In this document: one piece after another, positions 1-50,543 of the stretch
Layout of the letters: the number at the start of each line of letters is the position of its first letter
Position numbering within the stretch: position 1 is the first letter of the stretch
Program-made: the position numbers and the translations under genes
Assembly: GCA_950073835.1 (NCBI GenBank)
Contig: CATMRP010000016.1
Span: forward strand, 1-50,543
Source of the DNA: an uncultured Alteromonadaceae bacterium
Lineage (GTDB): Bacteria; Pseudomonadota; Gammaproteobacteria; Enterobacterales; Alteromonadaceae
Length of the DNA stretch: 50,543 nt
Direction: 5' to 3'
The notes under the pieces: model-generated
Told to the model about the DNA's origin: nothing
Databases searched by the model: none
What the model saw: the letters and a program-made list of their open reading frames with translations, nothing else

Positions 1-329
1 TTTAAGACAGTGGAAGAGCGAAGGTCTGCATGATACAGGTTAGCCATCGCTAAATTGGCATGATCAAGTTTGCTGCGCTTAAAGGTCGCAAAACTCAAAT
101 TTGCATGCCGTAAGTCGGTTTCGTTAAAGGTAACATTGATAAACGTGGCACCACTCAAATCGGCATTACGCAGATTTGCCCCACTTAGATCGGCATTCTC
201 ACAGTGTGTTTTGGGCACTATCTCGCAGCCATCAACAATTACTATGCTATCGTCAAATTCAAGAGACGCATTGCCAGTTAATAAATATAAAAGGGTTAGC
301 AGCAGGGCTGAGATTCGCAAGGTAGTCAT
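1..329 (-). CDS. Pentapeptide-repeat protein, 3' end cut by window edge
   Basis: The minus strand is open from an ATG at 329 to the window edge, giving about 109 residues without a stop. After a hydrophobic N-terminus that looks like a signal peptide (MTTLRISALLLTLLYLL) the sequence settles into A(D/N)LxxA pentapeptides: ENADLSGANLRNADLSGATF, then NETDLRHANLSFATF and LDHANLAMANLYHADL. That periodicity defines the right-handed quadrilateral beta-helix of the pentapeptide family. A Shine-Dalgarno-like TGGAG precedes the ATG by about 6 bases. The gene lies just downstream of exaA on the same strand, with a hairpin in the gap. Family members have no common biochemical activity, so no function is assigned; the signal peptide suggests export. 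Confidence 0.85.
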   Translation of the reverse strand, partial: MTTLRISALLLTLLYLLTGNASLEFDDSIVIVDGCEIVPKTHCENADLSGANLRNADLSGATFINVTFNETDLRHANLSFATFKRSKLDHANLAMANLYHADLRSSTVL

Positions 330-343
330 AATCACTCCAGAAG

Positions 344-364
344 AGGGAGGCAGACAGCCTCCCT
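344..364 (-). terminator. Hairpin between exaA and the pentapeptide gene
   Basis: A perfect 8-bp inverted repeat, AGGGAGGC (344-351) and GCCTCCCT (357-364), closes a 5-base loop 16 bases after the exaA stop. On the minus strand it is followed by CTTCTGG rather than a clean T-run, so it may be an attenuator or an mRNA-stabilising hairpin rather than a full terminator. Confidence 0.5.
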
Positions 365-380
365 GTATCGCTAGCAAAGT

Positions 381-2237
381 TTAGTTTTTAGCAAACTTTT
401 TCTTGTCGAAGTTAGGCAGTTTAAATACCCAGAATGAGCCGCCCTGAGAAACCGGCTTGGTGAGTTGTGCCATGTCACCACCCCACAGCGGTACAGCACC
501 GCCATAGCCTGAGGCAAAGCCAAGGTATTGTTCACCGTCCATTTCCCAGGTGACAGGGCAAGAGATAATTCCGGAGCCGGTTTGGAACTTCCATAACTCC
601 TGGCCGGTTTCCTCATCGAAGGCTTTAATAAAGCCATCGCCGGTTCCGGTAAATATAAGGCCACCTTTGGTTGCCAGCACACCGGCCCACAACGGTAGTT
701 TTTCTTTATGCGACCACTTAATATCACCGGTTTTCGGATCGATAGCCCGTAAAACGCCAACATGATCATCATATAAACGCTTGATACGGAAGCCCTGGCC
801 CAGGTAAGCGTTCCCTTTTTGATAGGTCACTTCTTCTGTCCAGTAGTCTTCTTTCCAGTGATTTGCCCCCATGTAGAACCAGCCGGTATTCTGGCTGTAC
901 GCCATAGGATTCCAGTTTTTACCGCCCAGGAACGGTGGGGAGACTTCAATCGGTTTACCTGATTTCTGGCCCGGCTCCGGTAATGGCGGACGCTGACCTT
1001 CCACTTCTACCGGGCGTCCGGTATCCGGGTCAATGTGGGTAGCCCAGGTAATACCATCCACAAACGGGAAGCCGCGGATGAAGTCGCCGTCTTCACGGTC
1101 AACCACATAGAAGAAACCATTGCGGTCGGCATGGCCTGTGGCTTTAACAGTTTTGCCGCCGTCCTGGTATTCAAATAACACCAGTTCATTGTTGCCTGAG
1201 AAATCCCACGCATCGTTAGGTGTATGCTGATAGAACCATTTCACTTCACCGGTGGACGGGTCAACGCCAACCTGACCCGAGGTATACAGGTTATCCCAGT
1301 TTCGTGGATCGTCACCTTTGGCAGTCCGTTTCCAGGTATTCCAGGGGGCAGGGTTGCCCGCACCAATAATGATCGTATTGGTTTCCATATCAAAGCTGGC
1401 ACTTTGCCAGGGGGCTCCGCCGCCATGATGCCAGGCTTCTACTAACTCGCCGTTTTCATCGCGGGGCCAGGTTTTGGGTTCACGAGAGCCGCCGGTTGGG
1501 GTGCTTTCTTCGCCATCCAAACGGCCCATGTGCCCTTCCACAAAGGGGCGCATCCAGACTTCTTCGCCGGTATCCGGATCGCGGGCAAACAGTTTACCTA
1601 CTACACCAAACTCATCGCCTGAGGAGCCATGAATCAACAGGACTTTACCAGTGCGTTGGTCTTTAATGAGTGTAGGCGCGCCGGTCATGGTGTAACCCGC
1701 TTTATAGTCTTCAAAGCGTTTTTTCCAGACCACTTTACCGGTGATTCGATCCAGCGCCACAATCCCCGCATCCAGTGTTCCGAAAAACACTTTGTCACCA
1801 AAAATTGCGGCGCCTCGGTTAATCACGTCACAACATGGGCGGATGCCTTCTGGCAGACGGTGGGAGTAGGTCCACAGTTTTTCACCGGTGCGTGCATCCA
1901 TGGCAAAAATACGTGAATAACTGGCAGTAACATAGATGATGCCATCATAGACCAGTGCCTGAGACTCTTGCCCGCGTTGTTTTTCATCGCCGAAACTCAT
2001 CATCCATGCTGGCGTTAAGGTATGGACATTGGACTTGTTAACTTGATCCAGTGGACTAAAGCGTTGAGCTTTTGGTCCCATGCCGTACATCAAAACGTCT
2101 TCAGTGGTTGTGGCATCATTTTTAATATCTTCCCAGGTAACGCCTTTTGCTGTGGCGTTGCTGGTTAGCAAGGTTGACGACAAGGCAAATGCCAGAGCCG
2201 TAAGAGTGGTTTTGCAGAGTAGTGGGTTTCGCTTCAT
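381..2237 (-). CDS. exaA: PQQ-dependent alcohol dehydrogenase (ExaA type)
   Basis: This is a 618-residue periplasmic quinoprotein that oxidises ethanol and other short alcohols with PQQ as cofactor. A signal peptide (about residues 1-31) precedes GVTWEDI. The vicinal Cys135-Cys136 pair typical of PQQ dehydrogenases is present (RPCCD), as are repeated propeller W-motifs such as TGEKLWTY and TGKVVWKK. Similarity to Pseudomonas aeruginosa ExaA as I recall it is very high along the whole length. The catalytic Asp345 sits in WDFSGNNE; residue 347 is Ser, whereas lanthanide-dependent enzymes have Asp there, so a calcium enzyme is inferred. The ATG at 2237 is preferred over the GTG two codons upstream because AAAAGG lies 7 bases before it. 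No PQQ biosynthesis or cytochrome c partner gene is in the window. Confidence 0.96.
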   Translation of the reverse strand: MKRNPLLCKTTLTALAFALSSTLLTSNATAKGVTWEDIKNDATTTEDVLMYGMGPKAQRFSPLDQVNKSNVHTLTPAWMMSFGDEKQRGQESQALVYDGIIYVTASYSRIFAMDARTGEKLWTYSHRLPEGIRPCCDVINRGAAIFGDKVFFGTLDAGIVALDRITGKVVWKKRFEDYKAGYTMTGAPTLIKDQRTGKVLLIHGSSGDEFGVVGKLFARDPDTGEEVWMRPFVEGHMGRLDGEESTPTGGSREPKTWPRDENGELVEAWHHGGGAPWQSASFDMETNTIIIGAGNPAPWNTWKRTAKGDDPRNWDNLYTSGQVGVDPSTGEVKWFYQHTPNDAWDFSGNNELVLFEYQDGGKTVKATGHADRNGFFYVVDREDGDFIRGFPFVDGITWATHIDPDTGRPVEVEGQRPPLPEPGQKSGKPIEVSPPFLGGKNWNPMAYSQNTGWFYMGANHWKEDYWTEEVTYQKGNAYLGQGFRIKRLYDDHVGVLRAIDPKTGDIKWSHKEKLPLWAGVLATKGGLIFTGTGDGFIKAFDEETGQELWKFQTGSGIISCPVTWEMDGEQYLGFASGYGGAVPLWGGDMAQLTKPVSQGGSFWVFKLPNFDKKKFAKN

Positions 2238-2571
2238 GTTCACACCTTTTTAATAATATGTGTATCAGGTGTTAAAAGTATCGATGCTAAAGCGATCGGA
2301 ATAACAGGGATTATTGCCCGGTTTTAGCCGGGAAAATGTCATGCTTTTTCATTTATTCATGCAATTAAGTTGCTGAAATGAAATGATATTAAACCATGGT
2401 GTTATTGCTCTACTACTTAAGGAGTAGGTGCTTTAGGCTGAAACCGGTAAAGCCCTTAATGGTTATATTTTGACCCGCATCAACAGCGAAGATCTTTAAG
2501 TGAAAATATCGGAGTTTTGTGGTGACAAAAGATGAATAATTGAGATAAATTCAGAGTAGGACAGAAAAAGA
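2238..2571. other. Divergent intergenic region upstream of exaA
   Basis: This is the first part of a 532-base gap between divergent exaA and the PepSY gene. I see no convincing ORF. It holds a small CCCGG/CCGGG hairpin near 2318-2332 and several AT-rich stretches that could carry the exaA promoter, but no promoter or operator can be assigned with confidence. Confidence 0.4.
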
Positions 2572-2661
2572 AAGGGTCAACCTGATGATGTTGACCCTTC
2601 GAGTGAGTTGATGAGACTCACCACTGGAGTTGTACTCTAACGGGGGGGTTACAATACCCCG
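2572..2661 (+). promoter_or_regulatory. Cluster of consecutive stem-loops upstream of the PepSY gene
   Basis: Four inverted repeats follow one another. The first is AAGGGTCAAC (2572-2581) paired with GTTGACCCTT (2590-2599), 10 perfect base pairs with an 8-base loop. The second is GTGAGT/ACTCAC (2603-2621). The third is GAGT/ACTC (2627-2637). The fourth is GGGGT/ACCCC (2645-2660). The PepSY start codon lies about 110 bases downstream. The first hairpin has no T-run after it. It could be a structured 5' leader or a small RNA; I do not recognise it as a known riboswitch. Confidence 0.4.
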
Positions 2662-2769
2662 AAACAGTAATGCTAAGAATGCGCTCCATTGGTTTTTTTC
2701 GCCACGGAAAAGTTCCCGAAATCAGTTGGGAATATTCCCTGGAAACGAAGTATGAGAGAGGATAAACAT

Positions 2770-3318
2770 ATGAAGTCTATTTACGGGGTAACACTGTCAC
2801 TTCTTGCGGTTTCGGGTTTGGCAATTGCTGCTGATGACAACGCGGATTTGGATGATATCCGCGACTGGCCTATGGTTAAAATGGAAACCTGCCTGGATGC
2901 TGCACTGGACACAATCCCCGGCCATGCCAGAAAGTTAGAGCTCAAAATGGAAGGTGATGACCCGATTTATGAGTTTGATATTGAAGCCAATGCCGATGGC
3001 GAAACCTACAATGTGGAATGCAATGCCGAGGAAGGCTTTATTACAGAAATCGAGCGGGAAGTCAGTAAAGACGATCCCCTATTTAAAAAGTTGGCAAAAA
3101 TCTCTTACGCCGAAGCCGAAGAAACCGCACTGGCCTTTCATCCGGGTAAAGTGGTTAGTTCTGAGCGAGAAATAAGCTTTGAAGGTGATGCAACCTATGA
3201 ATTTGATATTCAATCCATCCACGGTTATGAAGTAAAAGTAGACGTCAATGCCGCAACCGGTGAGATTGAAGAAGCCAATATCGAACTCTACGAAATTGGT
3301 GTGGAAAAAGAAAAGTAG
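2770..3318 (+). CDS. Secreted PepSY-domain protein
   Basis: A 182-residue protein starts at the ATG at 2770, preceded by GAGAGAGG at about 8 bases; a longer frame upstream has no such site. Residues 1-20 (MKSIYGVTLSLLAVSGLAIA) are a signal peptide. The mature part is very acidic and appears to hold two PepSY-like units, around residues 45-105 and 110-178. Each shows the pattern of a strand ending YEFDI followed by VDVNAATGEIEEAN. PepSY modules are small periplasmic domains, often proposed to bind or inhibit partners; the ligand is unknown. The gene is divergent from exaA and is followed by its own terminator, so it is probably monocistronic. Confidence 0.8.
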   Translation: MKSIYGVTLSLLAVSGLAIAADDNADLDDIRDWPMVKMETCLDAALDTIPGHARKLELKMEGDDPIYEFDIEANADGETYNVECNAEEGFITEIEREVSKDDPLFKKLAKISYAEAEETALAFHPGKVVSSEREISFEGDATYEFDIQSIHGYEVKVDVNAATGEIEEANIELYEIGVEKEK

Positions 3319-3332
3319 TGACAAATTGATAG

Positions 3333-3372
3333 TGCCGGGCAGGAATAACGCACCGCCCGGTAGTATTTTTTG
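3333..3372 (+). terminator. Rho-independent terminator after the PepSY gene
   Basis: An 8-bp stem TGCCGGGC (3333-3340) pairs with GCCCGGTA (3355-3362), with one G-T pair, over a 14-base loop. It is followed by a T-rich tract (GTATTTTTTG). Confidence 0.75.
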
Positions 3373-3426
3373 TTCGCAATCCTATATGATGCAAAGCCTT
3401 TTTCTTAACCAACAGGTGCTGCAATC

Positions 3427-4476
3427 ATGACAAAAGCCAAAATACTGGCTGTCCCTACCAATATCATTACCGGCTTTCTCGGCGTGGGTAAAACATCAGC
3501 CATCTTACATTTATTAGCGCAAAAGCCAGCGGATGAACGCTGGGCCATTCTGGTGAATGAGTTTGGCGAAATAGGCATAGATAAAAGCCTGTTTGATGGT
3601 CAGTTGAATAATCAAAGTAATGTTTTTATCCGGGAAGTGCCAGGCGGTTGTATGTGCTGCGCGGCGAGTCTACCCATGCAGATTGCCCTTAACCAGTTAC
3701 TGGCAGAGTCACGTCCTCATCGGCTGATTATCGAACCCACTGGTCTTGGCCACCCCAAGGAAGTCATGCAGGTTCTCACTGCCGAGCACTATCAACCGGT
3801 GCTATCCATTCATAAAACCATCACCCTGGTGGATGCCCGCAAACTGAGTGACTTAAAATACACCAGCCACGATACCTTCAATCAGCAACTGGCTATCGCC
3901 GATGTTGTTATTGGCAATAAACAGGATTTGTATGGTACTGATGATGCTGATCGTTTAGCGAAATATGTGAGTGAACATTGCCGAGCGGCTACGGCAGTAA
4001 TGCTAACTGAGCATGGGCAAGTTTCGTTAGCTAGTCTTGACGGGGCCGCTGTGAATTATCAACAGCCGCATCATCATGAAAAGCATGATCATCAAGAGCA
4101 TCATCACCACGAGCACGGCCATCATCATACCGTTAGCGATAAGCCTCTGGCTGCAGAACAAGAGTTGCCAATTGGAGGCATGTTATCGGCTGAAAACAGC
4201 GGCGAAGGGTTTAACAGTTTGGGTTGGCGATTTGCACCGGATTGTGTGTTTGATTACCACCAACTGCGCTTACTGTTAGCGAGCGTGGAAGCGGAAAGGC
4301 TAAAAGGCGTATTTATTACCGATGCCGGGATATTTGGCTACAACCTTACGGCGGATGGTTTAACCGAAATAGCCCTGGATGAATGTGCTGAGAGCCGGGT
4401 TGAAATTATTGCTACTGAGCTCCCTTCTGATTTGCAGGCTAACTTGCAGGCGTGCGTAAGTAGTGAGATGAGTTAG
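3427..4476 (+). CDS. yeiR: COG0523 zinc-linked GTPase, YeiR type
   Basis: A 349-residue G3E P-loop GTPase. The Walker A motif GFLGVGKT (residues 17-24), the metal-binding GGCMCC motif (about 75-80) in place of the usual CxCC context, and a GNKQD base-specificity motif are all visible. A histidine-rich insert (HHHEKHDHQEHHHHEHGHHH) at about residues 217-236 precedes the CobW C-terminal domain. Family members hydrolyse GTP and are thought to deliver zinc to client enzymes; E. coli YeiR binds zinc. The sequence matches YeiR better than the ZigA/YciC branch, which is represented by another gene at 12829. The gene sits 94 bases before a Zur-boxed receptor, but no Zur box was seen in front of it. 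Confidence 0.9.
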   Translation: MTKAKILAVPTNIITGFLGVGKTSAILHLLAQKPADERWAILVNEFGEIGIDKSLFDGQLNNQSNVFIREVPGGCMCCAASLPMQIALNQLLAESRPHRLIIEPTGLGHPKEVMQVLTAEHYQPVLSIHKTITLVDARKLSDLKYTSHDTFNQQLAIADVVIGNKQDLYGTDDADRLAKYVSEHCRAATAVMLTEHGQVSLASLDGAAVNYQQPHHHEKHDHQEHHHHEHGHHHTVSDKPLAAEQELPIGGMLSAENSGEGFNSLGWRFAPDCVFDYHQLRLLLASVEAERLKGVFITDAGIFGYNLTADGLTEIALDECAESRVEIIATELPSDLQANLQACVSSEMS

Positions 4477-4517
4477 CGAATTTTTTATAAAAGGTGGCTT
4501 TTCTACGGTTGTCGAGT

Positions 4518-4540
4518 GTTATGTTATACTATATCATTTG
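4518..4540 (+). promoter_or_regulatory. Zur box upstream of siderophore-type receptor
   Basis: The core TGTTATACTATATCA (4522-4536) agrees with the gammaproteobacterial Zur consensus TGTTATANTATAACA at 13 of 14 fixed positions, and the flanks (TTA and TTTGC) also fit. It lies about 35 bases before the receptor start codon, a position where Zur would block transcription when zinc is sufficient. Binding is inferred from sequence only. Confidence 0.75.
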
Positions 4541-4570
4541 CAGCCTTTCCCACTCACATACACATAATCA

Positions 4571-6700
4571 ATGAAGCAGTCGTTACTATATTCACTATTC
4601 ATTTTATCCGCTGGTGCAGCAGCGCAGGATAACGTTTCACCCGTGGCACAAAACCCGGCGCAGCCAAAAGGTGAAGAAGTAGAGCACATCGAGGTGAAAA
4701 AGCACTATCAGCCTTATCGGGGCAATGTGCCATTAATTGATACGCCACAGGCGGTTGATAGCATTAACGCTACCTTGCTGGAAAACCAGGGGATTACCCG
4801 GTTTATTGATGCGCTGGACTTTTCACCGGCCATTGTGCGCCAGAATAACTCCGGTGGCATGTTTGATAGCTTTGCCATTCGTGGTTTTTCCGGCGATGAA
4901 AACAATCCTACCGGCTACCTGGTTAACGGCTTTAACGTGCGTGGTTACAGTGGCAACAGAAGTACTGCGAATATTCAGACCATTGAAGTGATGAAAGGGC
5001 CGGGGTCGGCTCTCTACGGGCAAGGCGAGCCGGGTGGCACTATAAACGTGATCACCAAAAAGCCGCAGTTTAATGAGCAGGGTTATATTCAGGGCACCGT
5101 TGGTAACTTCGATAAAAAGCAGGTCGAGTTCGACTATACCAACGGGCTTAACGATGAACTGGCCTATCGCCTGAATGGCTCTTATGAAGACTCAGATACT
5201 TATCGTGATCACGTTTTTTTCAAGAATCTGAACCTGAGCCCCTCGTTAATCTGGAACCTCTCGGACGACACCAGCCTGAGCTACGAAATGGAAATTCTCA
5301 ACCAGGAAAAACCACTCGATCGTGGCATATTCATTCTGGATAACAACTTTGATGACGTTGACGTGGAAGCATTTTATGGCGATGTTCGCGACGGTGCACA
5401 CGAAGTTAAAGCGCTCGGTCATCAGCTGGTGGTTAATCACGAGCTGACCGAAGACTGGCATTTGTTATCCGGTATCGCTTTTCGGGATTCATCCATGCAG
5501 GGCATGTCTTCTGATACCGAGCTTTCAGCGGGCCGACAATTACTGTACACCGATCCGAATATCCTGTCGCGGCAGCGCAGAACCCGCGACTACCAGGCGC
5601 GGGACTTATCGATTCGTTTTGAGTTGAGCGGCGAAGTTACTCTGGCCGGTATAACCAATAATCTGCTGGTGGGCTTTGATTATTATAACTATCACCTTGA
5701 TACCGATTACCGTCGCTGGCGCACAGCCTGGGGCGCAGGGGATACCACGTACAGCATCAACCCGAATAATCCGGACTACACCATTTTCCGCCCGGACGTT
5801 TCCCCCACGACTTTCACGGCTGAAAAACAACAGGGTCTGGGCTTCTACGCGCAGGATCTTATTGAACTCAATGCTAAAACCAAGCTGTTACTGGGTTTTC
5901 GGGTGGATCAGTTTGAACAGGATATCCTGAATAAAATTGATGACGCAGAGCAGAGCCAGGAGCAGTCTGTAGTAACTCCAAGGGTTGGCGTTGTTTATGA
6001 TGTGAACGACAGTATTAATCTGTACACCAGTTATGCCGAAGGCTTCAGACCAAACCCAGGCCTCGATTCCGACCGTAACGCGTTTGACCCGGAAGAAACC
6101 ACCTCGTTTGAAGTGGGCGCAAAATGGCAGAATCTAGCGGGTATCTTCTCTGGTAGTGTGGCGATTTATGATGCTGAAAAAACCAACATGCTTACAGCTG
6201 AACCCAATACCGGATTTTCCGCTACTCTGGGTAAAGTTAAAAGCCAGGGCGTGGAGTTTCAGCTGACTACCGATTTGTCCGTTAATACCAGTATCGACCT
6301 GGGCTATGCCTATACCGATGCGAAAACGGCCAATGAGGTAAACAACCTGGATTGGGGCGTGCCGATCCCGAAAGGTTCGCGCTTGATCAACATTGCCAAA
6401 AACTCAGGGTATGTGTCGCTGAATTACTTTAATGAAGTGATGGCACGGCCAGCCTTTTTCTCCGCCACTGTACGTTATGTGGGTGACCGCCTGGGCGAGA
6501 CCACGGATGCGGGCTACCTGTTACCGTCTTATACGCTGGTAAATCTTGCCGCATCGGTAGAGCTTAGTCAGCAACTGAGCGTTCGCTTCGATGTGAATAA
6601 CCTGTTTGATAAGACCTACTTTGAAAACTCCTATCACAAGTTGTGGACCATCCCCGGCGCACCGTTGAACTACAATGTAAGCGTTAAATACCAGTTCTAA
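4571..6700 (+). CDS. TonB-dependent siderophore-type receptor, probably Zur-controlled
   Basis: A 709-residue outer-membrane receptor of the siderophore receptor family. There is a signal peptide (MKQSLLYSLFILSAGAAA) and then a TonB-box-like region (EHIEVKK). The plug covers about residues 50-165 and contains FAIRGFSGD and IEVMKGPGSALYGQGEPGGTIN. The 22-strand barrel ends in VKYQF with the terminal aromatic residue required for assembly. The fold and motifs are those of ferrisiderophore receptors such as FhuA/FpvA relatives, but the promoter carries a strong Zur box rather than a Fur box. The substrate could therefore be a zinc-binding metallophore; this is inference. It follows yeiR and is closed by a palindromic REP repeat. 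Confidence 0.92.
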   Translation: MKQSLLYSLFILSAGAAAQDNVSPVAQNPAQPKGEEVEHIEVKKHYQPYRGNVPLIDTPQAVDSINATLLENQGITRFIDALDFSPAIVRQNNSGGMFDSFAIRGFSGDENNPTGYLVNGFNVRGYSGNRSTANIQTIEVMKGPGSALYGQGEPGGTINVITKKPQFNEQGYIQGTVGNFDKKQVEFDYTNGLNDELAYRLNGSYEDSDTYRDHVFFKNLNLSPSLIWNLSDDTSLSYEMEILNQEKPLDRGIFILDNNFDDVDVEAFYGDVRDGAHEVKALGHQLVVNHELTEDWHLLSGIAFRDSSMQGMSSDTELSAGRQLLYTDPNILSRQRRTRDYQARDLSIRFELSGEVTLAGITNNLLVGFDYYNYHLDTDYRRWRTAWGAGDTTYSINPNNPDYTIFRPDVSPTTFTAEKQQGLGFYAQDLIELNAKTKLLLGFRVDQFEQDILNKIDDAEQSQEQSVVTPRVGVVYDVNDSINLYTSYAEGFRPNPGLDSDRNAFDPEETTSFEVGAKWQNLAGIFSGSVAIYDAEKTNMLTAEPNTGFSATLGKVKSQGVEFQLTTDLSVNTSIDLGYAYTDAKTANEVNNLDWGVPIPKGSRLINIAKNSGYVSLNYFNEVMARPAFFSATVRYVGDRLGETTDAGYLLPSYTLVNLAASVELSQQLSVRFDVNNLFDKTYFENSYHKLWTIPGAPLNYNVSVKYQF

Positions 6701-6709
6701 ACATCAAAA

Positions 6710-6764
6710 AATAATGGGGTCAGAGTACATTATCCTAAAGGTAATGTACTCTGACCCCATTATT
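6710..6764. repeat. Palindromic REP-like repeat with a degenerate neighbour
   Basis: A perfect 23-bp inverted repeat (6710-6732 and 6742-6764) surrounds a 9-base loop. Each arm contains AATAATGGGGTCAGAGTAC or its complement. Broken copies of the same motif continue at 6766-6775 and 6789-6806 (CTCTGACCCCATGATTCC). The same motif flanks the RAYT transposase at 32425. The repeat sits between convergent genes, where it can act as a two-way terminator. Confidence 0.9.
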
Positions 6765-6809
6765 CCCTCTGACCATGCTTTTTTCATGTTCTCTGACCCC
6801 ATGATTCCA

Positions 6810-7322
6810 TTAGCTGAAGGCTTTGCGGCTGAGTTTTACAAAGGTCCACACATCGCCTGGTTGAATGAGAAACCGGCCTTCGGCTGGCAGGTCTTGTCTG
6901 GCGGGGTCAGCTTCAAACCCAAGCTTTTCAAGAATGCGGCCAGAGGGCGCATTACCTGATTTGAGGTAATGAGAGTTTAGTGCCTTCATGCCCAGAATAT
7001 CGAATGCGGTTGCTGCCATTAGCCTGGCTGCGGTGCTTCCCAGCCCTTTGCCCCAGAAATCCACGCCTAACCAGTAGGAGAGCTCGGCTTCCCTGTTTTG
7101 CCAGTCTATTTTCTTCAGTATGCAGCATCCCAGCACTTTGTCGTTGGCGGTCAATACAAAGTGCATTTCCGGGGCTGGCACCTGCAGGCTGCGGCTAATC
7201 CATTCGGCGATATCTTGTTCGGTGCAATTTTCCGGTACGCCACTCGTTTGAGCGATGCGCTTATCGGCCGCGATCCGCAACAACGGCTGGATGTGACGGC
7301 TGTCTATCAATTCCAGTTTCAT
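6810..7322 (-). CDS. GNAT family acetyltransferase (RimJ/RimL-like)
   Basis: A 170-residue GNAT enzyme that should transfer an acetyl group from acetyl-CoA to an amine; the substrate is unknown. The middle of the protein carries the family signatures: AELSYWLGVDFWGKGLGSTAARLM, with the acetyl-CoA pyrophosphate loop (WGKGLGS), followed by LNSHYLKSGNAPSGRILEKLGFE (asparagine plus glycine-phenylalanine at the end of motif B). The sequence is closest in style to the RimJ/RimL ribosomal N-acetyltransferase branch. It converges on the siderophore-type receptor across a REP repeat and is divergent from znuD; nothing ties it to zinc. Confidence 0.88.
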   Translation of the reverse strand: MKLELIDSRHIQPLLRIAADKRIAQTSGVPENCTEQDIAEWISRSLQVPAPEMHFVLTANDKVLGCCILKKIDWQNREAELSYWLGVDFWGKGLGSTAARLMAATAFDILGMKALNSHYLKSGNAPSGRILEKLGFEADPARQDLPAEGRFLIQPGDVWTFVKLSRKAFS

Positions 7323-7437
7323 GAATAAAAATACGCCTTTAAATCAATATGTTTGATATTTGAGTGTTGCGACAGTTTGCCTCAATTCGCCGGTGAGAGG
7401 CAACACACTGACTGTTACACCCATTGTGACAGAAAAT

Positions 7438-7460
7438 AAAATGTTATAACATCACATTTC
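7438..7460 (+). promoter_or_regulatory. Zur box upstream of znuD
   Basis: The core TGTTATAACATCACA (7442-7456) matches the Zur consensus TGTTATANTATAACA at 12 of 14 fixed positions and is close to the site I recall from the E. coli znu promoter, including the flanking AAA and TTTC. It lies about 30 bases before the znuD start. Confidence 0.78.
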
Positions 7461-7484
7461 TTTTGGGCAAGATGGATCATAAAA

Positions 7485-9908
7485 GTGAAATTAAACAAAT
7501 TGGCAATCGTGATGACCATGCTGCTGCCTGGTATCTCGCAGGCTGCTGAGATAAACGGTCAAGCGCTTAACCAAAATGGCCAGCCGCTGGCCAAAGCTGA
7601 AATAGAAATCGAATCGCTGAATGTGTCGGTGACCGCCGATGACAACGGCTATTTTTCACTTCCTTCAGTCAATGCTTGCGAGTATGTGCTGCATATTCAT
7701 GCTCCGGGGTATGCCCACCTGCATGAAACCATAGAAGTTTCTGATAACAGCAGTGAACAGTTGGCATTTCGTCTTGAGCGCTCACCTATTGAAGTCATCG
7801 ATGTGATAGCAGCGCCTATGCACATGTCGATTATGGAGTCGGCGTCGCCAGTAAATGTACTGGGGGGTGAAACACTGCGCCGTCAACAAGCCGCAACCCT
7901 TGGAGATACATTGGAAAAACTGCCGGGTGTGCAGTCTAATTTTCACGGCAATGTGGCCAGTACCCCCATCATTCGTGGTTTGAGCGGTCCTCGAGTGTTG
8001 ATTGCGCAAAATGGCCTGGATGTTAGTGACGTATCCCGTGTCGGACCAGATCACTCTGTCGCATCTGAGGCGTCAACCTCGCAACAGATTGAAGTATTAC
8101 GCGGCCCCGCAACCTTATTTTATGGCAGTGGCGCGATTGGTGGTGTAGTCAATGTTGTCGACGGTCGTGTCCCTTCAGACAATGACACTCGTGGCGAGTG
8201 GTTACTGGAAACCGACTCTGTTAATAATCAAAAACTGGGTTCATTCAATATTACTACTGGTGCTGGCGACCTGGGTGTCTATGCCGATGGTTACTGGCGT
8301 GAGTCGGATGACTACGATACGCCGGTAGCACCTGATGTGGATGAGCCGGATGCTGCACGTAGCGTCGAAAATAGTGCAGAAGAGTCAAATGGCTTTACCG
8401 TGGGGGCAAGTTACCTGTTGGATGACGGTTATGTTGGCATTGCGGTTGAACAGTTTAACCGTGAGTACGGCATACCTGGCCACACGCATGGTCATGAAGA
8501 ATCCTCGGATGATGAGCATGACCACGAGCACACGGAGGCTGAAGAAGAGCAGGTGTTTGCCGACCTGGAGCAAACCAAAGTTCAGTTGTTAGGTGAGTTA
8601 TCCGTTAACAGTAATTGGTTAAGCAGTATTAGTTTTAGAGCCGGTTACACCGACTATGAGCATGCTGAGATAGAAGAAGGTGTAGTAGGTACGCTTTTTG
8701 AAAATACCACCAGTGAAGTACGAATTGAATTAATGCATACGCCACTGGCTGACTGGCAGGGCGGTTTGAGTCTGCACTACAAAAAAAGTGAAGTGGCAGC
8801 TCAGGGCGAAGAAGCCTTTACGCCACCATCTGATGCAGAAATGGTAGCGCTGGCTTTAATGGAAGAGCGCCACTTCGGCGACTTTCTGGTACAACTTGGA
8901 GCGCGAGTTGAACGGGTTACACTTGATGCTCCAGAAGTCTTATTGCCCCAGTTGTCTGCTCATGATCACGATGAAGCGGCAGAGGACGTTCATGACCACG
9001 ATCATGATCATGAGGCCGAATCTTCTGTTACACGAGTATTTAACGTAGCTCAGGAGTTTACGCCGGTTTCTCTTTCCGCTGGCGTGGTGTGGGACTTTAC
9101 CCCTGGCTATAACGCTGCCATATCGGTTTCCCGGGCACAACGGGCTCCTTCAGCATCGGAGTTACTCTCGTTTGGACCACACATCGGGACCTCAACCTAT
9201 GAAGTCGGTGCACTGTTCGCCCTATCAGGTAACGAAGACAGTGCGCTGAGTTTATCGTCCTCAGCTATTGACCTTGAAACCTCCAATAATATTGATCTGA
9301 CCTTGCGTAAAATCAGTGGTGATGTGGGGTTTGTATTTAATGCTTTCTATAACCAGGTTGACAATTACTATTATCAGGTCAACACCGGTTTATTTGCTGA
9401 AAGTGGTCATGATCATGGCGACGAGGAAGAGAGTGAAGAGCACGATCACAGCGATGAGCTTCCAGTTTACCTGTTCCGTGCTGCTGACGCTATTCTGCAT
9501 GGTTTTGAAGCTCAGGTTGCCTGGCAGGTGACAGATGAATTTAAAGCCCAGTTTTTTTCTGATTATGTGCGCGCCAGATTAAAGGACGGCGGTGATTTAC
9601 CTCGTACACCACCACTGCGTGTTGGTACGCAACTAAGCTATCAAACCGAATCATTGAGCGCGCATCTCGATATCACCCACTATGCAAAACAGGATCGCAT
9701 TGACGCATCAGAGACAGTAACTGATGGCTATACGTTAGTCGATGCCTTTGTCGCGTACGATTTTAATGTAATGAGTCAGGATATGTCGGTGTATCTCAAA
9801 GGAACAAACCTGACCGATGAAGAAGCTCGCGTTCACACCTCTTTTCTTAAAGATATCGCACCGCGCCCGGGGCGCAGTGTTGGTGTAGGTCTGCGTGGCT
9901 ATTTCTAA
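7485..9908 (+). CDS. znuD: TonB-dependent zinc receptor ZnuD
   Basis: An 807-residue outer-membrane receptor for zinc. It starts at a GTG (7485) followed by a signal peptide ending ISQAA; no in-frame ATG would keep that peptide. Residues about 21-100 form a carboxypeptidase-regulatory-like domain. The plug (about 110-225) includes PIIRGLSGPRVLIAQNGL and EVLRGPATLFYGSGAIGG, and the barrel ends in GLRGYF. Three histidine/acid-rich loops, near residues 328-355 (HTHGHEESSDDEHDHEH), 490-512 (HDHDHDHEAE) and 639-659 (GHDHGDEEESEEHDH), are the hallmark of ZnuD zinc capture loops. It is the first gene of an operon running through DUF1826 and has a Zur box in front. Confidence 0.95.
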   Translation: MKLNKLAIVMTMLLPGISQAAEINGQALNQNGQPLAKAEIEIESLNVSVTADDNGYFSLPSVNACEYVLHIHAPGYAHLHETIEVSDNSSEQLAFRLERSPIEVIDVIAAPMHMSIMESASPVNVLGGETLRRQQAATLGDTLEKLPGVQSNFHGNVASTPIIRGLSGPRVLIAQNGLDVSDVSRVGPDHSVASEASTSQQIEVLRGPATLFYGSGAIGGVVNVVDGRVPSDNDTRGEWLLETDSVNNQKLGSFNITTGAGDLGVYADGYWRESDDYDTPVAPDVDEPDAARSVENSAEESNGFTVGASYLLDDGYVGIAVEQFNREYGIPGHTHGHEESSDDEHDHEHTEAEEEQVFADLEQTKVQLLGELSVNSNWLSSISFRAGYTDYEHAEIEEGVVGTLFENTTSEVRIELMHTPLADWQGGLSLHYKKSEVAAQGEEAFTPPSDAEMVALALMEERHFGDFLVQLGARVERVTLDAPEVLLPQLSAHDHDEAAEDVHDHDHDHEAESSVTRVFNVAQEFTPVSLSAGVVWDFTPGYNAAISVSRAQRAPSASELLSFGPHIGTSTYEVGALFALSGNEDSALSLSSSAIDLETSNNIDLTLRKISGDVGFVFNAFYNQVDNYYYQVNTGLFAESGHDHGDEEESEEHDHSDELPVYLFRAADAILHGFEAQVAWQVTDEFKAQFFSDYVRARLKDGGDLPRTPPLRVGTQLSYQTESLSAHLDITHYAKQDRIDASETVTDGYTLVDAFVAYDFNVMSQDMSVYLKGTNLTDEEARVHTSFLKDIAPRPGRSVGVGLRGYF

Positions 9909-9945
9909 GACATTGGGTATTAAAAAATAAAGGAACGAATTAACT

Positions 9946-11316
9946 ATGAACACTCAAACTAAACTTACCTTTTTAGCCGCTGCCATTAGCTCGGTGTTAC
10001 TCACCGGCTGTGGTGATGCAGAAACCACGATTGTCGAATTACCGCCCATTGAGGAAGAGCACGATCATGACGAGGGTGAAGAGCACAATCACGATGAGTA
10101 CGAAATTGATAGTGCCGGTCGCTTATCGGTAACCGATGCCGATTCAAACGCGCTGGCGATCTTCGATTTAGACGATAACAGCTTGTTGGATACGTTTAGT
10201 CTTACTCACTCGGGCAGCGCTTTAACGCATTCTGCTGATTATCGTTTTGCTGTGGTGACCAGTCGCGCCAATGATCTGGTGGAGTTTATTGATGGCGGGC
10301 TGTGGCGCGAAGATCATGTCGAGCATTTACACGATTACGAAGAAGCGCCGGCGTATTCAGATTTTACCCTCGCAGGCAGCCGGCCTACCCATGTCGACGG
10401 GCATGACAGCCAGCTTGCAGTGTTTTATGACGGCGATGCCGACAGCGGTATACCGGCTTCTGTACAAGTGGTTACCGACACAGACATTGCCGCAGAAACT
10501 GCAGAAGTGAATACGCTTACCTTCAACGTGAATATGCATGGTGTGGCCAAGCCGGTGGATGACATGTTAATCGCCTCGGTGCGCCGGGATGACAGTGAAA
10601 CCACATCAGCCAATCCCATATTGCCTGATAGTGTCGGGATCTATCACCGCCACGACGGTGACTACGAACAGGAGCAATTATTTGCCGGCGAATGCCCGGA
10701 CTTGCACGGCGCCGCATTAAATGACGAACACGTGGTGTTTGGCTGTAGCGACGGTGTACTGGTACTACACGCCCATGATGAAGAGTATGAGTCACTCAAG
10801 GTCGATAACATCGATGAGCTGAATGGCATGCGCATTGGCACTGTGTACGCGCACCATGATGTTGAAACCTTTATCGGTATTGCGTCACAACACGGTGGTG
10901 GCAGTGCAGTGTTAACGGCTATCGACCCTGAACTCGGTGAAATGGAAGCCATCGACTGGGAGCCTGAAACCAATGCGCACCCGGTGTCTTATGGTTTTTC
11001 TTTCGATGGTGAACACTTTCTGATCCTCGATGATTTGGGCTATCTGTCGGTCTTGTCGGCTCACGAGCACGACGACCACGCGCACTGGGAATTAGAAGAA
11101 CGTCTGGATATTTCAGATGCAGATTTGTCTTTAATGCCTGAAGGTGGGGCCTTCTCCATGACCATCGCGCAAAATGCTGCGGAGGTATACGTGGCAGACC
11201 CCATTGCTCAACACGTACTGGTTATCGACTTAGAAAGCGGTGAAACCACTGGTGATATTGAGCTCGATTTTGTGCCGTCTGCGGTTACCTGGCTGGGTAT
11301 TGCAGAAGCTCACTAA
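9946..11316 (+). CDS. AztD-like periplasmic zinc metallochaperone lipoprotein
   Basis: A 456-residue protein with a lipobox (LLTGC, Cys22), so a lipoprotein. Just after the anchor is a His/Asp/Glu cluster (EEEHDHDEGEEHNHDEYE, about residues 36-53). The remainder looks like a beta-propeller of repeated strands, with further histidine pairs such as HDGDYEQEQ, HAHDEEYE, AHHDVE and HEHDDHAHW. AztD proteins are propeller zinc chaperones that pass zinc to the solute-binding protein of AztABC; no AztABC gene is in this window, so the partner here may be the nearby DUF2796/DUF3299 proteins. The operon position directly after znuD supports zinc transfer from the receptor. The AztD assignment is from overall pattern, not alignment. 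Confidence 0.75.
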   Translation: MNTQTKLTFLAAAISSVLLTGCGDAETTIVELPPIEEEHDHDEGEEHNHDEYEIDSAGRLSVTDADSNALAIFDLDDNSLLDTFSLTHSGSALTHSADYRFAVVTSRANDLVEFIDGGLWREDHVEHLHDYEEAPAYSDFTLAGSRPTHVDGHDSQLAVFYDGDADSGIPASVQVVTDTDIAAETAEVNTLTFNVNMHGVAKPVDDMLIASVRRDDSETTSANPILPDSVGIYHRHDGDYEQEQLFAGECPDLHGAALNDEHVVFGCSDGVLVLHAHDEEYESLKVDNIDELNGMRIGTVYAHHDVETFIGIASQHGGGSAVLTAIDPELGEMEAIDWEPETNAHPVSYGFSFDGEHFLILDDLGYLSVLSAHEHDDHAHWELEERLDISDADLSLMPEGGAFSMTIAQNAAEVYVADPIAQHVLVIDLESGETTGDIELDFVPSAVTWLGIAEAH

Positions 11317-11326
11317 TCTTACAGGT

Positions 11327-11356
11327 GTCCTCGCCCGGGAGTTTTCGGGTGAGGAC
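11327..11356 (+). promoter_or_regulatory. Intra-operon hairpin
   Basis: An 11-bp stem, GTCCTCGCCCG with CGGGTGAGGAC and one G-T pair, encloses an 8-base loop in the gap between the AztD-like and DUF2796 genes. No T-run follows. It may partly attenuate transcription or mark an RNA processing site. Confidence 0.5.
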
Positions 11357-11383
11357 AAAGCACATCACAGGAGGACACCACAG

Positions 11384-11941
11384 ATGAGAGCAAGTAATAC
11401 ACAGCCTCGAAGTTTGACAGTCTGCGTTCTGACGGCGTTTTATCTGACCTTTAGCCAATCTGCTTTGGGAGCCGGACAGGCCCATGTCCACGGCCATGGT
11501 AAATTGCTGATTGCCCAGGAAGGGACTCACTGGCAGCTGGAGTTTACGCTGCCGGCGGCTGATATGGTGGGGTTTGAGCATGCCGCCCATAACGAGCGGG
11601 ACAAAGAACACCTGCGCCACATTGCCGAAAGATTAGCTTCCCCTGCCAATGTGTTTACCACCAGAGGCGGCGATTGTCAGATAGCTGAGAAGGAGGTGAA
11701 TCTACCGGGAGCCGGTCACCACGAAGGTGAGCATGAGCACGAAGCTCACACAGAGCACAAGGCATCTCACGCCGATGTCAGGTTACATTATCAGTTGCAA
11801 TGCATTGGCGACCTGCAAAGCCTGACGCTCCGATTGTTTGATATGGCGCCTTCGCTAGGCGAGATAGAGGCGCAGTGGATTGTGAATGCAGGTCAGGGGC
11901 AAACCGAGCTCTCCCCATCAAAACGAGAATTGGTCTGGTAG
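11384..11941 (+). CDS. Periplasmic DUF2796 zinc-binding protein (ZrgA-like)
   Basis: A 185-residue protein that starts at the ATG at 11384, preceded by AGGAGG; a longer frame upstream overlaps the previous gene and lacks such a site. A signal peptide (to about residue 29) is followed by AHVHGHGKLLIAQEG, the typical N-terminal motif of DUF2796, and by a mid-protein histidine stretch (GHHEGEHEHEAHTEHKASHADV, about 112-133). In Vibrio cholerae a DUF2796 protein, ZrgA, is part of a Zur-controlled zinc importer; here the gene lies 11 bases before zur. It probably captures zinc in the periplasm and hands it to the DUF3299/ABC machinery encoded 3-7 kb away. Confidence 0.85.
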   Translation: MRASNTQPRSLTVCVLTAFYLTFSQSALGAGQAHVHGHGKLLIAQEGTHWQLEFTLPAADMVGFEHAAHNERDKEHLRHIAERLASPANVFTTRGGDCQIAEKEVNLPGAGHHEGEHEHEAHTEHKASHADVRLHYQLQCIGDLQSLTLRLFDMAPSLGEIEAQWIVNAGQGQTELSPSKRELVW

Positions 11942-11952
11942 GCAGGGTAAAT

Positions 11953-12423
11953 ATGGCGCTCCCGCAAACATGCCAAAAGCAGGACGATGATAATACGTTA
12001 AATGGATTAACGCCCAAACGCAAAGAGGTACTGAGCGTATTAACCGCAGCCGACAGGCCGTTATCTGCCTATGAAATCGTGGATTTATACAATCAAACTG
12101 CTCACAAACCCATACATGCCATGTCGGTGTACCGGATACTGGACTTTCTTAAGTCGGTTGATCTGGTAACGCATCTGCACTCGGTGAATAAGTTTTTAGC
12201 TCGGGGGCAGGCTGCAGGGCGAAACGACAACTCAGTATGTCTATATGTAACCTGCCAACAATGCTGTGGAGTACAAAAACTGGTGCTTGAACGCGGCGAA
12301 GCGGCAACGATCCAAAATCATATACACCGGCTGGGCTATCAGTTATCCAGCCACTCGATAGAAATTCCCGGGCTGTGCGAAAACTGTAGTCCGAATTCCG
12401 ATACAACTATTAAGGAGTCCTGA
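11953..12423 (+). CDS. zur: Zinc uptake regulator Zur (Fur family)
   Basis: A 156-residue Fur-family repressor. The ATG at 11953 follows AGGG by 5 bases; an upstream GTG in frame would overlap the preceding gene. The winged helix covers about residues 18-85 (TPKRKEVLSVL ... MSVYRILDFL). The dimerisation half carries two CxxC pairs, Cys101/Cys104 and Cys142/Cys145, which match the structural zinc site of E. coli Zur almost by number, plus the histidine-rich HIHRLGY segment. With zinc bound it should repress the three Zur-box promoters in this window, including that of its own operon, giving autoregulation. Confidence 0.93.
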   Translation: MALPQTCQKQDDDNTLNGLTPKRKEVLSVLTAADRPLSAYEIVDLYNQTAHKPIHAMSVYRILDFLKSVDLVTHLHSVNKFLARGQAAGRNDNSVCLYVTCQQCCGVQKLVLERGEAATIQNHIHRLGYQLSSHSIEIPGLCENCSPNSDTTIKES

Positions 12424-12424
12424 C

Positions 12425-12832
12425 GTGGGACGAACTCAAACCCTCGGGGATAGACTGGCCATTGCGCTGTCATCGCTTTGCGTGATTCATTGCCTTGCAA
12501 CGCCTTTGCTATTAATTATCCTGCCATCATTTGGCGCACTGTTTGCCGACAGTCACGAGCTGTTTCATCAGATTATCCTGTTTTTCGTGCTTCCTGTGGG
12601 GCTGGCGGCGCTGGCTGCAGGTTATCGCCACCACCACAAAAACAGCGTACTGGGCAGCGGATTAACAGGCCTGGCTATTCTCTTTCTCACCGCGCTGTAT
12701 GGCCACGATTACCTCGGCGAATTCGGTGAAACCGGTGCCACCATTCTGGCCTCATTAGTTATCGCTTACGCCCATTTACGCAACTATCAGTTAAGTCAGA
12801 AAATGCAAAAGACAAGCAGAGAAATGGTATGA
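12425..12832 (+). CDS. MerC-family inner-membrane protein
   Basis: A 135-residue membrane protein with four hydrophobic segments. The first contains CVIHC (Cys19 and Cys23), the metal-binding spot used by MerC mercury transporters. Chromosomal MerC-like proteins inside Zur operons are thought to move zinc rather than mercury; no other mer gene is present. It starts at a GTG 7 bases after AAGGAG and overlaps neither zur (1-base gap) nor, except for the ATGA junction, zigA. A short HHHK cytoplasmic or periplasmic loop lies at about residues 60-63. Transport direction is unknown. Confidence 0.82.
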   Translation: MGRTQTLGDRLAIALSSLCVIHCLATPLLLIILPSFGALFADSHELFHQIILFFVLPVGLAALAAGYRHHHKNSVLGSGLTGLAILFLTALYGHDYLGEFGETGATILASLVIAYAHLRNYQLSQKMQKTSREMV

Positions 12833-14031
12833 ACAATCTAAAACGTTTACCGGTAACGGTGCTCTCAGGCTTTCTGGGCGCCGGTAAAACCACCGTACTG
12901 AGCCATATCCTTAACAACCGCGACGGACTGCGCGTAGCGGTGATCGTTAATGATATGAGTGAAATCAATATCGATGCGGCGGTGCTTAAAAACGAGGTGA
13001 GTTTAAACCGCAGCGAAGAAAAACTGGTGGAAATGAGCAATGGCTGTATTTGCTGTACGTTACGGGAAGATTTGTTAATCGAGGTACGCGAGCTGGCTAA
13101 CAGCGGCAGGTTTGATTACCTGGTAATTGAATCCACTGGCATCTCCGAGCCCTTGCCCGTAGCCGAAACCTTTACCTTTGAGGATGAAGACGGCGTCACC
13201 CTGGCCGATGTTGCCCAGCTCGATACCATGGTAACCGTGGTTGATGCAGTGAATTTCTCTAACGACTTCGAGGAAGCGAAATACCTGCAGGAAGCCGGCG
13301 AGTCACTGGGGGAAGACGATGAGCGAAGCGTTGCCGATTTGCTGATTGATCAGGTGGAGTTTGCCGATGTCATACTGATCAGCAAAACCGATTTGGTGGA
13401 TGAAGCAGCCATTACCCGGCTGAAGGCCATTTTAACCACGCTCAATACCCGGGCCCGAATCATTCCTATTTCACAGGGGAATATTGATGTGAAAGAGGTA
13501 TTGGGGACCGGCTTGTTCGATTTTGAGCAAGCGCAACTGGCACCGGGCTGGCTAAAGGAAATGCGCGGCGAGCATATTCCGGAAACCGAGGAATACGGGA
13601 TCAGCAGCTTTACCTATACCGCCAGGCGGCCTTTTTATCCCCAGCGGTTTTATGATTTTCTGCATAACGAGCGCGGCTACGGCAAGCTGCTTCGTTCCAA
13701 AGGCTATTTCTGGCTGGCCAGCCGACCATTTTATGCCGGTCAGTGGAGCCAGGCTGGCGGCATTGCCCGTTATGGCTATGGGGGGATGTTCTGGAAAGCG
13801 GTAGATCCTAAAGACTGGCCCGAAGACGAAGAGTACCGCCAATCCATAATGGAACAGTGGCAGGAGCCTTTTGGCGATATGCGTCAGGAACTGGTGTTCA
13901 TTGGTCAGGATCTTAATGAACAAGCTATTCGTGAAGCGCTGGACAGCTGTTTGCTAGACGATGAAATGCTGGTAGCAGGGCGCGCTGGCTGGCAGCTATT
14001 ACCCGACCCGTTTCCAGCCTGGGAGGCCTGA
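12829..14031 (+). CDS. zigA: COG0523 zinc metallochaperone GTPase, ZigA type
   Basis: A 400-residue G3E GTPase. GFLGAGKT (Walker A, about residues 12-19), NGCICC (zinc-binding CxCC, about 68-73), ESTGISEP and SKTD are all in place, followed by a CobW C-terminal domain (YTARRPFYPQRFYDFL onward). It shares length and C-terminal W-rich features (GYFWLASRP, GGMFWKAV) with the ZigA/YciC group made during zinc starvation, and differs from the shorter YeiR at 3427. The start overlaps the MerC-like gene by 4 bases, implying translational coupling. It should use GTP hydrolysis to pass scarce zinc to chosen enzymes in the cytoplasm. Confidence 0.93.
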   Translation: MNNLKRLPVTVLSGFLGAGKTTVLSHILNNRDGLRVAVIVNDMSEINIDAAVLKNEVSLNRSEEKLVEMSNGCICCTLREDLLIEVRELANSGRFDYLVIESTGISEPLPVAETFTFEDEDGVTLADVAQLDTMVTVVDAVNFSNDFEEAKYLQEAGESLGEDDERSVADLLIDQVEFADVILISKTDLVDEAAITRLKAILTTLNTRARIIPISQGNIDVKEVLGTGLFDFEQAQLAPGWLKEMRGEHIPETEEYGISSFTYTARRPFYPQRFYDFLHNERGYGKLLRSKGYFWLASRPFYAGQWSQAGGIARYGYGGMFWKAVDPKDWPEDEEYRQSIMEQWQEPFGDMRQELVFIGQDLNEQAIREALDSCLLDDEMLVAGRAGWQLLPDPFPAWEA

Positions 14032-14033
14032 GC

Positions 14034-14678
14034 ATGAGTACTGCATTTTCCTTTAGTCGTGATATTGATGTGGCAATGCCGCAGCAAGCGTTTGGTGGTC
14101 AGGCCGATGTACTGGCCGATATTTATGAGCCGCAGGTCAACATGGCAGTGTGGCAAAGACCACTGGCAAAATTTGTGCAACGAGCGGTAGAGCAGGGTAT
14201 AAACGCCGGGCTTACGCTTAATGTCACAGAAGAAGTGCCGGTTAATGAAGCACCAGAAATACTGCAGGCGAATTATTCACTCAGCCAGTGGCAACCAGCG
14301 TTAAGTGAAGACGTGGCGGCGCTGGTGGATATGTTTGGTTGTTTGTTCGACACTGAGTTAGTAGGCCTGCGTTTGCGAATACTTAACAGTGCCATGTGCC
14401 CGAAGTTTCATTTCGATCGGGTGCCTTGCCGCCTGGTGATGACCTATAACGGTAGCGGTACGCAGTGGCTACCTAACCAGTGTATTGTCATTAAGGATGG
14501 TCGGCTGATTTGTGATGTTGATGATCACAGCAAACAAATCCGTACCTTGCAGGAAGGAGAGGTTGCGCTACTGAAAGGCTCAATGTGGACAGGCAATGAA
14601 CACACGCCGCTGGTACATCGCTCGCGGCAGGTAGAGAGCAGCCAGCCACGGCTCTTGCTCACGCTGGATGCGATGTGA
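14034..14678 (+). CDS. DUF1826 protein of the zinc operon
   Basis: A 214-residue cytoplasmic protein without signal peptide or membrane segment. The block MCPKFHFDRVPCRLVMTYNGSGTQWL (about residues 121-146) is the DUF1826 core, with conserved Cys and His that could hold a metal; HTPLVHRSR near the C-terminus is also typical. Genes of this family are regularly found right after COG0523 GTPases in Zur operons, as here (3-base gap), which suggests it is a client or helper of ZigA. Its chemistry is not known. The cupin-like or 2-oxoglutarate-dioxygenase-like flavour of the HxD motif (HFD) is a guess. It ends 4 bases before a REP palindrome. Confidence 0.88.
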   Translation: MSTAFSFSRDIDVAMPQQAFGGQADVLADIYEPQVNMAVWQRPLAKFVQRAVEQGINAGLTLNVTEEVPVNEAPEILQANYSLSQWQPALSEDVAALVDMFGCLFDTELVGLRLRILNSAMCPKFHFDRVPCRLVMTYNGSGTQWLPNQCIVIKDGRLICDVDDHSKQIRTLQEGEVALLKGSMWTGNEHTPLVHRSRQVESSQPRLLLTLDAM

Positions 14679-14682
14679 AATA

Positions 14683-14744
14683 ACAAATAATGGGGTCAGA
14701 GTACATTAATAAATCTATTAATGTACTCTGACCCCATTATTTGT
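14683..14744. repeat. 29-bp palindromic REP repeat between convergent operons
   Basis: Arms 14683-14711 and 14716-14744 are perfect complements around a 4-base loop (AATC). Each contains the AATAATGGGGTCAGAGTAC motif. The stop codon of the minus-strand DUF3299 gene (14737-14739) lies inside the right arm. The long stem, with T-rich ends on both strands, can terminate both convergent operons. Confidence 0.92.
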
Positions 14745-15420
14745 ATTGTTGGTGGTTTCTGAGGTCGTCGGGCTGGCCGTTAAAGCGGCTGATGGTGACC
14801 GCATTCATCACGTAGGCTGCAGTGCCTAACGGATCCTCATACATGGCGTTGCCCAGGATGCCGGAAACCGAATAGGCACTATTAATATCGGCCATCTTAA
14901 AGCCTCCCTTACTCACTACATAGACCATTTGATTGGGCGCCGGCGGTGGAAAGTGCAGGCAGGCACCGAAATAGGGCACCAGGAAAAAGCGCAGCACTTT
15001 ACGTTCACTATCAGCTTCCAGCGGCACTATAAAGCCGTTAATTGTTACTGCATTACCATCCAAAGTCGCTACATGCGCTGTAGACCGCATGGTGCTTTGG
15101 TAGGCTCTGTCCTGCGAGGCTACCAAAGCAGTTAAGAATTGCTCTTCCATGGGGACGGTAGGAATTGTCTGATATTTTTTGAGTAGCCGTCGTTCTTCTG
15201 GTGGTAGTAAATCTGCCCAACCCAAGGGACTAAACTGAGTAGATGTAAGGTGTTTGAGTAACTTAGCATCGGTTGTAGTGTAAAGTGACTGACGTTCTGC
15301 CGCACCCAAAATACCCTTGAATGGCTGGTTATCTGCATAAAATAACCGTCCGGTGAGCCCGCCAGTAAGCCCCGCTACAACAATGATTACAACATATGCA
15401 ACAACGGGGAGTCGCTTCAT
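14737..15420 (-). CDS. DUF3299 protein, membrane-anchored (Zrg-type)
   Basis: A 227-residue protein with an N-terminal signal anchor (VVAYVVIIVVAGLTGGLTG). The DUF3299 signature occupies about residues 127-165: INGFIVPLEADSERKVLRFF followed by LVPYFGACLHFPPPAPNQMVYV, whose Cys and His may bind metal. It is the last gene of a three-gene operon reading away from the Zur box at 16513 and overlaps the preceding gene by 4 bases. DUF3299 proteins accompany DUF2796 and an FtsX-type ABC pair in Zur regulons and are likely periplasmic components of that zinc importer. Its last codons and stop come from the REP repeat, so the original C-terminus may have been altered by insertion. Confidence 0.85.
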   Translation of the reverse strand: MKRLPVVAYVVIIVVAGLTGGLTGRLFYADNQPFKGILGAAERQSLYTTTDAKLLKHLTSTQFSPLGWADLLPPEERRLLKKYQTIPTVPMEEQFLTALVASQDRAYQSTMRSTAHVATLDGNAVTINGFIVPLEADSERKVLRFFLVPYFGACLHFPPPAPNQMVYVVSKGGFKMADINSAYSVSGILGNAMYEDPLGTAAYVMNAVTISRFNGQPDDLRNHQQYK

Positions 15421-15869
15421 CCAGCCTCGACTATCAGGGTACGGGTAGTGCTAAACACCGCGCCTTCATTAATAGCATTAAGTGTTATGGTTATTTCGTG
15501 AGTGCCGGGTCGGGATGGCGTAAAGGCTAGATCGTAATTGTCCGATACTGCGCTGAGTTTGAAATCCTGTGCTGACAATAACTCGATATCATCACTGGAA
15601 CTGACCGTCAGGCTCACGTTGCAATAACTTAGTGGCACTGATATGCCCACATTTTGTGTGCTTTGCGTTCCCACTTTGACCACAGCCCTTCTGGCCAGTG
15701 TAACGTTTGGGTAGTTTTCCCTTTGATTCATCATGGCTTCATAGCGGTTATTGTTATGATAAGCCGCAAAAGCACCGAAACCATTACCATGCATCTGACA
15801 AGCTGAAGCCATAAACGCACTGGCGGACAGAGCGCTGAAAACGGTACACACAAGGAGTGATTTTTTCAT
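15417..15869 (-). CDS. Unknown small secreted protein between two DUF3299 genes
   Basis: A 150-residue protein I do not recognise. It has a signal peptide (to about residue 22) and then a short segment with possible ligands, CQMHGNGFGAFAAYHNNN. The remainder is rich in beta strands and ends with a pattern like an immunoglobulin fold (FTPSRPGTHEITITLNAIN). It is 6 bases after the upstream DUF3299 gene and overlaps the next by 4 bases, so it is co-translated with them under the Zur box. A periplasmic zinc-binding accessory of the importer is the simplest reading, but this is inference from position and the CxMH motif only. Confidence 0.75.
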   Translation of the reverse strand: MKKSLLVCTVFSALSASAFMASACQMHGNGFGAFAAYHNNNRYEAMMNQRENYPNVTLARRAVVKVGTQSTQNVGISVPLSYCNVSLTVSSSDDIELLSAQDFKLSAVSDNYDLAFTPSRPGTHEITITLNAINEGAVFSTTRTLIVEAG

Positions 15870-15875
15870 AGTGAT

Positions 15876-16484
15876 TTACTCGTAAAGTTGGTAGTTGTCG
15901 ATATGCAGGGTGTAGGCAGAGGTGCCGATATCACGCTCACTTATCTCAATTTCGAGCTTACCTTCAAACCAGAAAGGCTGTTGCAGGTGTTGTAATTCAA
16001 TCCCGTCACTAAAATTAACAAACAGAATTTGATTTGGCGGCGGGGGCGGCATGTGCAGGCAGGCGCCAAAATACGGGACAATAAAAAACGACGTGACTCT
16101 GCGCTCTTCATTTTGCGCCAATGGTACGATGTAACCTGGAATTCTGATGGCTTGCTGATCAAATTCAGCGATGGGTTGAGTTGAGCTTAACGCTTCTCGA
16201 TACCGCTTAGCTTTCTGATCGGTAATTTCACGCTGATTAAGTGCCGAGACGGAGTCTTGTTGTGAACCATCTTCGATGCCATTGAGAAAATCCGGTGGGT
16301 CAAGCAAGGCTGCCAGATCCTCTTTCGGCATCAATTCTGTCCATTCTACTTCCCGGTACTGAACCGCTTCACTTTGGGCTGGTGCAAGCAAGATTATTAT
16401 TGCCACCAATAGCAATCGCGCTCTGACATTCTGCAGGCGAAATTGATTGTAAAGCCTGGTAACGGCAAGGCAGGCTGCTGTCAT
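15876..16484 (-). CDS. DUF3299 protein, first gene of Zur-boxed operon
   Basis: A 202-residue protein with a hydrophobic export segment at about residues 22-40 (ARLLLVAIIILLAPAQSEA). Early on it has VEWTELMPKEDLAALLDPP, and the DUF3299 core is at about 112-150: IPGYIVPLAQNEERRVTSFF followed by IVPYFGACLHMPPPPPNQILFV. The core is nearly the same as in the second copy at 14737, so the two are paralogues that may form a heterodimer. The start codon is 30-odd bases from a Zur box shared with the divergent ABC operon. No strong ribosome site is seen before the ATG, so the exact start is less certain. Confidence 0.86.
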   Translation of the reverse strand: MTAACLAVTRLYNQFRLQNVRARLLLVAIIILLAPAQSEAVQYREVEWTELMPKEDLAALLDPPDFLNGIEDGSQQDSVSALNQREITDQKAKRYREALSSTQPIAEFDQQAIRIPGYIVPLAQNEERRVTSFFIVPYFGACLHMPPPPPNQILFVNFSDGIELQHLQQPFWFEGKLEIEISERDIGTSAYTLHIDNYQLYE

Positions 16485-16512
16485 AGGTAAAACTGTCCAA
16501 TTTATAGTTTGT

Positions 16513-16535
16513 TTTGGTTATGTTATAACATTTTT
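16513..16535 (-). promoter_or_regulatory. Zur box in the divergent zinc-importer promoter
   Basis: Read on the minus strand, TGTTATAACATAACC (16516-16530) matches the Zur consensus at 12 of 14 fixed positions with AAA in front. The central ATGTTATAACAT is a 12-bp palindrome identical to that in the znuD site. It lies about 35 bases from the DUF3299 start and about 115 bases from the ABC ATPase start, so one site may control both directions. Confidence 0.72.
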
Positions 16536-16646
16536 TTTCCAGTGTAAGGGTCTCCTCGATTCTTTGTCGCTAAGTCAGGATGAGTGACCGTTTCAATTCA
16601 TTCGCGAAGGGTATAATCTGGACGCAACAACAAGGTGTAGTGAAAA

Positions 16647-17348
16647 TTGACATTGCCAGAAACAAAACCAGTGCAGGCGATTAGCCTTAACAATGTGACC
16701 TATCAGTATCCCAAAAGTGACTCCCGACTGAGCTTTCCTCACTGGCAGGTAGCTCAGGGAGAGCGCCTGTTTTTATATGGGCCCTCAGGCTCAGGAAAAA
16801 CCACTTTGCTTAATTTACTGGCCGGTATCCTTACCCCGGATACCGGCACCGTTACGCTGCTGGAAAAGCCGTTTTCAACCCTGAGTGAGGGCAAGCGTGA
16901 TAAATTCAGGGCCCGCCATATTGGGGTGGTTTTTCAGCAGTTTAACCTGGTGAGTCATTTAACCGTGGCGCAGAACATTACCCTGGCTGCGCATTTTGCC
17001 GGCGCCAGTCAGCCGGGCCGGGAGCAACTTGCCGCGCTGATCCACGCATTGCAGTTGCCATCAGAGGTGTTAAACCAACAGGCCAGTCAGTTAAGCGTTG
17101 GGCAGCAACAGCGTGTGGCGATTGCCCGGGCATTGATCAATCAACCGGAAATCCTGTTGGTGGATGAACCCACTTCGGCGCTGGATGCCGACGCGCGGGA
17201 TGCGTTTATGCGGCTGTTAACCGAGTTGTGCGAGCAACATCACACCACTTTGATTTTTGTTAGCCATGACCAGAGCCTTAGTCAGTATCTGGATAAAAGT
17301 GTGGCTATCAGTGCACTTACCGCAACTGCGGAGGCTTCATCGTGTTAA
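16647..17348 (+). CDS. ABC transporter ATPase, LolD/MacB-like, zinc island
   Basis: A 233-residue ATPase with complete motifs: Walker A GPSGSGKT (about residues 45-52), Q-loop VVFQQFN, signature LSVGQQQ (the usual LSGGQ changed to LSVGQ), Walker B ILLVDEP and the switch histidine in VSHD. It starts at a TTG 9 bases after AAGGTG; no in-frame ATG is placed better. The next gene encodes its FtsX-like permease and overlaps by 7 bases. LolD/MacB relatives usually extract or export substrates; here the Zur-box context and neighbouring DUF3299 genes point to a zinc role like that reported for Zrg in Vibrio cholerae. Confidence 0.88.
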   Translation: MTLPETKPVQAISLNNVTYQYPKSDSRLSFPHWQVAQGERLFLYGPSGSGKTTLLNLLAGILTPDTGTVTLLEKPFSTLSEGKRDKFRARHIGVVFQQFNLVSHLTVAQNITLAAHFAGASQPGREQLAALIHALQLPSEVLNQQASQLSVGQQQRVAIARALINQPEILLVDEPTSALDADARDAFMRLLTELCEQHHTTLIFVSHDQSLSQYLDKSVAISALTATAEASSC

Positions 17349-18577
17349 TGACCTTTGCCCTAAGTAGTTTACGTAGTCGTGGTAAATCACTGGCTCTAAC
17401 CCTTTTGTCGCTGCTGATCAGCATAAGTGTATTGTTAAGTGTTGAACACGTGAGGTTACAGGCCCAGGAGAGTTTTAACCGAACGGTTTCGGATGTTGAC
17501 CTCATCGTCGGCGCGCCAAGTGGTCAGTTAAATCTGATGCTCTACACGGTATTTCGGATGGGGAGCCCAACCAATAACATCAGATATGCCAGCTATGATA
17601 TGTTGCAACAACATCCGCAGGTAAACTGGGCTATCCCGATTTCTTTAGGTGATGCTCATCACGGCTATCGCGTGCTCGGAACTAACCAGCAGTATTTTGA
17701 CCACTATAAGTTTGGTAACAAGCAGCCGTTAGTGTTTAGCCAGGGTGAGCCCTTTAAAGGGGTTTTTGGTGCGGTGCTGGGCGCCGATGTGGCCAGTTCG
17801 CTTAATTATCAGTTGGGTGATGACATAGTGATTGCTCACGGACTTGGCGCGGTGAGCTTTCAGAATCATGACGACTCACCTTTTACCATTACCGGTATCC
17901 TGGCTCCCACCGGTACGCCGGTGGATAAAACCGTGCATGTTTCATTGCAGGGTATTGAGGCTATGCATTTGCCGCATGCGCAGCTTGATAGCGTATTACA
18001 TCAGCCGGATAACGTAGCTAACCCTGCGGTGCAACCCGACAGCGTTACCGCAGTGATGGTTGGCCTCACCAGTAAGTTCGCCACTTTTACCCTGCAAAGA
18101 GAACTAAACAACTTCGAAAATGACCGTCTGATGGCTATTTTGCCGGGGGTCGCATTAACTGAGATGTGGCAGATGATGGCAGGTGTGGAAAACTTGTTGC
18201 GCTTTATTAGTCTGCTGATCATGCTGTCATCGTTATTCGGTTTATCCACCATGTTACTGGCTTCAATGCAGCAGCGAGAAAAGGAAATAGCAGTGTTGCG
18301 AATTATTGGTGCCGGAGCGGGAACGATATTTCGTTTAATTTTAACAGAAGCCCTGCTGCTTACGGGTGCTGCAAGTATTATCGCGGTGGTTTTGGTCTCT
18401 GCTTCTTTTGCGTTAGCCAAAGGATGGTTAGCCAGCCATTACGGCCTGTTTATATCGGCCAATCTGTTAACCCTGCACACCGCCATGGTGATTGGTGCGA
18501 TACTGCTGGCGACGCTGATTTGCAGTTTACTGCCTGCTATTGATGCCTATCGTGGCGCCATAAACCAACGACTGTAA
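17342..18577 (+). CDS. FtsX-like ABC permease, zinc island
   Basis: A 411-residue permease with the MacB/LolC layout: one membrane helix at about residues 14-33, a large extracytoplasmic domain (about 35-280), then three helices at the C-terminus (about 285-310, 330-355 and 372-398). The cytoplasmic QQREKEIAVLRIIGAGAGTIF between helices 2 and 3 is the FtsX signature. The periplasmic domain contains a histidine-rich HHGY and many DxD pairs but no obvious zinc cluster. The GTG at 17342 is preferred since GGAGG lies 7 bases before it. With the ATPase it should form a dimeric transporter or a mechanotransmission machine working on the DUF3299 proteins. Confidence 0.87.
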   Translation: MLMTFALSSLRSRGKSLALTLLSLLISISVLLSVEHVRLQAQESFNRTVSDVDLIVGAPSGQLNLMLYTVFRMGSPTNNIRYASYDMLQQHPQVNWAIPISLGDAHHGYRVLGTNQQYFDHYKFGNKQPLVFSQGEPFKGVFGAVLGADVASSLNYQLGDDIVIAHGLGAVSFQNHDDSPFTITGILAPTGTPVDKTVHVSLQGIEAMHLPHAQLDSVLHQPDNVANPAVQPDSVTAVMVGLTSKFATFTLQRELNNFENDRLMAILPGVALTEMWQMMAGVENLLRFISLLIMLSSLFGLSTMLLASMQQREKEIAVLRIIGAGAGTIFRLILTEALLLTGAASIIAVVLVSASFALAKGWLASHYGLFISANLLTLHTAMVIGAILLATLICSLLPAIDAYRGAINQRL

Positions 18578-18589
18578 GTGACACAAGTA

Positions 18590-19588
18590 ATGAGCAAGAA
18601 GTACAAACAATTAGTGAATTTGTGGTTTGGCTTTATATGCAGCACTGGTGTAAGCACACTGGTGCATGCTGAGGACACACCACAGGGATCCGCAATACCC
18701 CGGCAGGTAGTGGCGCTACTGGCAGCCAACCAACTCGTTGCACTGGGAGATATCCACGGCTCTGAACGGCCGGTTAACATGTTAATTTCGCTTCTCGAAA
18801 CCTCTGAGGTTGCACAGCAAATTGACGACATAGTGGTAGAGTTTGGTAATTCACAGTATCAGCGGATGGCAGATGAATATATTCTCAATGGCAGAAATAT
18901 TGCTATTTCCGAGCGCCAGAAAATATGGCGCAATACGCTTTATTTTATGGCTTGGCAAACGCTGCAATATGCACGCCTGATGACTTACTTACATGAATAT
19001 AATCAACAACATCAGAAAAAAATCCGCCTTGTGTTAGCCGAGCCCGCGTTCAATTGGCAGCTTATAACAAGTGAGCAGTGGCAGCAGCTAGCCAGCAACC
19101 GCGAAGCCGACTATGTGACGCGAATCGAACAACAAGTACTCGAAAAGAATCGCAAAGGGATATTGCTGTTTGGCACCTTTCATCAAATAAAAAAGCCGGT
19201 AGCACTGGCGCCACAACAGCGTGAATTTACCTCCCTGGTGGCTCGACTGGCTGCCAAAGGCATTCAGATCGCAACAATATGGCCGCATATGGGGCCGGCG
19301 CTCACTCAGGACTATCGCGTGCCGACACTTATAGATTTACAGAGCGATCCCATGGGTAAGCAGCCTATCGATCAACTGTCAGCGCGCTTTACCAGCCAGT
19401 TACCGTTTCATACTATTGCCGACTATTATCTGTATTCAGGTGCGGAATCCCGCGAAGCCCAGCCTGCAGAGAATAATATCGATGATCTTGCATGGCGCGC
19501 TGAAATGAAACGTCGCGGTGATATGCTTGGTGGCAGAGTGCAATCACAGGTTAATGCGTGGCTGGCGGCCCACCCGGTGAGCCGTTAA
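18590..19588 (+). CDS. Secreted ChaN/EreA-superfamily-like protein
   Basis: A protein of 332 residues (336 if a GTG at 18578 is used) with a signal peptide ending near VHA. LVALGDIHGSERPVNMLISLL near the mature N-terminus, IVVEFGNSQYQ in the middle and GILLFGTFHQIKK later recall the conserved Gly-Glu/Asp-x-His and terminal His motifs of the ChaN, EreA and TraB metal-dependent superfamily. The conserved Asp-His, Glu and His could bind a metal. It directly follows the permease in what looks like one operon, so it is probably also derepressed when zinc is scarce. The actual reaction is unknown and the family label is tentative. Confidence 0.6.
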   Translation: MSKKYKQLVNLWFGFICSTGVSTLVHAEDTPQGSAIPRQVVALLAANQLVALGDIHGSERPVNMLISLLETSEVAQQIDDIVVEFGNSQYQRMADEYILNGRNIAISERQKIWRNTLYFMAWQTLQYARLMTYLHEYNQQHQKKIRLVLAEPAFNWQLITSEQWQQLASNREADYVTRIEQQVLEKNRKGILLFGTFHQIKKPVALAPQQREFTSLVARLAAKGIQIATIWPHMGPALTQDYRVPTLIDLQSDPMGKQPIDQLSARFTSQLPFHTIADYYLYSGAESREAQPAENNIDDLAWRAEMKRRGDMLGGRVQSQVNAWLAAHPVSR

Positions 19589-19621
19589 CCTAATCTTGTC
19601 GAGTTCTCAATCAGCAATGGC

Positions 19622-20530
19622 TTAGCGATTTAAACACTGCCCGTTATTCGACCTGTCTGGAAAGACAGTGTTGATGGTTGCCATTAATCTGGCGTAATCG
19701 CTGGCCATCCGCTCCGCCTGCACCTCTGTTAGTACCTGCCCCTGCAACTTTATGCGCTCGGCTTCTACATGGGTGTAGTGAAAAATCCGCATATCGGTGT
19801 TGTGCTGCTGCCAGGCGTTATCCATGTTTTCAATGTTGGTATGTGAGTCGTCAACAAACACGATGGCGTTGAACTGGCGTTCGGTGGTGTTTAAGAGCCA
19901 CTTAAGCATGGTGCCCTTGTTCATTCCTGTGGTCATCATCAGGCCGCGACTGTAGCTCATTTCACGCTCAAGTTTTTGCCGGTAAACCGGGTTAGCGTTA
20001 TCAACCGGCGTCAGTGCTGCCTGACTAATATCTATGCCATGGCGTAACAGTTCGCGCTCCGTTGCCGGACGATTTTTCGGCGCGCGGGAAGTGAGTAACA
20101 GCAGGGTATTACCGGCCTCCTGCCAGTTGTTGAGTAGCACAGGAACCTGAGGTTCGGTGAGCTTCATTGGCGCCAGTTCGTAGAGCAGGCTGATAGTGTC
20201 TTCAAACAAGCAACTCACCTGTTGTTCCGGCGTTGGCTTAACAGCCAGTTTGCCGCGCTGCCACTGATACCAGATATCGCCACCCAGATCGGTAGCGCTG
20301 GTTAGCAGGGTATTATCAATATCGGCAACAATAAGTACGTTTTCGGCACCGTACTGGCTATTGAGCTTTGCAACAACCGGTGCAATCACATCGAAGGTGT
20401 CTGCTTCGGCAACGATGACCTCACTGTCGATGGTTGATGGAGTGCCGCTACAGCCGCTGGCAGCCAGTACCAGTGCGAAAAACAGCGAGCGAAGTGCAGT
20501 ATTGGAAAGAGAATTTGAAGACATAAGCAT
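19622..20530 (-). CDS. HAD-like DUF2608 lipoprotein
   Basis: A 302-residue protein with a lipobox (LAASGC, Cys27), so a membrane-anchored lipoprotein. VADIDNTLL is a HAD motif I (DxDxT), LLLLTSRAPKNR carries the motif II threonine/serine, and IVFVDDSHTNIENM is the acidic motif IV. Together these make a HAD phosphatase-like fold of the DUF2608 type. A phosphatase acting on the periplasmic side is plausible; the substrate is unknown. It converges on the ChaN-like gene with a 33-base gap and does not appear to share its regulation. Confidence 0.78.
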   Translation of the reverse strand: MLMSSNSLSNTALRSLFFALVLAASGCSGTPSTIDSEVIVAEADTFDVIAPVVAKLNSQYGAENVLIVADIDNTLLTSATDLGGDIWYQWQRGKLAVKPTPEQQVSCLFEDTISLLYELAPMKLTEPQVPVLLNNWQEAGNTLLLLTSRAPKNRPATERELLRHGIDISQAALTPVDNANPVYRQKLEREMSYSRGLMMTTGMNKGTMLKWLLNTTERQFNAIVFVDDSHTNIENMDNAWQQHNTDMRIFHYTHVEAERIKLQGQVLTEVQAERMASDYARLMATINTVFPDRSNNGQCLNR

Positions 20531-20780
20531 TATTGTTGATAAAAAGTTCTGCGTAAAACTCCGTAATGTAGCAGATTTAACGGTTAATCGACATGCCCTA
20601 TGAACGGTTTACCAAACAGACTACAAAGCGGGGGATTTGACCAACACTTAGTGATAAAGCTTTATTAATCTTTGCGTTGTTTTTCTTAAATTACTGAAAA
20701 ACATAGAGTTGTATCCTGGCGCAACAATTGCTTTAAAATACGCAGTTTAAATGGCATTGAAAAAACAGGGAGCCACCGTG

Positions 20781-21431
20781 ATGGTTAAACTAGAAGATCG
20801 TCCTATCGAGCAGGTCAGGGAAGAAGTCATCGATAAGCTGATTTATCACTACAGTCATGGAGTGATTTCGGCCGATGCGTTTGAACGTCGGTTGGATAAA
20901 GCGATGGCCAGCAAGGACCATCAGGAAATTGCCGATCTCGCAGCGGATCTCACCATGCAGGTTGACGGCGATTACACCCGCGAAAAAGAGAAAAAACTTA
21001 ATATCAATTACAGTGCGGGTGACGTGCCAGACAATGAAACGGTAATCAATATTATGGGCGGGTCGGATCGGTCAGGACGCTGGAAAGTGCCGGCCGAAAT
21101 TCGCGTGCTTAATATTATGGGCGGCTCCGATATTGACTTCACCGATGCCGAATTTACCACGCCCAATGTCACCATCAAAACCCTGTGCATTATGGGGGGG
21201 ATTGATATCAAAGTACCGGAAAACGTTAATGTCGTAACCAAAGCTTTTTGTTTGATGGGCGGTCTCGATAATAAAGCCCCGTCCATTGCTGACCGCCAGG
21301 CGCCAACCATTACCGTGGAAGGTATTGTGGTAATGGGGGGCGTGGATATTGGCCTTAAACGCACCATTAAAGAGAAGTTTGTCGAGCTGGCAAATCAGAT
21401 GAAAGCGTTATTTAGCAGTTCGCAGCGCTAG
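20781..21431 (+). CDS. DUF1707 / LiaF-like envelope protein
   Basis: A 216-residue protein beginning at the ATG at 20781, chosen because AGGGAG lies 8 bases upstream. The first 60 residues (VREEVIDKLIYHYSHGVISADAFERRLDKAMASKDHQEIADL) match the short DUF1707/SHOCT-like helical module. The rest has four repeats of the motif IMGG (INIMGGSD, LNIMGGSD, LCIMGGID, CLMGGLD, VVMGGVD), the beta-repeat seen in the LiaF/DUF2154 C-terminal domain of cell-wall stress proteins. No signal peptide or membrane helix is seen, so it is probably cytoplasmic. Function in gram-negatives is unclear. Confidence 0.82.
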   Translation: MVKLEDRPIEQVREEVIDKLIYHYSHGVISADAFERRLDKAMASKDHQEIADLAADLTMQVDGDYTREKEKKLNINYSAGDVPDNETVINIMGGSDRSGRWKVPAEIRVLNIMGGSDIDFTDAEFTTPNVTIKTLCIMGGIDIKVPENVNVVTKAFCLMGGLDNKAPSIADRQAPTITVEGIVVMGGVDIGLKRTIKEKFVELANQMKALFSSSQR

Positions 21432-21541
21432 GCGCAAAGTTGCTTTTGTAGCAAGGCTGTATCGCAACTCAATTGTGCTGGCAAGCGCCGCTGGAATGTG
21501 GTGTGATTCGACCAGGGTATTCACGGTTTACTGCAACGTTG

Positions 21542-22258
21542 ATGAGCGATAAACAAAAGTACCGGGTAGTTCGGTTGCCAGCCACTACCTGTGTTAAGGC
21601 AATGGAAAAAGAGCAACGACTACTGGAACAGGTAAAACAGGGTAGCTTTAGCCAGGCCTTATTGCTGTGGCGATGTACGTCGCCCGCTATTGTTTTACCG
21701 GCAGGCAGAAAATGGCAGACCACCGAGCCGTTACGAGAATGGCTCGCTCAACGGGGCTGGGACATTCTGCAGCGCCGCTCAGGCGGTTCGCCGGTGCCAC
21801 AAAGCCCGGCCATGCTCAATATTGCTCACATGTATACCTTAACAGCAGCGCAGTCTTATGCCGTTAAAGCCGCTTACCAGTTGCTGTGTGATAGTTTGCT
21901 CGACTTCTTTGTCTCCCTGAATATTACCGCCGAAATTCATCCTACGCCCCATGCTTATTGTGATGGCGACTATAACCTGAATATTCACGGTCAGAAAATT
22001 GTAGGCACAGCGCAGCGCGTACTGACCGCCCCGGGAGGGCGCAGAGTTGTGCTGGCACATGCTTGTTTGCTTATTGACGATGTGTTGGAGAGCATTATAC
22101 CGCCTGTGAATGCGTGTAACGCATTCAATAACATCCCAGACAGGGTTAAGCTTAATGCCCATACCTGTTTAAATCGCCATCTTGCCGATACCCTTTCTAC
22201 CGATGAATTGTTCACGGGTTTAATCCACGCTTTTTCTCGACACGCGGTTTTGGTTTAA
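21542..22258 (+). CDS. Lipoate/biotin ligase-fold protein (LplA/LipB superfamily)
   Basis: A 238-residue protein starting at the ATG at 21542. LLLWRCTSPAIVLPAG, ILQRRSGGSPVPQSPAMLNIA and the lysine motif DGDYNLNIHGQKIVGTAQRV are recognisable forms of the lipoyl-ligase fold, including the catalytic Lys in GQKIVGTAQR. The normally glycine-rich RRxTGGGxVxHD loop is changed to RRSGGSPVPQSP, so substrate or activity may differ from LplA. The next gene, a glutaredoxin-like protein, is about 50 bases away. It may be a lipoate-scavenging or amidotransferase relative; no operon partner settles this. Confidence 0.75.
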   Translation: MSDKQKYRVVRLPATTCVKAMEKEQRLLEQVKQGSFSQALLLWRCTSPAIVLPAGRKWQTTEPLREWLAQRGWDILQRRSGGSPVPQSPAMLNIAHMYTLTAAQSYAVKAAYQLLCDSLLDFFVSLNITAEIHPTPHAYCDGDYNLNIHGQKIVGTAQRVLTAPGGRRVVLAHACLLIDDVLESIIPPVNACNAFNNIPDRVKLNAHTCLNRHLADTLSTDELFTGLIHAFSRHAVLV

Positions 22259-22310
22259 CGGTTAAAAATATTATACTGCGTGCTTTTTTCAACCCGAGGA
22301 CATTCAGGTA

Positions 22311-22685
22311 ATGATGGTTAAACTTGTTCGCAATGCGCTTGGTCTGGTGATTGTATCCGCCGATGTATTAACCCGCTGGAGCCGGGTAAAGCGCACGCCG
22401 GAGGCACAGCAAAAGGTTACAGAGGCAGCCGAGGGGATGACCCTTTATCATTTTTTTGCCTGTCCGTTTTGTGTCAAAACACGCCGTGCTATTCATAAAC
22501 TGCGTGTGCCCATAGCAAAGCGCAGTGCCGTGCAGGGCTCACCGCATCGGGAAGAACTGATCCAGGGCGGCGGCAAAGTGCAGGTGCCTTGTTTACGAAT
22601 CCAGCACAGTGATGGCCGGGAAGAGTGGCTGTATGAATCCAGGCAAATTATAGACTACCTCAACCAACAGTTTAGCCCCGCCTGA
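22311..22685 (+). CDS. Glutaredoxin-like protein with N-terminal hydrophobic segment
   Basis: A 124-residue protein. After a hydrophobic N-terminus of about 20 residues (LVRNALGLVIVSADVL) there is a thioredoxin-fold core with the active site FACPFCVK (CPFC), followed by KVQVPCLRI with the cis-proline and by YESRQIIDYLNQQF, typical of the glutaredoxin/GST N-terminal domain. It could reduce disulfides or glutathione mixed disulfides. An N-terminal ATG doublet makes the start uncertain by one codon. Confidence 0.85.
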   Translation: MMVKLVRNALGLVIVSADVLTRWSRVKRTPEAQQKVTEAAEGMTLYHFFACPFCVKTRRAIHKLRVPIAKRSAVQGSPHREELIQGGGKVQVPCLRIQHSDGREEWLYESRQIIDYLNQQFSPA

Positions 22686-22842
22686 AGGCTTTGATTGATA
22701 CCGTGGATGTTTGTTATGGCAGCATCTGCGGTAATGTCAGGTTTGCTCATTTCATCCCTCTACTCCAGCCAATTGACCCCGGATAAAGTTTAAAACCTCA
22801 ATTCCCGAGACCAGTGTATTGTCTGCGTGTTGACGCCTAAAC

Positions 22843-22861
22843 AAAAATGGTTATCATTTAC
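22843..22861 (+). promoter_or_regulatory. Fur-box-like site before the PepSY/reductase pair
   Basis: The 19-mer ending in TCATTTAC matches the Fur consensus GATAATGATAATCATTATC at 13 of 19 positions, including the ATGGTTATCATT block. It lies about 87 bases before the PepSY membrane protein gene. No other operator is apparent in the 262-base gap. Confidence 0.5.
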
Positions 22862-22947
22862 TTTTTCTGAGGTTCCCGGGCGATTTTGTTGTTGCTACCC
22901 ATGGGATTGCCGTACACACTGCATAGCCACGATAAGGGTATTTCGTT

Positions 22948-23547
22948 ATGCGATTATCACTGGGCACGGCCCGTCAATGGCACTGGATCAGTGCTGCCAT
23001 TTCGCTGGTGGGCATGCTGTTATTCGCCGTTACCGGTATTACGCTTAATCACGCGGCAGTGATCCCTGCATCGATTTCTGTTACCACTATCGAAAGTGAA
23101 GTACCCGCCAGTGTGTTAACGCACCTGCATAATTTACCCATGGCAGAAATGCCTGCGCCGCAACCGGTTCGCCAGTGGCTGGCCAGTGAACACAGCATTA
23201 GTGTGCCGGCCGATGTGGCAGGCGAATTTGATGGTATGGAGTTTTATATAGCCTGGCCGGGACCGGGCGCCGATCGCTGGCTGGCGATTAACGTGGATGA
23301 TGCAGCGCTGTTATATGAAGCTACAGAGCGCGGTTGGATTGCTTACTTTAATGATTTACACAAGGGCCGTAATACCGGCTCGGTGTGGTTTATATTTATC
23401 GATGTGATAGCCATCGCCATGATTGTGTTTACCCTGACCGGGTTATGGTTATTGGTAAAACAGGCCTCTCACAAGCAGTCAACCTGGCCTGTTACCGCGC
23501 TGGGGTTATTGATCCCTGTAGTCATCGCACTGGCTTTTATCCATTGA
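22948..23547 (+). CDS. PepSY-associated transmembrane protein
   Basis: A 199-residue inner-membrane protein. RQWHWISAAISLVGMLLFAVTGITLNHA (about residues 10-37) is the characteristic first helix of PepSY-associated proteins, with the W-H and N-H residues. A periplasmic PepSY-like stretch (about 40-140) includes YFNDLHKGRNTGSVW, and two more helices follow (about 145-170 and 180-199). Proteins of this type work with flavin reductases in iron-siderophore reduction at the inner membrane. The next gene, 22 bases on, encodes such a reductase, so they form a likely two-gene unit under the Fur-like site. Confidence 0.88.
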   Translation: MRLSLGTARQWHWISAAISLVGMLLFAVTGITLNHAAVIPASISVTTIESEVPASVLTHLHNLPMAEMPAPQPVRQWLASEHSISVPADVAGEFDGMEFYIAWPGPGADRWLAINVDDAALLYEATERGWIAYFNDLHKGRNTGSVWFIFIDVIAIAMIVFTLTGLWLLVKQASHKQSTWPVTALGLLIPVVIALAFIH

Positions 23548-23569
23548 TGCCAGCCGGGGAGCCGTTTGC

Positions 23570-25045
23570 ATGACAGATAATCAACGCCTGTTGCTGGCCA
23601 TTGCCCTGTGCCTGGTTTATTGCGCTTGGGTAGGCTTTATGATTTTTAGCCATTACGCCCGGCAACGAGACCGGCGACATGTGGCCTCCGGCGCTTTTAT
23701 TGTGGCTTACGCCAGCCAAACCGGCACGGCAAAACAGTGGGCCGAATATCAGGCTGATTTGCTCGGCGCAGAGCGCCCGGTAAAAGTCATCGCCCTGAAT
23801 GACCTGGCCATTGATACTTTGCGAAAAGCACGCGATGCACTGTTTGTAGTGAGTACCTATGGTGATGGCGAGCCACCGGATAACGGCCGGCGTTTTTACC
23901 GGGCGTTGCAACAGCATAATAAACAGCACAACAGCGCATTACTGCAACCTCTTTCATATCGGATAATCGCGCTGGGTGACAGTCAGTATCCGGCGTTTTG
24001 TGCATTTGGTGAGCAACTCGATGACGCACTACAACAATCCGGTGCCACGGCCATCGCTGCTCTCAAAAAAGTCGACCGGGCTCAGTCGCAGCCCTCGTCG
24101 AGTGAGACTTTTGAGCGGGCTGAGAGTGCTCTTAGGGCGAATACCTGGCGGGTTACCACCCAACAGCAAATCAACCGGGCAGACCGCCGGGAACTCTTCA
24201 TGGTGACGCTGAATGCCGTTCAGGCGCTGCCCACTTGGCAGGCCGGTGATATCCTTGACGTGCGGCCCCATAACGATGGAGCAGCCATGGCTGAATGGCT
24301 TCAAAAGCATGATCTTAGCCCGGATACAATCATTGCCGTAAAGGGTACGCCAACCCCGCTTGCGCAGGTGTTGCAAACCCGCCAACTGACTGATTTACCT
24401 GCATCAGGGAACGCTGAACAACACATTTTGCGCATGCCTTTGTTACCTTTGCGCAGTTACAGCATTGCTTCTGTCCCTGAAGAAGGGCAGCTTAAACTGA
24501 TTGTCAGAAAACAATATCACCCGGATGGCACGCCAGGTATTGGCTCCGGCTGGCTGACAACTTATGCGGGCGATAAAGAGCCGTTTTGTGCCTACGTGAA
24601 GGACAATCCGCTGTGTCATATTGCACAACATGACGTGCCGCTGGTGCTCATTGGTGCGGGTAGTGGCCTGGCGGGGATCCGGGCCCAACTGGCGAAACGC
24701 TACTACACTAACAGTAACGCTGATATCTGGTTAATTTATGGTGAGCAATCGCCGCAACTGGATAATGTTATCCCTGCCGCCATTGATGTATGGCAAGCTA
24801 AATTCGCCCGGCTAAACATTCAGCACGCCTATTCGCGGGGCGAACCCAGGCAGTATGTTCAGGATATAGTGGTAGCGGCAGCCGAAGAATTGCAAAACTT
24901 TATCGACCGGGGAGCGCATATTTATGTATGTGGCAGCCACCAGGGGATGGGGCAGGCAGTGCACCAAACGCTAACTGAAGTACTCGGTGACGATGCATTA
25001 ATGCAGCTAATCGATGAGCAGCGCTATCACCGTGATACCTATTAA
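23570..25045 (+). CDS. Membrane-anchored flavodoxin/FAD/NADPH reductase
   Basis: A 491-residue reductase with one N-terminal membrane helix (about residues 7-27). A flavodoxin domain follows (AYASQTGTAKQWAE, FVVSTYGDGEPPDNG, ALGDSQYPAFCAFG; about 43-190), then a ferredoxin-reductase module with FAD motif RSYSIAS, NADPH-binding GAGSGLAGIRAQL, and a terminal CGS...RYHRDTY. The order resembles the CysJ or cytochrome P450 reductase type, truncated in the connecting domain. Electrons from NADPH would pass through FAD and FMN to a membrane partner, probably the PepSY protein just upstream, with ferric-siderophore reduction as the likely task. Confidence 0.9.
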   Translation: MTDNQRLLLAIALCLVYCAWVGFMIFSHYARQRDRRHVASGAFIVAYASQTGTAKQWAEYQADLLGAERPVKVIALNDLAIDTLRKARDALFVVSTYGDGEPPDNGRRFYRALQQHNKQHNSALLQPLSYRIIALGDSQYPAFCAFGEQLDDALQQSGATAIAALKKVDRAQSQPSSSETFERAESALRANTWRVTTQQQINRADRRELFMVTLNAVQALPTWQAGDILDVRPHNDGAAMAEWLQKHDLSPDTIIAVKGTPTPLAQVLQTRQLTDLPASGNAEQHILRMPLLPLRSYSIASVPEEGQLKLIVRKQYHPDGTPGIGSGWLTTYAGDKEPFCAYVKDNPLCHIAQHDVPLVLIGAGSGLAGIRAQLAKRYYTNSNADIWLIYGEQSPQLDNVIPAAIDVWQAKFARLNIQHAYSRGEPRQYVQDIVVAAAEELQNFIDRGAHIYVCGSHQGMGQAVHQTLTEVLGDDALMQLIDEQRYHRDTY

Positions 25046-25198
25046 GGCGCAGCTCACAATGCGCTCGTGTGGCGGCACTTACAGTAAATACTATTCAGGC
25101 AGTAGTTCATAAGTAGTAGAGATGCGACTTAAGGGATAATGTTAATCCATTAGGCCGGGTGGTACATATAGACTCATTTAACAGATGAGAGTATGTCT

Positions 25199-25639
25199 AT
25201 GAAAAAGTGTTTAGCCTTTTTGTTAGTAGCCTTTAGCAGTTTTACCCTGGCTGATGAGTGCGCAGTAACCATCGAAAGTAATGATATGATGCAGTTCAAC
25301 ATAAAAGAAATGTCTGTGCCTGCCTCTTGCGATACCTTTGCGGTAACACTGAAACATACCGGACAGTTGGATAAAAAATACATGGGCCACAATTGGGTGT
25401 TATCCACTACTGCCGACGCTCAGGAAATCGTTAACGGGGCTCTGAAAGCAGGCCCGGATAACAATTACCTGCCACCAGGTGATGAGCGTATTATCGCAGC
25501 CACCAAAATTATTGGCGGCGGAGAGCAGGACACCATTACGGTAGATGTTGCCGGGTTAACTGCCGGTGAAGACTACACCTTCTTTTGTTCATTCCCTGGC
25601 CACTTTGCCATCATGAAGGGTGCATTTATCATTAACTGA
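25199..25639 (+). CDS. azu: Azurin, type 1 blue copper protein
   Basis: A 146-residue periplasmic electron carrier. After a signal peptide (about residues 1-18) the mature start DECAVTIESNDMMQFN closely follows azurin. The copper ligands are His64 (MGHNW), Cys130 (FFCSFPGH), His135 and the axial Met139; the disulfide pair Cys21/Cys44 keeps the azurin spacing. The ATG at 25199 has GAGAG 8 bases upstream, while the one two codons earlier has too little room. Azurin could accept electrons from c-type cytochromes in alcohol oxidation or defend against oxidative or copper stress. It is monocistronic, with a hairpin after it. Confidence 0.97.
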   Translation: MKKCLAFLLVAFSSFTLADECAVTIESNDMMQFNIKEMSVPASCDTFAVTLKHTGQLDKKYMGHNWVLSTTADAQEIVNGALKAGPDNNYLPPGDERIIAATKIIGGGEQDTITVDVAGLTAGEDYTFFCSFPGHFAIMKGAFIIN

Positions 25640-25647
25640 GCCTTCCT

Positions 25648-25681
25648 CGGCTAATCGCCCGGCGCTTAGGGCGGTTAGCTG
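25648..25681 (+). terminator. Long stem-loop after azurin
   Basis: A 13-bp stem CGGCTAATCGCCC (25648-25660) pairs with GGGCGGTTAGCTG (25669-25681) with two G-T pairs around an 8-base loop. It starts 9 bases after the azurin stop. There is no good T-run, so termination strength is uncertain. Confidence 0.55.
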
Positions 25682-26035
25682 AATACCTGCATGCCTTCTG
25701 TTACCTGCCAAGTGCTGGCAAGTATCGTCCACAGTGGATTTGCTTACGCTGGTGCACCTTCTTTTGTGTATAAACCAGCTCTCATTTATTTCTCCAGGTT
25801 GACTCATCAACCACTACCTTTATTGTTGATATTCATCACAATTTCAGCTTGTTACCGTACTGACAGCATACCAGGTGGCTGCTAAACTACAGATAGGTGC
25901 TGAGTTGAGTCCAGCAGTTTTTTACTCGCAAAGCGTGTACTTTGGTTTATGATGGCTGCAGTCAGTTATCACTAGCTGATCAAGCCTCGTCAGTCGCGAA
26001 GATTACCAGGGTTTAAGGAAATTAAAGGTGTCCAT
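25682..26035. other. 354-base gap without a recognisable gene
   Basis: Short frames exist here but none has a plausible start site, conserved motif or codon pattern. The only signal is the ribosome-site-like AAAGGTG just before the DUF454 gene start at 26036. Confidence 0.4.
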
Positions 26036-26431
26036 GTGAGTGAGCCAAAATGTTGTAATCCTTCCCGCCTGTCAGTGATGCGTCTTGTTTGGTTGTTACT
26101 GGGCGTATCCAGTGTGGTTTTAGGAGTTGTTGGTGCGGTATTGCCCCTATTGCCTACGGTACCTTTTATGTTACTGGCGGCGTACTGTTTTGCCCGCTCC
26201 TCCAACCGCGCCCATAACTGGTTAGTCAATCATCGGGTCTTCGGCACAGCAATAGCAGACTGGCAACGCAGCGGTGCCATTAGTCTTGCTGCAAAATACG
26301 CTGCCACAGTCTCTGTGGTTGTGGTATATGCCATTTCCATATTGATGGATTTACGTCCGTCACTCCTTATCATCCAGGGGATTACGCTGGCTGCCGTGAT
26401 GCTATTTATCTGGAGCCGACCACATCACTAG
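26036..26431 (+). CDS. DUF454 (YbaN-like) membrane protein
   Basis: A 131-residue protein with an N-terminal CC motif and about three membrane segments. RLVWLLLGVSSVVLGVVGAVLPLLPTVPFMLLAAYCFARSS spans the first two, and SLAAKYAATVSVVVVYAIS and LLIIQGITLAAVMLFIW follow. The PLLPTVPFxLLAAxCFARSS signature is the DUF454 hallmark. Starts at a GTG preceded by AAAGGTG. Family members often sit near heme or iron genes but lack a known function; the next gene here is a heme-oxygenase-like monooxygenase. Confidence 0.88.
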   Translation: MSEPKCCNPSRLSVMRLVWLLLGVSSVVLGVVGAVLPLLPTVPFMLLAAYCFARSSNRAHNWLVNHRVFGTAIADWQRSGAISLAAKYAATVSVVVVYAISILMDLRPSLLIIQGITLAAVMLFIWSRPHH

Positions 26432-26623
26432 CTGGTCTGGTACTTGAGAGCGCAGAAGCAGGTAGTCAAAGATACGCGGTTCAACAATGCACAGCGTTAT
26501 TCGTCGGTCATCATTTCAGCCAGATTCTGTTATTTTAGCGTTGGTTTGTGATTCAAAATGGTGGTTATGCCGCAGGAGGCCTGTGGCCACGTAATTCGGT
26601 ATTTTAATGAAAAGGGCAGTCAA

Positions 26624-26926
26624 ATGTTTATTGCAATGAATCGATTTAAGGTGAAGACAGGCAGTGAAGCGGCTTTTATCGACATGTGGCGACAGCGGGA
26701 AAGCTACCTGGATGACGTGCCGGGATTTACAGCGTTCCATTTACTGCAAGGCGCAACACAAGAAGATTATACTTTGTTTGCAACCCATGTGTGCTGGGAC
26801 GATAGAGCCAGTTTCGATAACTGGGTAAAGTCTGACGCGTTCAGGAAGGCCCATGCTGGTGCTGGTCAGTCCCGTGACTTTTACGCCGGCCCGCCGCGAC
26901 TGGAGATGTTTGACGCAGTATTTTGA
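26624..26926 (+). CDS. Antibiotic-biosynthesis-type monooxygenase, possible heme-degrading enzyme
   Basis: A 100-residue single-domain ABM protein from the ATG at 26624 (AAGGG about 8 bases upstream). NRFKVKTGSEAAFIDMWRQRESYLDDVPGFTAFHLLQG and YTLFATHVCWDDRASFDNWVKSDAFRKAH are the strand-helix pattern of the ABM dimer. The ending SDAFRKAHAGA resembles HmoA/IsdG-like heme monooxygenases, where a conserved Asn/Trp/His near FxxH acts on heme. With DUF454 next to it and iron genes around, heme iron release is the best guess; quinol monooxygenase is the alternative. Confidence 0.82.
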   Translation: MFIAMNRFKVKTGSEAAFIDMWRQRESYLDDVPGFTAFHLLQGATQEDYTLFATHVCWDDRASFDNWVKSDAFRKAHAGAGQSRDFYAGPPRLEMFDAVF

Positions 26927-26990
26927 CTGTGTTTTAACATGCGGCGAGCGGGCCGGGAAAGGTCACCGTATTGTTAACTGACTGTACCCA

Positions 26991-28379
26991 TTACAAAGTG
27001 TTGTCGGTGAGTTTTCTGGGATCGAGCAGCTTCGTTAACTCTGCTCGTGAAAGGTCGGTCATTTCATCTGCGACATCGATAATTGGACGCTTGTCTTTAT
27101 AGGCCTGCTTGGCAATTTCTGCGGCCTTGTTGTAACCGATGATCGGGTTGAGCGCGGTGACCAGTATAGGGTTTTTATCCAGCGCCGCTTCAAGGTTGTC
27201 GTTTAATACCTCAAAGCCACTGATAGCACTGTCTGCCAGCAGTGAGGCACTGTTGGCTATCAGAGTACAACTGTTCAGCAGGTTGTTAGCAATCATGGGG
27301 AGCATCACATTCAGTTCAAAGTTACCCGACTGGCCGCCTACCGTGATGGCAGTATCGTTACCCATCACCTGGGCTGCCGCCATAGTGACAGCTTCAGGAA
27401 TAACCGGGTTAACCTTACCAGGCATAATAGATGAACCGGGTTGCAGGGCAGGCAAAGCGATTTCACCGAGACCGGCCAAGGGGCCAGAGTTCATCCAGCG
27501 CAAGTCGTTGGCTATTTTCATTAAACTCACCGCGGTTGACTTAAGTAAACCAGACAAGGTGACTGCAGTATCCTGAGAAGCGATTAGTGCAAAGAAGTTG
27601 TCTGCCGGTTGGAAAGGGATCCCGGTAAGTTCTGTCAGCGCCTGATTAAACGAAAACGAAAAGTCTGGATGCGCATTTATACCGGTGCCCACTGCGGTGC
27701 CACCCAGGGCCAAGGTCTGAATTGCCGGCTGGTGGGCATTTAACGTTTTAATCTGCTGGCATATCTGTGCCTGCCAACCGGATAAACTCTGTTCCATGCG
27801 AACCGGCATGGCATCCATCAAGTGGGTTCGGCCGGTTTTACAGACATCTTTTACTTCACTGGCTTTCCTGCCAATTACGCTGTACAGATGACTCAGTGCC
27901 GGCAGTAACTCCTGTTTAAGGGCAATCGCTGCGCTTACGTGAATGGTGGTGGGGATAATATCATTACTACTTTGACCGTAATTAACATGATCATTGGGGT
28001 GTATAGCCTTACCTGACTGTTGACTGGCCAGGTTGGCGATCACCTCGTTGGCATTCATATTGGTGCTGGTGCCTGAGCCGGTCTGAAATACGTCAACCGG
28101 GAAATGAACCATCAGTTGCTTGTCGCTAAGCAGTTGATCGCAGGCTTTGCCAATGGCGTGGCCAATGTCCTGGTTTAGTGTGCCCAATGAGACATTAGCC
28201 TGCGCTGCTGCTTTTTTTACCGTGATCAACGATCTGATAAAAGCCTCTGGCATGGCTTGGTCACTCATGGGGAAATTATTTACTGCCCGCTGGGTCTGGG
28301 CACCATACAGTGCGTCGGCTGGCACTGCGAGTTCGCCCATACTGTCCTTTTCGATTCTTGTTTCAGTTGGTGTATTCAT
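26991..28379 (-). CDS. fumC: Fumarate hydratase class II, iron-independent
   Basis: A 462-residue tetrameric fumarase converting fumarate to malate in the TCA cycle without an Fe-S cluster. The family signature GSSIMPGKVNP (about residues 318-328) and the earlier GSGTSTNMNANEV and THLMDAMPVRMEQ motifs carry the active-site residues. Replacing the iron enzymes with FumC is a standard iron-sparing response, and the gene lies 15 bases after a small gene whose promoter has a Fur-like box. This recalls the Pseudomonas fagA-fumC-sodA operon, although no sodA is seen here. Confidence 0.97.
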   Translation of the reverse strand: MNTPTETRIEKDSMGELAVPADALYGAQTQRAVNNFPMSDQAMPEAFIRSLITVKKAAAQANVSLGTLNQDIGHAIGKACDQLLSDKQLMVHFPVDVFQTGSGTSTNMNANEVIANLASQQSGKAIHPNDHVNYGQSSNDIIPTTIHVSAAIALKQELLPALSHLYSVIGRKASEVKDVCKTGRTHLMDAMPVRMEQSLSGWQAQICQQIKTLNAHQPAIQTLALGGTAVGTGINAHPDFSFSFNQALTELTGIPFQPADNFFALIASQDTAVTLSGLLKSTAVSLMKIANDLRWMNSGPLAGLGEIALPALQPGSSIMPGKVNPVIPEAVTMAAAQVMGNDTAITVGGQSGNFELNVMLPMIANNLLNSCTLIANSASLLADSAISGFEVLNDNLEAALDKNPILVTALNPIIGYNKAAEIAKQAYKDKRPIIDVADEMTDLSRAELTKLLDPRKLTDNTL

Positions 28380-28394
28380 GATTGATGTCCTTGG

Positions 28395-28760
28395 TTAAAA
28401 GAATGTCGGCGTGAGCAGCCTGAACTGAAGACTAAACTGCCTCACTCGATAGTGATCACTGGCTGTTGTACTTGTCTTTTCGGCCCTTAGCAGAGGCCGG
28501 TAAATCTGGTCGAGACACAGGTGACGCCAGTTGAGCGCTACCTGGTGGTCGCAGGCTGTCTCGAGCAAAAGCGACGCACAGGCCAGCAAGATACGAATTT
28601 TCTCGGACGATGCCTCAGCAGCGTCTGCACTGTCGAGGGCTAAGTTTATATAGTGTTGGAGGAGCTCTGGATCATCCGGGCTGCATCCGGTTCTGATTTG
28701 TTGTTGCAGATTTGTTGAGCCTTTAAGCATCATTGCAAATGCGGGAGTCATGCCCATCAT
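28395..28760 (-). CDS. Small protein upstream of fumC, FagA position
   Basis: A 121-residue protein I cannot place in a family. It is helical and cysteine-containing (GCSPDD, LLACASLLLETACD, HLCLDQIYRPLL). It has no signal peptide. It is co-transcribed with fumC (15-base gap) and lies immediately after a Fur-like box, the place that fagA occupies in Pseudomonas. Homology to FagA cannot be judged here. The gene divergent from it encodes another unknown helical protein, so the box could serve both. Confidence 0.65.
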   Translation of the reverse strand: MMGMTPAFAMMLKGSTNLQQQIRTGCSPDDPELLQHYINLALDSADAAEASSEKIRILLACASLLLETACDHQVALNWRHLCLDQIYRPLLRAEKTSTTASDHYRVRQFSLQFRLLTPTFF

Positions 28761-28794
28761 CGTTTTAGTCCATTGAATTTAATTTCATGCTAAT

Positions 28795-28813
28795 GCAAAT
28801 AATTATCATTTGC
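28795..28813. promoter_or_regulatory. Fur-box-like site between divergent iron genes
   Basis: GCAAATAATTATCATTTGC is a near-palindrome matching the Fur consensus at 13 of 19 positions. It lies 35 bases from the start of the FagA-position gene and about 45 bases from the gene at 28858. Confidence 0.65.
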
Positions 28814-28857
28814 AATGATGTGAGATTCGGGTATGGTTAAGTCAGGAGGACATGCCA

Positions 28858-29247
28858 ATGGAAATTTCTTTTTTATGTGCCAAACATGCAGACTGGGTTT
28901 ATAGCCATCCACTCGAAGCGGTCAATTTTTTAGCCAGGGATGAGTTTCAGGGGACTACCTTGTTTTACGATGGCGAGTATCGGGAGTGCTTACCTTATTT
29001 AGGTTGTGCTTTTGATATCACCGCTATTTTGCTTGAGGTAGATGAAGGTCAGAATCCACTATTTATCGAAAAAGCCTTTGCTCTGTCGAGTTTAATTTGC
29101 GATGCCTATAAGGCGCTTGGTCTTTTAGAATATCAAACTGCTATGCAGCGCCGGGTAGCCGACTTAGTGATTGCACTGAGTTATCAGCAATCGGCGGCTG
29201 TGCAATCCAGACATGCTGTTTTCGAGGTTAGCACCAGCAAACACTAA
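28858..29247 (+). CDS. Unknown helical protein, Fur-box-adjacent
   Basis: A 129-residue soluble protein without recognised motifs. It begins MEISFLCAKHADWVYSHPLE and appears largely helical, with LSSLICDAYKALGLLEYQTAMQRRVADLVIALSYQQ at the C-terminal half. The ATG at 28858 is chosen over that at 28852 since AGGAGGA lies 7 bases before it. It starts a four-gene block ending with a TonB receptor and is divergent from the FagA-position gene. A TPR-like or helical-repeat regulator is possible; function is not known. Confidence 0.7.
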   Translation: MEISFLCAKHADWVYSHPLEAVNFLARDEFQGTTLFYDGEYRECLPYLGCAFDITAILLEVDEGQNPLFIEKAFALSSLICDAYKALGLLEYQTAMQRRVADLVIALSYQQSAAVQSRHAVFEVSTSKH

Positions 29248-29260
29248 ATCGGAGGCAGGC

Positions 29261-29719
29261 ATGAGTCAGCTCGAAACAACCTATACAAAATGGCGAAAGG
29301 TTATTGCCACGGGCAATGATAATTTTGCCCTTCATCATACGCTGATAACCCTGGTGTATTACCTCAGAGCCATTGATTTAGCCGAGTTGTTGGTAAAATC
29401 GTGGCCCCTTTCCCATTGTGCCACCGATGCTCTGCTAATAAGTTACCAAAACCTTGCTGAGCTTTATGAGCGTGAGGGAAGTTTGCGCCTGGCCTGGCAA
29501 AACTTAGTTAATGTGAAACAACGACTGATAGCGCTGGCAGATAGATACAGCCAGGCGTCTGGTTTGGCATTGCGGTGTCAACAAGCCCACCGGCGATTAC
29601 ATCAGTTTGAATACGTACATGGTAGCTTCGGGAATACTACGGCAGCTCAAGCGCCTGAAATTCCTAGTCAGTATAATGACATTGTTTCAATTCACTTAGG
29701 GCAGCCGCTACGGAGATAA
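29261..29719 (+). CDS. Unknown helical protein in iron block
   Basis: A 152-residue soluble protein, mostly helical: KWRKVIATGNDNFALHHTLITLVYYLRAIDLAELLVKSW, then LISYQNLAELYEREGSLRLAWQNLVNVKQRLIALADRY. The spacing resembles two or three TPR-like helix pairs. It starts at the ATG at 29261, after GGAGG, 13 bases after the previous stop; the next gene follows within 2 bases, so the three are one operon. The pairing with the protein at 28858, which is of similar size and helical type, suggests the two may act as a complex. Confidence 0.68.
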   Translation: MSQLETTYTKWRKVIATGNDNFALHHTLITLVYYLRAIDLAELLVKSWPLSHCATDALLISYQNLAELYEREGSLRLAWQNLVNVKQRLIALADRYSQASGLALRCQQAHRRLHQFEYVHGSFGNTTAAQAPEIPSQYNDIVSIHLGQPLRR

Positions 29720-29721
29720 TC

Positions 29722-29931
29722 ATGCAACGTGTTTTTCTGCGTTTCTTATTTATCGCGCTTTTAACGCTAGGGATGAGTTTTGTTGCTCAGGCCCATGAAG
29801 GGCATGATCACAACCATTGGAGCAGCATGTTTGTTCATGCGTTACTGTTACTGTCGATGGCCGCATCCGGCCTGGCAATAGTGTTTGCTATCTATCGCGC
29901 AATCAGTCGCTGGCTGCCAGCGGGTAAATAA
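29722..29931 (+). CDS. Small membrane protein with HEGHDHNHW motif
   Basis: A 69-residue protein: signal-like hydrophobic N-terminus (VFLRFLFIALLTLGMSFVAQA), then AHEGHDHNHWSSMF and a second hydrophobic segment (VHALLLLSMAASGLAIVFAIYRAI). The HxGHDHxH patch right after the predicted cleavage point could bind a metal in the periplasm. The ATG follows GGAG by 6 bases. It is the last small gene before the TonB receptor at 30093, from which it is separated by 161 bases. Too short for homology-based naming. Confidence 0.7.
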   Translation: MQRVFLRFLFIALLTLGMSFVAQAHEGHDHNHWSSMFVHALLLLSMAASGLAIVFAIYRAISRWLPAGK

Positions 29932-30092
29932 CCGGCTGTCATTAGCCGTGGAAGGGTGAACCGGGTACAAAGTATTAGTCTGACAAACCAAAAAGTACCG
30001 CCTGATTGGGTTTTACAAGGGCTTGTAAAGGTCTATCATGAGCGACGGCCCAACCCGGGCTGCATTCAGTAAATCAAATAGACAGATGAGTC

Positions 30093-32192
30093 ATGACTAA
30101 GTTTTCCCAATCCGGTTGGTTGCCTGCATTCACCTTTTTGTCTTGCACTATTGGCGTGTCGTTTAGTACTAGTGTGCAATCTGCTGCAGACGCTTACCCC
30201 AGTGATATAGAACGGATAACCACCACAGGCTCCCGAATCGAAGCCGATAACAGCGATACACCAGTGATTACCAGCGCCGTTGGGGAGCAGGATATTAGCC
30301 TGGTGTCGCCCACCCATATCGAAGAAGTCCTTAAATTTATTGCCGGTGCACAGGTGCAACGAGGCAATGGTCAGGAATACCTGCCTGCGCTGCGCTCCCA
30401 GGTATTTAGCGGGGCAGGTGCCTGTGGTGGTTTGTTAACCGCTGAAGATGGTATTCCTCTGCGTGCGGCGGGTTTTTGTAATATTAATGAGTTATTTGAA
30501 GCTCATTCAGAAATGGCGGAACGGATAGAAGTGCTTAAAGGGCCGGGCTCGGCTTTGTATGGCTCGAATGCCGTGCATGGCGTGATTAATGTCATCACTC
30601 CAGACACTACTAATGGTGGTGGGTTGCTCGGGTATGACTATGGCTCATACGGGTATAACCGTATGAAGCTGCGCACTGGTTATCACTATGGTGATGGCGG
30701 TGTGGGGATTAACGCCAGCGTGACCCGCGACAATGGCTATCGTGTAGCGGAAGGACTCGATCAGGAAAAGCTCAACCTTCGTCATGAACATCTATTTTCC
30801 ACACTAACGCTGACGTCCGGCCTGACGTACACCAATCTGGAACAGGAAACGGCCGGCTATATCACCGGTACCGATGCTTATAAAGACGCTCAGCTGGCGC
30901 AGGGAAACGAAAATCCGGAAGCCTTTCGTAATGCCAGCTCGTTACGCCTGTGGTCCAAAGCGCTGTGGCAGTTAGCTAACGGTGATAAGTTATCGATTAC
31001 ACCGTACATTCGCGATCAGGATATGCAGTTTTTAATGCATTTTTTGCCAGGGCAACCTAGCGAAGAAAACAGCCAGCAGGGCGTGGGAGTGCAAACTTTA
31101 TGGACCCATAACGTCTCTGCCAGTGTTACCCTGAATACCGGAATTGATGCCGAGCAAACGGAGGGAAGTTTGTTGCAGTATCAGGAGCAGTCCACGATGG
31201 GGTCAGCCTTTTTGGTTGAAACCATTCCGGCTGGCAAACACTACGACTATGACGTAGATGCTGCACAAATTGCTGCGTTTAGTGAGCTGGTGTGGCGCAA
31301 TAATAACTGGTTACTTAGCGCCGGGCTTCGCTACGAGTACATGCATTATGACTATACCAATAATATGAATTCGGGGCGGTTAAGAGAAGATGGCACAGCC
31401 TGCGGCATGGGTGGCTGTCGGTACTCGCGACCGCCGAGCAGTGAAGACAGCTTCACGAATGCCTCGCCAAAATTTGGCGCCACTTATCTGTATTCTGACA
31501 ATACACAGTTTTACGCAAACTATTCACTTGGCTATCGCGCTCCTCAGGCCACCGAACTGTACCGCTTGCAGCGTGCTCAGCAGGTGGCGGATCTCAATTC
31601 GGAAGAAGTGCGTAATGTGGAGTTTGGGGTAAAGGGTAATTATCCGGGCTTAAGCTATACTCTCGCAGCCTATTACATGGATAAAGACAACTTTATTTTT
31701 CGCGACAGTAACTTCTTTAATGTTAATGACGGCCAATCCCGACATACCGGGGTAGAACTGGAATTACGCTGGCAGGCCAGTCAGAATTTGGATATTGCAG
31801 TGGCGGCGACCCTGGCAAGCCACACTTACCGCTATAATCAGGAACTGGGTGGCATCAATATAAATGGTAACGACATAGATACTGCGCCGAACACCATGGC
31901 GGATGTACGCATAGGCTATAATTTCACGCCACAACTGCGCGCCGAACTAGAATTAAACCACGTTGGCGAGTACTACACCGACCCGGAGAATCTGCACGAG
32001 TACGAAGGCCATGAATTAGTGAACTTGCGTACCTCCTGGCAGTTAACGCCTGAGCTCACACTGTATGCCAGAGTGAACAACCTGCTCGATACCGCCTACG
32101 CCGAACGCGCCGATTTCACGTCGTTTGGTGGCGATCGCTATTTTCCGGGCAGACCACGTAATTATATGTTGAGTGCCACCTACAGCTGGTAA
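30093..32192 (+). CDS. TonB-dependent receptor with plug cysteine pair
   Basis: A 699-residue outer-membrane receptor. The signal peptide ends near SVQSAAD; RITTTGSRIEADNSDTP includes the TonB-box region. The plug (about residues 50-175) has an unusual conserved cysteine pair, GAGACGGLLTAEDGIPLRAAGFCNINELFE, and the standard IEVLKGPGSALYGSNAVHGVINV. The barrel has a second cysteine cluster (TACGMGGCRYS) and ends MLSATYSW. Substrate is not known. The preceding genes form a small iron-associated operon, but no Fur box was seen directly before this gene. A tandem REP repeat begins at its stop codon. Confidence 0.9.
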   Translation: MTKFSQSGWLPAFTFLSCTIGVSFSTSVQSAADAYPSDIERITTTGSRIEADNSDTPVITSAVGEQDISLVSPTHIEEVLKFIAGAQVQRGNGQEYLPALRSQVFSGAGACGGLLTAEDGIPLRAAGFCNINELFEAHSEMAERIEVLKGPGSALYGSNAVHGVINVITPDTTNGGGLLGYDYGSYGYNRMKLRTGYHYGDGGVGINASVTRDNGYRVAEGLDQEKLNLRHEHLFSTLTLTSGLTYTNLEQETAGYITGTDAYKDAQLAQGNENPEAFRNASSLRLWSKALWQLANGDKLSITPYIRDQDMQFLMHFLPGQPSEENSQQGVGVQTLWTHNVSASVTLNTGIDAEQTEGSLLQYQEQSTMGSAFLVETIPAGKHYDYDVDAAQIAAFSELVWRNNNWLLSAGLRYEYMHYDYTNNMNSGRLREDGTACGMGGCRYSRPPSSEDSFTNASPKFGATYLYSDNTQFYANYSLGYRAPQATELYRLQRAQQVADLNSEEVRNVEFGVKGNYPGLSYTLAAYYMDKDNFIFRDSNFFNVNDGQSRHTGVELELRWQASQNLDIAVAATLASHTYRYNQELGGININGNDIDTAPNTMADVRIGYNFTPQLRAELELNHVGEYYTDPENLHEYEGHELVNLRTSWQLTPELTLYARVNNLLDTAYAERADFTSFGGDRYFPGRPRNYMLSATYSW

Positions 32193-32291
32193 AAAAATAA
32201 TGGGGTCAGAGTACTTTATTTGGCCCCTACCGCTGCCCCTTAAAAAATAATGGGGTCAGAGTACTTTATTTGGCCCCTACCGCTGCCCCTT
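32192..32291 (+). repeat. Two identical 50-bp direct repeats with REP core
   Basis: Units 32192-32241 and 32242-32291 are identical. Each begins AAAAAATAATGGGGTCAGAG and ends CCCCTACCGCTGCCCCTT; GGGGTC and GGCCCC can pair within each unit. The first begins at the TonB receptor stop codon. No spacer separates the units, so this is not a CRISPR. Confidence 0.92.
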
Positions 32292-32424
32292 CGATTAGTT
32301 GTTATAAAAATCACCAGCCAAATCGCCCAACTAAGCTGTTCTGACGAACAGTTTTGCCGGGTACAGGATTGTTGTTGTTCAGTTGCTGAATAAGATATCA
32401 GCAGACTCACAAGATGGCAGAACA

Positions 32425-33123
32425 ATGGCAAGACATCAACGCATCTCGCCGCAGGGCGTTTCTCAACACGTTATTCAGCGTGGCAACAACCGAAGCCCGT
32501 GTTTTCATGATGAGAAAGACTTCATTGCATACACTGGTTGGCTTAAAAAGTATTCCGCAAAATTTGGCGTGGATATACATGCTTGGGTTCTGATGACTAA
32601 TCATGTGCACCTGCTTTGTACTCCTCGACTAGATAATCAGGGGATAAGCAAGATGATGCAATCTCTTGGCAGGATGTATGTGCGGTTTTTTAACTACAAA
32701 TACCAGCGCACAGGGACTTTATGGGAGGGGCGGTTCAGATCGTCACTGGTTAATTCCGAAGCTTATTTGCTGAGACTACAGCAATATATAGAGTTGAATC
32801 CGGTGCTGGCCAATATGGTGCAGAGTCCTCACCGGTATAAGTGGTCCAGTTTTGCTATGAATGGTTTGGGTAAAAGCTCGTCTTTATACACCGCGCACCC
32901 GGTATATCTGTCGTTAGGCGAGACGAAAGGTTCGCGACTTTTAGCTTATCAGTCATTATTTAAGCAACCGCTCAAGGCTGATTTGTTAGCAGAAATTCGC
33001 AGCTGTTCACAGCGCGAATTAGTGTTAGGTGATTCAGCCTTTATCAGTCAGGTTGAAGCGTTAACTAACACCAAGCTCAAAGCCGCTAAAATGGGGCGGC
33101 CATTTAAAAATAATGGACTCTGA
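32425..33123 (+). CDS. REP-associated tyrosine transposase (RAYT, Y1/HUH)
   Basis: A 232-residue single-strand DNA transposase of the IS200/REP type. The opening ARHQRISPQGVSQHVIQRGNNR is typical of the group. The HUH-type metal motif is MTNHVHLL (His60, His62), and the catalytic tyrosine is Tyr121 in LQQYIELNP. TGTLWEGRFRSSLV is another family block. It starts at the ATG at 32425; no strong ribosome site is visible, suggesting low expression. The stop codon TGA falls within the CTCTGACCCC motif of the downstream REP copy. The flanking repeats support an intact, possibly active enzyme. Confidence 0.93.
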   Translation: MARHQRISPQGVSQHVIQRGNNRSPCFHDEKDFIAYTGWLKKYSAKFGVDIHAWVLMTNHVHLLCTPRLDNQGISKMMQSLGRMYVRFFNYKYQRTGTLWEGRFRSSLVNSEAYLLRLQQYIELNPVLANMVQSPHRYKWSSFAMNGLGKSSSLYTAHPVYLSLGETKGSRLLAYQSLFKQPLKADLLAEIRSCSQRELVLGDSAFISQVEALTNTKLKAAKMGRPFKNNGL

Positions 33124-33136
33124 CCCCATTATTTTT
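33106..33136. repeat. Collapsed REP palindrome at the RAYT 3' end
   Basis: AAAAATAATGG (33106-33116) pairs with CCATTATTTTT (33126-33136) around ACTCTGACC. Compared with the palindromes at 6710 and 14683 the left arm lacks the GGTCAGAGTAC part, as if deleted. It contains the RAYT stop, and its last base is shared with the stop of the convergent DUF4198 gene, and can serve as a terminator for both. Confidence 0.85.
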
Positions 33137-33963
33137 TAGAGGGGGAGGACTTCAAATACCAGCACGTAGCTGGCACGGCGTTTCTTCGCCGGTGCTTTGG
33201 CTTTGTCGTCTTCGTATTCGGCTTCCAGCCAGTACATGCCTGGTTCGTCAAATTGCAGACTGATTTTTCCTTGTTCGTCGGCGACTAATTCGACATCACT
33301 GGTAGTATCTCGGTATTTTTCACCGTCTTTGACCACAATGACTTTAGTACCCTGTGCTTCGTTACCACTCATAAAGAACTGAAAATCAATAGGCTCGCCG
33401 GTATAGGCATCGTTGGGGTGGGTGAGTGCTTTAAGCTCAAGGCCCTGGCCGGTTAGCTTGTTGTTGCCAGCGGTTGGTGCGCCTAAAGTAACATAAGTCT
33501 CAAGCCGGTTGGCGGTTTGCATAACATTTAATTCGTTCGCATCCTGTGGCACTGCTTTATAAAACTCTTCCACGGTGCCGGTTTTGCCGCGTCCGGGCCA
33601 GAAATGGCGCTCGCCGTCTTCATCTTTCCAAAATGCTACTAAAGACTGTGATGCGTTAAATACTTTGTAAGTGCCGCTTTGTGTAAGCTCTACATCGAAT
33701 ACGCTGCGGTAGCGCAGTTTTTGCTGATTCTGAATGTCGACCGGCTCGCCGCTTGGTGAAACCACTGATAAACGTTCGGCAGGATAGGCGAAGTGATCCG
33801 GGTGGAAGATACCGTTGGCCACGGCAACGTCAAAGGTGATCCATTCGCTGTCGCCAGAAACGGAAGTGGTTGATGGTTTAATCCATACCCGGTGAGCCTG
33901 GCTGAACGGGCTGGCCAGGGCAAGGGCCAGTGCGATGGCTCCAATTAACAGTGTTTTCTTCAT
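33136..33963 (-). CDS. Secreted DUF4198 protein
   Basis: A 275-residue periplasmic protein: signal peptide (about 1-23), then AHRVWIKPSTTSVSGDSEWITFDVAVANGIFHPDH, which is the opening motif of DUF4198, with two histidines and a beta-sandwich pattern through to the end (ISLQFDEPGMYWLEAEYED). Members resemble the NikM/CbiK-like cobalt or nickel proteins and often sit in Fur-regulated TonB clusters. It overlaps the DUF2271 gene by 4 bases, so the two are translated together. It may bind a metal ion or its complex in the periplasm; the metal is unknown. Confidence 0.87.
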   Translation of the reverse strand: MKKTLLIGAIALALALASPFSQAHRVWIKPSTTSVSGDSEWITFDVAVANGIFHPDHFAYPAERLSVVSPSGEPVDIQNQQKLRYRSVFDVELTQSGTYKVFNASQSLVAFWKDEDGERHFWPGRGKTGTVEEFYKAVPQDANELNVMQTANRLETYVTLGAPTAGNNKLTGQGLELKALTHPNDAYTGEPIDFQFFMSGNEAQGTKVIVVKDGEKYRDTTSDVELVADEQGKISLQFDEPGMYWLEAEYEDDKAKAPAKKRRASYVLVFEVLPL

Positions 33964-34535
33964 TTTGCAGGCTCCATATGTAATGTTATCGAAGAAAGTT
34001 CGTGCTGACCTTCAGCACGGGTTTGAACAGATTGAGTAACCGGCAGGGACACCGGGACTTTCAGTGTTTCTCTGCCGCCCAGTTCCCGGGCGGCTTCTAC
34101 CCACACAAAATAGTCACCGGCCGGCACATTGCTGAAATGCTCATCCAGAGCAATAACCGACTTGCCTGGGCGCCGTGTCGCGCCGCTCACACCATCGATG
34201 GGCATGCTGGCACTGCGACCACTACGCCGCCACCACATACGTAAATCTTTTAGCCATTTTTCCCCTTCGTTATTGGCCATGTCAGTGTCGTACCAGACGG
34301 CAATATCCACCACGCGCTTACCGCGCTCGTCGGCCAACCAGGCGGCAACATAGGGGGCGTGGTATTCGGCTACATCCAGTGTGGGCAATGTGATTTCCAG
34401 TTCATTGGCCTGGACTGAGATGGTCGTGCCAATCAATACCAATGATAGAGCTAGCTGTATAAGCCTGTTTAATAACTTATTAGGGCGGTGTACCTTGCCA
34501 TCACATGACAAGAAGTAGGGGGTAGCTGGTGACAC
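33960..34535 (-). CDS. DUF2271 periplasmic protein
   Basis: A 191-residue protein with a hydrophobic export segment (about residues 24-42, LIQLALSLVLIGTTISVQA). LEITLPTLDVAEYHAPYVAAWLADERGKRVVDIAVWYD, KWLKDLRMWWRR and DGVSGATRRPGKS are the DUF2271 core. Starts at a GTG 8 bases after AGGAG. It is followed by DUF4198 and preceded, 185 bases up, by a TonB receptor gene on the same strand. FMN-linked neighbours (PepSY) are frequent in other genomes but absent from this cluster. The Fur-like site at 34602 lies upstream. Confidence 0.85.
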   Translation of the reverse strand: MSPATPYFLSCDGKVHRPNKLLNRLIQLALSLVLIGTTISVQANELEITLPTLDVAEYHAPYVAAWLADERGKRVVDIAVWYDTDMANNEGEKWLKDLRMWWRRSGRSASMPIDGVSGATRRPGKSVIALDEHFSNVPAGDYFVWVEAARELGGRETLKVPVSLPVTQSVQTRAEGQHELSSITLHMEPAK

Positions 34536-34601
34536 AGTTAATGCTCCTGAAATGATATCCTGATCGCTTTAAAAGTTGCGAAGTTGAACCTTAATCTAAA
34601 T

Positions 34602-34620
34602 GGTATTGAGAATCAATTGC
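34602..34620 (-). promoter_or_regulatory. Fur-box-like site before DUF2271
   Basis: GGTATTGAGAATCAATTGC matches the Fur consensus at 13 of 19 positions. It is 66 bases before the DUF2271 start. Confidence 0.45.
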
Positions 34621-34720
34621 AATTGGTTTGTTGGTGCGTTTACAGCGTTTGGTGACATCAAAAAAGAAGGGCACGATTATGCTGACAAATCGCCGCGCAA
34701 CCCGTGCCACTTCGTTGCGT

Positions 34721-36691
34721 CTAAAACGACCAGGCTAAAGACAGCCAGTAACGCCGCCCATCTTCCACATAACCGTATTCGTCCATACCAATGCGTTTAT
34801 CGAACAGGTTGTAAATACCTGCGCCCAGTTTAATGGGGGCAGAAAAGCGATAGTTAATTCCCAAATCAGTGAGTGTGTAGGATGGCGCGATTAAACTATC
34901 CTGTGAAGGGCCGGTCGTCGGCTGACTTTCTTCGCCGCGATAATGAACCCGCAGCCAACTGCTGGTGATGTCATTAATGGCCCAGCGCAAGGACGTCTGC
35001 ACCAGGTGTTTGGGGAGCTGATTGAGCGGGCTGCCGGCGTATTCACCGGTTTTCTGCTCAGAGTCGGTATAGGTGTAATTAGCATTAAACTCAATCCCCT
35101 CGGTCAGGCCTGCTTCGATGCTGATCTCAAACCCCTGGGTAATCGCTTCATCGATGTTCACATACGTGGTTGGTGCAGAACCGAAATCGTTGACACCATC
35201 GGTACATAAGGTTTCCGGGCACTGAATCCGGGTAATCTTATCTTTAAATTCATTGTAGAAAGCAGTTGCAGAAAGCGTGGTGTCAGAGCCAATATCCTGG
35301 TACAGGCCAAGTTCATAACTGGTCGACGTTTCGGCCTGCAGATCCGGGTTCCCATAAATGTTGCCACCGCGGCTAACCTGCCCCCATGAGGGGTTTATCT
35401 GACGTAGGTTGGGGGCTCTGAAGCCGGTTGATATCCCGCCTTTCACAATTGTGTCTGAAGTCAATTGCCAGACCCCGTATAAACGCGGACTCCATTGACC
35501 ACCAAAGTTCTGATCATCGTCGTAGCGTAAGCCGGTTGTCAGAGCAAAGTTATCGGCTAATTTCCATTCTCCTTCGCTGAATACCGACCACTGATGACCG
35601 TCAACCAACGCTAAATCTGAAATCTGGTTGCTGGTAAGGTCGTTAAGTTCTTCTGCGAAATAGGCGCCACCGGCACTCAGACTTAACTGATCATTAACCG
35701 GGATAGCCCACATGGTTTGTGCATCAATATTCTTAACGTACATTTGTCGCGAATCGTTGTTGAATTTGTCCTGTTTGATATAGGTCTGAGACGTTGACCA
35801 GCCCCAGTAACCGGTGTGACTCAGCGACAAATTGGTACGGTCATATTCGGTTAGGCTCGACTCAGGACAACCGCTGCGGCCGCATGACTCGCCTTCGGCC
35901 AATGGCGCAACCGTTTTGCCGAGCGTGGCGAAGATTTCCTGTTCAGTGTGAGTGGCTTCAAAGACAAATTCATGATTGTCGTATGGCGTAAATGCGAGTT
36001 TGGCACTGATATTTTTATTCTCGCGGTCACGAAAGCCATCAACAATATCGTCTTCCTGACGGGTAGATACCTGACCATAAAGCTGCAGGCCAAGTTTGCC
36101 GGGGATCAGTGAACCAGCAGTAAAGAAATTGCTTTGAAACTGATTACCAGACTGACTACTTTCCTGCAGTGTGGCATCAAAACGTAACTCCCCACGCCAC
36201 GATTCGGGAGTCTTGCTGGTGATAATATTGATGACACCACCAATGGCATCGGAGCCATAAAGTGATGACATTGGTCCACGGATTACTTCGATACGTTGGA
36301 TAGCTGCCAGTGGCGGGATCCATGCGCCTTCTACGCCAGGACCATCGCTGTTAGGGCGTGTTTCCCTGGAGCTCTGGCGCTGCCCGTCGACTAATATCAG
36401 GGTATATTGACTGCCCATGCCACGCAGGCTGATATCTTCTTTATCGCCACCCCCGGTTACGATGACTCCTGGGATATCGGTCATGGCGTCGGTAAGATCA
36501 CGATAGAACCTTTCACTTAGTTCCTCTTTGTCGAGCACACTGATTGAGGCCGGGGCTTCTTTAAGCATTTGCGCTGAACCAGAAGCGGTAACCACAATTT
36601 TTTCCAGTTCTTCGGTGTCGGGAGGCGTTGCCAGTGCGTTACAGGAGGAGAAAGCACAGCAAAGTGCCAGGGACGATTTTGTAAGTTGCAT
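34721..36691 (-). CDS. TonB-dependent receptor, CirA/colicin I type
   Basis: A 656-residue receptor from the ATG at 36691; upstream codons in frame lack a signal peptide, while MQLTKSSLALCCAFSSCNALA is one. EKIVVTASGS is the TonB-box region. The plug (about 30-160) has ISLRGMGSQYTLILVDGQRQSSRETRPNSDGPGVEGAWIPP and IEVIRGPMSSLYGSDAIGG, a layout close to CirA and related catecholate receptors. The barrel ends YWLSLAWSF. A Fur-like box lies just upstream. Together with DUF2271 and DUF4198 it forms an iron-acquisition cluster; the ligand is likely a catecholate or its degradation product. Confidence 0.92.
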   Translation of the reverse strand: MQLTKSSLALCCAFSSCNALATPPDTEELEKIVVTASGSAQMLKEAPASISVLDKEELSERFYRDLTDAMTDIPGVIVTGGGDKEDISLRGMGSQYTLILVDGQRQSSRETRPNSDGPGVEGAWIPPLAAIQRIEVIRGPMSSLYGSDAIGGVINIITSKTPESWRGELRFDATLQESSQSGNQFQSNFFTAGSLIPGKLGLQLYGQVSTRQEDDIVDGFRDRENKNISAKLAFTPYDNHEFVFEATHTEQEIFATLGKTVAPLAEGESCGRSGCPESSLTEYDRTNLSLSHTGYWGWSTSQTYIKQDKFNNDSRQMYVKNIDAQTMWAIPVNDQLSLSAGGAYFAEELNDLTSNQISDLALVDGHQWSVFSEGEWKLADNFALTTGLRYDDDQNFGGQWSPRLYGVWQLTSDTIVKGGISTGFRAPNLRQINPSWGQVSRGGNIYGNPDLQAETSTSYELGLYQDIGSDTTLSATAFYNEFKDKITRIQCPETLCTDGVNDFGSAPTTYVNIDEAITQGFEISIEAGLTEGIEFNANYTYTDSEQKTGEYAGSPLNQLPKHLVQTSLRWAINDITSSWLRVHYRGEESQPTTGPSQDSLIAPSYTLTDLGINYRFSAPIKLGAGIYNLFDKRIGMDEYGYVEDGRRYWLSLAWSF

Positions 36692-36711
36692 ATAACAGTG
36701 AAAATCTGAGT

Positions 36712-36730
36712 GAGAATGATTGTTGTTTAG
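36712..36730 (-). promoter_or_regulatory. Fur-box-like site before the CirA-type receptor
   Basis: Read on the minus strand, CTAAACAACAATCATTCTC matches the Fur consensus at 12 of 19 positions with the central AATCATT intact. It lies 21 bases before the receptor start. Confidence 0.45.
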
Positions 36731-36799
36731 GATAAAATCGAGGTGAACTAAGCGCAATCGACTAATATTAAACGGAGTCTTTAGCAAAAATGAATTTTT

Positions 36800-37684
36800 A
36801 TGAACAGTAAGTTTACGCGTGCGCTGAAAGTCTTTTTAGCTGTTGTTGACTGCGGCAACATGAGTGTGGCTGCCAGACAGTTGCACATGACCGTGTCGGC
36901 TATCAGTCAACAGTTGCGTAAGCTGGAAGAAGATATTGGCCAGCAGTTGGTCAATCGTAATTCCCGTCATCTGAGCCTCACTGAAGCGGGCCGAATTTAT
37001 TACCAGACCAGTCAGGAGCTCGTTGCCATTGCGCAACAAGGGCAACAGGAAATTGATGCGTTGATTCATTCTCCATCCGGTGAGCTCAGGCTCCTTGCTC
37101 CTGAAGGTTTTGGCGGGGGGCTGCTAAGTGAACCATTACGGCAATTACTGGCGAGTTCAGAGCGTATTTCGGTAGCGGTGACACTCGGCGAAGGGTTTGA
37201 GGATATCGTTGCCAACGGCGCCGATCTGGCATTGGGATTTGCGCCGGTAGAAAAAGAAGGATTTAAATCCTATCAGCTTGCGACCTGGTCTCAGGTACTA
37301 TGCGTGGCTCCCTCCCATGGGCTAGCCGGTCAATCTTTGTCGCACCCGGAGCAATTAAAAGAGCATCCGTTCATTGTGTACGACCACCTGCCAACTCATG
37401 AGCTTAGCGGTCCGGATGATGAACGTTATCTGCTGGCGCACCCCAAGCTCAGCGTCAACTCGATGCAGGCGCTGATTCAGTTCACCGTGGATGGACTGGG
37501 CTATGCCGTCTTACCACAAAAAGAAGTGCAGCATTATTTGGCTGATGGCAAGCTGGTGGAATTGTTTCCCGACTGGCAGTTACCGGATTATCAGGTATTC
37601 GCCGTAGTCGCAGATTATCAAACGATGCCGGTTAAAACCCGCCAGGCCATTGAACTCCTTGAGTCTTGTTTTACCATCCTGTAA
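36800..37684 (+). CDS. LysR-family transcriptional regulator
   Basis: A 294-residue regulator: winged helix-turn-helix at about residues 8-65 (LKVFLAVVDCGNMSVAARQLHMTVSAISQQLRKLEEDIGQQLVNR), then an effector-binding domain (about 90-290) with LRLLAPEGFGGGLLSEPL and DLALGFAPVEKEGF. Divergent from the CirA-type receptor over a gap of 108 bases. This is the usual layout of a LysR regulator and its target, so it may adjust the receptor to a particular ligand on top of Fur. No classic T-N11-A site was fixed. Confidence 0.9.
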   Translation: MNSKFTRALKVFLAVVDCGNMSVAARQLHMTVSAISQQLRKLEEDIGQQLVNRNSRHLSLTEAGRIYYQTSQELVAIAQQGQQEIDALIHSPSGELRLLAPEGFGGGLLSEPLRQLLASSERISVAVTLGEGFEDIVANGADLALGFAPVEKEGFKSYQLATWSQVLCVAPSHGLAGQSLSHPEQLKEHPFIVYDHLPTHELSGPDDERYLLAHPKLSVNSMQALIQFTVDGLGYAVLPQKEVQHYLADGKLVELFPDWQLPDYQVFAVVADYQTMPVKTRQAIELLESCFTIL

Positions 37685-37690
37685 TGCAGG

Positions 37691-38326
37691 CTACACGGCA
37701 ACTTTAAGGTAGCCCTGTTCAATCGCCAGGTGCACCAGTTCGGCGTGGGTGCTGATTTGTAACTTGGCTTTTAACTGAGTGAGCGTATTTGAAACGGTTT
37801 TACTGGAGACATTCAGCTCGTTGGCTAACTGAGCCCGGTCAAGGCCTTTCGCGATACCCAGAAACACGTCAAACTCGCGTTGCGTGAGCTGTTTGCAACT
37901 ATCACTGGCATCGTTGAGTTGGTGGGTGGCGAGTCGAATAGCAATGTTGTGTTCGATATAACGTTTACCATTGAGTACGGCTTTAATCGCCTCAACCATC
38001 ACCTCAGGCTTGCTGCGCTTGCTCAGATACCCCTTGGCGCCGGTCTGAATGGCACGATTCACTACCGAGGGTTCGTCAAACATACTGAAAAAGATGATCT
38101 TAAGCCGTGGCCAGCGTTTTAACAGCCGGCCGGCCAGATTCAGGCCACTGGCGTTTTCCAGGTTGATGTCGAGAATGATCAGGTCAATGTTTGTAGCGGC
38201 CAGCGCTTTCAGCGTTTGCTGGGCATTCTCGGCTTCGCTGACAATGGCATCAGGCAGCATCATGGTAAGCAGTGCACTGTAGCCCTGGCGGACTACTGCG
38301 TGGTCGTCAACGATCAGAATATTCAT
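37691..38326 (-). CDS. NarL/LuxR-type response regulator
   Basis: A 211-residue regulator from the ATG at 38326; the frame upstream of it overlaps the kinase gene and lacks sense. The receiver domain (about 1-120) has Asp7-Asp8, phospho-acceptor Asp53 (LIILDINL) and KGYLSKRS with the conserved Lys. The output helix-turn-helix (about 145-205) reads LTQREFDVFLGIAKGLDRAQLANELNVSSKTVSNTLTQLKAKL. It overlaps the sensor kinase gene by 20 bases, so they are a coupled pair. The target is not known; direct repeats upstream of the kinase are a candidate operator. Confidence 0.93.
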   Translation of the reverse strand: MNILIVDDHAVVRQGYSALLTMMLPDAIVSEAENAQQTLKALAATNIDLIILDINLENASGLNLAGRLLKRWPRLKIIFFSMFDEPSVVNRAIQTGAKGYLSKRSKPEVMVEAIKAVLNGKRYIEHNIAIRLATHQLNDASDSCKQLTQREFDVFLGIAKGLDRAQLANELNVSSKTVSNTLTQLKAKLQISTHAELVHLAIEQGYLKVAV

Positions 38327-39575
38327 AGTGGCGATCATCCTGTAATTGCAAAGGTGCGATGAGCATAACCGTCGTCCCTTCAGCATGGGTGTCAAATTTA
38401 AGTGAACCGCCCAACAAAGAGGCCCGCTCATGCATGGACTCAAGCCCCAGCCCGGCGGTTTTTGATTGTTGCCGATTAAAGCCCCGGCCATTGTCGCGCA
38501 CAAACAGAGTCAGCTGGTCGTGGGTAGTGGTTAAGCCAATGGTCACTTCGGTGGCATGGGAATGCTTGGCAATATTGTTAAATATTTCCTGTGTGATGCG
38601 ATAAATCTGGGTGTCGCGGTTGAGGTTACTGGCAAGGGTGGCAGCATCGGGCAACCAGCTTACCTCAATCTGATGAATGTCCTGCCAGGTCTGGATCATC
38701 TGTGCGATAGAGGTCGTTAATCCCAGTTTGTTTAAAAAGACCGGGTAAAGCTGGTTGGTTAAATCTTTCATTCCCTGATGTACGGCGTCACATTGTTGCT
38801 GAATAGTGGCGCAGGCTTTAACAATAAAATCGGGGTTTTGCTTTTGCTGTTCAAGCATATAGGTTTGCACGGTTATGCCTGTGATGAGTTGGCCCAGATT
38901 ATCGTGGAGTTCTCTGGCCAACAGCCTGCGTTCATTTTCCTGCAGCGCCGACAGGCGCTGACGTAACCCCGCAACCTGGGTTTCCTTGCTGGCCAGTGAG
39001 CCGATTAACTTATTGTAATGCTCAATTAATCTGTGTATTTCGGCAATATCGGTCGACGCCGCCGACAACCTGAACTGGCCAGACTGAATACAATCCAGTC
39101 CCTGACAGAGTTCGGCCAGTGGCTTGAGACGGGTATTTACAGCATAACGCAGGGTAAAAAGCGTTAGTAACAGTGCCATCACAAAAATGAAAAACACATT
39201 CACCAGGGTGGCGCTAATCTCATCAAATTCAGCCGCGCTGTTAGCGACCAAGGTAATGGATTCTCCCGAGACTGCATGGATGGTAGTGCTTGCTGGTGGT
39301 GGTGCCAGCCACTTTTCAAGCGAGCCGGTCAGTGGCCTTTGAGCCGCATGTTCGGGCTGGTCAATTACGGTGAGGTGACGGCTGTTGTGTAAAATGCCCC
39401 TCAGTGTGTCGCTATCCAGATTGGCTTGCGCCAGGGTTTCGGCCAGCTGCAGCGCGGCTTCGCCTTCATCGCTGATATCGGCTCTGGCCTGATAGAACAT
39501 CGCGACCGCCAGCACACTGAACACCGCAGTGAAAATCAGCACAATCGTCAGGGTGATTTTATTGGAAGCATTCAT
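38307..39575 (-). CDS. Sensor histidine kinase, HisKA_3 type
   Basis: A 422-residue inner-membrane kinase: helices at about 9-28 and 124-143 flank a sensory segment of about 95 residues without recognised fold. A HAMP-like region (about 145-195) is followed by the phosphoacceptor His224 in RLLARELHDNLGQ and a HATPase_c domain with IFNNIAKHSH (N-box), DNGRGF and GLGLESMHERA (G-boxes). NarX/UhpB-type kinases of this architecture phosphorylate NarL-like regulators such as the one encoded downstream. The signal is unknown. Confidence 0.92.
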   Translation of the reverse strand: MNASNKITLTIVLIFTAVFSVLAVAMFYQARADISDEGEAALQLAETLAQANLDSDTLRGILHNSRHLTVIDQPEHAAQRPLTGSLEKWLAPPPASTTIHAVSGESITLVANSAAEFDEISATLVNVFFIFVMALLLTLFTLRYAVNTRLKPLAELCQGLDCIQSGQFRLSAASTDIAEIHRLIEHYNKLIGSLASKETQVAGLRQRLSALQENERRLLARELHDNLGQLITGITVQTYMLEQQKQNPDFIVKACATIQQQCDAVHQGMKDLTNQLYPVFLNKLGLTTSIAQMIQTWQDIHQIEVSWLPDAATLASNLNRDTQIYRITQEIFNNIAKHSHATEVTIGLTTTHDQLTLFVRDNGRGFNRQQSKTAGLGLESMHERASLLGGSLKFDTHAEGTTVMLIAPLQLQDDRHYEYSDR

Positions 39576-39657
39576 ATTGCTCAGCTGTACCGCACACTAT
39601 TTACAAATCAATAACATTATACTGCAGTTAATCGGCCTGGTGTTGTCTGTCGTTTGC

Positions 39658-39688
39658 TACTTTGGTTAGTGCTATCTAGTACTTTGGT
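39658..39688. promoter_or_regulatory. TACTTTGGT direct repeats between kinase and depolymerase genes
   Basis: TACTTTGGT occurs at 39658-39666 and 39680-39688, 22 bases (about two helical turns) apart. A related inverted motif lies near 39737-39751. The repeats sit in the 246-base divergent gap between the two-component genes and the PHA depolymerase. A NarL-type regulator site is conceivable. Confidence 0.3.
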
Positions 39689-39821
39689 CCTGGTTTAAGG
39701 CCGAAAAGACCGTTTCCGCCCCTTCCACTGCGCACAGTACGAAAGTGCTACAGGATTTTTTTAACAAATGATCAACAATAAATTAACCATTGGTAAACGC
39801 TAATAGGAAGAAGGTGGTAAC

Positions 39822-41741
39822 ATGACATTTAAAAACGCACTGCGGGTTGCAGGGACACTTTTGTCTGTAGCGCTGGCCTTACCGGCTCAGGCGGGTAGCT
39901 GGCAACAGAATGTGGCTGTCGGTAATTTCAATAAAGTACACGTTTATACTCCGGATTCGCTATCGCCAATCGGGCAGGGACGCTCGCTGTTAGTTGTACT
40001 TCACGGCTGTACACAATCCATTGATGCTTATCTTTCCGCAAACCTGGAGCAGGCTGCGGAAAGTTACGGAATGGTGGTTGCGGTTCCTGATGCAATGAAT
40101 AAAGCGGGATTTGGCTGCTGGTCTTACTGGCAGGGAGCAAAATCCCGTACCGCCGGCGATTATGCCAATATCCTGTCGCTGGTGTCGTCGATGAAAGCTA
40201 ACAGCGGCTACGCCATTGATGAAGACCAGGTGTACGTGGCGGGATTGTCTTCCGGCGCGGCCTTTGCCAATACCACGGCCTGTATTGCTCCAGACGTCTT
40301 TGCCGGCGTGGGAGTAAGCGCCGGGCCCAGCATTGGCACCAGTTCCAGTGGTGCCATTGGGAGCTGTGAATATGCCGATGTAGCCACTCGTTGCCAGCAA
40401 TACGCTGGTAGTTATAGTGGTTCACTCAGCGATCAGATTGCCTCAATTGCCCATGGTGATGCCGATACCACCGTAGATACCTGTTATAACCGGCAAAACG
40501 CTGAAGGCATGGCGGGCGCTTACGGCGTAAATGAATTACCGGGCAGCAATCTGCTTGGTAGCGGTTCAAGAACGGCCGAAGAATATCTATGGCAGGAAGG
40601 TCGGGTTTCCATGATCTGGCTTAATGGCGTGGACCACTCCTGGTCGGGCGGCGCAGGCGCCAGTGGTTCCTACGTCAGTGGCACTGGCATTAACTATGCG
40701 ATGTACCTGGGTGAATACTTCAGCGAGAATAACAAACGAGTCGATCGTAATCAGCCTCCACAGTTATCTTCGGTCAGTGCTACCGCAAGCGGCAGTCAGT
40801 TGCTCGTCACTGGTAACGCCACCGACGCAGAAGGCTACGTGGATACTATTGATGTGCAGATCACCAATAATAATGGCGATAACTATCAGTATTCGGCGTT
40901 CACTCAGAGTGATGATAGTTTCTCGGTAACCTCGGCCACCCTGCCAGACGAATTGTACTTTGTGACAGTGACAGCCAGTGACGATGTTGGCGCCGTGTCA
41001 GAAGCGAGCACCCTAAGTGTGCGTGTTGGCCCGCCCCCGCCACCTGCTGCGCCGGTGTTATCTGATGTGCTGGTAGACGCCAATGGTCAGTGTGCCACGG
41101 TGACCGGCTCGGTTTATGACGAAAATCAGGATCTTAACGCTGTGGAAGTAGCATTTGCAACTGGCACCCAAAACGCCGTTGTGGATGGCTTGTCTTTTAG
41201 CGCGGAAGCCTGTGACCTGCCAGGCGGTGTGCAGACCATAACCGTTACGGCTATCGACGCCAGCGGCCTGAGCAGTAACACACAGTTGTCGGTAGACATT
41301 GATGCTGGTGTGATAGCTACCCTTGATGAGCATATCAGCGCTGGTCGTCTTGATTACACCGGTTACTCTACCTGTTATCTGGAATACTCAACCAACGCCT
41401 TTAAGCTCACCGAGCAAACCCACAGTGGTGGCATGTGTGTATGGCAGGATGACGATGCTTCCTGTACCGGTCCGGCTCAGGCCTGCAGCGGCACGGGTTC
41501 TGGTGGTGGCGATGACGGTTCCGGCGACGATGGCTCTGGTGGTGATCCGGCTACCTGTGCTGAATACACCACAGCGAACTATTACCACAAAGTGGCAGGC
41601 CGTGCTTACAGCACAGGCTACTACTATGCACCGAATTACTTTGCCAGCGGTTCGGATGATCCATTGGCAGGATCCACCTGGGGGACATCAACCCTGTACT
41701 CAACCGATGGCAGAGTGTGGTTTGCAGGCAACTGTCCTTAA
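39822..41741 (+). CDS. Secreted PHA depolymerase (type 1) with C-terminal modules
   Basis: A 639-residue extracellular esterase. After a signal peptide (about 1-24) comes a catalytic domain (about 25-305): oxyanion site LHGCTQ, lipase box AGLSSGAA with nucleophile Ser143, an Asp in AHGDADTTVD and the catalytic His in NGVDHSW. Two Fn3/cadherin-like beta repeats follow (about 310-505), then a cysteine-rich segment and a Gly/Asp-rich linker (GSGGGDDGSGDDGSGGD). The last module, ATCAEYTTANYYHKVAGRAYS to the end, resembles carbohydrate- or polymer-binding repeats. The substrate is most likely extracellular short-chain polyhydroxyalkanoate; feruloyl esterases of the same fold are an alternative. 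Confidence 0.88.
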   Translation: MTFKNALRVAGTLLSVALALPAQAGSWQQNVAVGNFNKVHVYTPDSLSPIGQGRSLLVVLHGCTQSIDAYLSANLEQAAESYGMVVAVPDAMNKAGFGCWSYWQGAKSRTAGDYANILSLVSSMKANSGYAIDEDQVYVAGLSSGAAFANTTACIAPDVFAGVGVSAGPSIGTSSSGAIGSCEYADVATRCQQYAGSYSGSLSDQIASIAHGDADTTVDTCYNRQNAEGMAGAYGVNELPGSNLLGSGSRTAEEYLWQEGRVSMIWLNGVDHSWSGGAGASGSYVSGTGINYAMYLGEYFSENNKRVDRNQPPQLSSVSATASGSQLLVTGNATDAEGYVDTIDVQITNNNGDNYQYSAFTQSDDSFSVTSATLPDELYFVTVTASDDVGAVSEASTLSVRVGPPPPPAAPVLSDVLVDANGQCATVTGSVYDENQDLNAVEVAFATGTQNAVVDGLSFSAEACDLPGGVQTITVTAIDASGLSSNTQLSVDIDAGVIATLDEHISAGRLDYTGYSTCYLEYSTNAFKLTEQTHSGGMCVWQDDDASCTGPAQACSGTGSGGGDDGSGDDGSGGDPATCAEYTTANYYHKVAGRAYSTGYYYAPNYFASGSDDPLAGSTWGTSTLYSTDGRVWFAGNCP

Positions 41742-41757
41742 TAAATGATTAAAGCAT

Positions 41758-41780
41758 AACGGGGCTCATGGCCCCGTTTT
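41758..41780 (+). terminator. Terminator between PHA depolymerase and surface-protein genes
   Basis: Stem AACGGGGC (41758-41765) with GCCCCGTT (41771-41778), a 5-base loop, and flanking Ts. With A-rich bases on the other side it can also serve the minus-strand gene ending at 41805. Confidence 0.85.
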
Positions 41781-41804
41781 ACGTTGTTGACTTAGGTTAC
41801 TTAC

Positions 41805-42503
41805 TTACTTGCGGCGCCATAAAATCAGGCCGAGCAGGCAAAGACTCATCCACAAACTCCAGCTACCAGCGTGGGTTTCTACTACCACTTCTGATGTGAC
41901 CGGCCGGTCGTAGTCGATACTCTCCATACTCTGATAAGACAAGTCAGCATCTTCATAAGCATCGATAATGGCCAGCACCTGGTCAGTTTGCGCATCGATT
42001 AACTCAATTAAAATATCATAGTCCTTGCTTGGATACCCGGTCACTAGTTCACTTTCCAGCAGCACTGAGTCATCACTACTGTCACTATACAGGTTAAATA
42101 CCGAAGTAACATGAAATGCTTCGTAATAATCGTTGGTGCCCAGATAGACGATAGCGTAAACCGGTGCCTGGTAATAGTTAGTGTCGGCGTCAAACTCGAG
42201 GTCGAAACTGGTGTAGTATCCATCGTAGTCGCGGTCGCTATACAGTATCATCCAGGTATCATAAAACCAGTAGTCTACACTGTGAGTGGCCGTGCGAAGC
42301 TGTTCGCCGGATTTACCGGCAATGCTACTGAGATCTTTCTTTTTCACGCGGGTCGGAACATTATCAGCGGCATTGAGTTCTGGTGTACTGATAGTTTCAC
42401 GGACCGATACATCCTTGCCCGAGGCAGCCGATGAAAAAGCGACAAAGCTCAGTGACATCAGCGCTGCAGCCAGTATAGTCTGTATTACTCGTTGATTTTT
42501 CAT
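41805..42503 (-). CDS. Choice-of-anchor H-like surface protein with GlyGly-CTERM-like tail
   Basis: A 232-residue protein: signal peptide (about 1-26), then a domain with ATHSVDYWFYDTWMILYSDRDYDGYYTSFDLEFDADTNYYQAPVYAIVYL, an acidic beta domain of the choice-of-anchor H type that probably binds calcium. It ends in GSWSLWMSLCLLGLILWRRK, a Gly-Ser, hydrophobic stretch and basic tail as used by rhombosortase or a related sorting enzyme. No sortase gene is in the window. Role unknown; likely cell-surface or secreted. Confidence 0.82.
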   Translation of the reverse strand: MKNQRVIQTILAAALMSLSFVAFSSAASGKDVSVRETISTPELNAADNVPTRVKKKDLSSIAGKSGEQLRTATHSVDYWFYDTWMILYSDRDYDGYYTSFDLEFDADTNYYQAPVYAIVYLGTNDYYEAFHVTSVFNLYSDSSDDSVLLESELVTGYPSKDYDILIELIDAQTDQVLAIIDAYEDADLSYQSMESIDYDRPVTSEVVVETHAGSWSLWMSLCLLGLILWRRK

Positions 42504-42589
42504 AATCTATTCACCCTGTTATCTCTGCAATGACTGTGCAGGCAGTGTGCGAAAATCAGGCTGAACAATAACTGAAGCGAAACTTAACC

Positions 42590-43318
42590 ATGCCAAACCG
42601 TGCTTTATGGCAGCGTATTGCCATACTTTTAATCATACCGTTCATTTCATTTGCGGCACTGGCCGCGAACCTCACGGTAACGTCGTTAAGCGATGGGGTT
42701 TACCTGACGCGTTCTGAGCGCGCTGTTGAAGGCTTCGGGCTGGTGAGCGGCAATGGTTTAATTGTGCAAACCGCGCCGCATAAAGCGGTTTTAATCGATA
42801 CACCCTGGGATAGCAGTGATGTGGATACATTGTTCAACTGGCTTGACTCGCAGGGGCTTGACCTTGAGGCCGTGGTCATCACTCATTCGCACGAGGATGC
42901 CGGCGGACATCTGGCACGCTTTCACAGCAGAAATATCCCCTCATGGACATTTGAGTTAACCAATGAGTACTTAACGCAAAAAGGCGAAACCCCTGCTCAA
43001 CATACCTTTAGCGACAGCGCATGGGTAGTGCCAGAGATGATTGAAGCATTCTATCCCGGACCTGGCCATACGCTGGATAACAGCGTGGTGTGGGTGAAAA
43101 AACATAACCTGTTGTTTGGTGGTTGTTTTATTCGTGAGCAGGCGACCTTCTCGCTGGGGTATACCGCAGAAGGCGACGTACGCGCCTGGCCGGAGTCGGT
43201 CAACCGGGTTGTTGAATACTTTCCCGAGGTGCAAAGAGTGGTTCCCGGTCATGGCAGCGTCGGCAATGCAGAATTGCTTTCCCATACCCGAGAACTGGCT
43301 TTGAAAATGCTGCCATAG
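42590..43318 (+). CDS. Subclass B1-like metallo-beta-lactamase
   Basis: A 242-residue protein with a signal peptide (about 1-26). The zinc ligands of B1 enzymes are all present: His99-x-His101-x-Asp103 in THSHEDAGGH (BBL 116, 118, 120), His160 in YPGPGHTLDNSVVW (196), Cys179 in LFGGCF (221) and His221 in VPGHGS (263). The surroundings LFGGC and GPGHTxDNxVVW are those of the IMP/VIM/BcII clade, so hydrolysis of penicillins and carbapenems is expected. Unusual points: position 121 is Ala rather than Arg/Ser/Lys, 224 is Arg (CFIRE) and the Asn233 loop is changed to LGYTAEGD. No resistance-linked mobile element flanks it. Confidence 0.88.
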   Translation: MPNRALWQRIAILLIIPFISFAALAANLTVTSLSDGVYLTRSERAVEGFGLVSGNGLIVQTAPHKAVLIDTPWDSSDVDTLFNWLDSQGLDLEAVVITHSHEDAGGHLARFHSRNIPSWTFELTNEYLTQKGETPAQHTFSDSAWVVPEMIEAFYPGPGHTLDNSVVWVKKHNLLFGGCFIREQATFSLGYTAEGDVRAWPESVNRVVEYFPEVQRVVPGHGSVGNAELLSHTRELALKMLP

Positions 43319-43336
43319 CAGGCCGCAAGTTCAGGT

Positions 43337-44134
43337 TTAGCGACGGTCAAAATTAACCGGTTTGTCAGGATGCTGGTAGTAGCCTTCGCGCAATAAGGTT
43401 TTATAACGGTCGAGCTTACCTTCCATTGCCAGCACGCGCAGACCTTTATTAAAAAGCGCCAATATTAACTGGCTGTCCTCACTGCTACGTGGGATCAGTA
43501 AATGGGTCGTTACGGTAGAGATGAAAGGCCTGAGCATTTTTATTTCATCACGGTCGAAGGTAGTAAAATCCCGTTCCAGTAAATACCAGGCGGTCAGCTC
43601 ATCGATGGGAAACAATTGAATTTCGTTGGCAATAACCGCATTAAGACCATCTTTGTCGGTATCAACAGTGACGGTATTGGGCACCTGCTTAAAAAACGCA
43701 AAGAGTTCGTCGGTATAGGCGTACCCTTTGGTGACGCCGATTTTGTATTGCTCCAGCTGTTGCAGACTTTCCCACTGATCCAGAGGAAGTTCTTCACTAG
43801 CCGTAAACACCAGACTTTCTGAGGTGATGGGCTCGCTCTGCCAGAAATCAACATTGTAAACCCGGGTGAAGTTAGCATATGACACAGCGTCATAGCGGCC
43901 GTCTTTGGCACTAGCTACGGCATCTTCCCACGACATGGTTTGGTATTCTACTTTCACGCCAACCCGTAAGAACGCCTCACTGATAATATGGTTGATATAG
44001 CCATTGTGCTCCATTTCAGTGGAGGTATAGGGCGGATATTCAGTGGTGGCAATGGTGAGTGTGCGCCACGCGTGAGCTGAGGCATTATTTACCACTGCAA
44101 AAAGCAGGGACAGCATTAAAATAAAATTCTTCAT
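43337..44134 (-). CDS. Periplasmic solute-binding protein, SBP family 3-like
   Basis: A 265-residue protein with a signal peptide ending ASAHA. LTIATTEYPPYTSTEMEHNGYINHIISEAFLRVGVKVEYQTMSWEDAVASAKDGRYDAVSY is the standard family 3 (amino-acid-type) N-terminus. Sequence further on (YKIGVTKGYAYTDELFAFF, IANEIQLFPIDELTAWYLL) is less canonical. An in-frame GTG at 44143 is possible but the ATG at 44134 places a good signal peptide. No ABC permease is adjacent, so it may act as a sensor or an orphan binding protein. It follows the porin-like gene closely, implying co-transcription. Confidence 0.82.
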   Translation of the reverse strand: MKNFILMLSLLFAVVNNASAHAWRTLTIATTEYPPYTSTEMEHNGYINHIISEAFLRVGVKVEYQTMSWEDAVASAKDGRYDAVSYANFTRVYNVDFWQSEPITSESLVFTASEELPLDQWESLQQLEQYKIGVTKGYAYTDELFAFFKQVPNTVTVDTDKDGLNAVIANEIQLFPIDELTAWYLLERDFTTFDRDEIKMLRPFISTVTTHLLIPRSSEDSQLILALFNKGLRVLAMEGKLDRYKTLLREGYYQHPDKPVNFDRR

Positions 44135-44142
44135 AACGGTCA

Positions 44143-45261
44143 CTAAAAATAAAGGCCTAAACTGATATTTAAACGATGGGTGGAGTCCTGATTACCGCCT
44201 AGGTCCAGACCAATGCCCGAACCGCCGGAAAACCACATGTTTTTGCCCTGAATGCTATCCACATAAAAATACAGCGCGCGCCAGCCAAAACTGCAGCCAT
44301 TGACCCATTGCGTTGAACGCAAACCTGCCGCTACGTCGGGCTCAACTGCACCGTATTCAAAATAGCATTTAATCGGCGACAGGCCGGTTACTCTGAACGG
44401 TAATTCATAACTCACTGCCGCAGTGTAACTATGCGCTTTGGAGGCAGTAAGGAAGGGAAAATCAAAAGCTGACAGAGCGAGACGGTCAGTTGCCTGACCT
44501 TGTGGTGCGGCCAGATCGTAATCGTAATCGGTATATTGCAGGGCAACGCCCAGCGGGCCCTGGGTATGGCGAAGGTGCAGGGCATAAGCGTTCATATCAC
44601 CTTCGTTCAGAGTATCCAGATTTAGTACGTTAGCAGCTTGCCAGGACGCACCACACTCGGTCGTCGCGCCACGGATTAACCCGGCGGTATAGCTTACCCG
44701 CAGGTTATACTGGCCGTCTTCCTGATTGCGATACTCGCCGTTATCGGCAATATCGAAAGAGTAGCGACCAAAGCGACCGGCATCATTGTAGTCATCATTA
44801 AAGAAGTAACCGGCGTGGATATCCCAGTTAGATTTTTGATAGTTCACTACCACGCCCGGATCGTAGTCATCCTCAAAACCAAGGTAGTAATTAATCGAAA
44901 ACCAGAAACTGTTTGAGGCGAAGGGCAATAAACCGAAAGGCACTTTGGTGAGCCCGGCCGAGATACTGGTTCGGTCGTCGTAGTGATAAGTCAGGTCGGC
45001 ATAGCGCACGGTGTTGAAGTCGGTATTTTCATACCAGCGGTAGTCCGCTTTATAGCTGAACTGGTCAGTTTCACCTGAGACCGTTAATTTGAATGACTCA
45101 AAACCAAAGCCGTCACGTAATTCAACTTCCTGCCAGTCCTGATAACTGTAATTGAGGCGCACATGGCCGCCGATATTGACCGGGAAGTCATCGGCTGACT
45201 GTACCGTGCCGGACACTAACAAAAGTAACGGTGCTAACCGGAGGAGCCTGGCCTTGCTCAT
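44143..45261 (-). CDS. Outer-membrane porin-like beta-barrel protein
   Basis: A 372-residue protein with a signal peptide ending VQSAD. GHVRLNYSYQDWQEVELRDGFGFESFKLTVSGETDQFSYKADYRWYEN and the many alternating aromatic-polar strands indicate a beta-barrel. LTKVPFGLLPFASNSFWFSINYYLGFEDDYDPG resembles the Porin_O_P/OprO style. The C-terminus LNISLGLYF has the Phe-terminated targeting signal. Start is ATG with AGGA 8 bases upstream. It could let small solutes cross for the binding protein encoded next. The substrate is not known. Confidence 0.82.
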   Translation of the reverse strand: MSKARLLRLAPLLLLVSGTVQSADDFPVNIGGHVRLNYSYQDWQEVELRDGFGFESFKLTVSGETDQFSYKADYRWYENTDFNTVRYADLTYHYDDRTSISAGLTKVPFGLLPFASNSFWFSINYYLGFEDDYDPGVVVNYQKSNWDIHAGYFFNDDYNDAGRFGRYSFDIADNGEYRNQEDGQYNLRVSYTAGLIRGATTECGASWQAANVLNLDTLNEGDMNAYALHLRHTQGPLGVALQYTDYDYDLAAPQGQATDRLALSAFDFPFLTASKAHSYTAAVSYELPFRVTGLSPIKCYFEYGAVEPDVAAGLRSTQWVNGCSFGWRALYFYVDSIQGKNMWFSGGSGIGLDLGGNQDSTHRLNISLGLYF

Positions 45262-45407
45262 TATTCAATCCTGAAATGGTCTGAGGCAGCATGCCAGCAG
45301 GGTAACAAACCCGTTGAGTGATTGAAACCTGCGTGCTGATTGTTTGAGTACACCCGCTGATACGGAATGTGAGGCTCACCCGATCAGAAAAAGGTCGGGG
45401 CAGATAA

Positions 45408-45433
45408 TAAAAAACCCCGCTGATGCGGGGTTT
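45408..45433 (-). terminator. Terminator after the cohesin-like gene
   Basis: On the minus strand, a 9-bp perfect stem AAACCCCGC/GCGGGGTTT with a 4-base loop is followed by a T-run (TTTTTTATT). It is 23 bases after the end of the gene at 45456. Confidence 0.9.
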
Positions 45434-45455
45434 CAAATGGTTAAAGTAAGCCTGA

Positions 45456-46040
45456 TTAACGGCGGCGACGCGCAACCAACAGACCACTTAGTGCCAGACC
45501 TAACAACAGGGCTGTTTGCGGCGCGGCAACGTCAGCTGCAACAGCGTCGGTTACGGTTAAGCTGGCTTCGCTGAGCTCAAAAGCGATAGGGGCGAAGGTA
45601 GCTGAGTCAAAAAAGTCAAAACTCTGCAAATCTGAAGGGTCGAACGTAAAATCAAACACACCTGCAGCAGTCGCCGTTACGTCGAAACTAAACAGTGAAA
45701 ATGCCACCGGGTTAGTATATGTACCAGCAAATAAGCTGTACCAACCCATAGTGACATCGCCCGCATTGGCAGAGATTTCCACATAAGGGTCAAAGAATAC
45801 ATCGTCTGAAGGCAGATCAGAGGCAAAACTCAGGCTATCAACCAGCAGCGAGCTGTTATCGAAAAACACGCTCAGCAGCGCAAAATCAAAAGCTTCAGTC
45901 TGACTGTCAAACTCACCGGTAATGTTTACGGTGGTGGTGTCGCCCACCGCAATGTTGGTGTCGGCAAGATCTACCGAGATGACTGCCGCCTGACTGCTAA
46001 ACGCAACCAGACTGGCGAGGGTTAATAATAACTTCTTCAT
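45456..46040 (-). CDS. Cohesin-like domain protein with PEP-CTERM-like tail
   Basis: A 194-residue protein: signal peptide (to about 18), then AVISVDLADTNIAVGDTTTVNITGEFDSQTEAFDFALLSVFFDNSSLLVDSLSFAS, whose S-VGDTTTVNI opening and beta-strand alternation are like cohesin domains. It ends in VAAPQTALLLGLALSGLLVARRRR, a PEP-CTERM-type tail (proline-containing motif, hydrophobic stretch, RRRR). It follows the dockerin-bearing nuclease gene by about 20 bases on the same strand, so both are one unit. The cohesin label is from general pattern. A partner role, holding the nuclease at the surface, is an attractive inference. Confidence 0.78.
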   Translation of the reverse strand: MKKLLLTLASLVAFSSQAAVISVDLADTNIAVGDTTTVNITGEFDSQTEAFDFALLSVFFDNSSLLVDSLSFASDLPSDDVFFDPYVEISANAGDVTMGWYSLFAGTYTNPVAFSLFSFDVTATAAGVFDFTFDPSDLQSFDFFDSATFAPIAFELSEASLTVTDAVAADVAAPQTALLLGLALSGLLVARRRR

Positions 46041-46061
46041 TATTTGTTACTCCATGTTCAA

Positions 46062-49000
46062 TTAAGGTTGGCAACCACGACGAGTACACAGTGCTCGCAT
46101 GGCAACCAGATCACGCATGTTTACGAGACCATCATTGTTAAAGTCATACTCACTGCCCAGTGGCTGGCGGCGCACAATAGCCATCTGGAAGGCACGGATA
46201 TCAAGCAGATCCACATCGAAGTCACCATCCATGTCGCCTGGCAGAGGGGCCATGTCCAACTGGTATGTCGCCACTACCGGGTCATGATCTGAAGCGCGGA
46301 ACACCAGCTCATTAAGGAAGTCGGTAGTTTTATACTCTTCGTTGTAATCCAGAATGCTCAGTTCGTCGGCATTGATATGCCACTCGGTAGCATCTATCAG
46401 CCATTCGCCCATAGCTGCATTAACCAACTGATAGTCCAGGCTGCCAACTAAACCATCAAAGGTATAGCTGTAAGCAGTGTCGCCCAGAATAGTGCGGGCG
46501 GTATCGGTTAAACCCGCTTCGGTTAGTACCTGAATAGGATCTTCCATGCCATAGCTGTTCAAATCACCCAGCACGGTAAACGGCATATCCGGGAAGGTGT
46601 CATTTAACCAAACAACCAGCGCCTGGGCGGCACGGGTACGGGTCAGGTTACAATTACCCTGGCCGGTAGTGGTATCGTCATCGCCACTGCCACAGCTGGA
46701 ACCTTTGGATTTAAGGTGGTTAACATCCACTACAATGGTCTGACGGGTTTCGCTGTGAACAAACGCCTGAGCCAGTGAAGGGCGGTTACGTGAATCATCA
46801 AACAGTGGTCCGTCGGTATCGACGATACTGTTCGCTGAAGTCAGCAGTTCAGGTGCCCCTTCCGGCGTCACTACGGCAGGTTTATAAATAATGCCCACTG
46901 CAATTTCGTCGGTGCCAATACCGTTACCCACACTGATGTACTCGTAGGTACCAGCGCCCATTTGTGCATTAATTGCAGCAACCAGTTGCGCAATGGCACT
47001 GGTGCTGGCATAGCCATCGTTCTCGATTTCCATTAAGCCCAGTACATCGGCATCGATAGCCACAATCGCATTAACGATTTTAGTCAGTTGACGCTCATAT
47101 TCAGAGTAGCTGTCGGCGCCCCGGCTGGTTGGGAAGCCTGAGCCATCGCCATTGCCGTTGAACAGATTTAATACGTTAAAGCTGGCAACCCGCAGGTTTC
47201 CGTCGGCAATAACCGGCTCATCATTACGCACATTGGTATTGACCACGGTAACATCAGTTATCGGACGAATGCGATACGCACTGAAGCCATAATCCATAAT
47301 CCCTTCTACGCGAGTCACACTGTCGCCAGCGCGAAGCGGGTTATAAGGACCGACATCCCCAATTGAAAGCAAGGGGGCCGAATTATCAGAGCCGTCGCGG
47401 TTATCGTCGATAATTAACTGGTTAAGGGTGTTAAACTCAGCGTAATCAATGGCTTCCTGACTGCCTGCATCAAACAGTTGGGTCGGGTTATAAAGACGGC
47501 CATTAGAAACCAGAATTTCACCATAACGAATAAAGCTGTAGGTATCAGAGATATCCCAGGCAGTGTCGTTCACAACCAGCATATTCTCTACCGCTTCAAA
47601 ACTGTCGGCACTTGCTTTTGGCAGACTGATAACAGCCGCTGTAACCGATCCTGTACCACAGATTGCTGACTCAGTGACAGCCGACAAAATAGTACGACCA
47701 TATTGTTCTGCCACATTACCCTGAACACGGATAACGTCTGAGGCCTGCAGGCCAGATAAGTCTGCCAGTTCGACAAACAGACCTTCGGACGTTTGTGGAT
47801 CGGCATCGTGATCAGCGTCTTCTTCCTGCATGAAGAAACCGCCTAAATCAGGGAATACAGCCGTTACCACACCTTCTACAATCACGGATTGTCCGCTCAG
47901 TGGTGAGGTGTCGGTATTGCCCTGTACGGCGCTGATGTAGGTAGCTGAGTCATAACAGACACCAAATTCTTCACCGGGTTCGTCAGGATCGCCTGGATCA
48001 CCGTCACCATAAATACCGAAGTGATCAAGTGTGTTATTGGCAAAACCTTCCCATTCCAAAGACGGATCAAAGGTATCGTCTGCGTTAGTGTCGCCGGTAG
48101 TAACCGACAGCAGGCGACGCAGGGTATTGTCTTTGGTGCTGGTATCACCGGTGCCCCACTCAGAACCTGGATCTACACCTACCTGGCCGATAGCATCAAT
48201 GACTTCGCCATCTTTAAAGAAGACCACTGCGTCGTCACCGTTAAAGTTCAATGATGCTTCCTGATCTGACACCTCAGGAAGTGGAGCGTCTGCATCAGGG
48301 TGAGAAACCACAAATACATCGCCAGGGGCAATACTACCGCTCAGGGTGACGCTGAATGACGGGCTGGTGCCACCATTTGAGTACACGCTGATCACGTAGC
48401 TGTGCGCCAACAAATCAACGCTTTGCGAACCGAGGTTGACGATTTCAAGTGCTTTATTGAAGCCACTGCCTTCAGTGTATTCAGAGATAAATAACTCAGG
48501 CTGCACTGCAGTAAAGGTTTTATACGGATAAGGGGTTGCGGCTGTTGCATTGGTGCTCTCGCCATCTAATGCCGAACGTCCCGGCAGGATCCAGTCATTC
48601 GCATTAAAGGATGTACTGGCAGCAGTATTAGATTGACGATACGCCCAGCTATCGGTGTAATCCCATGCTTCATTGTCACCGTTGACGTCCGGATCACCGA
48701 ACACATCGACGACTTCACCATCACAGAAAAGCTCAATAGCATCATCTCCGTTTATGGACACGCTGCCACTATTGTAGTCTGGTGCGCTGTCAAAAAAGAC
48801 CCCGAATTGCGAGGTTTCTGAAGCAATGATAAGGCGATCGCCTGCCTGGGCAGAGTCAGCCGGGAAAGTGTATTCCTGGCCATCCGTACCACCACCATTG
48901 TTGGCGAATCCGATCCCACACACACTAAGGTCAGCAATATCACGGGTCACGAAGACTTCAACCGCTTTAGGTAATCCGCCACTCAGATCGGCGTCAATAA

Positions 49001-50465
49001 CACCGGTCAGGATAAGCGGACTGGCGCCACCGACTGGTGGGTCTTCCGGATCTACCGGAGGCTCTTCAGGGTCGGTAGGCTCGTCATCACAGCTGTCAGC
49101 CGGATACAGTAACTCTACCCATTCAGGGTGATCCACAAAGGGGTTGCGGTTACCCTGGTACTCATAAATAGTGTCTGCGCGTTGCGCTTCAGCTGCATCA
49201 ACCGGATCGGCATTGTGCCAGGCAATCAGGGTGCAAAGTTGCCCTAAAGCCGCTTCGCCCGGGCCGGTAGTGCGGTTCACCAGCACCAGATCAGGTGTAC
49301 TATCGCTACCCGAACCTTCATAGCGCACGTCCATATATAACATCATGCGCGCCACGTCGCCTTTTACTGCGTCACGGGGCTCAAAAGAATCGCCGTCGAT
49401 GCGGTTTTCCGGCGCCTCTGTTAGTGGGCTGTCGCTGTTATCAAAATCAAGGTTACCCCGAGAGCTGTTCACCGTGACATCTTCAGGACGCAGATGATGA
49501 ATATCGGTATAGCCTTCATAGGAGTCACTGCCAAAGCCATGACTATTAGGCCAAACGTGCTCGCGGTTCCAGAAATCATCGTTGTTCACGCCAGACTGAT
49601 TACTGGTTTTCGGTAGTGAAATACCGGAATAGAACAATACTACATTGTCGGGGTTAGCAGGGTCTTCGTCGGTCTCGGTTAAAGCAGTCCAGACCTCACT
49701 GTAGCTCAGTACGGTATGATCGGCACTGATAACCGTGTTGAGTGCCATTTTGATAAATTCAACCGGCGAGTTGGCGTCAATTTCGGTTTGTACCGGTGCA
49801 TAATAGCTAACCGGATCGAAAGTCGCCGCATCTGCGACCTTATCCAGATCCGGACAGTTGGTACACACATCGGTTAAATCTTCGTCGTCATCGCCGCCAC
49901 CAGTATCGCCATCTGAACTATGAGCGCCCAGGTTGGCAAAATAATCTTGCGCAAATTGTTCCCATTCCAGCGATACATCAAACGCATCTTCAGGAGTGAT
50001 GTCACCGGCAGTAACCGACGCTTTGCGTACCAGGGTTCTGTTTTGTGTTCTGACGCCGTTTGATTCCCAGTAACTGCCCGGGTCGACCCCGAGTTGACCG
50101 AAACTATCTACCACAGCACTACCATTAACCAGTAGCACTGCATCATCACCGTTGTAAAATGAACTGGTGCTGGTGAGGTCGGTAACCGCCAGAATGGCTG
50201 GATCAGCGCCATCATCAGCTACCACATATACATCGCCGCTCGCGAGTGAGCCTGATAAGGCGATAGTGGTACCGGCGGAAGTGCCGCCATTCGAATAGAT
50301 TTCCAGACGGTAGCCCGTCAGGTCAATGGCACTGTCGGTGGGATTGTAAATTTCTATCGCTTTATTATTTGAGCTGCCTTCTATGTACTCGGAAATAAAC
50401 AGGTCGTCAGCGAGCGCTGAAACCGGCAAACCAAGTACAAGAGGCAACAGGATCTTTGCTTTCAT
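46062..50465 (-). CDS. Secreted dual-nuclease protein with lamin-tail repeats and dockerin-like tail
   Basis: A 1467-residue protein; ATG at 50465 with AGGAG 9 bases upstream and a signal peptide (MKAKILLPLVLGLPVSALA). Modules in order: lamin-tail domain (DDLFISEYIEGSSNN, about 20-195); endonuclease I domain (about 225-465) with WNREHVWPNSHGFG and DIHHLRPED; a Pro/Asp/Glu linker; a second lamin-tail-like domain (about 480-650); a third (PELFISEYTEGSGFN, about 660-830); OB-fold (about 850-1000); an ExeM-type exo/endonuclease/phosphatase domain (about 1090-1400) with VASFNVLNLFNG, LMEIENDG, GDLNSYG and ASDHDPVV. The tail has two EF-hand-like repeats (GDMDGDFDVDLLDIRAF and YDFNNDGLVNMRDLVAM), like dockerin. 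Extracellular DNA digestion is the likely role. Confidence 0.92.
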   Translation of the reverse strand: MKAKILLPLVLGLPVSALADDLFISEYIEGSSNNKAIEIYNPTDSAIDLTGYRLEIYSNGGTSAGTTIALSGSLASGDVYVVADDGADPAILAVTDLTSTSSFYNGDDAVLLVNGSAVVDSFGQLGVDPGSYWESNGVRTQNRTLVRKASVTAGDITPEDAFDVSLEWEQFAQDYFANLGAHSSDGDTGGGDDDEDLTDVCTNCPDLDKVADAATFDPVSYYAPVQTEIDANSPVEFIKMALNTVISADHTVLSYSEVWTALTETDEDPANPDNVVLFYSGISLPKTSNQSGVNNDDFWNREHVWPNSHGFGSDSYEGYTDIHHLRPEDVTVNSSRGNLDFDNSDSPLTEAPENRIDGDSFEPRDAVKGDVARMMLYMDVRYEGSGSDSTPDLVLVNRTTGPGEAALGQLCTLIAWHNADPVDAAEAQRADTIYEYQGNRNPFVDHPEWVELLYPADSCDDEPTDPEEPPVDPEDPPVGGASPLILTGVIDADLSGGLPKAVEVFVTRDIADLSVCGIGFANNGGGTDGQEYTFPADSAQAGDRLIIASETSQFGVFFDSAPDYNSGSVSINGDDAIELFCDGEVVDVFGDPDVNGDNEAWDYTDSWAYRQSNTAASTSFNANDWILPGRSALDGESTNATAATPYPYKTFTAVQPELFISEYTEGSGFNKALEIVNLGSQSVDLLAHSYVISVYSNGGTSPSFSVTLSGSIAPGDVFVVSHPDADAPLPEVSDQEASLNFNGDDAVVFFKDGEVIDAIGQVGVDPGSEWGTGDTSTKDNTLRRLLSVTTGDTNADDTFDPSLEWEGFANNTLDHFGIYGDGDPGDPDEPGEEFGVCYDSATYISAVQGNTDTSPLSGQSVIVEGVVTAVFPDLGGFFMQEEDADHDADPQTSEGLFVELADLSGLQASDVIRVQGNVAEQYGRTILSAVTESAICGTGSVTAAVISLPKASADSFEAVENMLVVNDTAWDISDTYSFIRYGEILVSNGRLYNPTQLFDAGSQEAIDYAEFNTLNQLIIDDNRDGSDNSAPLLSIGDVGPYNPLRAGDSVTRVEGIMDYGFSAYRIRPITDVTVVNTNVRNDEPVIADGNLRVASFNVLNLFNGNGDGSGFPTSRGADSYSEYERQLTKIVNAIVAIDADVLGLMEIENDGYASTSAIAQLVAAINAQMGAGTYEYISVGNGIGTDEIAVGIIYKPAVVTPEGAPELLTSANSIVDTDGPLFDDSRNRPSLAQAFVHSETRQTIVVDVNHLKSKGSSCGSGDDDTTTGQGNCNLTRTRAAQALVVWLNDTFPDMPFTVLGDLNSYGMEDPIQVLTEAGLTDTARTILGDTAYSYTFDGLVGSLDYQLVNAAMGEWLIDATEWHINADELSILDYNEEYKTTDFLNELVFRASDHDPVVATYQLDMAPLPGDMDGDFDVDLLDIRAFQMAIVRRQPLGSEYDFNNDGLVNMRDLVAMRALCTRRGCQP

Positions 50466-50543
50466 TTGTGTGTTGCTCCTGCTTGATATTTTTGGATTAC
50501 TGTCCTGAAGTGCAGGTAACACTATAAGTGCTTTGCTACAGAG

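Follow-up and report, generated by a model that had tools for sequence, protein, structure and literature searches.

The ABC permeases of the FtsX/MacB class whose function is known (LolCDE, MacB, HrtBA, FtsEX) extract, export or transmit force, and the question raised by the locus described here, in which such a permease and its ATPase are encoded beside a putative Zur operator, is whether a machine of this kind could take part in zinc acquisition. The locus lies within a 50,543-nucleotide stretch of DNA from an uncultured Alteromonadaceae bacterium, referred to below as the window. An earlier note on this DNA found an FtsX-type ABC system in zinc acquisition odd; the oddity is real, but it is not new, as a MacB-like ZrgB is already in print (PMC9820375, PMC11481552). 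The genes belong to the Zrg system already described in Vibrio and Pseudomonas, and do not make up a new type of transporter. By their family matches the DUF3299 proteins are assigned as ZrgE, the ATPase as ZrgC, the permease as ZrgB and the DUF2796 protein as ZrgA, and the earlier note's link to the V. cholerae Zrg system is right. We consider it probable that this is a divergent form of the Zrg system whose net task is zinc acquisition by the mechanism proposed below.

Composition of the locus

All six open reading frames were confirmed where the earlier note had placed them, and their positions and Pfam matches bear out its picture of divergent operons around a Zur-type box (Table 1), with two DUF3299 genes and the gene of a 150-residue protein running leftward and those of an ABC ATPase, an FtsX-like permease and an EreA/ChaN-like protein running rightward. 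Both outer genes of the leftward operon carry PF11736, and the middle one is without a Pfam family at E ≤ 0.001. zrgE2 overlaps the middle gene by 4 bases, zrgC starts 115 bp after the box and, zrgC and zrgB being separate reading frames, the ATPase is not fused to the permease. A consensus scan of 14600-19700 returned no sigma-70-like site, against an average of 6.8 in shuffles.

Table 1. Features of the zrg locus and its surroundings in the window
Feature	Position	Strand	Basis
TonB-dependent receptor gene, Zur-like box before it	4521..4537	+	1 mismatch on either strand
ZnuD-like gene and following zinc genes, Zur-like box before them	7441..7457	+	1 mismatch
Adjoining genes: ZnuD-like receptor, AztD-like, zrgA, Fur-family regulator, MerC, ZigA, DUF1826	7485..14678	+	family profiles
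zrgA, DUF2796/ZrgA-family, neighbouring operon	11285..11941	+	PF10986, E 2.8e-44
zrgE2, DUF3299 protein	14737..15420	-	PF11736, E 9.7e-37
150-aa protein, probably exported, Ig-like	15417..15869	-	Filamin/Ig match below cut-off; homologues in zrg loci
zrgE1, DUF3299 protein, conserved divergent partner	15876..16484	-	PF11736, E 9e-42
Zur-like operator (predicted) ATGTTATAACATAACCA, between the divergent operons	16515..16531	-	pattern match against shuffles; relatives' gaps
zrgC, ABC ATPase, TTG start	16647..17348	+	PF00005 (ABC_tran), E 3.5e-35
zrgB, 4-TM FtsX/MacB-type permease	17342..18577	+	PF02687 (FtsX C-terminal), PF12704 (MacB_PCD)
Weakly EreA/ChaN-like protein, accessory	18578..19588	+	sub-threshold PF05139

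The ZrgE component of a Zrg system is present twice at this locus, and the genome holds a third DUF3299 copy on another contig (C48). The zrgE2 product has a signal or membrane anchor, as judged by eye, and the invariant GAC-x-H...PNQ residues of 18 aligned DUF3299 proteins, a profile of which matches 4hsp (E 2.9e-44) as its sole PDB match at E ≤ 0.01; 4hsp is named as PA4066 in PMC8561739. The 150-residue protein gave a Filamin/Ig match at E 0.0071, below the cut-off, and has homologues in six other zrg loci (L047, L048, L083, L084, L085 and L087), with C-x2-H near the presumed mature N terminus in 7/7 homologues, that of the window included. The layout zrgE1-Ig-zrgE2 is common to the window and three other genomes. 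A marine type strain, Paraglaciecola polaris LMG 21857 (L083), is an example of the window's arrangement.

It had been remarked that the DUF2796 gene stands in a different operon, which is true but is a mark of the divergent variant and no sign of a different system. This zrgA, the only copy in the genome, lies 2.8 kb from the divergent pair and matches PF10986 with 151.4 bits (cut-off 27.4), while its score with the NCBIfam ZrgA equivalog (101.8 bits) is below the cut-off of 185. Among the adjoining genes the Fur-family regulator occupies 11902-12423; the ZigA model is matched above its cut-off (683 against 600 bits) and the ZnuD and AztD models far below theirs. ZrgD (DUF2607) was not found among the selected window ORFs of at least 135 aa; it is described as absent in two Vibrionaceae species (PMC9817125).

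As for the ChaN/EreA-like protein of the earlier note, a weak likeness stands, but the PF05139 match is under its cut-off (E 0.038, 14.1 bits against 26.4) and the Pfam search gave no PF04187 match. Relatives occur in 4/295 genomes, this one included; the three remote ones in the order share 22-27% identity, and the two that were scanned matched PF04187 and PF05139 below cut-off only. Plasmids yielded three weak matches and viral contigs no relatives, and a single-sequence model (pLDDT 36.8) was too poor for structure search. Because of this scarcity, and because the gene is missing after zrgB in the window's closest relative (L079), it was rejected as a Zrg component and left out of the system.

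The Zur-like box

On the minus strand the box agrees at 13 of 15 fixed positions with ATGTTATANNATAACAT, which we take to be the Zur box consensus; the palindrome is real but imperfect. A stricter 23-base pattern, presumably also that of a Zur box, missed it, and the shorter pattern was used afterwards. Across the whole window, five rows at three places had at most two mismatches against 0.22 rows expected, a number that 0/100 window shuffles reached, and between 16318 and 16706, a segment that includes the intergenic gap, a score of 13 was reached by 0/200 shuffles, which upholds the palindrome that the earlier note had placed between the operons. PMC9817125 quotes a site of this type from V. 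parahaemolyticus. The raw genome-wide count is not above chance, given 13 rows against 11 for a backwards control; the unusual point is that three of the eight distinct genomic places fall within about 12 kb at this locus. The sole place in the genome without a mismatch is found some 20 bp upstream of a further MerC gene.

The box is also conserved among relatives. Under the first locus labels (49 divergent and 11 'alone' loci, with L089, L107, L120, L138 and L148 of the latter relabelled afterwards and L124, L147, L151, L153, L156 and L093 standing in class 'zrgA'), the best score in the divergent gap averaged 11.2 against 9.6 in shuffles, with at least 12 of 15 in 19/49 loci and at least 13 in 8/49; 30/49 are without a box scoring 12. 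In 13 collinear loci the equivalent position within the operon gave a mean of 9.15 against 9.17 in shuffles. Scores of 13-15 of 15 were found in the corresponding gap of L043-L047, 14/15 in L079 and 15/15 in L081 and L086. We regard the site as the predicted Zur operator of this Zrg system.

Related loci and the ZrgB permease

The 80 named loci matched best among 581 and are for that reason biased to near relatives; within this sample the divergent layout is the commonest (50 loci). Within 6.5 kb of the permease, these 50 divergent loci have ZrgA in 36, a ZigA-type gene in 21 (to be read as a COG0523 GTPase, the profile behind the label having been made from a mixed cluster), a Fur-family gene in 16 and MerC in 15. 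The recurring neighbour clusters with a scanned representative include PRA-CH (7 loci), an amidohydrolase (5) and folE2 (4); folE2, pyrC2 and hisI2 are listed in a Zur regulon table of another species (PMC6103462).

The permease set comprises 99 rows (97 different), L140 and L058 being excluded for want of a full permease ORF, and 11 rows (L089, L093, L107, L120, L124, L138, L147, L148, L151, L153 and L156) were relabelled by hand for the tree, neighbour and His counts. In a tree built by a quick method, with SH-aLRT as the only support, 20 collinear rows (6 of them labelled by hand) form one clade with a support of 99 beside the divergent rows, and hold Vibrionaceae, Pseudomonas, Aeromonas, Hyphomicrobium and others. 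With the Vibrio and Pseudomonas collinear-locus permeases as stand-ins, the permease of the window appears orthologous to ZrgB/PA4065.

A model of ZrgB built from the window sequence and 60 of 79 relatives (pLDDT 83.6) predicts a type VII permease fold. Its structural matches include 5xu1 (Z 24.9), LolE (Z 21.9) and MacB (Z 18.0), and among the 50 matches listed by VIA-align none was judged to fall outside FtsX/MacB-type permeases or their periplasmic domains. ZrgC matched FtsE, DevA, LolD and other NCBIfam models, with 0/25 of those listed over their own cut-off. The periplasmic domain of ZrgB (about residues 49-267) carries five near-invariant histidines, H106, H166, H176, H199 and H209; H166, H176, H209, D104 and D195 are present in 99/99 permeases, and for H106 and D53 conservation is in part built in, since the peptide patterns with which the loci were retrieved include both residues. 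The conserved histidines persist in zrgCB pairs that have no zrgA or zrgE in their vicinity.

Zinc acquisition as the probable role, and its alternatives

The ZrgABCDE systems of V. cholerae and V. parahaemolyticus have ZrgA, an ATPase, a MacB-like 4-TM permease, DUF3299 and Zur control as here (PMC9820375, PMC9817125), whereas the Vibrio genes form one collinear operon with ZrgD and those of the window two operons about one shared operator, with DUF3299 doubled, an Ig-like protein added and zrgA in a third operon. PA4063-PA4066 of P. aeruginosa comprise the same four families in one operon instead of split ones. MacB, LolCDE, HrtBA and FtsEX share the type VII permease fold, MacB with its ATPase fused to the permease, and ZnuABC shares the Zur-linked ABC zinc uptake role, with different permease and binding-protein families. 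No account of a divergent arrangement, of the Ig-like protein or of the conserved histidines turned up in the excerpts of the Zrg and DUF3299 zinc literature, though all three may have been published elsewhere.

The published record is itself in dispute between zinc import (Vibrio) and cobalt-pyochelin export (Pseudomonas). A V. cholerae znuA mutant needs zrgA under zinc limitation, and loss of zrgE or zrgD alone is without growth effect (PMC9820375, where ZrgB is discussed as a 4-TM MacB-like permease). In P. aeruginosa, permease loss raises the zinc demand of a znuA zrmB mutant, and a permease mutant shows pyochelin-dependent cobalt accumulation, read as export by PA4064/PA4065, there called a MacB-type exporter (PMC11481552); this finding is taken up again in PMC13083405.

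Other zinc importers were listed by hand from genome searches. ZnuA is absent in 19/21 permease carriers of the window's family (8/9 of those that also have ZrgA) and present in 9/13 hand-chosen carriers outside it. ZnuA, a strong ABC-3 match and an over-cut-off ZIP match are all lacking in 5/9 family genomes with permease and ZrgA, in 7/12 with the permease and without ZrgA, and in 2/3 without the permease; Zrg carriers are thus not alone in being without known importers. The genome studied here has its ABC-3 permease and ZnuA matches not at the zrg locus but at a znuA/znuB-like locus on another contig (C2), where the 11 kb examined had a single box match, with 3 mismatches and located within a gene.

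The system most likely serves zinc acquisition. The sequences establish the family identities, the box and its conservation, the fold to which ZrgB belongs and the conserved residues, and from these Zur binding, the partners, the direction of movement and transport itself are inferred. We propose that zinc-loaded Zur would bind and close the one shared operator, and that zrgE1-Ig-zrgE2 and zrgC-zrgB would therefore be silenced together. Under zinc starvation both operons would be made, along with the ZnuD-like receptor, the AztD-like protein and ZrgA; the receptor would bring zinc into the periplasm, ZrgA and the DUF3299 proteins would hold it there, and the periplasmic domain of ZrgB, in which His and Asp residues are conserved, may take the metal or a metal-loaded partner. 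ATP use by ZrgC would then drive a conformational stroke by which zinc is passed on, in the simplest case to the cytoplasm. We put forward tentatively that, among type VII ABC permeases, ZrgB could be the first to import a metal ion, or to load one for import, through a His-lined periplasmic site, and that in many family members it could be the sole ABC zinc route, in place of ZnuABC. The functions of the known class members speak against import, and the fold of ZrgB argues against a classical importer.

It is somewhat unlikely, in our estimation, that ZrgBC aids zinc acquisition mechanically in the periplasm, in the manner of FtsEX or LolCDE and with no metal crossing the membrane, by handing zinc on or taking it off among ZrgA, the DUF3299 proteins and another importer, or by switching an envelope enzyme. 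This account shares the zinc-acquisition core of the proposed mechanism, so that confidence in the two overlaps; the type VII fold with its large periplasmic domain, the several periplasmic partner genes and the histidines kept in solitary zrgCB pairs agree with it, while the five family genomes that have permease and ZrgA but neither ZnuABC nor ZIP offer no such recipient for the zinc, other routes being possible. A MacB-like exporter that expels a metallophore, or its metal complex, in zinc starvation seems to us improbable: the fold class of ZrgB, the pyochelin-dependent cobalt accumulation and the place of the Pseudomonas permeases within the same tree are in its favor, but no MacA/HlyD or outer-membrane channel occurs among the listed 25 of 129 families (at least two matches each) of 83 ORFs (of 87) downstream in divergent loci, and the V. 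cholerae data favor zinc acquisition (PMC9820375). That ZrgBC transports lipids or lipoproteins, has no relation to the zinc cluster and merely lies beside it is very improbable and was rejected, for although in 11 tree rows the zrgCB pair stands free, with no zrgA or zrgE close by, L079 among them keeps zrgE1 remnants and its box before zrgC, so that its lone state looks like loss, and linkage classes follow the permease tree, with 10 changes where shuffles give 32.8.

To the published picture, this analysis adds the divergent layout as the commonest in the sample, the E-Ig-E arrangement, the His set, the absence of ZnuA in most family genomes with permease and ZrgA, and the placing of the EreA/ChaN-like gene outside the system. 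The dispute between import and export may be tested on genomes that carry the divergent form and lack ZnuA, on the conserved histidines and on zrgCB pairs without zrgA.

The Zrg set and its layouts

The DUF3299, ABC ATPase, FtsX/MacB-like permease and ZrgA genes of the window are the Zrg set. The passages covered on Vibrio parahaemolyticus assign DUF3299 to ZrgE, DUF2796 to ZrgA, the ATPase role to ZrgC and the permease role to ZrgB (PMC9817125). Those on V. cholerae liken the permease ZrgB to MacB, with 4 TM segments and a large domain in the periplasm (PMC9820375). The system is already known, and what is present here is a divergent variant, with zrgE and zrgCB back to back, of which the literature passages covered hold no description. 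All six reading frames lie where the earlier note had placed them, and its gene labels stand as a whole, save that the EreA/ChaN label of the last gene is weak. This genome carries one copy of ZrgA and a third DUF3299 copy on another contig (C48); its second-best match to the permease reaches only E 1.5e-4. A second CobW-type GTPase (window 3427-4476) has 22 His, and its residues 188-234 match ZrgA below threshold.

Genes and Zur-like boxes of the window
Feature	Position	Direction or placement
DUF3299 protein (zrgE1)	15876-16484	leftward
150-residue (Ig-like) protein, without Pfam family over cut-off	15417-15869	leftward
Second DUF3299 protein (zrgE2)	14737-15420	leftward
ABC ATPase (zrgC)	16647-17348	rightward
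FtsX/MacB-like permease (zrgB)	17342-18577	rightward
336-residue protein, weakly EreA/ChaN-like	after permease	rightward
ZnuD-like receptor, AztD-like protein, ZrgA, Fur-family regulator, MerC, ZigA, DUF1826	left of the zrgE genes	+
Zur-like box	16515-16531	between leftward and rightward genes
Zur-like box	7441	ahead of the ZnuD-like/AztD-like/ZrgA + strand genes
Zur-like box	4521	ahead of another TonB-dependent receptor

In the sample of the 80 named loci that matched best (out of 581), the divergent layout is the commonest, with 50 loci, one of them assigned by hand. In the permease tree (99 rows), 20 collinear rows, from Vibrionaceae, Pseudomonas, Aeromonas, Hyphomicrobium and others (6 of 20 labelled by hand), form one clade (support 99) lying among divergent loci. 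Three other loci share the window's E-Ig-E order beside ZrgA-Fur-MerC-(ZigA)-DUF1826: those of Paraglaciecola polaris (L083), of an uncultured Paraglaciecola (L087) and, without ZigA, of Alteromonas oceanisediminis (L085). An inverted repeat with arms TGGGGTCAGAGTACATT occurs at window 14690-14737 and 6715-6759, each time where two genes converge, and resembles a short palindromic repeat that would serve as a terminator.

Zur-like boxes

The Zur-like palindrome that had been noted between the two gene groups was recovered as a single box. The pattern is above chance in the window (5 rows against 0.22 expected), but over the whole genome its 13 rows are barely more than the 11 of the backwards control; three of its eight distinct genome places cluster inside the window, within about 12 kb, and the sole perfect place lies ahead of another MerC gene. 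Conservation is stronger evidence than these counts. In five relatives fetched with larger flanks (L043-L047) the same gap carries ATGTTATAACATAACAT or near forms, matching 13 to 15 of 15 fixed positions of the consensus. The best scores of 49 named loci with the divergent layout average 11.2, and those of shuffles 9.6; 19 of the loci score at least 12 and 30 fall below it. The 13 collinear loci have no excess at the corresponding place, which falls inside the operon. Several divergent loci have, at similar distance, a palindrome like ATGATACA..GTATCAT in place of the box, which is at most suggestive. Elsewhere in this genome (contig C250), a 1-mismatch box lies about 180 bp upstream of a DsrE-family ORF.

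Members of the system and the ZrgB periplasmic domain

The permease model (pLDDT 83.6) has type VII architecture with 4 TM and matches 5xu1 (Z 24.9), LolE (21.9), HrtB (18.7) and MacB (18.0); by sequence, significant PDB matches are restricted to the C-terminal part. In the periplasmic domain, H166, H176, H209, D104 and D195 are invariant across the 99 rows, while H106 is kept in 96 and H199 in 92, although the conservation of H106 and D53 weighs less because both sit in the peptide patterns used for locus retrieval. The remaining periplasmic histidines are less conserved (H121 in 74 rows, H91 in 41, H107, H212 and H220 in 3 to 7). We infer a putative metal site in this domain. Pairs of zrgC and zrgB without nearby zrgA or zrgE make up 11 rows, with 5 changes along the tree; all of them have H166, H176 and H209, 10 have H106 and 9 have H199. 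The zrgCB-like pairs of L056, L057, L058 and L149, which also have no zrgA or zrgE nearby, lie downstream of a small conserved protein of 95-104 aa and, by eye, adjoin chemotaxis-type genes. In the DUF3299 alignment (n=18), the Cys and His of GAC-x-H are invariant.

The Ig-like protein, found in seven zrg loci including the window, has Cys-x2-His close to its presumed mature N terminus in all seven, and is proposed to be an optional periplasmic subunit. Not part of the system is the EreA/ChaN-like gene: of 295 genomes from the order just 4, the window's own counted, have a relative of it, and zrgB directly adjoins the next conserved gene in the nearest relative of the locus, L079. The L079 permease has 92% identity to the window's; the left-hand zinc genes have been lost there, with a gene resembling an IS transposase (by eye) in their place, and the box and two short zrgE1 remnants are retained. 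Set against L079 1298-4616, the left 3.3 kb of the window (1-3319) has 99.3% identity to UBA2620, as against about 85% right of the zinc cluster, which would reflect either an exchange of recent date or chimerism of one of the two contigs.

Import or export

The earlier note read the locus as a zinc importer, which is supported in part: we lean toward a role in zinc acquisition, with true transport by ZrgB and mechanical hand-off about evenly balanced as its means. The V. cholerae genetics, as given in the passages covered (PMC9820375), count for import, and so does genome content. The permease occurs in 21 of 24 genomes drawn from the window's family, and ZrgA too in 9 of these; eight of the nine lack ZnuA, and five lack all of ZnuA, strong ABC-3 matches and over-cut-off ZIP matches. 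This should not be read too far: the same three are also missing from 7 of the 12 genomes that carry the permease and lack ZrgA, as well as from 2 of 3 without the permease; further zinc routes must therefore exist. Outside the family, ZnuA is present in 9 of 13 permease carriers chosen by hand, and in family f21 all 21 permease-bearing genomes have strong ABC-3 matches. In this genome, znuA/znuC/znuB-like genes (C2:64000-75000) with no convincing Zur-like box lie beside PepSY-TM and flavodoxin-type genes that by eye resemble paralogues of window 22948-25045, and may serve another metal.

Export is favored by the cobalt-pyochelin data from P. aeruginosa, in the passages covered (PMC11481552); no exporter adaptor family recurs beside divergent loci among the listed families matched by at least 2 of 83 neighbour ORFs. 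The value of the divergent Zrg variant is that it makes the question of import or export testable.
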